IMG/VR virus record: IMGVR_UViG_3300007363_000089
Coordinates: 1 to 25,974 of that record
Source: a virus
DNA: 25,974 bases
Strand: one strand, 5' to 3'
Shown here: positions 1 through 25,974 of the stretch, one piece after another
Layout: the number at the start of each line of letters is the position of its first letter
Position numbering within the stretch: position 1 is the first letter of the stretch
The notes under the pieces: model-generated
The model's database searches: none
What the model was told of the DNA's origin: nothing
The model's input: the letters and a program-made list of their open reading frames with translations, nothing else
Position numbers and translations under genes: made by a program

Positions 1-1002
1 GATACCCGTAAAGCCCATCATGGCTTTAGGGGGATTTACCTGCTTGTCCAGCAGCTCCAGAATTTGTCCGGTGCGCTTATTCCGCATGTCTTGCAGGAAC
101 ACCAGCCGCTGCACTTCAGACTGCCCCCAATAGTAATCGTATTGCGGTGATGGGCAAATTTGCACAAACGGCTGCTCACCCTTGAGGAAAAGACTTTCCG
201 CAGGACGGTCATAAATAAATACTTGCGGGTCAGCAATGGTGACGCAGATGTAATCATTGATCTCGTCATCAAAAACCCACAACTCATACATTTTTACGGT
301 GGGTTCACCAATGCGCGGCACATAAGTATTTGTGCCAGCAAGACTCATTTGTACGTTACCGTAAATGGTCGGGCTGATTGCAGAGGTTACAAGTCGCTCA
401 ACACCTTCTGGATATTCCTTGGTGTTTTGTTCTGCCAATGCAATGCGGCTGATAATGTCATCACGGTTCGGATGCGAGTAAAGGCGAGAATACAACTCGC
501 TCTTTGTCATAAAGTATTCCTGCACCATCGCCTCTTGGCGATCCGTGTACGGGGTATCTTCTCGCAGCACACCAAAGACACCAGGCTCAACCATGTAAGG
601 ATGGATGCCATTGCGCCAGATCAGCTTTACAAACGCACTGTTATAACAAAGCGCCCAATTTAGTGCCTGACCAAACACCTGATCTGCATTGCTATTAAGC
701 CAGTAGTCATGCAGCGCCCTGGTCAGGGCGGGAATCATCTTGTGGTAAGACTTTGGTTCAGAAGCGCCGATGTTGATTGAAAACCGCGTCGTATCTGCGG
801 AATACATAAACGCAGATAGCTGGTCAATATGCGGATAAATCTTATTGAAGTGCGCCGGAGATTCGCTTTGCCCTGCACCGTGCAAATAATAAGAGCGCAA
901 GGTTGAGTAATTCGCCATGCGCTCATTTTGTGATACCAAACATTTTTGCAGCAGGTCAGAATAAAAAGCCTGCCGATCAACAGGTTCTTTTGGGATTCTC
1001 AT
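1..1002 (-). CDS. Phage portal protein, 3' end cut by window edge
   Basis: An open frame of 334 codons starts at ATG 1002 and runs to position 1 without a stop, so the C-terminal part is missing. The N-terminus reads MRIPKEPVDRQAFYSDLL. The later part contains YDYYWGQSEVQRLVFLQDMR and then NPPKAMMGF. This run of a glycine/tyrosine-rich turn followed by a long helix and a PPK segment is typical of portal proteins in podovirus-like phages. The portal is the dodecameric ring at the capsid vertex that docks the terminase and lets DNA in and out. The start overlaps the stop of the gene upstream by ATGA. The function rests on sequence character and on the terminase two genes upstream. I see no frameshift. 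Confidence 0.75.
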   Translation of the reverse strand, partial: MRIPKEPVDRQAFYSDLLQKCLVSQNERMANYSTLRSYYLHGAGQSESPAHFNKIYPHIDQLSAFMYSADTTRFSINIGASEPKSYHKMIPALTRALHDYWLNSNADQVFGQALNWALCYNSAFVKLIWRNGIHPYMVEPGVFGVLREDTPYTDRQEAMVQEYFMTKSELYSRLYSHPNRDDIISRIALAEQNTKEYPEGVERLVTSAISPTIYGNVQMSLAGTNTYVPRIGEPTVKMYELWVFDDEINDYICVTIADPQVFIYDRPAESLFLKGEQPFVQICPSPQYDYYWGQSEVQRLVFLQDMRNKRTGQILELLDKQVNPPKAMMGFTGI

Positions 1003-1412
1003 TTAATCTTTAGTCCTTCATGGTCGGCCATGTAAGAGCCAACTTTGGGGCCGGTAAGTGATTGCCCACTTCCTTTTACAGCCTGCATACCGGAAACCGT
1101 TTCACCATTAACAGGTTTCAGATTGTAGTTTCCGACTTCAGCAGGTGAACCCCAACGCGGAGCAAAAGGATTATTCGGCGTTGCGTAGCGCGGCGGCTGC
1201 GCTTCACCTTCTCTGGTTGATTTAATATCACCCATCTTAAAATCCTTTGCCAAACTCTTCAGAGTGCTGTCATTATGCTTGGTTTTGTCGCTTTTTACAC
1301 CAATAGGCTTCAAAAATACAACAGAAACGTCAGAACAGCCAGCAGGACACACGGCCTGGGTTGATTCAAAAAAACCATGCACAGGGCATTTGTAATCCTT
1401 CAAAACAGCCAT
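999..1412 (-). CDS. Small phage protein with N-terminal Cys/His zinc-binding motif
   Basis: A 137-residue protein with the N-terminal motif CPVHG (residues 9-13) and CPAGC (residues 22-26), a likely zinc-binding knuckle. The middle holds DFKMGDIKSTREGE and the rest is low-complexity Gly/Pro/Asn-rich sequence. Proteins of this kind, starting MAVL.DYKCPVHG, are common next to portal and terminase genes in environmental podovirus-like phages, but I know of no assigned function. It lies between the HTH-like gene and the portal and its stop overlaps the portal start by ATGA, so the two are probably translationally coupled. A role in packaging or head assembly is only inferred from position. Confidence 0.7.
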   Translation of the reverse strand: MAVLKDYKCPVHGFFESTQAVCPAGCSDVSVVFLKPIGVKSDKTKHNDSTLKSLAKDFKMGDIKSTREGEAQPPRYATPNNPFAPRWGSPAEVGNYNLKPVNGETVSGMQAVKGSGQSLTGPKVGSYMADHEGLKIK

Positions 1413-1421
1413 CTTGCTCTC

Positions 1422-1802
1422 CTATTTAAGTATTTTCTTATGATTAAATGAGTATTTGTTTACAATTCCAATACGCATCTTTATCTCTCCACCTACACTT
1501 TGCAATCCCATGCTTCTAGCCATTGCTGGCCGCTGCTCTTCCCTGCGGTGATACCCAACACTTTTCCTTCCAGCAATATCTCTGCGGGGGCCAGCCTCTC
1601 CATTTTCCAGCGCAGTCAGTGCGCGTGACAGTTTCCGCTGCACCGATTCGGTCATTGGCAGCTCCTGCTTGTAAACGCGCCGAAAATGGGTGTAATCAAT
1701 CTCTGCAAAGTCCGTGAATTGATACATTGTAAATCCACGGTTCCTATTCAGATACATTGCGCTAATTCTGTCAATAATCTGCTGTTTTGTAAGGAATTTC
1801 AT
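1422..1802 (-). CDS. Small basic protein with HTH-like N-terminal half
   Basis: A 126-residue protein. I place the start at ATG 1802, which overlaps the terminase stop as TGATG; a TTG one codon earlier is less likely. Residues about 25-65 (FTDFAEIDYTHFRRVYKQ, then PMTESVQRKLSRAL) read like a helix-turn-helix of the kind seen in XRE-like or small-terminase-like phage proteins. The C-terminal half is basic and probably disordered. Because it is coupled to the large terminase it could be a DNA-recognition partner (small terminase) or a late regulator. The sequence alone does not decide between them, and small terminases usually precede the large subunit rather than follow it. Confidence 0.65.
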   Translation of the reverse strand: MKFLTKQQIIDRISAMYLNRNRGFTMYQFTDFAEIDYTHFRRVYKQELPMTESVQRKLSRALTALENGEAGPRRDIAGRKSVGYHRREEQRPAMARSMGLQSVGGEIKMRIGIVNKYSFNHKKILK

Positions 1803-3559
1803 CAAAAACCCAGTGCTTTTAGGTAACTTGACACCTGTTTCTGCACTTGTTGACCGCTTGCACTGTCATTTTCGTCAGGTTCAACCTGTTTTTTGTCTCT
1901 TGTAAGGCGCATTTGGATCAAACGGGGCTGAATTTGCTCTGCATAAGCAGCCGCAGCCAGTGCCGAAGCGATAACGCGATCATCTTTTGCCCTGCCAGCA
2001 GCGGCAATCGTGCCGTTATCCCTGACGATACCCTTCATTTCATCAATGCAATCAGTGGAATACACATTGAGCATCCCTCTCTCGAAGTAATCCTTGAGGT
2101 AATTTAGCATCCTCTCCTTGCTGGAGTGGGTTGTCACCCAACCAATGCTATTAGATATATTGTAGGTATCGTTTCTACGCCACAAATAGTGCTTCATGTG
2201 ACTCAAAACATCATGCAGGTGCTTCGCATCCCCGCCTGGCAGTGCTTCAGCCTGCCGTTTCAGGTTACGCATCTCGTTTAGCACGGCCTGACCTGGGCCA
2301 TTGACCTCAAGATTGAGGGTAGAGTTGACGTAGGCTCCAGCCATGTAACAGATTACCCATGCAAACTGGAAGGTATTGAGTTCGCTGGTGCAAAACTCAG
2401 CCACCTGATCCATGCCATCGGCATAGCAGCGATAGACCTGGATGCAGAATCGGTCAGCCCAATCGCTAGAACCGTAAGCAGGATCAGCGCCAATGACGTA
2501 GTAGCCCGTTGATACCGGCTCCTCCCATATCTTCAGGGTGGATAGGCGCTCATTGGACTGGATAAGGCTGGTGTCCTGAAAGTTTGCCCCCATCGAGAAG
2601 CGGTAGGGAACAAACGCCTCTCGCTTGGCAATCTTCATGGCATCAGTACAACGGGCGGTAGAGAAGAAGCTGGAGCCTGTCATTACGAAGGCATAGTCCT
2701 CTGTAGGCGGGAACTCTTGATACATCAGCCCTTCGTCCTTCAGCCCTTCATGGAGCTTCCAGCGCCACCATGCCATCTGCCTGCTATTGACCTCTACGCC
2801 ATAAATCTTGCGTATGTCTTTAGTCCATTCCTTCTCTTCGGCAGACAGCTTGCCATCCCAATACACCTTATAGATATCGGAATTCGGGTCAGCAGAATAA
2901 AACTGGTTACGCCACCATCCTACGAAGATTGCCTTCTGCGTCCTAGCCCGTTTTGCAGTGATCCACATATCATGGAACATATTGAACCCACGGGCAGTTG
3001 ACTCAAACATATAGTAGCGAAGCGGGTTTGTCTCAGCCAAGGAAGCCAGCAGTGAAGCCAATCCCTCCTCGTCACCCCATGAGCTAGTCTCTGTGCCGTG
3101 CAGGAAGGTAATGCCCTTTCCTCGCCCAAGGCCACCCTTGGCGCGAATACCGGCTACCTGATAGAACATACGGCTGCGGTTCTTCAGCACCATCTGATTA
3201 CGGTTATGGCTCATCAGAGGAATTTTGTATTCCTTCGGCAAGCCATCCATATACATCTGAAGAGTGCTTCTGAACTGTTCCCTGTTCTCTTCCGTATCTG
3301 TAGTCAGGGTGCCCTGCATACCAGGATGGATAAAGTGCCAGTAAAGGTCTAGGGCAAGGCTAATGGTCGTAATACCCAACTGCCTGCCCTTCAGCACTAC
3401 AAAGAAATGTTTATCCTCTGCCAGCCCCCGTGCCACCTCATCCATGACGTAGGTCTGTGTACCAAGCAATTCGTTGCCTAGCACAACCATCCCACGTTCC
3501 TTGGACTCAATCTTCAGGTTTTTGCAAAAGGTGTAAAACTTGTCACGATTGAAGTCCAT
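1802..3559 (-). CDS. terL: Terminase large subunit (DNA-packaging ATPase/nuclease)
   Basis: A 585-residue packaging motor protein. Residues 56-65 (LKGRQLGITT) are a Walker A motif of the RQxGxT type found in terminases. A hydrophobic strand ending in FLHGTE near residues 152-157 fits the Walker B region, and ESTARGF at 186-192 fits the coupling motif. The RNase H-like nuclease domain starts with VIGADPAYG (Asp359), has a conserved Glu in LNLEVNGPGQ (about residue 418) and ends with a third acidic site in KDDRVIASALAAA. The full domain order and length match TerL. It pumps DNA through the portal and cuts genome ends. The start overlaps the upstream stop as TGATG, and its own stop overlaps the next gene. 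Confidence 0.95.
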   Translation of the reverse strand: MDFNRDKFYTFCKNLKIESKERGMVVLGNELLGTQTYVMDEVARGLAEDKHFFVVLKGRQLGITTISLALDLYWHFIHPGMQGTLTTDTEENREQFRSTLQMYMDGLPKEYKIPLMSHNRNQMVLKNRSRMFYQVAGIRAKGGLGRGKGITFLHGTETSSWGDEEGLASLLASLAETNPLRYYMFESTARGFNMFHDMWITAKRARTQKAIFVGWWRNQFYSADPNSDIYKVYWDGKLSAEEKEWTKDIRKIYGVEVNSRQMAWWRWKLHEGLKDEGLMYQEFPPTEDYAFVMTGSSFFSTARCTDAMKIAKREAFVPYRFSMGANFQDTSLIQSNERLSTLKIWEEPVSTGYYVIGADPAYGSSDWADRFCIQVYRCYADGMDQVAEFCTSELNTFQFAWVICYMAGAYVNSTLNLEVNGPGQAVLNEMRNLKRQAEALPGGDAKHLHDVLSHMKHYLWRRNDTYNISNSIGWVTTHSSKERMLNYLKDYFERGMLNVYSTDCIDEMKGIVRDNGTIAAAGRAKDDRVIASALAAAAYAEQIQPRLIQMRLTRDKKQVEPDENDSASGQQVQKQVSSYLKALGF

Positions 3560-3714
3560 CAGCCCTCATCAGTGCCAGGCTCGTAGCGGAAGTCAATACA
3601 CCGCTTGAACGCCAGCCGATTGTGTTTGCGACACCAGAGCTTGCACCCCGCAGACTCAGGGTTCCTCAATACAGCTTCTGTGCCAATGCTCCAGTAACAG
3701 GAGGCGCAACTCAC
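3559..3714 (-). CDS. GTG-started 51-residue Cys-rich (zinc-ribbon-like) protein
   Basis: A short frame linking FkbM and terminase. It starts at GTG 3714, inside the FkbM stop (GTGA), and its TGA overlaps the terminase ATG (TGATG). The protein begins MSCASCYWSIG and later has CKLWCRKHN, so it has two CxxC-like pairs that could bind zinc. There is no ribosome binding site of its own; translation probably depends on the ribosome finishing FkbM. Without this frame there would be a 150-base hole in an otherwise tightly overlapped chain. Small CxxC proteins of this style occur beside terminases in many phages. Function unknown. Confidence 0.7.
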   Translation of the reverse strand: MSCASCYWSIGTEAVLRNPESAGCKLWCRKHNRLAFKRCIDFRYEPGTDEG

Positions 3715-4484
3715 TTGCGGACGATCTGTACCGTCTTGCCCTGCGGCCCATCCTGAGACACCAGCTTGAAACTGGCATCAGCATGGATAGCAACCACCGT
3801 ATTGCCAAAGACTTCCAGGTTATACCCAACCCCGGTCAGCAGGGACTTAATCTCTTCAGCAGTCTCCTGATACCACTCAAACTGTGTCCATGATTCATAC
3901 ACAATCGGCGGATACTTGCTCTTCTTCAGAAACTCCTCACCTCCCACCAGCACCGGCAACTCAGAACCCTCTACATCCATCTTAATCAACCGCACCGGCT
4001 TATCAAACGCCAAATCATCCAGCTTGATGCACTCCACCGCTTCCTTCACCCCACCAGCCTTGGCCTCCTGACTATTTTCCCGCACCTTCGGACTCATACT
4101 CCAAGCCCCAATATTCGTATTGGTGTTGTAGTCAGGCATATCAATATCCACACAACCCTTAACACTACTCACCGCCTCGTTGTAAGCATGGACATTATGG
4201 CAATGATTCAATGCCACGTTCCCGCACAACTGCTGATACACCACCCGCTGCGGCTCCCAAGCATGTATCTCATACTGCGGATTAGCCTTCGCCATCGGAA
4301 CCGTCACCGTTCCAATATTGGCACCAATATCCAACACCACCCCACTCTCATACCCACCAGCAATCATCGCGCACAGATTCACCACATCCCACTCATAATG
4401 CCCATACAACGCCAGATTCGCACTAATCAAATCCTGACCAGGCCGAACCATCATCCTACCGTGTCTTGTCTCTAAAACGTTCAT
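3711..4484 (-). CDS. FkbM-family SAM-dependent methyltransferase
   Basis: A 257-residue methyltransferase. I choose ATG 4484 (MNVLETRHGRMM) because GGGAGG lies 5 bases upstream; an earlier in-frame ATG at 4502 lacks this. VVLDIGANIGTVTVPMA is the glycine-rich SAM-binding motif I, followed by an acidic residue in HAWEPQ. IKMDVEGSELPVLVGGEEFL is the signature of the FkbM family, which methylates hydroxyls of sugars or polyketides. Such genes are frequent in aquatic podovirus-like phages near packaging genes. Targets in phages are unknown: surface glycans, virion glycans or host small molecules are possible. A glycosyltransferase gene at 14975-15727 could be a partner, but lies in another transcription unit. 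Confidence 0.88.
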   Translation of the reverse strand: MNVLETRHGRMMVRPGQDLISANLALYGHYEWDVVNLCAMIAGGYESGVVLDIGANIGTVTVPMAKANPQYEIHAWEPQRVVYQQLCGNVALNHCHNVHAYNEAVSSVKGCVDIDMPDYNTNTNIGAWSMSPKVRENSQEAKAGGVKEAVECIKLDDLAFDKPVRLIKMDVEGSELPVLVGGEEFLKKSKYPPIVYESWTQFEWYQETAEEIKSLLTGVGYNLEVFGNTVVAIHADASFKLVSQDGPQGKTVQIVRK

Positions 4485-4674
4485 ATTCCCTCCCGTCCTC
4501 ACTCATCAATAAATACTTCAACTGTTCACGATACATCCCATACCAAGGGTCAGCAGGATCAGCATCCTCCAACATCCTGATTGTTTCAAACACCACCCAT
4601 CTACCCCTGGCTATCGCAAACTCAGAATACCGCTTTCCCCACTTCTTCGGGTCAACCCAATCCAACTCACTCAA
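4456..4674 (-). CDS. Hypothetical small phage protein
   Basis: A 72-residue charged protein beginning MSELDWVDPKKWGKRYSEFA, rich in Trp, Arg and acidic residues, with no membrane segment or known motif. It overlaps the next gene (FkbM, start 4484) by 29 bases and the previous gene by 8 bases, so it belongs to the leftward operon. The overlap and the continuous codon pattern support coding. No function recognised. Confidence 0.65.
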   Translation of the reverse strand: MSELDWVDPKKWGKRYSEFAIARGRWVVFETIRMLEDADPADPWYGMYREQLKYLLMSEDGREYERFRDKTR

Positions 4675-4879
4675 CCCGCCATATCCTTACACCATACCCC
4701 TCCTTCTTCGCTACAAACTTCATACCGAGCTTTGCACCATTACGTTTATTGTAATTACACATGGCCCCGATCTTCATATCACTCACCATAAAACTATCAC
4801 CTACATTCATATCACCATACGGGAAGTTATGCTTCCTACGCGCCTTCGGAATCTCTACTCCACTCTCTACGTTATACAT
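4667..4879 (-). CDS. Hypothetical protein, first gene of leftward operon
   Basis: A 70-residue basic protein starting MYNVESGVEIPKARRKH. The pattern of a short PFG/PYGDMNVGDSF strand, then a basic helix, then GVRIWRVE at the end is seen in many small phage proteins whose first part reads like 'YPFxxMxVGDSFFV'. They may be small DNA-binding or regulatory proteins, but no role is established that I can cite. GGAG lies 8 bases upstream of the ATG (AGGAGACGCAGATG). As the first gene after the divergent intergenic region it heads the FkbM-terminase-portal chain. Confidence 0.72.
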   Translation of the reverse strand: MYNVESGVEIPKARRKHNFPYGDMNVGDSFMVSDMKIGAMCNYNKRNGAKLGMKFVAKKEGYGVRIWRVE

Positions 4880-4930
4880 CTGCGTCTCCTATTTAGTTAT
4901 CCAGCAGATTTAGTGTAACACAAAAAGGCA

Positions 4931-4961
4931 AATTCCTTTGGGGCGGGGAGGGGAGGGAATT
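4931..4961 (+). promoter_or_regulatory. G-quadruplex motif framed by an inverted repeat
   Basis: Four G runs are separated by single bases (GGGGCGGGGAGGGGAGGG, 4940-4957). They are framed by AATTCC (4931-4936) and GGAATT (4956-4961), which can pair and place most of the G runs in the loop. Single-base loops are known to give very stable parallel quadruplexes. A second G-rich block with runs GGGG, GGG and GGGG follows at about 4978-4995. The G-rich strand is the + strand, so in a leftward transcript the RNA would be C-rich. Whether it acts on transcription, replication or packaging is not shown. Confidence 0.6.
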
Positions 4962-5273
4962 CCAGATTTTTTATGTGGCGGGGAGCGGGATGGGGCACGC
5001 ACGCTCGAAGGCTCAAACCCATTCGCATCGCCACACTCTGCGCCGTCCAGTCCGGCCTTCCCGATGCAATCCATCTATCCGGTGCAAGCTCGCATCCTAG
5101 GGCATCCTAGCCAATCGTCGGGCCGGATAACAGATGGCATGGCCAATGCCCCATGCGATTGTAGGGACTATTTAACATAATATAACCCTACGGGCAGTGT
5201 GGCAGTATCCCTCAATCCGCGAGCGCTCCCTCATATAGATATAGTCCTACATACCTACAGGCATAAATATTAA

Positions 5274-5320
5274 GGGCCTTATATATTATATAGGGGCCTT
5301 ATATCATATATGGCGCTTAT
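5274..5320. repeat. AT-rich direct repeats with 20-bp spacing
   Basis: GGCCTTATAT occurs at 5275 and again at 5295, exactly 20 bp apart, each followed by a similar run of A/T. A degenerate third unit, GGCGCTTAT, ends at 5320 with its TTAT 18 bp further on. A spacing near two helical turns puts the units on one face of the DNA, as in operators or replication iterons. It lies upstream of the promoter at 5379-5407, which fits an operator or upstream element. No protein that binds it is identified. Confidence 0.5.
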
Positions 5321-5378
5321 CAATAAATTCTACTTATGCTTAGATTAAAACAATCAATGAAAATTGTGTGAACTATGC

Positions 5379-5407
5379 TTGCGTTCATACGTTCATATAT
5401 GTATATT
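5379..5407 (+). promoter_or_regulatory. Predicted sigma70-type promoter for the rightward early block
   Basis: TTGCGT (5379-5384) and TATATT (5402-5407) are separated by exactly 17 bp and lie 41 bp before the ATG of the ArdC-like gene. The match to the bacterial consensus (TTGACA, TATAAT) is good. CGTTCATA is repeated in tandem within the spacer (about 5382-5397), which could be an operator. It would drive the ArdC-like, clamp-like and ArdA-like genes. Confidence 0.55.
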
Positions 5408-5447
5408 GCAAGTGTAGTATCTTTCAATCCTAATGAAAGGGCATTAA

Positions 5448-6317
5448 ATGGACATTGCACAATTAATCACTGATCGCATCATTGGTGAGCTAGAAAAGGG
5501 CGCGACACCTTGGGTTAAGCCGTGGCGCACTCTTAAACAAGCGCCAGGTGCGGGGATGCCGTATAACCCTGCATCTAAGACTGTTTACAGGGGTATCAAT
5601 CATACTTGGTTGAGTATGCAGCCGTATGCAATGCCCTGGTACGTGACATTTAAACAAGCTCAACAGCTAGGCGGTACGGTAAAAGCAGGGGAAAAAGGCA
5701 CGCCCGTCGTATTCTGGAAAATAGGTAAACGGGAAACCGTTGACGCTACTGGTGACAAAACCACTAGCGCCTATGCCTTGGTAAAAAATTATTGGGTATT
5801 CAACGTAGAGCAGTGCGAAGGTATTGAGATACCGGCCTTGCCTGAATTGCCTAAGCCAGAATTCGATCAAAGCCCTGCAGTTATGGGTGTTGTCGATAAA
5901 TTGGCGTTATCCGGCGGATTAACACATGCCGGCGATTCAGCCTACTACCGTCCCTCGTCGGATGCTATCGTTATGCCACCAATGGCAGCATTCACCAGTG
6001 CAGCTAACTATCACGCCACACTTTTACATGAATCTGTACACGCTACAGGGCATAAATCCAGGCTTGATCGGCTAACTCCGGCACGGTTCGGGAGTGAGAA
6101 TTACGCTTACGAGGAATTAGTCGCTGAATTAGGCGCAGCAATGCTTTGTTGCAAGCTCGGTGTCGATGGCGATCTACGCCATGCCGACTATATCGGATCA
6201 TGGCTTAAAGCTCTCAAGAATGATAAAAAGTTTATCCTGAGCGCATCGGCAAAAGCTCAAGCGGCAATGGACTGGTTGACAGATACCGATGAACAAGTGG
6301 ATAGTATGGCAGCCTGA
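5448..6317 (+). CDS. ardC: ArdC-type antirestriction protein (ssDNA-binding domain plus zincin)
   Basis: A 289-residue two-domain protein. Residues 1-125 match the ArdC N-terminal domain: GATPWVKPW at 18-26, YRGIN at 47-51, GEKGTPVVFW at 81-90 and an NYWVFN strand near 114-119. Residues 145-280 are a zinc-metallopeptidase-like domain with HESVH (194-198) followed by GH, and the acidic third-ligand region YEELVAEL (221-228). ArdC from IncW plasmids binds single-stranded DNA and shields entering DNA from restriction; primases and conjugation proteins share the domain. Placing it first behind a strong promoter fits protection soon after entry. AAAGG lies 7 bases before the ATG. Both the HExxH and the extra Glu are intact, so peptidase activity is possible but not shown. 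Confidence 0.9.
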   Translation: MDIAQLITDRIIGELEKGATPWVKPWRTLKQAPGAGMPYNPASKTVYRGINHTWLSMQPYAMPWYVTFKQAQQLGGTVKAGEKGTPVVFWKIGKRETVDATGDKTTSAYALVKNYWVFNVEQCEGIEIPALPELPKPEFDQSPAVMGVVDKLALSGGLTHAGDSAYYRPSSDAIVMPPMAAFTSAANYHATLLHESVHATGHKSRLDRLTPARFGSENYAYEELVAELGAAMLCCKLGVDGDLRHADYIGSWLKALKNDKKFILSASAKAQAAMDWLTDTDEQVDSMAA

Positions 6318-6323
6318 TTGTAG

Positions 6324-6369
6324 CGTATAGGGTATCAATCGGTACCCTATGCGATACCATTCCGGTATC
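6324..6369 (+). promoter_or_regulatory. Tandem hairpins between ArdC-like and clamp-like genes
   Basis: The first hairpin pairs CGTATAGGGT (6324-6333) with ACCCTATGCG (6344-6353) over a 10-base loop. The second pairs GATACC (6353-6358) with GGTATC (6364-6369) over 5 bases. They sit between the ArdC-like stop and the ribosome binding site of the next gene. There is no T-run, so a simple intrinsic terminator is unlikely; attenuation, RNA processing or mRNA stabilisation is possible. Confidence 0.5.
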
Positions 6370-6391
6370 AATCCTAACAAAAGAGGCAATC

Positions 6392-7027
6392 ATGGAAATC
6401 AATCTTAAGACTGTAAACGCGCTGGCGAAATACATTGCACCAAAAAGTGATACCCGCTTTTATCTGAACGGCGTACTGATTGAGATCACGGAAAACGGCA
6501 GATTCTACGCTGCAACAGACGGGCATAAGCTCGTCGTAATCCGCGAGGCAAGACAGGAAACAGACACGAACGGCCAATGGATTCTGCCGCGTGACGTTAT
6601 CATGGGTATCAAGCTGCAAAAGTCAGGGCGTACTGTTCTGGAAACCGCAGATCTGGAAACCGATGGGGCAAAGGCTAAACTAGACTATTGCGGTACCGGT
6701 ACCGTATTTTCCTTTGTTGATGGAAAATTCCCCGATTGGCGTAGGGTTGTCCCGTCGAAAACGTCGGGTGAAGTAGCGCAATTTGACCCAGACCTGCTAG
6801 TAGCAGTCCGTGACTGTGCGGCCGCTACTGTTGGCGTAGGCAAATATACCGGCCTTTCTATCTTGCATAATGGCGGTAACGCTTCCCTGTATCAGTGCAA
6901 TGACCATAATTTCATTGCAGTCATCATGCCCATGCGGATAAACGCGGCCGACGTTTATAAGCCGGTACCGGACGATCTGCACCTATTCTGGGGGCTGTCT
7001 AAGCCCCTGCAATCTGTAGCGGCCTAG
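6392..7027 (+). CDS. Shortened DnaN (beta sliding clamp)-like protein, domains II-III
   Basis: A 211-residue protein that matches landmarks of the bacterial beta clamp from its second domain onward. LNGVLIE (25-31) corresponds to LNGMLFE at the start of domain II in E. coli DnaN. ATDGHKL (41-47) corresponds to ATDGHRL. DGKFPDWRRVVP (110-121) corresponds to DGRFPDYRRVLP. The C-terminal AVIMPMRI (176-183) corresponds to VVMPMRL at the end of the clamp. Domain I is absent and domain III is compressed to about 60 residues. DnaN has three domains in about 366 residues and forms a dimeric ring; a protein with two domains would need a trimer, as PCNA does. It could be a phage clamp, or a decoy or modifier of the host clamp. 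About 28 residues after MPMRI have no clamp counterpart. AAGAGG precedes the ATG. Confidence 0.82.
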   Translation: MEINLKTVNALAKYIAPKSDTRFYLNGVLIEITENGRFYAATDGHKLVVIREARQETDTNGQWILPRDVIMGIKLQKSGRTVLETADLETDGAKAKLDYCGTGTVFSFVDGKFPDWRRVVPSKTSGEVAQFDPDLLVAVRDCAAATVGVGKYTGLSILHNGGNASLYQCNDHNFIAVIMPMRINAADVYKPVPDDLHLFWGLSKPLQSVAA

Positions 7028-7038
7028 TGTCCGGCCTG

Positions 7039-7077
7039 GTGCGCCCTACGGGGTGCACTTGGACGCGCATTAGCGTC
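7039..7077 (+). promoter_or_regulatory. Tandem hairpins between clamp-like and ArdA-like genes
   Basis: GTGCGCCC (7039-7046) pairs with GGGGTGCAC (7050-7058) as an 8-bp stem with one G-T pair and a loop of about 4 bases. GACGC (7062-7066) pairs with GCGTC (7073-7077). The pair sits in the 72-base gap before the next gene, the same layout as the gap at 6324-6369. No T-run follows. The repeated layout suggests a shared RNA-level role. Confidence 0.5.
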
Positions 7078-7099
7078 ATAACCTAACTATGAGGCAATC

Positions 7100-7552
7100 A
7101 TGCAATTAAACATAAATGCAGAATGTATCGACGTACGAGATGTTATTGAGCGTGTGGAGAGTCTCGAGGATGTATTGCTTGCCGCATTTAATGAGCAGCA
7201 AGTGATTGAATGTGATGACACTGAAACAGATGACCCGATGGATAGTGCTTTTCGGGAATGGTGCAAAGTTACAGTGCATGAAGATGCAATTGAATATCTG
7301 TCTTTATGCGAACTGCTTGATGGTCTTTGCGGTAACGGTGGTGATGAACTATGGCGCGGTGAATGGTTCCCTATTACTTTGATATCAGAGGATTACTTCG
7401 TTGATTACGTTAAGGAATTGCTTATAGATTGCGGAGATTTGCCGAAAGACATACCGCATTACATTGAAATAGACTGGCAGAAAACGGCAGAAAATATCGC
7501 GGTTGATTATTCTGTTATTGATTTCAATGAAAAAACATTCTTTTATAGGTAA
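7100..7552 (+). CDS. Acidic protein, possible ArdA-like antirestriction protein
   Basis: A 150-residue, strongly acidic protein. The C-terminal third has YIEIDWQKTAENIAVDYSVI (about 121-140), then FFYR at the end. This resembles the closing segment of ArdA-type antirestriction proteins and of a group of small phage proteins ending IDWExTAxxxxxDYxxVxxxGxxYxxR. ArdA proteins are DNA mimics that bind type I restriction enzymes; the acidic composition (for example CDDTETDDP) fits this. The match is by pattern only, so the call is tentative. Context helps: it lies two genes after an ArdC-like gene. GAGG lies before the ATG. Confidence 0.5.
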   Translation: MQLNINAECIDVRDVIERVESLEDVLLAAFNEQQVIECDDTETDDPMDSAFREWCKVTVHEDAIEYLSLCELLDGLCGNGGDELWRGEWFPITLISEDYFVDYVKELLIDCGDLPKDIPHYIEIDWQKTAENIAVDYSVIDFNEKTFFYR

Positions 7553-7556
7553 TTCA

Positions 7557-7637
7557 ATGCTTAACAATATCCTGCAATACCTGGCCGGTATGGTTTGCGC
7601 CCTGCTGATCTTGTGGGCTTTCTTTTCTAATATCTGA
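7557..7637 (+). CDS. 26-residue membrane microprotein
   Basis: A very short frame, MLNNILQYLAGMVCALLILW then AFFSNI, which is almost entirely one transmembrane helix. It starts 4 bases after the stop of the acidic protein and its TGA is directly followed by the ATG of the next gene. The spacing fits the tight packing of this phage. No good ribosome binding site is seen, so translation would rely on coupling. Function unknown; membrane microproteins in phages often modulate host envelope enzymes or superinfection. Confidence 0.5.
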   Translation: MLNNILQYLAGMVCALLILWAFFSNI

Positions 7638-7823
7638 ATGGGTGAACCAATGGAACAGCGGATAGACATCCTACGCGATAAGACTAGCGCCCTGTGCGAC
7701 AAAGTGGACGAGCTACTGAACCAGGTCGAACGGCTAATGCCGGCGGATTATCCGGCCCTGCTGAACCTGATCAACGATGTTGACGATTGCATTAAGAATG
7801 CAAGGGAGGCGCTATGGAAATAG
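7638..7823 (+). CDS. Small helical protein
   Basis: A 61-residue protein with heptad-like hydrophobic spacing, MEQRIDILRDKTSALCDKVD and LLNQVERL, suggesting a short coiled coil. A second possible start at Met5 (7650) cannot be excluded. It follows the microprotein without a gap and overlaps the next gene by 10 bases. Function unknown. Confidence 0.55.
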   Translation: MGEPMEQRIDILRDKTSALCDKVDELLNQVERLMPADYPALLNLINDVDDCIKNAREALWK

Positions 7824-7972
7824 GTAAATATTACAACCATGACCCTAATCACTACCGCTTCAAGCGGTGCATGGATGATTGCGAGGGATTAAGGCCAGAG
7901 CGCCGTAGTCGATTGTACGACGCGCTACTGGTTATCTTGGCGATCATCTGTATGTTAGTGATAATGTTGTAA
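7814..7972 (+). CDS. 52-residue protein with C-terminal membrane anchor
   Basis: The frame starts at ATG 7814 with GGGAGG 6 bases upstream, inside the end of the previous gene. The first 36 residues are polar and charged (MEIGKYYNHDPNHYRFKRC then a basic stretch RPERRSRLYD). The last 16 are a membrane helix, ALLVILAIICMLVIML. This is a tail-anchored layout with the charged part probably in the cytoplasm. No known family recognised. Confidence 0.6.
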   Translation: MEIGKYYNHDPNHYRFKRCMDDCEGLRPERRSRLYDALLVILAIICMLVIML

Positions 7973-8029
7973 GTAAATGCTAACATAGTTTCAGATACAG
8001 AAAAAAATCGGTTTGGGCTGTCCGTACGT

Positions 8030-8049
8030 ACGCGCCTATACGCGCCTAT
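8030..8049. repeat. Tandem 10-bp repeat
   Basis: ACGCGCCTAT occurs twice head to tail (8030-8039 and 8040-8049), preceded by the palindrome CGTACGTACG (8023-8032). It lies in the 122-base gap before the zinc-ribbon gene and could be an operator. No more can be said. Confidence 0.4.
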
Positions 8050-8094
8050 GTTCGAGGCCCTGCCGATGCAACAGCGGCCAATTAAAGGAATCCT

Positions 8095-8403
8095 ATGCTT
8101 ATTAAATGCCCTGCTTGCTATCAGAAGATCGGCCCCTATGACCGTAGCTGCCCCTGTGGCTGGTCGATCAGCGAATCAATGGCCCCTCCCTCCCATAATT
8201 GCGGCTGGCCCGATTGTACGGGCGCTGCTGCCACTAGCGTTATGGCGGCAGGTAAACGGGTGAACCTGTGCATGACGCACTATGCAGAATACCATCGCCG
8301 CCAGGCTAACGCGGGTGCGAAGGCTAAAGGACTGAATACCCCTGAGGCTTGTAGGGAATGGCTGAAGCAGAACAAGCTGCGCCCCATGAAGTTTTTGACT
8401 TAA
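8095..8403 (+). CDS. Zinc-ribbon protein
   Basis: A 102-residue protein opening with CPAC (5-8) and CPCGW (19-23), a compact zinc ribbon, followed by a second cluster with HNCGWPDC (33-40) and CMTH (about 59-62). The C-terminal part is basic and helical (YHRRQANAGAKAKGL) and ends in a short helix with EACREWLKQ. Two zinc sites plus a basic tail suggest nucleic-acid or protein binding. AAGGAATCCT precedes the ATG. It closes the counter-defence-like block and is followed by the structured gap. Function unknown. Confidence 0.75.
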   Translation: MLIKCPACYQKIGPYDRSCPCGWSISESMAPPSHNCGWPDCTGAAATSVMAAGKRVNLCMTHYAEYHRRQANAGAKAKGLNTPEACREWLKQNKLRPMKFLT

Positions 8404-8789
8404 TTATTTTTCGGTGGCAGAATTCCATTGCCTGTGAAAAAGACAGGTCGCTTCAGCGGTGGAGCGTGGAACACAGAGAAACCATACGCATTGGGTTTCG
8501 GTCTTGATGTGCGACATTCTGTGTTCTGCGCCCATCATAACCGCGACCTGAAACCCAAGCCGTATGGTTTTTTCTTTTTCCTAGCTAGTAGCAAACACGG
8601 GGGTGAGGCCCGCCCCTCGCGTCGGTAGAGGCGACCAAGCGAATAGACGCTGCATTAAACGGCATGGTGTCCGTTGCTGAGAATATCTCGGCGTTGCAAC
8701 CGGAAACGAGAGCCTCCCTCAATTTTTGAGGAACCCCACATATATACGTGGGGCCGTTGACTATGTGTGAATGTAGGAGATTAGGAAAA
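8404..8789. other. Structured gene-free region, candidate RNA locus
   Basis: This 386-base gap has no credible protein gene. It contains a long hairpin ending in a T-run (8478-8580) and then a series of shorter hairpins: AGCG/CGCT (8638-8651), AACGG/CCGTT (8658-8675), CCTCA/TGAGG (about 8716-8731) and CCCCAC/GTGGGG (about 8734-8753). The density of inverted repeats is far above that of neighbouring sequence. The last palindrome sits just before TTGACT and the DUF5710-like gene, so it may be an operator. The 5' part (8430-8580) is listed separately as an RNA candidate. Confidence 0.55.
8430..8580 (+). ncRNA. Candidate structured RNA or unusual terminator with pseudoknot potential
   Basis: The outer stem pairs AAACCATACG (8479-8488) with CGTATGGTTT (8561-8570). 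It continues after a two-base mismatch with TTGGGTTTC (8491-8499) against GAAACCCAA and a GGTC/GACC step. A second stem, GATG.GCG against CGC.CATC, closes the top. Within the terminal loop TCTGTGTTC (8518-8526) is perfectly complementary to GAACACAGA (8469-8477) just upstream of the outer stem, which allows a pseudoknot or an alternative fold. A T-rich run (8567-8579) follows, as in an intrinsic terminator. The mismatches within otherwise long pairing look like an RNA rather than a DNA palindrome. No known RNA family recognised. Confidence 0.5.
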
Positions 8790-8990
8790 ATGATTAGGGT
8801 GTTTGTAAATATAGACTTCAAACACAGGGAATCAGCAAAGAGAGCCGGAGCAAAGTGGGATTGGGTTAATAAATCCTGGTATTTTGAAAACTCAATCCCG
8901 CCTAGCTTCAGGACAGGTAAGCAGGCTAAGTCATTCGAGCAGCGGTTAGCAGAGGCCAAGCAGAGATATAAAGAAAAAAATAAAGTTTAA
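8790..8990 (+). CDS. DUF5710-like small protein
   Basis: I take ATG 8790 as start, with GGAG at 8776-8779; a GTG at 8748 lies inside a strong palindrome and is unlikely. The 66-residue protein MIRVFVNIDFKHRESAKRAG then AKWDWVNKSWYFE matches the DUF5710 pattern, in which a short beta-hairpin domain reads xxLxVPFxEKxxAKxLGAKWDxxxKxWY. The domain is found fused to helicases, primases and toxin-like proteins and alone in phages; its role is unknown. The C-terminus is a charged helix. It starts the second rightward block. Confidence 0.72.
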   Translation: MIRVFVNIDFKHRESAKRAGAKWDWVNKSWYFENSIPPSFRTGKQAKSFEQRLAEAKQRYKEKNKV

Positions 8991-8998
8991 AAAAATAT

Positions 8999-9235
8999 AT
9001 GAATGTAAAAATAGGAACTCAAGAAGCTGTTTACCAAGCGATCAAGTCAGGTAAACGAAGTGCAGATGACATAGCCGAAGCAGTGGGTATTGATAAGCGC
9101 CAGGTGTACGGTTGTTTGCGTAGGCTAATCAGCAAAGGATTAGTGGAGAGGTATGAGAAACTTTCTAAAAATACTTTGTTTGAATACAGGCAGAAAAGTA
9201 ATAAACGGTGTTTGTTGGCGGAACACTGGCGATGA
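8999..9235 (+). CDS. Winged helix-turn-helix DNA-binding protein
   Basis: A 78-residue protein. Residues 8-55 have the layout of a winged HTH: helix (TQEAVYQAIKSG), then SADDIAEAVGIDKRQVYGCL as the helix-turn-helix, then RRLISKGLVERYEK leading to the wing and FEYR strand. It resembles MarR/ArsR-like minimal repressors. It follows the DUF5710-like gene by 8 bases and probably shares its transcript. As the only clear stand-alone winged-helix protein in the first part of the early block it may regulate the nearby palindromes, which is inference. Confidence 0.72.
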   Translation: MNVKIGTQEAVYQAIKSGKRSADDIAEAVGIDKRQVYGCLRRLISKGLVERYEKLSKNTLFEYRQKSNKRCLLAEHWR

Positions 9236-9286
9236 TGTTGAGAGATAGATTTTTTTAAACCCGCAGCATCCTAACTAGGGGGAATC

Positions 9287-9532
9287 ATGCAGAAGCATGT
9301 GGTCGTGACGAAACAGAGGATACGGAACCATTTAATAACTGGTTTCTTAGCCGGAACTATTACCGCTATGTTTGCCTGGGGATTGTGGTCGTTAAACGCG
9401 ATTGCAGATCAGGACAAGGTAGCAGCCAGTGAAGCAAGCATTGTGTCTAGTTGCCGACTGCCAGACGTAAATGGGGCGATGACCGTATTTGTCATGGAAG
9501 ATGGCAAGATGAAGTGCTGGAGGTGGAAATGA
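9287..9532 (+). CDS. Single-pass membrane protein
   Basis: An 81-residue protein with a basic N-terminus (MQKHVVVTKQRIRNHL) and a hydrophobic helix at about 17-40 (ITGFLAGTITAMFAWGLWSL), then a soluble part with two cysteines and MTVFVMEDGKMKCWRWK at the end. Orientation by charge is N-in, so the C-terminal part would be in the periplasm, where the two cysteines could pair. GGGGGA precedes the ATG. First of a chain of seven genes overlapping by ATGA. Function unknown. Confidence 0.65.
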   Translation: MQKHVVVTKQRIRNHLITGFLAGTITAMFAWGLWSLNAIADQDKVAASEASIVSSCRLPDVNGAMTVFVMEDGKMKCWRWK

Positions 9533-9693
9533 GCGAGCCGCTTGATTACAAACTATTGCGGACACCAAAATATATTGCTGCATGGTGTTTCAATGGTGAT
9601 TGGTCATTTCAGGTAAACACTCAATCAATACCCTGCTGGTTTTACAGAACAATGCAGCGATTGATTCTTGGTATTCATTGGAAAAAGCTATGA
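9529..9693 (+). CDS. Small hypothetical protein
   Basis: A 54-residue protein, MSEPLDYKLLRTPKYIAAWC at the start and FYRTMQRLILGIHWKKL at the end. ATG 9529 overlaps the preceding stop by ATGA, and the next gene overlaps in the same way. The aromatic-rich C-terminal amphipathic helix may lie on a membrane surface. Short proteins with a similar end are frequent in phage early regions; function unknown. Confidence 0.6.
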   Translation: MSEPLDYKLLRTPKYIAAWCFNGDWSFQVNTQSIPCWFYRTMQRLILGIHWKKL

Positions 9694-10178
9694 ACGAGCC
9701 GACGATTGATGAACAGATAGTGGCGCTTTCAGAGTGCACTAACGAATACACGCCAACGAACCGCGCCATCCTCGCCAGCCTAGAACGCCTCAAGCGCCTC
9801 GACAGCCAGCCGGTGCCGGTGGAGCCAAGCAACGTGGCTATGACGCTGTTTGGAAATCGTAATCTTACGCACGTAGCTGACTACATCGACACCCTGCAAT
9901 CCGAACTCAAGCGGGTGACGGAGGAACGGGATAACGCAACCACACTCTTAAAACAATGGAAAGAGGAAGGAAATCATTTATTTTGCCAGACCTGCGATTC
10001 CTGTGGCATTGATGATTGCTGCCCACCGAACCAATGTTGGCAGACTCGCGCCGAAGCCGCCGAATCCCTCAACAAGCGTCTGGTGGACGCAATACGAAAT
10101 CTGCGGGATGTTAAAGGCAGACATAACACCGAAATTGCAACGACACGGTTATTTGAACTGCTCAAGGAGGTTAAATGA
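9690..10178 (+). CDS. Coiled-coil protein with Cys cluster
   Basis: A 162-residue protein; ATG 9690 is chosen for its ATGA overlap with the previous stop. Residues about 62-95 (YIDTLQSELKRVTEERDNAT) form a coiled coil. Residues 99-116 hold six cysteines (CQTCDSCGIDDCCPPNQC), likely a zinc-binding loop, followed by another helix. This layout of coiled coil with a Cys insert is common in phage accessory proteins of unknown role. Confidence 0.6.
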   Translation: MNEPTIDEQIVALSECTNEYTPTNRAILASLERLKRLDSQPVPVEPSNVAMTLFGNRNLTHVADYIDTLQSELKRVTEERDNATTLLKQWKEEGNHLFCQTCDSCGIDDCCPPNQCWQTRAEAAESLNKRLVDAIRNLRDVKGRHNTEIATTRLFELLKEVK

Positions 10179-10435
10179 CCTTCCCCGATAAGCTGACAGA
10201 GTTACTTGACGCAATCAAAAACGAAGTCAATCCATTCAAGAGATTCTCTTACGTTCAGCAAATGGATGCCCTGCTTGTCAACCACGCCGAAGCTATCAGG
10301 GACTTGGTGGTGGCGGCGGAGGAAATACACGCAGAACGTGACGAGCAAGGGAGGACACTTTGCTGCGAAACCCGAGGCGGACACCACGCAAAATGCGAAC
10401 TAAATAATGCCCTCGCCAAATTGGAGCAACCATGA
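10175..10435 (+). CDS. Small helical hypothetical protein
   Basis: An 86-residue, mostly helical protein starting MTFPDKLTELLDAIKNEVN, with CCETRGGHHAKCELNN near the end that could bind a metal. It overlaps both neighbours by ATGA. AAGGAGG lies 4-10 bases before the ATG, one of the strongest ribosome binding sites in the chain. Function unknown. Confidence 0.6.
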   Translation: MTFPDKLTELLDAIKNEVNPFKRFSYVQQMDALLVNHAEAIRDLVVAAEEIHAERDEQGRTLCCETRGGHHAKCELNNALAKLEQP

Positions 10436-10740
10436 CCAAAGCCGATGAACTGACTGAGCGCATTAAAAACGCCCTTGTTTACGGAACATCACACCCAGAG
10501 GCTTACATGACAAAGATTGATGAACTGTGGGAGAAGTATTCCGAAACGATAGGCTTTGGCATTGGAACGCAAGTATGCGTTGACCGTGCCAAATTCCTAG
10601 CAGCCCTGACCGAATACGGAGAACACCTCAAGTCCGAGGCGGTTAAGGTGTGCATAAACCTTCCGAATGGCGTAAGCAACATTAACCTAGCACCATATAA
10701 AGACTGCGCCGCTGCTATTGAACGGATGGAGATTAAATGA
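10432..10740 (+). CDS. Small helical hypothetical protein
   Basis: A 102-residue protein, MTKADELTERIKNALVYGT at the start and CAAAIERMEIK at the end. Its start resembles that of the preceding protein (MTxxDELTExIKN), so the two may descend from a duplication. It overlaps both neighbours by ATGA. No motif recognised. Confidence 0.6.
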   Translation: MTKADELTERIKNALVYGTSHPEAYMTKIDELWEKYSETIGFGIGTQVCVDRAKFLAALTEYGEHLKSEAVKVCINLPNGVSNINLAPYKDCAAAIERMEIK

Positions 10741-10952
10741 CAGACCTTTTAATGCGTAATAATTACGACAATCCTGGCCATGCCTCAGCTATCAATCAAC
10801 CAATGTCTTACGAAGCGATCTGTGTTCGCTGTGCAGGAATGTTGGGCGGCAAGATTACCGATCAACCCGTACACTGGAGGGTCAAGAAGTGCGACTGCTG
10901 CAACATCAAAGAACAGGTGACACACCCTAAAAACTTTATCTGGAGAACTTGA
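10737..10952 (+). CDS. Small zinc-ribbon-like protein
   Basis: A 71-residue protein with two Cys pairs, CVRC (about 30-33) and CDCC (about 53-56), separated by a short basic segment. The pairs could form one zinc site. The ATG overlaps the previous stop by ATGA, and the stop overlaps the next start as TGATG. Function unknown. Confidence 0.58.
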   Translation: MTDLLMRNNYDNPGHASAINQPMSYEAICVRCAGMLGGKITDQPVHWRVKKCDCCNIKEQVTHPKNFIWRT

Positions 10953-11167
10953 TGCAAACCGTTGACATTCTAATGGTTGTTTGTGTTATCGTATTTATTG
11001 TGGTTGCTGTATTCCTAACTATGAAGCGAGTTTCCGACAATGACCGTGTTACCCGAATCATGGCCGTTTCCAAGCCTGGAAAGCCTGCAAAGAGCAAGCG
11101 CAGCTATACCAAGCGCAGTAACTACTGGAACAGAGAAAGACAAAAAAAGGCTGGAAAGAAAGCCTAA
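10952..11167 (+). CDS. N-terminally anchored, basic membrane protein
   Basis: I take ATG 10952 (TGATG overlap, GGAGA upstream) rather than the TTG one codon earlier. The 71-residue protein has a membrane helix at about 5-25 (DILMVVCVIVFIVVAVFLTM) followed by a very basic tail rich in Lys, Arg and Ser (SKRSYTKRSNYWNRERQKK). The positive-inside rule puts the tail in the cytoplasm, where it could touch nucleic acid. Last gene of the coupled chain. Confidence 0.65.
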   Translation: MQTVDILMVVCVIVFIVVAVFLTMKRVSDNDRVTRIMAVSKPGKPAKSKRSYTKRSNYWNRERQKKAGKKA

Positions 11168-11206
11168 AACAGCAATCAATCTTAACGATATCGAGAGGGC
11201 ACCCCT

Positions 11207-12100
11207 ATGAGCGACTTTACCCCTGAAGTCAGGAACAAGGCACTTTGGTCTGGTGATGCAAGACGTTTCGTAGAAGGCAGAGGTGGCGAGGTTTACGCTG
11301 AGAAGATCGGCCTGAAGGAAATGGATGATCTAAGTGACGTTGAGGCTGTGCAGATGGGCTTGGTGATGCAGGAGCCAATCATGCGCGAGTATGCCAGGCG
11401 CAATCGCATTGAGTTCAAGGATGCAGACTATGCGCTCTACCACCCTCGAGAGTCATTCCTTGCAAGCCACTTCGATTACATCAGCGCCGATGGCAAGACG
11501 CTGTATGAGGTCAAGAACCTGGGTGTTCACCAGCGCAAGAAGTATGGTGACGATGGTACTGACCAGATCGACATTGGCTACCGTGTACAGTGCTTGCATG
11601 AGGCTACCGTGCATCAGATTGAGTCTGTAGTGCTGGTGGTCTGCTTTGGTGGGCAGGAGATCGTAGGCTATCCGCAGACGTTCAGCCCAGACATGATGGG
11701 CATCCATATTAAGGAAATGGCTGAGTTCTGGGGGCGCATCCAGGCACGTAGCTTTGACCCCGATACGATGGGTGATGCTGCCAAGCTGGTGTATCGGCAG
11801 GACAATGGCACCAACCTGATTGCTACTCAGGAGCTTGAGCATGACTGTATGCGTCTGGCTGCAATCAAGGCGCAAATCAGCGCACTGGAGAAGGATGAAG
11901 CGACCCTGCAAAAGCGTATTCAGGGATACATGATGGAATCAGGCCAGTTGGTTAGCGTTGACGGAACCGTGCTGGCAACATGGAAAACATCGAAACCAAG
12001 TAAACGGTTTTCACAAGAGTTGTTTAAGAACGCAATGCCTGATATATTTAATAACTTCGTAGTAGAACAGCAAGGTAGTCGTAGGTTTTTAGTTAAGTAG
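11207..12100 (+). CDS. YqaJ-family (lambda-exonuclease-like) recombination exonuclease
   Basis: A 297-residue nuclease of the PD-(D/E)XK fold. The core has QEPIMREYARR (55-65) with the first acidic residue, ASHFDYI (86-92) with Asp90, and LYEVKNLG (99-106) with the Glu101-x-Lys103 pair, followed by GYRVQCLHE (124-132) with the conserved Gln. This is the YqaJ/lambda exonuclease layout. Such enzymes resect double-stranded DNA and pass the strand to an annealing protein. The C-terminal 90 residues add a coiled coil (LAAIKAQISALEKDEATLQ) and end in a short basic tail, longer than a minimal YqaJ domain. GAGAGGG lies upstream. The next gene is a plausible annealing partner. Confidence 0.88.
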   Translation: MSDFTPEVRNKALWSGDARRFVEGRGGEVYAEKIGLKEMDDLSDVEAVQMGLVMQEPIMREYARRNRIEFKDADYALYHPRESFLASHFDYISADGKTLYEVKNLGVHQRKKYGDDGTDQIDIGYRVQCLHEATVHQIESVVLVVCFGGQEIVGYPQTFSPDMMGIHIKEMAEFWGRIQARSFDPDTMGDAAKLVYRQDNGTNLIATQELEHDCMRLAAIKAQISALEKDEATLQKRIQGYMMESGQLVSVDGTVLATWKTSKPSKRFSQELFKNAMPDIFNNFVVEQQGSRRFLVK

Positions 12101-12131
12101 TTATCCGATTCCTAATTAAAGAGAGGCTATC

Positions 12132-12956
12132 ATGGAAAATGTAGTATCCATTGCGCCACAGGGCGCAGTCCTAGACCCCAAGATTCAAGATTCAATCGTC
12201 CTTCGTGGCGATCTATCCGGCCTGTCAGAAGGCCAGAAGCGCGATTACTACCTGTATCGCTGCAAGCAGGTAGGTCTTGATCCGGCTGCCAAGCCGTTCG
12301 ACCTGCTGACCCTGAACGGGAAGCAGATTCTGTACGCTAATGCAGGGGCTACACAACAGCTTTGCAGTATCCATAAGCTGTCCACACAGATTACCCACAG
12401 GGAGCGCGTAGATGGCATCTACGTTGTGTCCGTGCGCTGCACTGGTGCCGACGGTAGGGTGAGCGAGAACCAGGGCGCTGTGGACGTTTCTAGCCTGTCT
12501 GGTGAGCGTTTGGCTAATGCCTACCTCAAGGCTACTACCAAGGCTATCCGCCGTTCCGTGCTTGCACATTGTGGACTAGGCATGATGGACGAAATGGAAG
12601 TCGAGACTATTCCAGAGGCAAGGCGTACGCCGATGGTTGCCATTGAGGAAACCAAGCCTACCCAAGCCCCTGCTGGCATTGTGTTTATGGTGCCAGGCGC
12701 AAAGGATGCCTATGCCAAGTATCCGAATAACGAGGAATGGGTTGCTGGCTATCTGGACATGGCTGGCAAGATTGCCGGTAGCAAGAAGTTTTCTGCTGCC
12801 GAGAAAGAAGCAAAGCTCAATGCCTTGGCGGAAGTCAATAGTTTCATCATGGAAACAATCTCTGCCGAAAGCAAGGTGCTGTTTGAGGTAATGGAGCGCG
12901 GTATTGCCAAGGTGCTTGCCGACATTAAGGGAGGAAACGATGAGCCAAAACAATGA
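12132..12956 (+). CDS. Probable phage recombination/annealing protein
   Basis: A 274-residue protein. Residues 20-160 form a conserved-looking domain: LRGDLSGLSEGQKRDYYLYR, then GLDPAAKPFDLLTLNGKQ, YANAGATQQL (68-77), a YVVSV strand and AYLKATTKAIRRSVLAHCG with GLGMMDEMEVETIP at the end. Proteins with this order are widespread in phages, nearly always beside YqaJ-type nucleases, and are probably single-strand annealing proteins comparable to RecT or Rad52-type. The basic helix KATTKAIRR fits DNA binding. The C-terminal 100 residues are helical and may hold the contact to the exonuclease. The function is inferred from neighbourhood and pattern. GAGAGG precedes the ATG. Confidence 0.65.
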   Translation: MENVVSIAPQGAVLDPKIQDSIVLRGDLSGLSEGQKRDYYLYRCKQVGLDPAAKPFDLLTLNGKQILYANAGATQQLCSIHKLSTQITHRERVDGIYVVSVRCTGADGRVSENQGAVDVSSLSGERLANAYLKATTKAIRRSVLAHCGLGMMDEMEVETIPEARRTPMVAIEETKPTQAPAGIVFMVPGAKDAYAKYPNNEEWVAGYLDMAGKIAGSKKFSAAEKEAKLNALAEVNSFIMETISAESKVLFEVMERGIAKVLADIKGGNDEPKQ

Positions 12957-13143
12957 AATCCTCTCTTACATGGCGAAGGGCAATGCAATTACGCCGATGG
13001 ATGCACTGAAGAAGTTTGGCTGCTTCAGGCTGGCATCCAGGATCAATGACTTACGCAATGATGGTCATAAGATTCACAAGGTGATGAAAGAGCGTAACGG
13101 CAAGCGGTTTGCATCCTACTATCTCATCGAGAGGGCAAAATGA
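12940..13143 (+). CDS. Winged-helix protein
   Basis: A 67-residue protein starting at ATG 12940 with GGGAGG 5 bases upstream. NEILSYMAKGNAITPMDALK then FGCFRLASRINDLRNDGHKI is the typical short winged helix-turn-helix found next to phage recombination genes, where it is often annotated only as a helix-turn-helix domain. It overlaps the end of the annealing-type gene by 17 bases and the next gene by ATGA. It probably binds DNA as regulator or accessory factor; target unknown. Confidence 0.75.
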   Translation: MSQNNEILSYMAKGNAITPMDALKKFGCFRLASRINDLRNDGHKIHKVMKERNGKRFASYYLIERAK

Positions 13144-13352
13144 AACTCAAGACGGTTTATCTTAACTACAACAAATACAAAAAAGAATATACGGGAACAA
13201 TAAGTTTTGAAGATGATGGCGATGAGGTCTGCTTTACCTTAACTGAGGCAGAGGCGTCCGACCTGTCTTATACGTTCCGTGATCGCTTAATCGTTTTCAA
13301 GGATCGTTTCAAAACTTTTGCAGATAAAATCGAACAATCAACCAAGGAATAA
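13140..13352 (+). CDS. Small hypothetical protein
   Basis: A 70-residue protein with beta-strand-rich first half (MKLKTVYLNYNKYKKEYTGT, ISFEDDGDEVCFTLTE) and a helical second half. Starts in an ATGA overlap with the winged-helix gene. No family recognised; the recombination-module context suggests an accessory role. Confidence 0.55.
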   Translation: MKLKTVYLNYNKYKKEYTGTISFEDDGDEVCFTLTEAEASDLSYTFRDRLIVFKDRFKTFADKIEQSTKE

Positions 13353-13353
13353 C

Positions 13354-13623
13354 ATGGAACGCGAACGCAAGGAAGGAACAGGAGTACTGCTAACCAATCA
13401 GCGGAAGAAGGGTGCTGGCCCTGATTGGAAGGGAGAAATGCGCGTAGAACGTGCCTACGCTGCCGGAGAGATCATCAAGCTGGCAGGATGGACTAAGGAG
13501 TCAGCCGTAGGTGTTTTGATTAGCCTGAAGGAAGATAACTGGAGGCCAGCGCAGGAGAACAATGGTAACGTCAATCCTATCCCTGCTAAACGCATTGACG
13601 ATCAGGATATCCCTTTTAATTAG
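13354..13623 (+). CDS. Small phage protein, possible OB-like fold
   Basis: An 89-residue protein; ATG 13354 with AAGGAA upstream is preferred over an earlier TTG-like start. The pattern TGVLLTNQRKKGAGPDWKGE then GEIIKLAGWTKE and VGVLISLKEDNW is that of a frequent small phage family in which a K-x-x-x-x-P-D-W/F-x-G motif is followed by a W-x-K strand and a S-L-K strand. These are found near recombination and replication genes and may be single-strand DNA-binding, but this is not established. Gene ends with PFN in the way single-strand-binding proteins end in DIPF (it reads DIPFN), a feature worth noting. Confidence 0.6.
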   Translation: MERERKEGTGVLLTNQRKKGAGPDWKGEMRVERAYAAGEIIKLAGWTKESAVGVLISLKEDNWRPAQENNGNVNPIPAKRIDDQDIPFN

Positions 13624-13631
13624 AACTGGTC

Positions 13632-13637
13632 TATAAT
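13632..13637 (+). promoter_or_regulatory. Perfect -10 box before first HNH gene
   Basis: TATAAT lies 30 bases before the ATG of the HNH gene. No good -35 box stands at 16-18 bp, so it may depend on an activator, act weakly, or be chance. It would give the HNH gene and the following nuclease, HNH and glycosyltransferase genes a transcript of their own. Confidence 0.4.
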
Positions 13638-13666
13638 GGTCGCGTTACCCTGCACAGGAGCGAGGC

Positions 13667-14101
13667 ATGACCAGTTCAAAAAAATGTTTCAAGTGCGAGT
13701 CCGTCAAGCCATTAACCGAATTTTATAAGCACAAGAAAATGGCTGACGGACACCTTAACAAATGCAAGACATGCACAAAATCTGACGTTACAAAACATCG
13801 GGATGAAAACATTGATCGCATCAGAAAATATGACCGTCAAAGAGCAAAACTTGCTCACCGCATTAAATTGCGTACCGATGTTAATAGGGCTTGGAGGGCA
13901 GAAGATACTCGCAGGCAAACTGCCCACAATGCAGTTAGAAGGGCAATTATCAAAGGATCAATTATTAAATCGCCATGCGTTAAATGCGGAAATGAAAAAT
14001 CTCTTGCTCACCATGAAGATTACGGAAAACCTTTAGACATAGTTTGGCTATGTCAGGTTTGCCATAAAAAAAGGCATAAAGAAATGAAAGCTATTTTCTG
14101 A
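13667..14101 (+). CDS. HNH endonuclease with N-terminal zinc finger
   Basis: A 144-residue protein. An N-terminal zinc finger has CFKC (7-10) and CKTC about 23 residues later. The middle is a basic helix, and the C-terminal HNH-like core reads CVKCGNEKSLAHHEDYGKP then WLCQVCHKKRH. The HH-x-D-Y and the C-x-x-C-H pairs are the metal site of this HNH subclass, common in free-standing phage endonucleases. The gene is more AT-rich than the recombination genes around it. AGGAG lies upstream; its stop overlaps the next ATG as TGATG. It may be a homing endonuclease; a packaging-linked nuclease is less likely because it is far from terminase. Confidence 0.82.
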   Translation: MTSSKKCFKCESVKPLTEFYKHKKMADGHLNKCKTCTKSDVTKHRDENIDRIRKYDRQRAKLAHRIKLRTDVNRAWRAEDTRRQTAHNAVRRAIIKGSIIKSPCVKCGNEKSLAHHEDYGKPLDIVWLCQVCHKKRHKEMKAIF

Positions 14102-14463
14102 TGTCTAAGCTATCCAGGCAGCGTGGGGCAGGCTACGAGCGAGAGATTGCCGCTGAAATCTTTGAGGTCACAGGCCACAAAGTCAGGCGCAATCTCAACC
14201 AGTATCAGGTCAAGGATGAAGGCGACCTGCTGCTAGGCCAGTTCCTGCTGGAATGCAAGCGCCGCCGTAAGATAGCAGTCTATGAATGGATGGATCAGGC
14301 AGAGCGTTCATGCAAGCCAAACCAGACCCCCGTGGTAATTATGAGGGCTGATGGAGAGAAATCGCTTGCAGTTATGCGCTGGCCTGATTTGCTGAAGTTA
14401 ATCAATGGCGAGGTTTTGCCCCCGCAGTCGCAAGCGGAATCTGGCGCAATGCCGGATAGTTAG
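14101..14463 (+). CDS. PD-(D/E)XK nuclease, Holliday-junction-resolvase-like
   Basis: A 120-residue protein with the resolvase layout. QRGAGYEREIAAEIFEVTG (7-25) gives the first helix with its Glu, GDLLLGQFLLECKRRR (41-56) holds the Asp and the Glu-Cys-Lys catalytic pair, and YEWMDQAERSC is the following helix. This matches small Hjc-like and phage resolvase-type nucleases that cut branched DNA. It fits a recombination-dependent packaging or replication module with YqaJ and the annealing-type protein. The C-terminal 20 residues are disordered. Start coupled to the HNH gene by TGATG. Confidence 0.75.
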   Translation: MSKLSRQRGAGYEREIAAEIFEVTGHKVRRNLNQYQVKDEGDLLLGQFLLECKRRRKIAVYEWMDQAERSCKPNQTPVVIMRADGEKSLAVMRWPDLLKLINGEVLPPQSQAESGAMPDS

Positions 14464-14472
14464 GACGTTGAC

Positions 14473-14497
14473 GGGGCGCACGTTTGCGACACGCCCC
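14473..14497 (+). terminator. Hairpin after resolvase-like gene
   Basis: GGGGCG (14473-14478) pairs with CGCCCC (14492-14497) over a 13-base loop that can fold further (CGCA/TGCG). There is no T-run, so it may be a weak or Rho-dependent stop, or an RNA processing site. It separates the resolvase-like gene from the second HNH gene. Confidence 0.45.
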
Positions 14498-14517
14498 ACC
14501 TACAACTAGAGGACACT

Positions 14518-14982
14518 ATGGCTAAGATATTGCCGATTACAAGACAAAGAATAGAGCAAAAAATTGAGCGCGTAACTGAATCTGGATGCTGGATTTGGAT
14601 GGGTGCCACTCAGGTAAGAGGATATGGAGAAATAATTTCTCATAACAGAAAACTTCTGGCGCATAGAGCATCATACGAGACTTTTGTTGGGCCTATACCA
14701 AAAGGAATGTATGTTTGTCATATCTGCGACAACGTTTATTGCGTTAATCCATCCCATCTTTTTCTTGGAACGCAAAAACAAAATCTTGAGGACATGGCTA
14801 AAAAAGGCCGCAGCACTAAAGGAGAGAAAAATCCAATGGCAAAATTAAATAAATCTACTGTTCAATGTATTCGTTCTGAAATAGAAAAAGGAAAATCTGA
14901 TTTAGAGCTTTCTGATTGCTGGAATGTTTGTCGTCAAACAATAAGCAACATAAGAACGCGGAGGACTTGGAAAAATGTCTAA
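14518..14982 (+). CDS. HNH homing endonuclease with C-terminal HTH
   Basis: A 154-residue protein of the HNH_3-like class. GCWIWMGATQVRGYG (23-37) is its first beta element, LAHRASYE (about 48-55) gives the first His, GPIPKGMYVCHICDN and CVNPSHLFLGT (about 77-88) give the Asn and second His, and NLEDMAKKGR closes the core. The C-terminal part (SDLELSDCWNVCRQTISNIR) is a helix-turn-helix for DNA recognition. This is the architecture of free-standing phage homing endonucleases such as the I-HmuI group. It is AT-rich relative to its neighbours, and its end overlaps the glycosyltransferase start by 8 bases, as expected for a mobile gene fixed in an operon. Confidence 0.88.
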   Translation: MAKILPITRQRIEQKIERVTESGCWIWMGATQVRGYGEIISHNRKLLAHRASYETFVGPIPKGMYVCHICDNVYCVNPSHLFLGTQKQNLEDMAKKGRSTKGEKNPMAKLNKSTVQCIRSEIEKGKSDLELSDCWNVCRQTISNIRTRRTWKNV

Positions 14983-15727
14983 AAATAAAGGAAAAAAAAT
15001 ATTTATAGGTTCGCCTATGTACGGAGGCCAATGCACAGGCGTTTATGTGCAATCGTTGCTTGGTCTGGTCGGCGCTTTGACACAGGCAGAGCATCAAACC
15101 ATCTGTAATTTCATGTTCAATGAAAGTCTTATCCAGAGGGCAAGGAACAACCTGGCTTACCAGTTCCTGAAGGGTGACGCTGATTACCTGTTCTGGATCG
15201 ACGCTGACATCAAGTTCCGGCCACAAGACGTTATCAAGATGCTGGAAGCAGACGTTGACCTGATTGGCGGCCTGTATCCGAAGAAGGAAATTAACTGGCA
15301 GTCTGTCAGGGATGCAGTCAGCAAAGGCAAGGATAACCTGCAAAACTTTACCGGCAGCTTTGTAGTCAACACTGTTGGCTATAAAGACAATCTGATTGTT
15401 CCGGTAGATCAGCCACTGGAGGTCTATGCCATTGGCACGGGCTTTATGCTGGTCAAGCGCAAGGTGTTTGAGGAAATGCGTGAATACACTGACCAGTACT
15501 CAAATGACATGAGCCACATGCCAGCAGGGGAGAAGATTTATAACTTCTTCCAGGTGCCGGTCTGCCCTGAAACAAATCGTTTGCTGTCAGAAGATTACTT
15601 CTTCTGCAAGCATTACCGAGATCATGGCGGAAAGGTATATGCGGCTCCTTGGTGCCAGCTTGGACACATGGGTACCTATCTGTTCGAGGGTCAACTTGTA
15701 TCTACTGAGGAGCCGTGCAATGTCTGA
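14975..15727 (+). CDS. GT-A-fold glycosyltransferase-like protein
   Basis: A 250-residue protein. IFIGSPMYGG at the N-terminus is the first nucleotide-sugar-binding strand, and DYLFWIDADIKF (70-81) carries the metal-binding DAD (76-78) of GT-A glycosyltransferases. IGGLYPKK, YAIGTGFMLVKR and LLSEDYFFCKHYRDHGG follow, the last with the acidic catalytic-type region, and the fold ends with a GHMGTY segment. Similar proteins occur in phages and giant viruses. It may decorate DNA, virion or host glycans. DNA glucosylation is attractive because it would complement antirestriction proteins, but no base-hydroxylating enzyme is seen in the window. Confidence 0.75.
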   Translation: MSKNKGKKIFIGSPMYGGQCTGVYVQSLLGLVGALTQAEHQTICNFMFNESLIQRARNNLAYQFLKGDADYLFWIDADIKFRPQDVIKMLEADVDLIGGLYPKKEINWQSVRDAVSKGKDNLQNFTGSFVVNTVGYKDNLIVPVDQPLEVYAIGTGFMLVKRKVFEEMREYTDQYSNDMSHMPAGEKIYNFFQVPVCPETNRLLSEDYFFCKHYRDHGGKVYAAPWCQLGHMGTYLFEGQLVSTEEPCNV

Positions 15728-15869
15728 CGGTGCTGATTGGCAGCAGCAGGCACAGCTTGAGGAGGAGCGCCTGCAAGACCTTATGGAGATTCTGGAGCGC
15801 GTAAGGACAGGCACTACTACCGAAGAGGATGCAAGTATTCTGGCGGCAGAGTTAAGGATCGTGGCATAA
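15720..15869 (+). CDS. Small acidic helical protein, last gene of rightward unit
   Basis: A 49-residue protein, MSDGADWQQQAQLEEERLQD at the start and EEDASILAAELRIVA at the end, probably a helical hairpin. ATG 15720 overlaps the glycosyltransferase end by 8 bases and GAGG lies in front. The terminator hairpin begins 6 bases after its stop. Function unknown. Confidence 0.6.
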   Translation: MSDGADWQQQAQLEEERLQDLMEILERVRTGTTTEEDASILAAELRIVA

Positions 15870-15870
15870 A

Positions 15871-15893
15871 AAAACCCCCGCACACAGCGGGGG
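15871..15893 (-). terminator. Intrinsic terminator for leftward lysis/structural unit
   Basis: CCCCCGC (15875-15881) and GCGGGGG (15887-15893) form a 7-bp GC stem with loop ACACA. On the minus strand the hairpin is followed by a run of seven T (AAAAAAA at 15868-15874 on the plus strand), a classical intrinsic terminator for leftward transcripts. In the rightward direction there is no T-run, but the hairpin can still contribute. It stands exactly between the convergent units. Confidence 0.8.
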
Positions 15894-15900
15894 CAAAGGA

Positions 15901-15920
15901 CGCGAGGGGAGAGTCTCGCG
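15901..15920. terminator. Second hairpin in convergence zone
   Basis: CGCGAG (15901-15906) pairs with CTCGCG (15915-15920) over an 8-base loop. No T-run. With the terminator next to it, it may back up transcription arrest or protect 3' ends. Confidence 0.4.
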
Positions 15921-15929
15921 GGAGGACAC

Positions 15930-16049
15930 TTAGCGTTTCTTGGCAGTTCTGGCAGATTGTCTAAAAGCCTTGGCAGTCAAGCCAGCGCCACGGCTTACAG
16001 GCAGTTTCTCGCCACGCCCAATAGACAGGCTTACAGACTTCTTAGGCAT
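15930..16049 (-). CDS. Short basic phage protein (39 residues)
   Basis: The frame runs from ATG 16049 to a TAA at 15930 and overlaps the endolysin end by 8 bases. The protein MPKKSVSLSIGRGEKLPVSR then GAGLTAKAFRQSARTAKKR is very basic. Many phages carry a small protein with the same LPVSKGxGLTAKGRxxYN pattern near structural or lysis genes (DUF6321-type); here the tail after the pattern is short. Function unknown. It is the last leftward gene before the terminator. Confidence 0.65.
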   Translation of the reverse strand: MPKKSVSLSIGRGEKLPVSRGAGLTAKAFRQSARTAKKR

Positions 16050-16485
16050 ATGGTCTGGTTCCTTGCTTATCAATAATCAGTCTGGAGTTTCTCGGCTGCG
16101 CTCCAGGCAGGCTAGGCACAGAGATATGTGTCCATGAATCAAACTCAAGGATGATCTGGTCAAACGGTACATTTGCCGCAATGCAGGCTTCTACTACCTC
16201 ACGGGGCTTCATGCCTGGCACACGAATATCCGCAGCACAGCCTAGCCGGTGCTGGCTGGTATCCTTGCTGCCAACAGAGTCGTTCACCTGCTTTGACCGG
16301 AAGCCACTGTTAATCATCACTGGCTTGCCGCCCACCGCAGTCTTAACCTGCTGCATCAAGGCGGCAAGGCGCTTCAGGTTCTCAATCTCTTGCTCATTGG
16401 GCGTATTATCCCAGCCGTTGCGGTCAGCAGCCTCGGAGCGCGTCAGTTCCTCAAGGGTAAAGTTGGCGGAGAGCGGAGTGGTCAT
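16042..16485 (-). CDS. Endolysin, M15-type zinc D-Ala-D-Ala carboxypeptidase-like
   Basis: A 147-residue peptidoglycan peptidase. NFTLEELTRSEAADRNGWDN is the usual N-terminal segment of peptidase_M15_3 phage enzymes. The zinc site is complete: SGFRSKQVN (60-68), SQHRLGCAADI with His79 and Asp86, and WTHISV with His120. It cuts the peptide cross-link. There is no signal peptide, so export needs the holin. Its holin lies upstream but is split from it by an HNH gene. The ATG has AGG 7 bases in front. Confidence 0.9.
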   Translation of the reverse strand: MTTPLSANFTLEELTRSEAADRNGWDNTPNEQEIENLKRLAALMQQVKTAVGGKPVMINSGFRSKQVNDSVGSKDTSQHRLGCAADIRVPGMKPREVVEACIAANVPFDQIILEFDSWTHISVPSLPGAQPRNSRLIIDKQGTRPYA

Positions 16486-16499
16486 TATTGAGCCTGATA

Positions 16500-17000
16500 T
16501 TAAAGATTAGAGCCTTTTCGCAAATTATCTATTGCGGGGATTATTTGCAAATTTTCAAATTCGTGTTTACCGCCTTTTGATAACGGTATTATATGGTCAA
16601 CATGGAACCTTTCACCTAAAGACATAGCTGTATAAAAGTCTCTAAGCGCATAGACCTGAATAATATTTTTGTCAGTTTCTACGCGAATAAGACTTCTTCG
16701 TTTTGCGTTATCAGATAATATTCTCGCTTTGTTTCGCAGCCTGTCATTGCGCTTCCACTTTGCAATTTTTTCTGGGTTGCAAACTCTGTATTTTCTATTT
16801 CTTTCAAGTTTCTTGTCGTAGTTTTTCTGCACACTTCGCTTAACAGCGTCCCTATGCGCTTGAGGATTTAGTTTCCTGCGCTCTTTCATTATTTTTGCAT
16901 AGCAAGATTTGCATCTTCCTTGACGGCCGTCTTTTAGTCTTGAATCAGGACTAAACATGATTAACGGTTTATCAAAACCGCAAGATAGGCATTTCTTCAT
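16500..17000 (-). CDS. HNH endonuclease inserted in lysis cassette
   Basis: A 166-residue protein. The N-terminal zinc finger CLSCGFDKPLIMF ... CKSC closely resembles that of the HNH at 13667-14101. A long basic helical middle (KLERNRKYRVCNPEKIAKWK) follows. The C-terminal core is a classic HNH: HVDHIIPLSKGGKHEFENLQ then IPAIDNLRKG. Start overlaps the holin stop by ATGA, and 14 bases remain to the endolysin start. It is AT-richer than its neighbours. A free-standing homing endonuclease is the best reading. Confidence 0.9.
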   Translation of the reverse strand: MKKCLSCGFDKPLIMFSPDSRLKDGRQGRCKSCYAKIMKERRKLNPQAHRDAVKRSVQKNYDKKLERNRKYRVCNPEKIAKWKRNDRLRNKARILSDNAKRRSLIRVETDKNIIQVYALRDFYTAMSLGERFHVDHIIPLSKGGKHEFENLQIIPAIDNLRKGSNL

Positions 17001-17395
17001 TGCTTTTTACGCATATCTACTATTTTTTCCATCGTCCTGCCACCAAAATAAAACGACATGATGACCATTCCCCAAGTTCCAAGAAGCTCGACATAGTTGT
17101 TGTTGACCTCAATATCCCATGCAGACATCAGGCCGAATACGGTATAAGTGACGAGGATGAACACAAGGGTCATGGGCCGAATGTTCTTCGACAGCCAGCT
17201 ATCGCTGCCCATGTCAGCCTTCAGGCGCTCGGTAAGCTCATGCTGCTCGGTTACATCTGCGTTCAGTTGAGCAAGCTCTCCGTTTTGCTGCATTTCCAGC
17301 AGTTTCAATTTTGCCTGTTCCGCAGCCTGTGCATCAGGGAAGAACTTGTCGATAAGTTTGGCACCGACAGAAAGAAGTGCTGGGATAGGAATCAT
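16997..17395 (-). CDS. Holin, GTA_holin_3TM-like
   Basis: A 132-residue membrane protein. The N-terminus MIPIPALLSVGAKLIDKFFP is followed by the cytoplasmic helix QAKLKLLEMQQNGELAQLNA and two clear membrane helices (MTLVFILVTYTVFGLMSAWD at about 75-94 and the WGMVIMSFYFGGRTME region at about 107-122). WLSKNIRPMT before the first helix and the KLLEMQQNGEL stretch are the hallmark of the 3TM holin family first described for gene transfer agents. It makes the lesion that frees the endolysin and so times lysis. Confidence 0.85.
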   Translation of the reverse strand: MIPIPALLSVGAKLIDKFFPDAQAAEQAKLKLLEMQQNGELAQLNADVTEQHELTERLKADMGSDSWLSKNIRPMTLVFILVTYTVFGLMSAWDIEVNNNYVELLGTWGMVIMSFYFGGRTMEKIVDMRKKQ

Positions 17396-17396
17396 T

Positions 17397-18035
17397 TCAT
17401 TTCACCATTTTTGCTGCCGCTTGGTTAAGTACCACTTTCATAGAATTTATATCGGCAGGTGCCTTTTTAAACCCTACGCTAATGTATCCAACCAGCTTGC
17501 CGATTTCAGGCGGTATGGAACCTCGGCATACAAAAGTTACTTCATTCTTCACAAACCATTCGCCTACCTTTGAGGAAGGCTTGAAATCCTCGCACAGAAC
17601 TTCACCATTCAGCATGGCGACTACTGCCTTGTTCCTGCCGGGGCTTTCATTAAATATACTGCTGACCGTTCCTTCGACAGATTTATTCCTGCCGTTTTTG
17701 TCTACAGCCAATATGGTAGTTCTTTTGTTAATCATCAGATTGGCTTGGTGAACAACTGCAACTTCACCGCCGGATTCATTGATTAACGCATTGGATATAT
17801 CAATAAGTTCAGACTCAGACTTTAAAGACGCCAGCTTATCGTTGGCAGTAATCGCAGGCTTGATAACGTCCCTGCTTTCCCAAGCCAAGAATCCAACAAA
17901 AAAGAAAGTAGAAATAACCAATAGCGTAAAAAGTTTAAACGGATTATCGACCCATTTAATCAAGCCTATAACCTTGTCAACAGGGCTTTCCTGCGGAGCA
18001 GTTTTTACCGGCGCTTTTTGTTTTCTTACGGCCAT
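17397..18035 (-). CDS. N-terminally anchored membrane protein in lysis region
   Basis: A 212-residue protein with a basic cytoplasmic start (MAVRKQKAPVKTAPQ), one membrane helix at about 35-53 (FTLLVISTFFFVGFLAW) and a periplasmic domain of about 155 residues. Segments there include ISNALINESGGEVAVVHQAN, TTILAVDKNGRNKSVEGTVS and WFVKNEVTFVCRGSIPP. The middle reads like a small alpha/beta GAF- or PAS-like sensor fold. It directly precedes the holin (1 base apart), so it could be an antiholin or lysis regulator, or an unusual inner-membrane spanin. No lipobox spanin partner was found. Confidence 0.65.
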   Translation of the reverse strand: MAVRKQKAPVKTAPQESPVDKVIGLIKWVDNPFKLFTLLVISTFFFVGFLAWESRDVIKPAITANDKLASLKSESELIDISNALINESGGEVAVVHQANLMINKRTTILAVDKNGRNKSVEGTVSSIFNESPGRNKAVVAMLNGEVLCEDFKPSSKVGEWFVKNEVTFVCRGSIPPEIGKLVGYISVGFKKAPADINSMKVVLNQAAAKMVK

Positions 18036-18037
18036 GA

Positions 18038-18163
18038 CTACTTCTTCAAACCCTTTAGCGTCTGGGCGAGGCGGGCACGTTGACCCATCTTACCGATAGT
18101 CTTACCGGCAACTTCTTTTGCCGATTCTTGCTTTTCGTCTACTTGACTGCTATCGAGGCCCAT
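18038..18163 (-). CDS. Very short basic protein (41 residues)
   Basis: The frame starts at ATG 18163 inside the end of the next-upstream gene and ends with TAG at 18038, 3 bases before the membrane protein start. MGLDSSQVDEKQESAKEVAG then KTIGKMGQRARLAQTLKGLKK has an acidic first half and a basic helical second half. Coding is supported by tight packing. Function unknown. Confidence 0.5.
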   Translation of the reverse strand: MGLDSSQVDEKQESAKEVAGKTIGKMGQRARLAQTLKGLKK

Positions 18164-18318
18164 ATCACACCTGCAATCGCAACAATCATAATGCCAGCGG
18201 TTTTAAGCAATATCGCCTCTATCCGCCTCAAGCGGGCGTTTATTTGTGCGTATCGCTCGGCGCATACAGCTTCGTGTGAAGATAGTCTGGATGATACGTT
18301 TTGAGTTTTTGCAGGCAT
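18139..18318 (-). CDS. XhlA-like coiled-coil plus membrane-helix protein
   Basis: A 59-residue protein from ATG 18318 to TAG at 18139. SSHEAVCAERYAQINARLRR IEAILL is the HExVCAERYxxIxxRLxRLE coiled-coil pattern of small phage proteins. It is followed by one membrane helix (GIMIVAIAGVIWASIAV). This layout matches haemolysin XhlA-like phage proteins, which work with holins in lysis. Within a cassette with a 3TM holin it may be an accessory or second holin. Confidence 0.6.
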   Translation of the reverse strand: MPAKTQNVSSRLSSHEAVCAERYAQINARLRRIEAILLKTAGIMIVAIAGVIWASIAVK

Positions 18319-18320
18319 GA

Positions 18321-18830
18321 TTATCGAATTTGTGCCGCAGTTATGATTACAGAAGGAATTGCAGGATGTGTTGCATTTGCAGTTTCATGCTCAATGATTA
18401 TGTTTGAATTGTCAGTAAACCATGAAATTTCAACGTAATCACCAGCAGCAACGCTAATCACAAAGTTCCATGCGGCAACAACATACGGTGCATTTGATGG
18501 AACAGTTAGCTTAGTATCTGAGTTATCAATGTTATTACCATTGAGTTTGAACCAGACATTTACAGTATTACCGGAACCTCCGCCGCCAGTGTTATGAAAT
18601 TGCGCGGAAAACTGGATGTTGTAAGTTCCAGCATGGGAAAAGGTGATTTGGCTTTTGGTGGCCTCATCACCTAATTCCATCGTAACGCCATCAGCATCAG
18701 CGGTATTTTCACAAAACATCAGGTGTGGAGTCACACCATCGGTTTGATCTAAGCTACTGTAAAAAGACCCGTAGTAACCAGCAAAGTTTGTGGTCTGATT
18801 GACAGTGATACCGCCAGCGGTACGTAGCAT
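18321..18830 (-). CDS. C1q/TNF-like beta-sandwich virion protein
   Basis: A 169-residue beta-rich protein. FSHAGTYNIQFSAQFHNTGG, NVWFKLNGNNID, VVAAWNFVISVAAGDYVEIS and ATHPAIPSVIITAAQI are the successive strands of a C1q/TNF-like jelly roll as seen in many phage proteins, where GxYxIxFSxQ and WNFxxxxxAGDYxExxW recur. Such proteins are usually trimeric virion decorations or receptor-binding tips. The start overlaps the previous stop by a base. The gene lies between the small virion proteins and lysis genes. Confidence 0.7.
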   Translation of the reverse strand: MLRTAGGITVNQTTNFAGYYGSFYSSLDQTDGVTPHLMFCENTADADGVTMELGDEATKSQITFSHAGTYNIQFSAQFHNTGGGGSGNTVNVWFKLNGNNIDNSDTKLTVPSNAPYVVAAWNFVISVAAGDYVEISWFTDNSNIIIEHETANATHPAIPSVIITAAQIR

Positions 18831-19156
18831 TACACGCCATCCCCAGGGGTAACATTTACAACGGCAGTTCCAGATGCAGTAGCGCCAGTGAAGTATTGAT
18901 TTGCGTTAAACGTAAACACTTCAACAGAGTTCGGCATCAGACTGATTGTCGATCCGGTAACGGTTACATTTGCCATCGTTTCTGCGGCATTAGCAGTAGC
19001 GCCAAAACCCATGTAAACCGCTACATTGCCAAGGTTGTGAACGCGATACTGAGTTCCACCAATCGTTGACGAAACGGCCTGCACAGCAGTAGGCGCAGAA
19101 ACGGCAGCGGTAAACGTGACCGTGTTGCCTTGCGGAGTAAACGCCATGATGCCCAT
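18830..19156 (-). CDS. Small beta-rich virion-type protein
   Basis: A 108-residue Ala/Thr/Val-rich protein without charged clusters, MGIMAFTPQGNTVTFTAAVS at the start and GTAVVNVTPGDGV at the end. GAGG stands 8 bases before ATG 19156; ATG 19147 is the alternative. The content fits an immunoglobulin-like or decoration protein. Its position directly upstream of the C1q-like gene suggests a shared virion role. Confidence 0.6.
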   Translation of the reverse strand: MGIMAFTPQGNTVTFTAAVSAPTAVQAVSSTIGGTQYRVHNLGNVAVYMGFGATANAAETMANVTVTGSTISLMPNSVEVFTFNANQYFTGATASGTAVVNVTPGDGV

Positions 19157-19401
19157 TAGATAATCCTCTTACCGCCTGCATTGCCAGGTTTGCTTGTCGG
19201 ACTCAGGCGCTGATCCGGCGAACCAGAAAAACATTGCATACCCATAAATCCGCCAACAGGATTGGTGCGGGTAGGCTTGCCCATGCCAAAGGTATCGGTG
19301 ACAGTAGCGTTCCGATAAGCCTCACCAGCAGGGCGGCGATTGCTTTGGGGGCTTTTGTCAGGACTCATATACATTTCAGTCTTTTTGATTGACAGCTTCA
19401 T
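19156..19401 (-). CDS. Hypothetical small protein
   Basis: An 81-residue protein, MKLSIKKTEMYMSPDKSPQS at the start, rich in Gly/Pro/Ser (NPVGGFMGMQCFSGSPDQRL). I prefer ATG 19401 because AGGAAG stands before it; a longer frame starts at 19449. It is basic and probably disordered, overlapping the two-helix membrane gene by 26 bases and the next by one base. Function unknown. Confidence 0.55.
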   Translation of the reverse strand: MKLSIKKTEMYMSPDKSPQSNRRPAGEAYRNATVTDTFGMGKPTRTNPVGGFMGMQCFSGSPDQRLSPTSKPGNAGGKRII

Positions 19402-19603
19402 TTTGCTTCCTTTCCCAATTAATGCACGGTAAATAAACACAAACGGCAAAGAACGAAGCCATTGCCATCCTCTCCCACGTAGGCATCCACATCACCCAAC
19501 ATGCCAGCAGGAAACTCATAGCCATTGCCAAAACAGTCAACGACCGCATAGACATAATTTCCAGTGCAACTCGAATCATCTTCAACACAGCCCCGTCCAT
19601 CAT
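19376..19603 (-). CDS. Two-helix small membrane protein, holin-like
   Basis: A 75-residue protein; ATG 19603 is preferred (AGAGG 6 bases before) over 19615. Two hydrophobic helices (SLTVLAMAMSFLLACWVMW and MAMASFFAVCVYLPCI) are joined by a short PTWER turn, with charged ends. Size and topology fit a class of small phage membrane proteins or a two-TM holin. It lies well away from the endolysin, so a role in virion maturation or host membrane modification is possible too. Confidence 0.6.
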   Translation of the reverse strand: MMDGAVLKMIRVALEIMSMRSLTVLAMAMSFLLACWVMWMPTWERMAMASFFAVCVYLPCINWERKQNEAVNQKD

Positions 19604-19632
19604 TAGTCCTCTCACTCTCCGTTGATAAATTT

Positions 19633-19842
19633 TTAATCTTCATCATCTTCGTCGCTGGAATAAAATCCAGAACCATACTCATCGTCGATAGCGCGTTGTT
19701 TGATTTGCTCTAGTTTTAACGCCCTATCCAGAACCTTTGTCTTATCAGTTAGTGATGCAGTTTCATCTTCCATTACCTGCTTTAGCAGAGTAGCTACAGC
19801 CTGCTCTAGTTCTGGACTCAGCCCCTTTGATTTCTTCTTCAT
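19633..19842 (-). CDS. Small acidic-tailed helical protein
   Basis: A 69-residue protein with LEQAVATLLKQVMEDETASL and KVLDRALKLEQIKQRAIDDE as two helices and a strongly acidic tail (SSDEDDED). This ATASLTDKTKVLDRALKLE pattern is common among short phage proteins between structural genes; no function is known to me. Its start overlaps the previous gene by ATGA. Confidence 0.6.
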   Translation of the reverse strand: MKKKSKGLSPELEQAVATLLKQVMEDETASLTDKTKVLDRALKLEQIKQRAIDDEYGSGFYSSDEDDED

Positions 19843-20021
19843 CGTTCCATCTTCCGGCTTCCACGTTTATCACGCTTAAACCTAACGCCCATCGGCATAC
19901 GATCCATAGCCTTCATCGGTGAACGGTATGATTCCGCCTCACCCTCAGACGAACGTGATTTCTCTCGCTTTTCTCGGCTAAGAGAAATCTTGGCCTCATC
20001 CGTCATCATATCGTAGTCCAT
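19839..20021 (-). CDS. Short charged hypothetical protein
   Basis: A 60-residue protein, MDYDMMTDEAKISLSREKRE at the start, dominated by Lys, Arg, Glu and Ser. The ATG shares its A with the previous TAA stop, and AGGAAAGG stands upstream. Overlap by ATGA with the next gene. Likely disordered; function unknown. Confidence 0.55.
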   Translation of the reverse strand: MDYDMMTDEAKISLSREKREKSRSSEGEAESYRSPMKAMDRMPMGVRFKRDKRGSRKMER

Positions 20022-20167
20022 TACCGCTTTCCTTTCCTCATTTTCCTGGCAGTACGTGCAGTACTCAGGGCAATGGCAATAGCCTGCTTCTGCGGCCTGC
20101 CACGCTTCATTTCCTTGGAAATATTCTTGCTTACAGATTCCTTACTGTAACCTTTAATCAGGGGCAT
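20021..20167 (-). CDS. DUF6496-like short protein
   Basis: A 48-residue protein. ATG 20167 is chosen because AAAGGA stands 6 bases upstream; a longer frame starts at 20209 within the virion gene. MPLIKGYSKESVSKNISKEM then RGRPQKQAIAIALSTARTARKM matches the DUF6496 pattern (KGxSxxxxxxNIxxxxxxGxPxKQAxAIALxxAR) found in many phages. Role unknown; short basic proteins of this kind may be structural DNA-associated factors. Confidence 0.75.
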   Translation of the reverse strand: MPLIKGYSKESVSKNISKEMKRGRPQKQAIAIALSTARTARKMRKGKR

Positions 20168-22547
20168 TTTCAGTCCTTTCAGGGGTTTCAACGCCAATCT
20201 GAGTTCCAACTGCTTGCCGGATCATTTTGGCAATCATACGTTCCTGTTCTTGAACGGGCTTGCTCATTACCTGTTTTAGCTTTTGAGGATCAGTAACAAT
20301 ATCGCTAACGGCGGCTCTGATGTTATCTAAGTAATTTTTATATCTTGGAATGGCATAACCGCCACCAAACAGCCCTGCAACACCAGTTGCTAGTGATCCC
20401 GGCATAGGAATATCAATTCCAACCGCAGCCATAGTACCTGCAATTGTAGAAAGCATGCCTCCAGAAACTACACCGCCAACTTTCATTTGGTTGACTTCTT
20501 CTCGTACCAATCTAGCTAATTCCCTCTCGCTACTTTCTGCGCCAGGTATTTGCGAGGCTCTGGAAACAGCTCGCATAACACCTTCTTGAACCGCCGTGAT
20601 CTGTCTTACAGCATCATCAATGAATTTCTGCTCATCCGGCGTGTAAAGGCCACTTGCCTTCATCGCAGGCTGTATTTTGTCTCGATATGTGCGCTCAAGA
20701 CCGCCAACAGGTTCAGTGCCAATAATGTCTCTAATACCCTGCTGGAATACCTGCTTACCTTCAGGTGTTTTACCTAGCGTTCTGCCAGCGGCTTCCATAG
20801 CCTGAGAGCCGCCAGTCTTTACTAGCGCCTTAAATGCGTCGGCCTGTTCTTGCTGGCCTCGACCAAGCTCGAATCTACCGGCACGTTCTTCAGTTCTTGC
20901 TGCAATCTTTTGCTGAACACCTTGTTCTTGAGCCAACTTCTTTGCATATTGTGAAAAATCAGATTTGATATTTGGAAACTCAGACAGCCATCCTTGATTC
21001 GCCTTAATAAATGTCTCAATTTGTTTTGGATTTTTGCCAAGTAATTGTTGACTTACATAGTTTCTTGCAAAACCCTCAACTTGAGCGGCATTACCGCCAG
21101 TCAACTCAATAAAATCCCGTACAGTTTTAGGGCTGGAAAATATGGCTTTTGGAATCGCCAACGGATCAGTTTTAAATTCGCCAGTTTCAATCCTCTGTTT
21201 CCCAAGAATTTTTTGTCCAAAATCCGTAGAGAACCTGTTGATCGGCTCTGATGCCTTTTGATAATCACGTAGATATTTTTCAAAAGCGCCGCCAGTAACC
21301 GTCCTGGTTTCCGCATCAAACGTGCCTCCAGTAAACTCTTTCATCACGTTTTCTACAAGCGTCTTTAAACGTCCAGCCTGTTGCTGTCCAAGCGCGGCAT
21401 ATCCTTCTGCCGGAACGCCACCAGCAGCATCGCCAAGTTCACGGCGTAGGTTCTCTAGTTTCTGGAATGAAACGCCAATCTTCTTTGTTTCTCCAGTGGT
21501 AGGGTCAAAAATAATGCCTGTAAGCTCTCGCCTTACCTTATCAATAGCGCCAGAAAGATCGCCCGTAGCTATTGGCAGCTTTGTTTGCGGGTCAACCTTC
21601 ATGGCCTTCAGAGCCATTTCAGCGTCCTTAAAGGACTCTGTGTTGTTGATCCTAGAGCCAGCAACTTCGGCTTCTCTAGCCATATTAAAGGCAGCATCTT
21701 TATTGGTTTTTACCGCGGCCTGACGAGCAGCTTTAAGTTCATCAAGCCTAGTGTTAATTAACTGTCTAGCTTCTTCGCCAATCTCAGTTTCTGACCTCGG
21801 CGCACTAATATTCGCCAGCCGTTGCTCAGATGCCTGCGCTAATCTTTCCCCAAGCTCTTTGCCACCAGCACGGATTCCACGCGCCTCAGTTCCAAGAATC
21901 TTGGATATTTCAGTAACATCAACCGGCTCAGCGGAAGGCGCACCACGCAAACGCTCTTGCATCTGCCTCATTACAGAAGTGCGTTTCTCAGCGGCCTCAG
22001 GCAATGCTGTAATGGCTTCAGGCTCCAGTCGGCGAGTAACTCGTTCAGCGGCCCTCTCAACTCCACCAGGCATCAAGGGCCGCAAAGCACGGCCTACTTG
22101 ACGCGCAGCACCAAACGGCAGTTCAGCAGCCATTCCTGCGGCAAACTCAGCGCCAATCCTGCCAAGCCTAGAAGTATCTTCAGGTAACACATTGCTAACT
22201 GCTTGCGCCGCAGCACCTCCAGCGGCGGCCCCGCCCCCACGCAATAAAAGCTCCGCACCAGTTTTAGGTATAAAAAGTTCTGCGGCTCTAGCCGCATACG
22301 GCGCAAGCCTTCCGCCCTTTGTAAGTAACTGAGCGCCCCTTGCTGCGCCACCCAATACAGGTACAGCACTAGCGGCTTGCAAAGCAGATTCAAATACTGA
22401 GGGCTTTTCAGGCGTTGGCCGAGCTGCGGCGGCAGCTTTCATTTCCGGCGTAAATCCAGGCTGCTCCGTTGGAATTTGCTCAACTAAAGATTTGTCGGGA
22501 ACAAACGATCCCTTTTTTTCTTCAGGTTGGTCAGCAACAAAAGCCAT
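20154..22547 (-). CDS. Large internal virion (ejection-type) protein
   Basis: A 797-residue Ala/Glu/Lys-rich protein, mostly helical with a few hydrophobic glycine-rich stretches: GGGAAAGGAAAQAV near residue 100 and GGMLSTIAGTMAAVGI and GVAGLFGGGYAI near 700. Long helical arms separated by short hydrophobic hairpins and the position ahead of tail-region genes resemble internal virion proteins of podoviruses, which are ejected to form a channel across the cell envelope. No lysozyme or transglycosylase motif was seen. GAGG precedes the ATG. The assignment is by composition, size and context. Confidence 0.6.
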   Translation of the reverse strand: MAFVADQPEEKKGSFVPDKSLVEQIPTEQPGFTPEMKAAAAARPTPEKPSVFESALQAASAVPVLGGAARGAQLLTKGGRLAPYAARAAELFIPKTGAELLLRGGGAAAGGAAAQAVSNVLPEDTSRLGRIGAEFAAGMAAELPFGAARQVGRALRPLMPGGVERAAERVTRRLEPEAITALPEAAEKRTSVMRQMQERLRGAPSAEPVDVTEISKILGTEARGIRAGGKELGERLAQASEQRLANISAPRSETEIGEEARQLINTRLDELKAARQAAVKTNKDAAFNMAREAEVAGSRINNTESFKDAEMALKAMKVDPQTKLPIATGDLSGAIDKVRRELTGIIFDPTTGETKKIGVSFQKLENLRRELGDAAGGVPAEGYAALGQQQAGRLKTLVENVMKEFTGGTFDAETRTVTGGAFEKYLRDYQKASEPINRFSTDFGQKILGKQRIETGEFKTDPLAIPKAIFSSPKTVRDFIELTGGNAAQVEGFARNYVSQQLLGKNPKQIETFIKANQGWLSEFPNIKSDFSQYAKKLAQEQGVQQKIAARTEERAGRFELGRGQQEQADAFKALVKTGGSQAMEAAGRTLGKTPEGKQVFQQGIRDIIGTEPVGGLERTYRDKIQPAMKASGLYTPDEQKFIDDAVRQITAVQEGVMRAVSRASQIPGAESSERELARLVREEVNQMKVGGVVSGGMLSTIAGTMAAVGIDIPMPGSLATGVAGLFGGGYAIPRYKNYLDNIRAAVSDIVTDPQKLKQVMSKPVQEQERMIAKMIRQAVGTQIGVETPERTENAPD

Positions 22548-22555
22548 TTAATACC

Positions 22556-23917
22556 TCACTGATAAGTTCCGGTTTGACCGCCGACAGTTACTTTGTCACC
22601 TTTTTTAACTTCGCCCCTAGCAGCAGCAGCATCTAATTCATCTACTGATTTAAATGATTTTGGTGCCAGCGATTCTTCAGGCAATCCAACATAAGCATCA
22701 ATAACGTCAGCAGGTATTCTCAATGCAATCGCTTTACTTCGCTCTCTAGCAACTGCATTGTTTACTAATTGCATTTGTTTGTTCAAATAATCCATTGCAA
22801 TCGCAGGGTCTGTTGCGGGGCTAATTGTAAATTTCCTGAAATCATCTGCCTCACGACCAGTGAGCGTTGCACCAAACAAAAGGTTTCTAACTTTTGAAAC
22901 ATATTCCTGATAGTCCTTCCACCAGCCAACAGTTTCTGCATTGACTTTTGGTGCCGTTTTAATTACAGAATTTACTACGTCACCAACCGGCAATCCCTTC
23001 TCAACCCCAGAAACGACCGCGTTCGCAACCGCATCTGTTGGTGCAATACCAAAATATTGAGGCTTGGCAGACTGCGACATACGAGCCATTGAAACCCTAG
23101 TGCTGCCAACATTTTCCAGTTTCTTTTCAATTCCAGAAGGCAAAGTAATCGGTTTTTCTGGCCTTTCACCTTTTGCCGCAGCCTTCGCCAAAGCGACCTC
23201 AATAGCAGCATCTGTTTTTGCTCTGGTTTGTTCTCTTGCAATCTGCAATTTGTCAGCAGTATCTGAAAACTTATTGAATTGATCCGCAGCCTTTTGAAGA
23301 TTGCCAGCGCGGATGTTTGCGCGGATAGCACCTTCACCAAGGCTGGATTCAATGATCTTGGCCTCTGCCAGTGCCGCATTTCTATCCGTAGAAAGCAGTT
23401 TCATCATGCGGTCAAACCGCTGTTTCAGGTTGTCATTGAAGTCTTTACGAGCCTTCTCACCTTCATCAAACCGAATCTTGGCGGCAGTAAACTCCTCACG
23501 CAGCCCTTGATCTTCGGCTTTCTGCATGTCACGGATGGCTTTAAGCTGTCCAATAGCCGATGTTTTTGCGATGCCACCGACCATTAAGCCAGTAAAGAGC
23601 CGTGCAGCAGCGTTAGCGGCATAATCAGAGGCTTTGTATTCAGGCTGCACGAACTCCTGATACGGTTTAATACCAGCCTCTAACTCACTGGCAGCAACCC
23701 TAGACTTCTCAGCAATACCTTTTTCTACGTCAGCAACACGCCGCTGGACACCTTGTTCAGCCTGAAATTTGCTGATCTCAGCCTCTTCCTTGGCTTTACT
23801 GCTTTCTTGCAGCAAGGCAGGAATTTCCTTCCTGGCAGCAACACCTCGACTTGCAATATCTGTTGCTCCGTAAACACCACCCAAAAGAGCAGGGAGTCGA
23901 TCTTGTTCACCGTTCAT
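22556..23917 (-). CDS. Second internal virion-type protein
   Basis: A 453-residue, strongly helical protein. Residues 30-90 and 120-190 look like long coiled coils (LLQESSKAKEEAEISKFQAE, KARKDFNDNLKQRFDRMMKL). A hydrophobic patch, AARLFTGLMVGGIAKTSAIG, lies near residue 110 and a small beta domain ends the protein (KKGDKVTVGGQTGTYQ). The layout matches internal or connector-associated virion proteins, and the gene is read just before the 797-residue protein with an 8-base gap. GAGAGG precedes the ATG. No enzyme motif found. Confidence 0.55.
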   Translation of the reverse strand: MNGEQDRLPALLGGVYGATDIASRGVAARKEIPALLQESSKAKEEAEISKFQAEQGVQRRVADVEKGIAEKSRVAASELEAGIKPYQEFVQPEYKASDYAANAAARLFTGLMVGGIAKTSAIGQLKAIRDMQKAEDQGLREEFTAAKIRFDEGEKARKDFNDNLKQRFDRMMKLLSTDRNAALAEAKIIESSLGEGAIRANIRAGNLQKAADQFNKFSDTADKLQIAREQTRAKTDAAIEVALAKAAAKGERPEKPITLPSGIEKKLENVGSTRVSMARMSQSAKPQYFGIAPTDAVANAVVSGVEKGLPVGDVVNSVIKTAPKVNAETVGWWKDYQEYVSKVRNLLFGATLTGREADDFRKFTISPATDPAIAMDYLNKQMQLVNNAVARERSKAIALRIPADVIDAYVGLPEESLAPKSFKSVDELDAAAARGEVKKGDKVTVGGQTGTYQ

Positions 23918-23919
23918 AT

Positions 23920-24918
23920 TTATCCTCTCGGAGCAGGCGCTTGTTGGCGGGTAGAAGCAGTCAACTCACGGCTTAAAACTTCGCCCAAAATATCGCTAAG
24001 TGCTTTATCTTGCGCCAACTGAAGCTGCAACGCTCTGGCCTCGTATTGATCGGCAATACCAGCGGCTCTCATACCCTCTGCCATAGCCCTTGCTCTAGCC
24101 TCACTGGTGGCTCTGGCGCGTTGTCCAGCCTGGATTCCTGCCGCTGCACTGCCGGTAGCAATGTTGCGCTGGCTTAATCCCTGCCGCGCCCTAGCTTGCG
24201 CCGCCTCAAATGCACGTTGCTCCTGCGGGGTCATGCCACCAGCAGATGCCCTGGCCGTAGCTTCCTGTGCAGCAGTACGGAACGGTGCGCCAGCAGCGCG
24301 TTCACGGCCAGCCATAGCCTCGGCTTCCCTGCGGCCTCTACGTGCCAGCAAAGCCTGTCCTAATGCTGATGCACCAGCGCCTCCCAAGCGGGTAAGGGTA
24401 GGATATTTGTCAGCCGTTTCTTTAGCGCCACGCAAAACATCCTCAATACGTTGACTAACCGTAGGCTCTGTCGGTGCCGGAAGCTCTATTCCGCTAATCG
24501 CAGGACGTTCAGCAGGCAATCCACGCATTTCAGCGGGTAATTGCGCCTGTTCCCGCATAAAATCAATGCCAGTAGCTTGTGGTTGCTCCGGTGCCGCAGG
24601 CTCAATCGCTCCGCCAAACATCGCGCTGTAATCTGGCGTGGTTCCATATTCAGGAACAAAATCAGCAGAAGATTGATAAAGCTGGTTAATCTCTTCTGGA
24701 GTTTCGTAAGAGTAGTCAAAGCCTTCATCTTGAAACTCAGGCAATCCAGTATTCGGATTGGGCTTTCCGCTACCACCAATCCGACGAAGAAGCTCCGCCT
24801 CTTCAGGGGTAATGTGCGCTAGGACAGTATCTCGACCCCTGCCAAGCCTACGGATCGTTTCAGCGAGTTCATGGGCACTACCAGTACCGCCACCAGAAAG
24901 CATTGCCATTGTTTTCAT
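23920..24918 (-). CDS. Virion-associated protein with Ala-rich coiled coil
   Basis: A 332-residue protein. The N-terminus GGGTGSAHELAETIRRLGRG then RDTVLAHITPEEAELLRRIG and GSGKPNPNTGLPEF is a pattern frequent in phage structural genes near the tail (DTxLAHxxPxEAxLLxxxGGSG). The middle (100-160) is Pro/Glu-rich and the C-terminal half is an Ala/Arg-rich coiled coil. Overlaps neither neighbour but is only 1-2 bases from each. Probably a minor virion or connector protein. Confidence 0.6.
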   Translation of the reverse strand: MKTMAMLSGGGTGSAHELAETIRRLGRGRDTVLAHITPEEAELLRRIGGSGKPNPNTGLPEFQDEGFDYSYETPEEINQLYQSSADFVPEYGTTPDYSAMFGGAIEPAAPEQPQATGIDFMREQAQLPAEMRGLPAERPAISGIELPAPTEPTVSQRIEDVLRGAKETADKYPTLTRLGGAGASALGQALLARRGRREAEAMAGRERAAGAPFRTAAQEATARASAGGMTPQEQRAFEAAQARARQGLSQRNIATGSAAAGIQAGQRARATSEARARAMAEGMRAAGIADQYEARALQLQLAQDKALSDILGEVLSRELTASTRQQAPAPRG

Positions 24919-24919
24919 A

Positions 24920-25974
24920 TTAGAGTCCTAACACTTTACGAAGTCTTAATGATCTACGGTTCCACTCGGCACTTTGCTCATCTTCATCACCGCTAAACAT
25001 GGGCTGCTTTTTGCCAATAATACCCGTAACTGAACCACTTATCTCACGTGGTGATATAGATTCTTGCGTTACTGAACGTCTTTGTGATCCCGCTCCGCCA
25101 CCTTGTTCACTTAACAACAATGATGCAATTAACTTGTCTAGGCTAGACGGGGCTTCTGTTGGCTGACGCTCGGTGCCAGGCTCTTCTTCAGGCGTTTCTT
25201 CGGTAGGCTCTTCAGCAGGCAGCACTTCCTCTCCTTCAGGCGCTACCTCTTCGCCGCCACCTTCCTCCGGCGCAGCACCTTCACCCGTATCTTCTTCGGC
25301 CAGAGCATCCAAGACTTCCTGATCGCCAATAGCGGATTCTTCCGGCATAGGCTCCTCCGGCGCAGGCTCTTCCTCTGGCGCAGCCTCTTCCTCTGCCATG
25401 CCCTCTTCAGGCAATACGGGTTCAGGCTCAACCTCCGGCATGGCCTCTGGAATTGGTTGCTCTTCAGGTAACTCTTCTTCCAATGGCAGTTCTACGGCAG
25501 GCTCTTCTTCCGGCAGTAATTCACCCATTGTTTCACGTGGAACAACAGCCTCTTCCGTCACGATTGGCTCTGGAACCACGGGCTCAGGCTGTATCGCAGA
25601 GATAATTTCCTCTGGAGTAACGGAACCAGCAGGAATGGGTTGCAAAGCAACTACCTCTGGCTCTGGCGCGGGAGATGCAACTACCTCTGGTTGTTGCGGC
25701 GCAACAATAGGAGTTTCTTGGGGTTGGGTAACAGCTTCAGTCATTGCCGCCCCAATCTCAGCATCTTCAATATCTGATGGTGCCGTTCCAGCGGTAATGT
25801 TATTTACAATGTCTGTTACTTCATTTCTTACGGCGCTAACCCCTGCTGCCACTAGCGTATTGAGAATTGCGTCACCGGCATCGCCGCCAGTAGCCTCTGC
25901 AACAATGGCTGAAGTAATTGCCCTTTCTGCTGTATCTGCTACTTTATTAGCCAAATTTGCATCAATTCCAACGG
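24920..25974 (-). CDS. Acidic Pro/Glu-repeat protein, 5' end cut by window edge
   Basis: The frame is open to position 25974 with no start codon needed before the edge; a TTG at 25954 is probably internal, since the upstream codons (VGIDAN) read on in frame. The visible part has an Ala-rich start (AERAITSAIVAEATGGDAGD) and then about 180 residues of Pro-Glu-rich low-complexity repeats (PEEEP, PEPVLPEEG and similar), and a basic C-terminal tail (RRSLRLRKVLGL). Disordered acidic proteins of this kind occur among phage virion and scaffold genes. It is likely the C-terminal part of a larger protein. Confidence 0.6.
   Translation of the reverse strand, partial: VGIDANLANKVADTAERAITSAIVAEATGGDAGDAILNTLVAAGVSAVRNEVTDIVNNITAGTAPSDIEDAEIGAAMTEAVTQPQETPIVAPQQPEVVASPAPEPEVVALQPIPAGSVTPEEIISAIQPEPVVPEPIVTEEAVVPRETMGELLPEEEPAVELPLEEELPEEQPIPEAMPEVEPEPVLPEEGMAEEEAAPEEEPAPEEPMPEESAIGDQEVLDALAEEDTGEGAAPEEGGGEEVAPEGEEVLPAEEPTEETPEEEPGTERQPTEAPSSLDKLIASLLLSEQGGGAGSQRRSVTQESISPREISGSVTGIIGKKQPMFSGDEDEQSAEWNRRSLRLRKVLGL

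Follow-up and report, generated by a model that had tools for sequence, protein, structure and literature searches.

The window, as we call the whole 25,974-nucleotide stretch of viral DNA analysed here, carries two divergent gene blocks. The leftward block, running from position 4879 downward, comprises a 70-aa gene (4667–4879, minus strand), a 72-aa ORF, an FkbM methyltransferase gene (3711–4502), and the gene for the terminase large subunit (1802–3559, minus strand). The product of the first leftward gene belongs to a conserved family with the pattern YPYxxMxVGDSFxV...GVRVWR, which matches Pfam DUF7303 below the cut-off only. This family has 36 non-redundant members, and six positions (P, G, S, R, W, and R) are invariant among the 25 that were aligned. 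The rightward block (5448–15883) starts with an ArdC-type antirestriction gene (5448–6317, plus strand), the first recognised rightward gene, and also contains exonuclease, resolvase, endonuclease VII, and HNH genes. Judging from gene content, the leftward block is probably late and the rightward block early. The G-rich feature under study lies between these divergent blocks, as the initial annotation had stated. Among the early ORFs that were scanned, none was recognisable as a polymerase, helicase, primase, or initiator gene. One early-block protein gives a Pfam match to the DNA polymerase III beta-clamp domain, and its best PHROG match is labelled resolvase. In addition, an early 101-aa protein (13318–13623) matches a PHROG single-strand DNA-binding family (4.8e-05) and is kept in the phage records MW202753 and MW202825 at 36–38% identity; its C-terminal end, DDQDIPFN, presumably resembles the acidic tip of bacterial SSB.

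The region between the two blocks (approximately 4880–5447) contains no convincing coding ORF, and the window as a whole contains no tRNA and no Rfam match. The 100 bp with the lowest GC content of the window (26% GC) are found here, at 5263–5362. They hold a 20-bp direct repeat (5271–5310), the adjacent units of which, TAAGGGCCTTATATATTATA and TAGGGGCCTTATATCATATA, are located to the left of a rightward, early promoter-like pair, TTGCGT and TATATT separated by 17 nt (5379–5407, plus strand). This pair was recognised by eye with 8/12 matches and is below the scoring threshold; accordingly, promoter scoring of the window yields no early promoter above threshold. On the other side, a predicted leftward, late extended -10 box, TG-T-TACACT (4912–4920, minus strand), is the best -10 of the window and has no -35 match. 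Its TACACT (4912–4917) is located about 33 nt from the first leftward ATG.

Next to this -10 box, GGGGCGGGGAGGGGAGGG (4940–4957, plus strand) reads GGGG-C-GGGG-A-GGGG-A-GGG, that is, four G runs separated by 1-base loops, and a further G-rich stretch, GTGGCGGGGAGCGGGATGGGG, follows at 4975–4995. When both strands of the window are scanned, GGGGCGGGGAGGGGAGGG is the sole G3+N1-7 motif. Such a motif is expected 0.20 times per window in first-order Markov sequences of the same make-up, and a motif in which all loops are 1-base occurs in 0 of 500 such sequences, confirming that the motif is strong and rare by chance. The motif was also thought to be framed by an AATTCC/GGAATT inverted repeat that could extrude the G block. 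The two arms are indeed present (4931–4936 and 4956–4961), but by eye the frame is missing from the near relatives L001 and L002. Moreover, the right arm overlaps the fourth G run at the run's final two Gs, which makes the arm stem and the quadruplex mutually exclusive. Extrusion was rejected on both grounds.

Relatives were collected by protein and by DNA pattern. The protein-fetched relatives are the best 80 loci by ArdC and the best 80 by terminase, of more (best-80 loci hereafter). The pattern-fetched relatives are 69 stretches from one search and at least 120 from another, 80 of the latter being among the matches listed and some being unrelated contigs. A nucleotide profile was built from 105-base seeds and searched with nhmmer. 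Elements with fewer than 80 nt on the left or fewer than 70 nt on the right were dropped from the sets of 84 and 62 elements. The sets of 84 elements, 58 regions, 66 loci, and 51 loci are partly made up of loci retrieved by the letters of the element itself, so the G block is favoured in these sets; the conservation, early-promoter, and -10 tests were repeated on the best-80 protein-fetched loci alone, with the same outcome. The 58 regions were reduced from 133, and 28 of the 58, including the window, lack a scored early promoter. Random controls for the motif, promoter, and -10 tests were first-order Markov sequences; one of the analyses that covered the distance between the G block and the -10 box used plain shuffles.

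The comparison reveals a conserved, letter-specific element, GAAAA..TTTTYYTTGGGGCGGGGA..G....RGGGCRCGCAA. In the 62 protein-fetched elements (best-80 loci), conservation covers the A tracts (-26 to -22), the T tracts (-16 to -13), TTGGGGCGGGGA, the G at +4, and RGGGCRCGCAA (+9 to +19). Four positions are the same in 62/62, namely the Ts at -14 and -9 and the Gs at -5 and +10, and the C that separates the first two G runs is kept in 51/62 (both best-80 loci). In the same 62 elements, the columns of the third G run are under almost no constraint (+2, 0.38 bits; +3, 0.33 bits; best-80 loci). The G-rich patch forms the centre of a DNA element, roughly 50–100 bases long, that is common to a large group of uncultivated phages.

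The strict quadruplex motif is not what these phages conserve. Its conservation in relatives, to which the initial annotation had tied the quadruplex, is seen in 11 of the 62 non-redundant protein-fetched elements (best-80 loci) and in 18 of the 84 elements of the larger set (a set of at least that size, including loci fetched with the element's own letters). A quadruplex with loops of at most 3 bases is found in 6/62 (best-80 loci) and 7/84 elements, respectively. We therefore rejected the strict G-quadruplex as a conserved feature: a minority of relatives have it, and particular letters are kept instead. Since letters that a quadruplex does not need are kept and the third run is free, the simplest reading is that the patch is probably a G-rich, sequence-specific protein site. 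G4Hunter scores are at least 1.2 in 62/62 and at least 1.5 in 53/62 protein-fetched elements (best-80 loci); with scores high throughout, a two-quartet or imperfect structure could still form. The best explanation, we propose, is that the strict quadruplex of the window arose incidentally, through drift and duplication in a site rich in G. The earlier placement of the G block in a control region is thus upheld insofar as the block belongs to a selected, letter-specific element, whereas neither the strict quadruplex nor the AATTCC/GGAATT frame is supported as its functional part. This serves as a warning that a single genome can show a textbook quadruplex as the by-product of a protein site that most relatives retain without the strict motif.

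The nucleotide profile detects the element in 60 of the 65 loci that have both flanking genes, terminase and ArdC (best-80 loci; some contigs are counted twice). It is not found at E 1e-3 in the other five (L069, L070, L079, L132, and L134), two of which, L132 and L134, give weak matches of 18.1 and 17.0 bits. The element is also present in 7 of the 9 terminase-fetched loci (best-80) that have no ArdC match and at least 4 kb of upstream sequence. It is common to relatives down to about 71–72% terminase identity, and recurs upstream of ArdC at a variable distance. The element is usually single-copy: 26 larger records give one match in 18, two in 1, and none in 7 (G001, which is cut inside the element, G009, G012, G019, G023, G024, and G026), and a reversed-pattern control gives 0/26. 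The 37,502-base contig G029, from which L268 and L287 derive, carries the element at either end; the two copies, about 37.2 kb apart, differ slightly, which shows that the element itself varies. An isolated quadruplex motif thus becomes a defined, family-wide control element with exact letters, in a phage group that is represented here by metagenome-derived records only.

The phage collection contains no DNA-level match to positions 4300–7100 of the window. Searching by protein yielded two circular metagenome phage records, MW202753 and MW202825, each with a diverged element by eye; nhmmer matches the element in MW202753 at E 1e-6, and that in MW202825 falls below threshold. A single GGGCGGG match in Hydrogenobaculum phage 1 is unlike the element and was discarded. 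Two contigs of the phage group are found in bacterial bins, L228 in a MAG labelled Balneolaceae and L229 in a MAG labelled Alphaproteobacteria, possibly through misbinning. At the level of titles and the starts of abstracts, no published description of the element was found in the literature.

The element consists of two parts. The left half, made up of the A/T tracts and the G block, is present as one half-copy in most of the protein-fetched loci and as tandem copies in 10 of 52 (best-80), with a spacing mostly near 30–35 nt. The window has two tandem left-half copies and, in accordance, a 15-nt direct repeat (4939–4953 and 4974–4988). Copy 1 (4927–4949, plus strand) consists of GGCAAATTCCTTT followed by GGGGCGGGGA, with one mismatch to TTTYYTTGGGGCGGGG at 4933–4948; its G block together with two further G runs makes up the strict quadruplex motif. 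Copy 2 (4956–4984, plus strand) is degenerate, ending in TTTTTTATGTGGCGGGGA, with two mismatches to TTTYYTTGGGGCGGGG at 4968–4983. The nhmmer match of the window spans 4954–5039 (61.7 bits). The conserved right half (4987–5001, plus strand), delimited by the column frequencies at +4 and +9 to +18, comprises the G at +4 and RGGGCRCGCA, which is GGGGCACGCA at 4992–5001. It is followed within the profile match by a less conserved tail, CTCGAAGGCTCAAACCCATTCG (5004–5025, plus strand), in which the CC at +36 and +37 carries 1.47 and 1.19 bits (84-element set, pattern-fetched loci included).

Promoter signals flank the element on both sides. On the early side, scoring finds a sigma-70-like pair in 28 of the 53 protein-fetched regions (best-80), compared with a mean of 12.5 and a maximum of 19 in Markov controls. 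Twenty-six of these 28 promoters are 332–399 nt from the G block, even where ArdC is much farther away (best-80 loci). The position of the pair in the window, 396 nt to the right of the last conserved G, agrees with that in the relatives. On the late side, a leftward -10 box scoring at least as high as that of the window, often with TG, lies beyond the leftmost half-element in 34 of the 52 protein-fetched loci (best-80; 200 Markov sets, mean 18.9, maximum 27) and in 41 of the 66 loci overall (pattern-fetched included; mean 22.4, maximum 32). Where half-elements are tandem, the -10 box stands to the left of the leftmost copy. A -35 box with at least 4/6 matches accompanies 1 of the 41 boxes, no better than the control (13%), and 1 of the 34 among the protein-fetched loci (best-80). 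The lack of a -10 box of that score in 18 of the 52 protein-fetched loci (best-80) and the wide variation of the distance between the G block and the -10 box count against the late-promoter reading.

A natural rearrangement bears on the left half. In L059, a leftward Mom-like gene (3096–3536; PHROG 1384 at 5.4e-39, Pfam Mom at 1.3e-06) sits between a half-element and the full element (region 3080–3600), so that a copy stands at the head of each leftward unit. This one case points to the left half as a candidate promoter module. No half-element was found at other late genes in the near-complete contigs searched, which counts against the switch proposed below. Two half-element copies also surround an insert in L283 and L288 (243-base gap) and in L222 (206-base gap); none of these stretches contains a convincing gene.

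From the element as observed, its mostly single occurrence, its location, and the statistical promoter signals on both sides, we tentatively propose, with a confidence just short of even, that the G block forms the centre of a sequence-specific protein-binding element. The element would belong to an early/late switch whose late promoter depends on an activator. A putative phage-encoded early protein would bind the GAAAA/TTTT stretch and GGGGCGGGG. The bound protein would recruit the host's RNA polymerase to the neighbouring leftward promoter, where a -10 box is present without a -35 box, and the late genes (the 70-aa gene, the terminase gene, and the structural genes) would be turned on once early expression had taken place. 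The right half (RGGGCRCGCAA...) would probably serve as a second contact, and may play a part in repressing the early side or in replication. The leftward promoter does not account for the right half being well conserved, and this counts against the switch.

Several other functions could be assigned to the site. A structured RNA or a small gene encoded at the element would explain that a non-coding stretch is conserved, and the consensus folds of 28 relatives do fall below column shuffles (z -8.5 and -4.4). However, the consensus energies, at -1.6 and -4.9 kcal/mol for some 400 nt, are tiny, Rfam matches nothing in the window, and the site of the window offers no convincing ORF. We consider this reading exceedingly improbable and set the structured RNA aside. 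A real G-quadruplex acting as a structural switch, as first proposed for this site, could draw on the strict motif in the window and in the 11/62 protein-fetched elements that share it, and on the G4Hunter scores of 1.2 or above in 62/62 (both best-80 loci). But the strict motif is missing from 51/62 (best-80 loci), the third-run columns vary freely whereas the letters of the loops and flanks are kept, and L001 and L002 do without the AATTCC/GGAATT frame; this makes a quadruplex switch very unlikely. A replication origin deserves more weight, unlikely as it also is. Here the G block and the right half would bind an initiator, the AT-rich stretch would open, and forks would move outward through both operons. 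The non-coding region is of near-fixed length with usually one site per genome, it contains the window's lowest-GC 100 bp (5263–5362) as the adjacent AT-rich stretch, and the tandem half-elements are iteron-like. The gene content is ambivalent in this respect: with no replication genes recognised among the early ORFs scanned, replication may rely on a cis site and host enzymes, but neither was an initiator gene recognised among the ORFs scanned. AT-richness is also expected of promoters, and DnaA-box-like sites are not enriched, with 7 found in the 58 regions against 10.6 expected. A DnaA-dependent origin was therefore rejected.

Packaging initiation, with the terminase recognising and cutting a pac or cos site near the G block, is somewhat less probable than an origin. 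A usually single site upstream of the terminase operon is what such a reading predicts, and the element accompanies terminase where ArdC is absent. Its distances covary a little more closely with terminase than with ArdC (partial rank correlation 0.39 versus 0.13; 51 loci, pattern-fetched included), but the bootstrap interval of the difference spans zero (-0.03 to 0.47). Contigs L118 and G001 end directly after GGGGCGGGGA(A), and contig ends are over-represented within 250 nt of the element (11/65 on the left and 12/57 on the right), contigs serving here as a proxy for virion ends. However, the remaining ends in its vicinity are scattered over different bases, and the ends at the same distance in L084, L122, and L155 differ in sequence. 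In 14 contigs of 35–42 kb, the element is 139 to 35,798 bases from the left end. End overlaps are found in 4 of 17 such contigs (G021, 127 bases; G019, 123; G006, 45; G010, 24), but the ends of G021, G006, and G010 are far from the element, and G019 has no element match. The 37.5-kb contig with two site variants at its ends indicates that strain mixture can explain the breaks. A cos site with fixed ends is disfavoured, as contig ends are mostly scattered, but is kept as a rival. Finally, one element of about 100 bp may couple three events, if a phage protein on GAAAA/TTTT/GGGGCGGGG/RGGGCRCGCAA turns on late transcription and the complex so formed also initiates replication or passes the DNA to the terminase. 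One site would then time late expression and packaging, a combination that we regard as a little more doubtful again than packaging by itself.

These readings can be set against known systems. The motif of the window fits the canonical G-quadruplex (G3+N1-7) exactly; its relatives differ, with the strict motif in 11/62 (best-80 loci), and on present evidence a canonical quadruplex role is not supported, G-richness notwithstanding. Iteron-type origins have repeated short units beside an AT-rich stretch in a non-coding region. In contrast, the present loci have one half-copy in most cases and at least two in 10/52 (best-80), with no initiator recognised and no excess of DnaA boxes. The cosL of phage P2 with its next bases (GGCGAGGCGGGGAAAGCAC TGCGCGC) has GGCGGGGA and then GCGCGC in common with the element, and terminase genes are nearby here; but the likeness is short, the spacing differs, and contig ends do not indicate unique genome ends at the element.

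For the early/late switch that we favour, phage phi29 offers a comparison. According to the portion of the phi29 paper available (PMC3100819), p4 binds A-tract inverted repeats between the early promoters A2c/A2b and the late promoter A3, and A3 has a poor -35. As in that account, one intergenic region here appears to contain both early and late promoters (by sequence signals alone), the candidate late promoter has a -10 and a poor -35 (41/66 and 34/52 loci), and a putative A-tract-containing binding region stands beside it. The phi29 sites, as given there, are CTTTTT-N15-AAAATG, whereas here GAAAA is followed by TTTT about 5–6 nt away, beside the G block. The consensus of the 62 elements does not match the p4-type CTTTTT-N15-AAAATG, differing in order and spacing, and the same portion of the paper describes no GGGGCGGGG core for phi29 (PMC3100819). 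Since site order and spacing differ, the likeness to phi29 would be one of working rather than of membership.

Follow-up and report, generated by a model that had tools for sequence, protein, structure and literature searches.

A predicted phage small noncoding RNA gene, RNA1, with a hypervariable yet always paired pseudoknot helix

Comparative sequence analysis indicates that positions 8430–8579 (+ strand) of an IMG/VR virus record of 25,974 bases, analysed here over its whole length and called the window, are a previously undescribed phage small noncoding RNA gene with its own predicted promoter and terminator. We call this gene RNA1. As judged from the aligned members, one helix of its fold, PK1, is hypervariable yet always paired, and the remainder is nearly frozen. 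A preliminary description of this DNA had pointed to a possible new RNA at 8430–8580, and the covariation, the predicted promoter and terminator and the lack of an Rfam match all speak for it. Since covariation, promoter and terminator together define an RNA gene, this is one that Rfam lacks, and a direct search of the literature found no description of it. The gene, its boundaries, its fold and its confinement to viral contigs, as far as the searched collections show, are supported at the level of sequence. To our knowledge, few phage noncoding RNAs rest on comparative evidence as strong. The features of the region are as follows.

8395–8423, +, predicted sigma-70-type promoter: −35 TTGACT (8395–8400), 17-nt spacer, −10 CAGAAT (8418–8423); from fixed-offset scoring
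8430–8579, +, RNA1, discrete noncoding RNA gene; from homologues, CM model, no common reading frame and no Rfam match
8430–8448, +, P1 hairpin CCTGT/ACAGG closing the A-rich loop GAAAAAG; from automatic recovery in nearly all members
8449–8466, +, P2 hairpin CGCT/AGCG with PK2a, GCGGT (8456–8460), in its loop; from parsed members
8469–8477, +, PK1a, GAACACAGA, whose partner PK1b is in the apical loop; from permutation test, pair counts and hold-out members
8479–8570, +, P3 as a whole; from pairing, folding energy and pair counts
8479–8488 / 8561–8570, +, P3a outer stem, 10 bp, AAACCATACG / CGTATGGTTT
Between P3a and P3b, +, 2x2 internal loop CA/GC of P3
8491–8503 / 8545–8558, +, P3b as a whole, with bulged T8549; sequence strongly conserved
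8491–8499 / 8550–8558, +, 9-bp part of P3b, TTGGGTTTC / GAAACCCAA
8500–8503 / 8545–8548, +, 4-bp part of P3b, GGTC / GACC
8506–8536, +, P3c apical stem GATG.GCG (8506–8513) / CGC.CATC (8529–8536), whose loop holds PK1b
8518–8526, +, PK1b, TCTGTGTTC, exact complement of PK1a
8540–8544, +, PK2b, ACCGC, partner of the P2 loop; from permutation test
8568–8579, +, U-tract TTTTTTCTTTTT, completing an intrinsic-terminator-like structure after P3a; from T count in members
8590–8760, +, "RNA2" type A, second conserved noncoding block 3′ of the terminator; conserved in other contigs

The outer stem of 10, 9 and 4 bp, the inner stem and the T-run that the preliminary description had noted are all present, and the complementarity that it had seen between the loop at 8518–8526 and the segment at 8469–8477 is exact and is kept with other letters in 43 distinct homologues (weakly in L135). 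The 5′ hairpins P1 and P2, the second pseudoknot PK2 and the promoter are additional to that description. In this topology PK2 joins the P2 loop to the strand 3′ of P3c, and PK1 joins the P3c loop to the strand 3′ of P2; we know of no reciprocal loop-to-tail double pseudoknot of this kind among described families. That P1, P2, PK1 and PK2 are conserved outside the terminator stem agrees with the view of the preliminary description that a plain terminator is unlikely.

Relatives were first gathered via the antirestriction protein and the gene upstream, and four clearly different homologues (L002, L003 with its copies, L004 and L081) each have the hairpin and the loop-to-upstream complementarity with differing letters. 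A DNA pattern based on the 5′ half of RNA1, which is conserved, matched 54 viral stretches, which with the window make 39 distinct primary members after duplicates and one chance match are dropped. A third pattern yielded five further contigs and four more distinct members, in which P3b has a G-U variant (its match L256 was set aside as chance), for a total of 43 distinct RNA1 sequences, all from IMG/VR viral contigs. The 31 contigs returned by an independent 3′-half pattern were all already known from the 5′-half pattern, and because it returned known contigs only, both halves are truly conserved and this is not an effect of how members were picked. RNA1 is about 150 nt long in the window and 140–160 nt by prediction among members; it is single-copy in each record and present in 26 of the 45 records searched.

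An exact-pattern search, which divergent prophage copies could escape, of a genome collection that represents 84,980 bacterial and archaeal species by one genome each gave no convincing homologue; its single match (L244) looks like chance, the rest of the motif being absent. blastn with three queries against isolated phages and plasmids gave chance matches only. Two GenBank phages with a 72%-identical terminase lack RNA1, so RNA1 is accessory. We infer that the carriers are dozens of uncultured phages, largely of freshwater type, and the Betaproteobacteria-1 RNA found behind RNA1 in some of them (see below) suggests betaproteobacterial hosts. RNA1 is an RNA that is widespread in viral metagenomes and absent from Rfam.

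Conserved coding across the region, which the preliminary description had named as the counter-case to an RNA, was not found: no reading frame is open in all RNA1 members, and a 66-aa ORF at 8428–8628 was rejected as a coding explanation, its frame not being conserved among them. The + strand from 8425 to 8585 folds at −64.3 kcal/mol with pseudoknot energy excluded, compared with −42.8 (SD 4.05) for dinucleotide shuffles (z −5.3; 0 of 200 as low), and CM model R1, whose E-values are rough, scores 150 bits on the + strand against 25 bits on the − strand. None of the 4227 families of Rfam 15 matches RNA1 at gathering or relaxed thresholds, and the best relaxed match, a microRNA-precursor model at 23 bits against a gathering threshold of 89, is chance-level.

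The covarying structure is bounded by a predicted promoter and a predicted intrinsic terminator, as in a discrete bacterial-type sRNA gene. An unconstrained scan for the best promoter was uninformative; the informative test was one at fixed distance, in which the −10 box must end 4–8 nt before P1, applied to the 31 members with enough upstream sequence. The mean score at this place is 9.71, with 30 of 31 members at 8 or above, compared with 6.23 (SD 0.17) for shuffles and 5.6–6.6 at other offsets. The −10 box ends 6 nt before P1 in most members, including the window, where transcription is predicted to start at about G8430; L209, L225 and L237 have poor −10 boxes at the expected place. At the other end, at least 6 of 9 positions of the U-tract are T in 39 of 39 members.

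Members were parsed by anchors into P1, P2, P3a, P3b, P3c, PK1 and PK2. Because MAFFT alone misaligned the variable helices, pairing was assessed by permutation of the parsed segments, comparing each member's own partner with those of other members in 31 representatives below 85% identity (20,000 permutations). True PK1 partners have a mean helix score of 21.5 as against 11.25 (SD 0.55) for permuted ones (z 18.7; 0 of 20,000), and for PK2, which is 5 bp in the window and 5–9 bp in other members, the corresponding values are 17.8 and 14.3 (z 7.2; 0 of 20,000). In each of four hold-out members, found without the 5′ anchor, PK1 beats all 39 foreign partners; PK2 of the same four is no better than many foreign partners by the same scoring. 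Thus the covariation that the preliminary description had proposed to look for is strong in PK1, by permutation, pair counts and hold-out members alike.

The contrast between PK1 and the rest is sharpest in a close subfamily of seven members that includes the window. Here 95.6% of cells are paired, compared with 36–47% when the segments are slid, and the covariation score is 0.244 against 0.087 in shuffles. Eight of the nine PK1 pairs are altered on both sides, and there are no two-sided changes among the pairs of P1, P2, PK2, P3b and P3c (p about 8e-6 for PK1 compared with P2, P3c and PK2 by Fisher's test, a value that is indicative only, since pairs are treated as independent). L081 and L214 do not differ in the other compared segments, and their PK1a segments share 69% and their loops 65%. 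Conserved sequence is concentrated in the P1 loop and in P3a-internal loop-P3b, the conservation of P3b being partly selected, as it served as a search anchor. A hypervariable, always paired helix in a nearly frozen surround points to selection for pairing specificity. A search of the same contig for a second target of the PK1b loop was uninformative, its output being swamped by self-matches.

The geometry of PK1 is constrained by the linker from PK1a to P3a, which has a median of 2 nt (0–6 nt in all but two members), and PK1b sits at the distal end of a helix longer than 20 bp. Judged by helix dimensions, so short a linker keeps PK1 from stacking atop a straight P3, and an intramolecular PK1 would need P3c to fold back along P3. 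This leaves three options, namely P3c folded back beside P3, intermolecular pairing or alternating states. In about ten members PK1 extends to 12–17 contiguous pairs, and since the extension reaches into the 3′ arm of both P2 and P3c, strand exchange is possible.

RNA1 often lies close behind a gene and near replication and recombination genes; the window itself encodes terminase-like, antirestriction and clamp-like proteins and a RecE-like exonuclease, and the neighbouring genes of the various loci are helicase-, primase-, ParB-, methylase- and RecE-like (putative, read from sequence). These genes differ among contigs, and in some, such as L209, L213 and L225, RNA1 is flanked on one side or on both by a gene of the other strand. 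No single neighbouring protein is conserved across RNA1 loci, so a phage-encoded partner is not indicated. A link to the antirestriction gene was considered and rejected, as RNA1 is missing from most records that carry this gene. The next same-strand element, a noncoding block or a gene, comes within some 20 nt in most members, so regulated read-through is conceivable. We also note that in L169, L219 and L243 the ATG of a protein beginning MPERIDVNFYPFHIGDYLS comes after the RNA1 U-tract, with no obvious ribosome-binding site.

Because neighbouring genes vary and some are on the opposite strand, action in trans is the most likely mode for RNA1, and we hold it with good confidence; a cis regulatory leader is disfavoured as its main role, since the neighbours are not of one kind and can face away. 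RNA1 is probably an independently transcribed, trans-acting phage sRNA, which may combine a conserved protein-contact part with a lineage-specific PK1 lock. Host sigma-70 RNA polymerase would start at about 8430 and transcription would end near 8575–8579, in the U-tract that follows P3a. The RNA would then fold into P1, P2 and the long P3, tied by the two nested pseudoknots PK1 and PK2. The conserved P1 loop and P3a-internal loop-P3b would bind a protein of the host or of the phage, and RNA1 would serve as a decoy or as the RNA of a ribonucleoprotein in the early, replication-recombination stage; the pattern of conservation makes such a protein-binding or decoy role a tentative proposal. PK1 may be a phage-specific lock, a reading suggested by its being fast-changing yet always self-complementary.

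Several other explanations bear on PK1. It (and PK2) might be intermolecular: in an antiparallel homodimer or oligomer each RNA1 would pair its 5′ domain with its partner's apical domain, and the hypervariable helix would keep assembly specific to the phage's own RNA. The short linker and the distant PK1b would be easily accommodated in this way for both pairings, PK1 differs between the otherwise identical L081 and L214 with pairing kept, and the phage-encoded ROOL and GOLLD RNAs are a precedent for homo-oligomers made through kissing loops (PMC12286853). One molecule can also satisfy PK1 if P3c folds back beside P3, and we regard oligomerization as rather doubtful. It is unlikely, too, that RNA1 is an RNA self/non-self tag, a new class of phage RNA that assembles with copies of itself or recognises kin through its hypervariable, self-complementary PK1; if it were, each phage lineage would hold a private pairing code on a frozen RNA scaffold. 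That RNA1 could instead be a cis-acting attenuator, in which co-transcriptional PK1 and PK2 compete with the terminator P3 to control read-through into the next block or gene, would fit the promoter directly upstream, the second conserved block that immediately follows in most members and the competition of extended PK1 with P2 and P3c. The downstream parts, however, are of unrelated types and sometimes a gene, L209 has an opposite-strand gene downstream with only a simple hairpin between, and PK1 has far less stability than the complete P3 stem, all of which make this quite unlikely. The terminator with switchable folds of the preliminary description finds some support in the extended PK1, which would compete with P2 and the apical stem, but neighbours that vary and can face away speak against a cis role as the main one.

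An immunity or copy-control RNA, similar to P4 CI or plasmid incompatibility RNAs, would have its PK1b loop pair in trans with PK1a of nascent RNA1 from an incoming or sister genome and so alter termination. PK1 is hypervariable and always self-complementary, as an immunity or incompatibility determinant would be, and the promoter-leader-terminator layout and the location in an early or replication module are as expected. Nonetheless, the suggestion of an immunity-like RNA in the manner of P4 CI gained no positive evidence: there is no C4/P4-type Rfam match (the C4 family matches neither the window nor 14 homologous loci), integrase, sought as PF00589 only, is found in just 2 of 27 RNA1-bearing records, many of them fragments, and there is no consistent downstream gene to silence. 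We consider such a role improbable. The P3 stem and U-tract do have the form of a terminator, but three separate segments covary in 43 sequences, CM model R1 is strand-specific and the promoter is conserved, so it is extremely improbable that the region is an ordinary terminator whose complementarity arose by chance, or a hairpin that acts as DNA, for example an origin.

In the P4 CI and P1 C4 antisense RNAs a loop is complementary to a segment just upstream on the same strand, in association with termination. RNA1 is likewise an own-strand phage RNA with a hairpin loop that matches an upstream segment and with termination, but it differs in its two nested covarying pseudoknots, its own predicted promoter and terminator, its lack of an Rfam match and of a constant downstream gene, and its carriers, which are mostly without detected integrase. 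The phi29-type pRNA is a small phage RNA whose loop pairing needs complementary, changeable sequences, and RNA1 loop pairing is of this kind; RNA1, however, adjoins replication-recombination genes and has no Rfam match, and because it is absent from relatives with a similar terminase it is not needed for packaging. An intrinsic terminator shares the P3a stem and U-tract, which probably terminate RNA1, but in RNA1 the stem is long and conserved, and it is joined by two pseudoknots, two further hairpins and a promoter of its own. ROOL and GOLLD are phage-encoded structured noncoding RNAs of unknown function with covarying pseudoknots or kissing loops (PMC12286853). RNA1 resembles them as a phage-encoded structured RNA with covarying pseudoknots, but it is about 150 nt rather than several hundred, has another structure, matches neither of their covariance models and, at the loci examined, lies outside any tRNA island.

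The second block, RNA2 type A, has counterparts at L002:9625-9800, L003:6378-6560, L004:4015-4198, L081:3312-3475 and L226:6180-6330(-). It carries the motifs CGGGG..CCC..CCCT, GACCAA and (G)ATAAACGAGA, and a small number of compensatory changes fall in its 5′-side helix. Its place is taken in other phages by blocks of several types that look unrelated, and in three contigs the Betaproteobacteria-1 RNA (RF02932) lies directly behind RNA1 (L207:3417-3536(-), L228:3150-3268(-) and L239:6838-6959(-)). The latter occurs in the same phages as RNA1 and possibly on the same transcript, but it is a separate RNA, RNA1 itself giving no match to it. The typed second blocks suggest that these phages have a modular noncoding-RNA locus, which would place the orphan RNA Betaproteobacteria-1 in a phage context.

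Elsewhere in the window, three small ORFs at 13667–14101, 14518–14982 and 16500–17000 look by eye like HNH-type endonucleases, two of them near each other. A short intergenic tandem repeat, tacgcgcctat / acgcgcctat, lies at 8025–8050, upstream of the gene that precedes RNA1.
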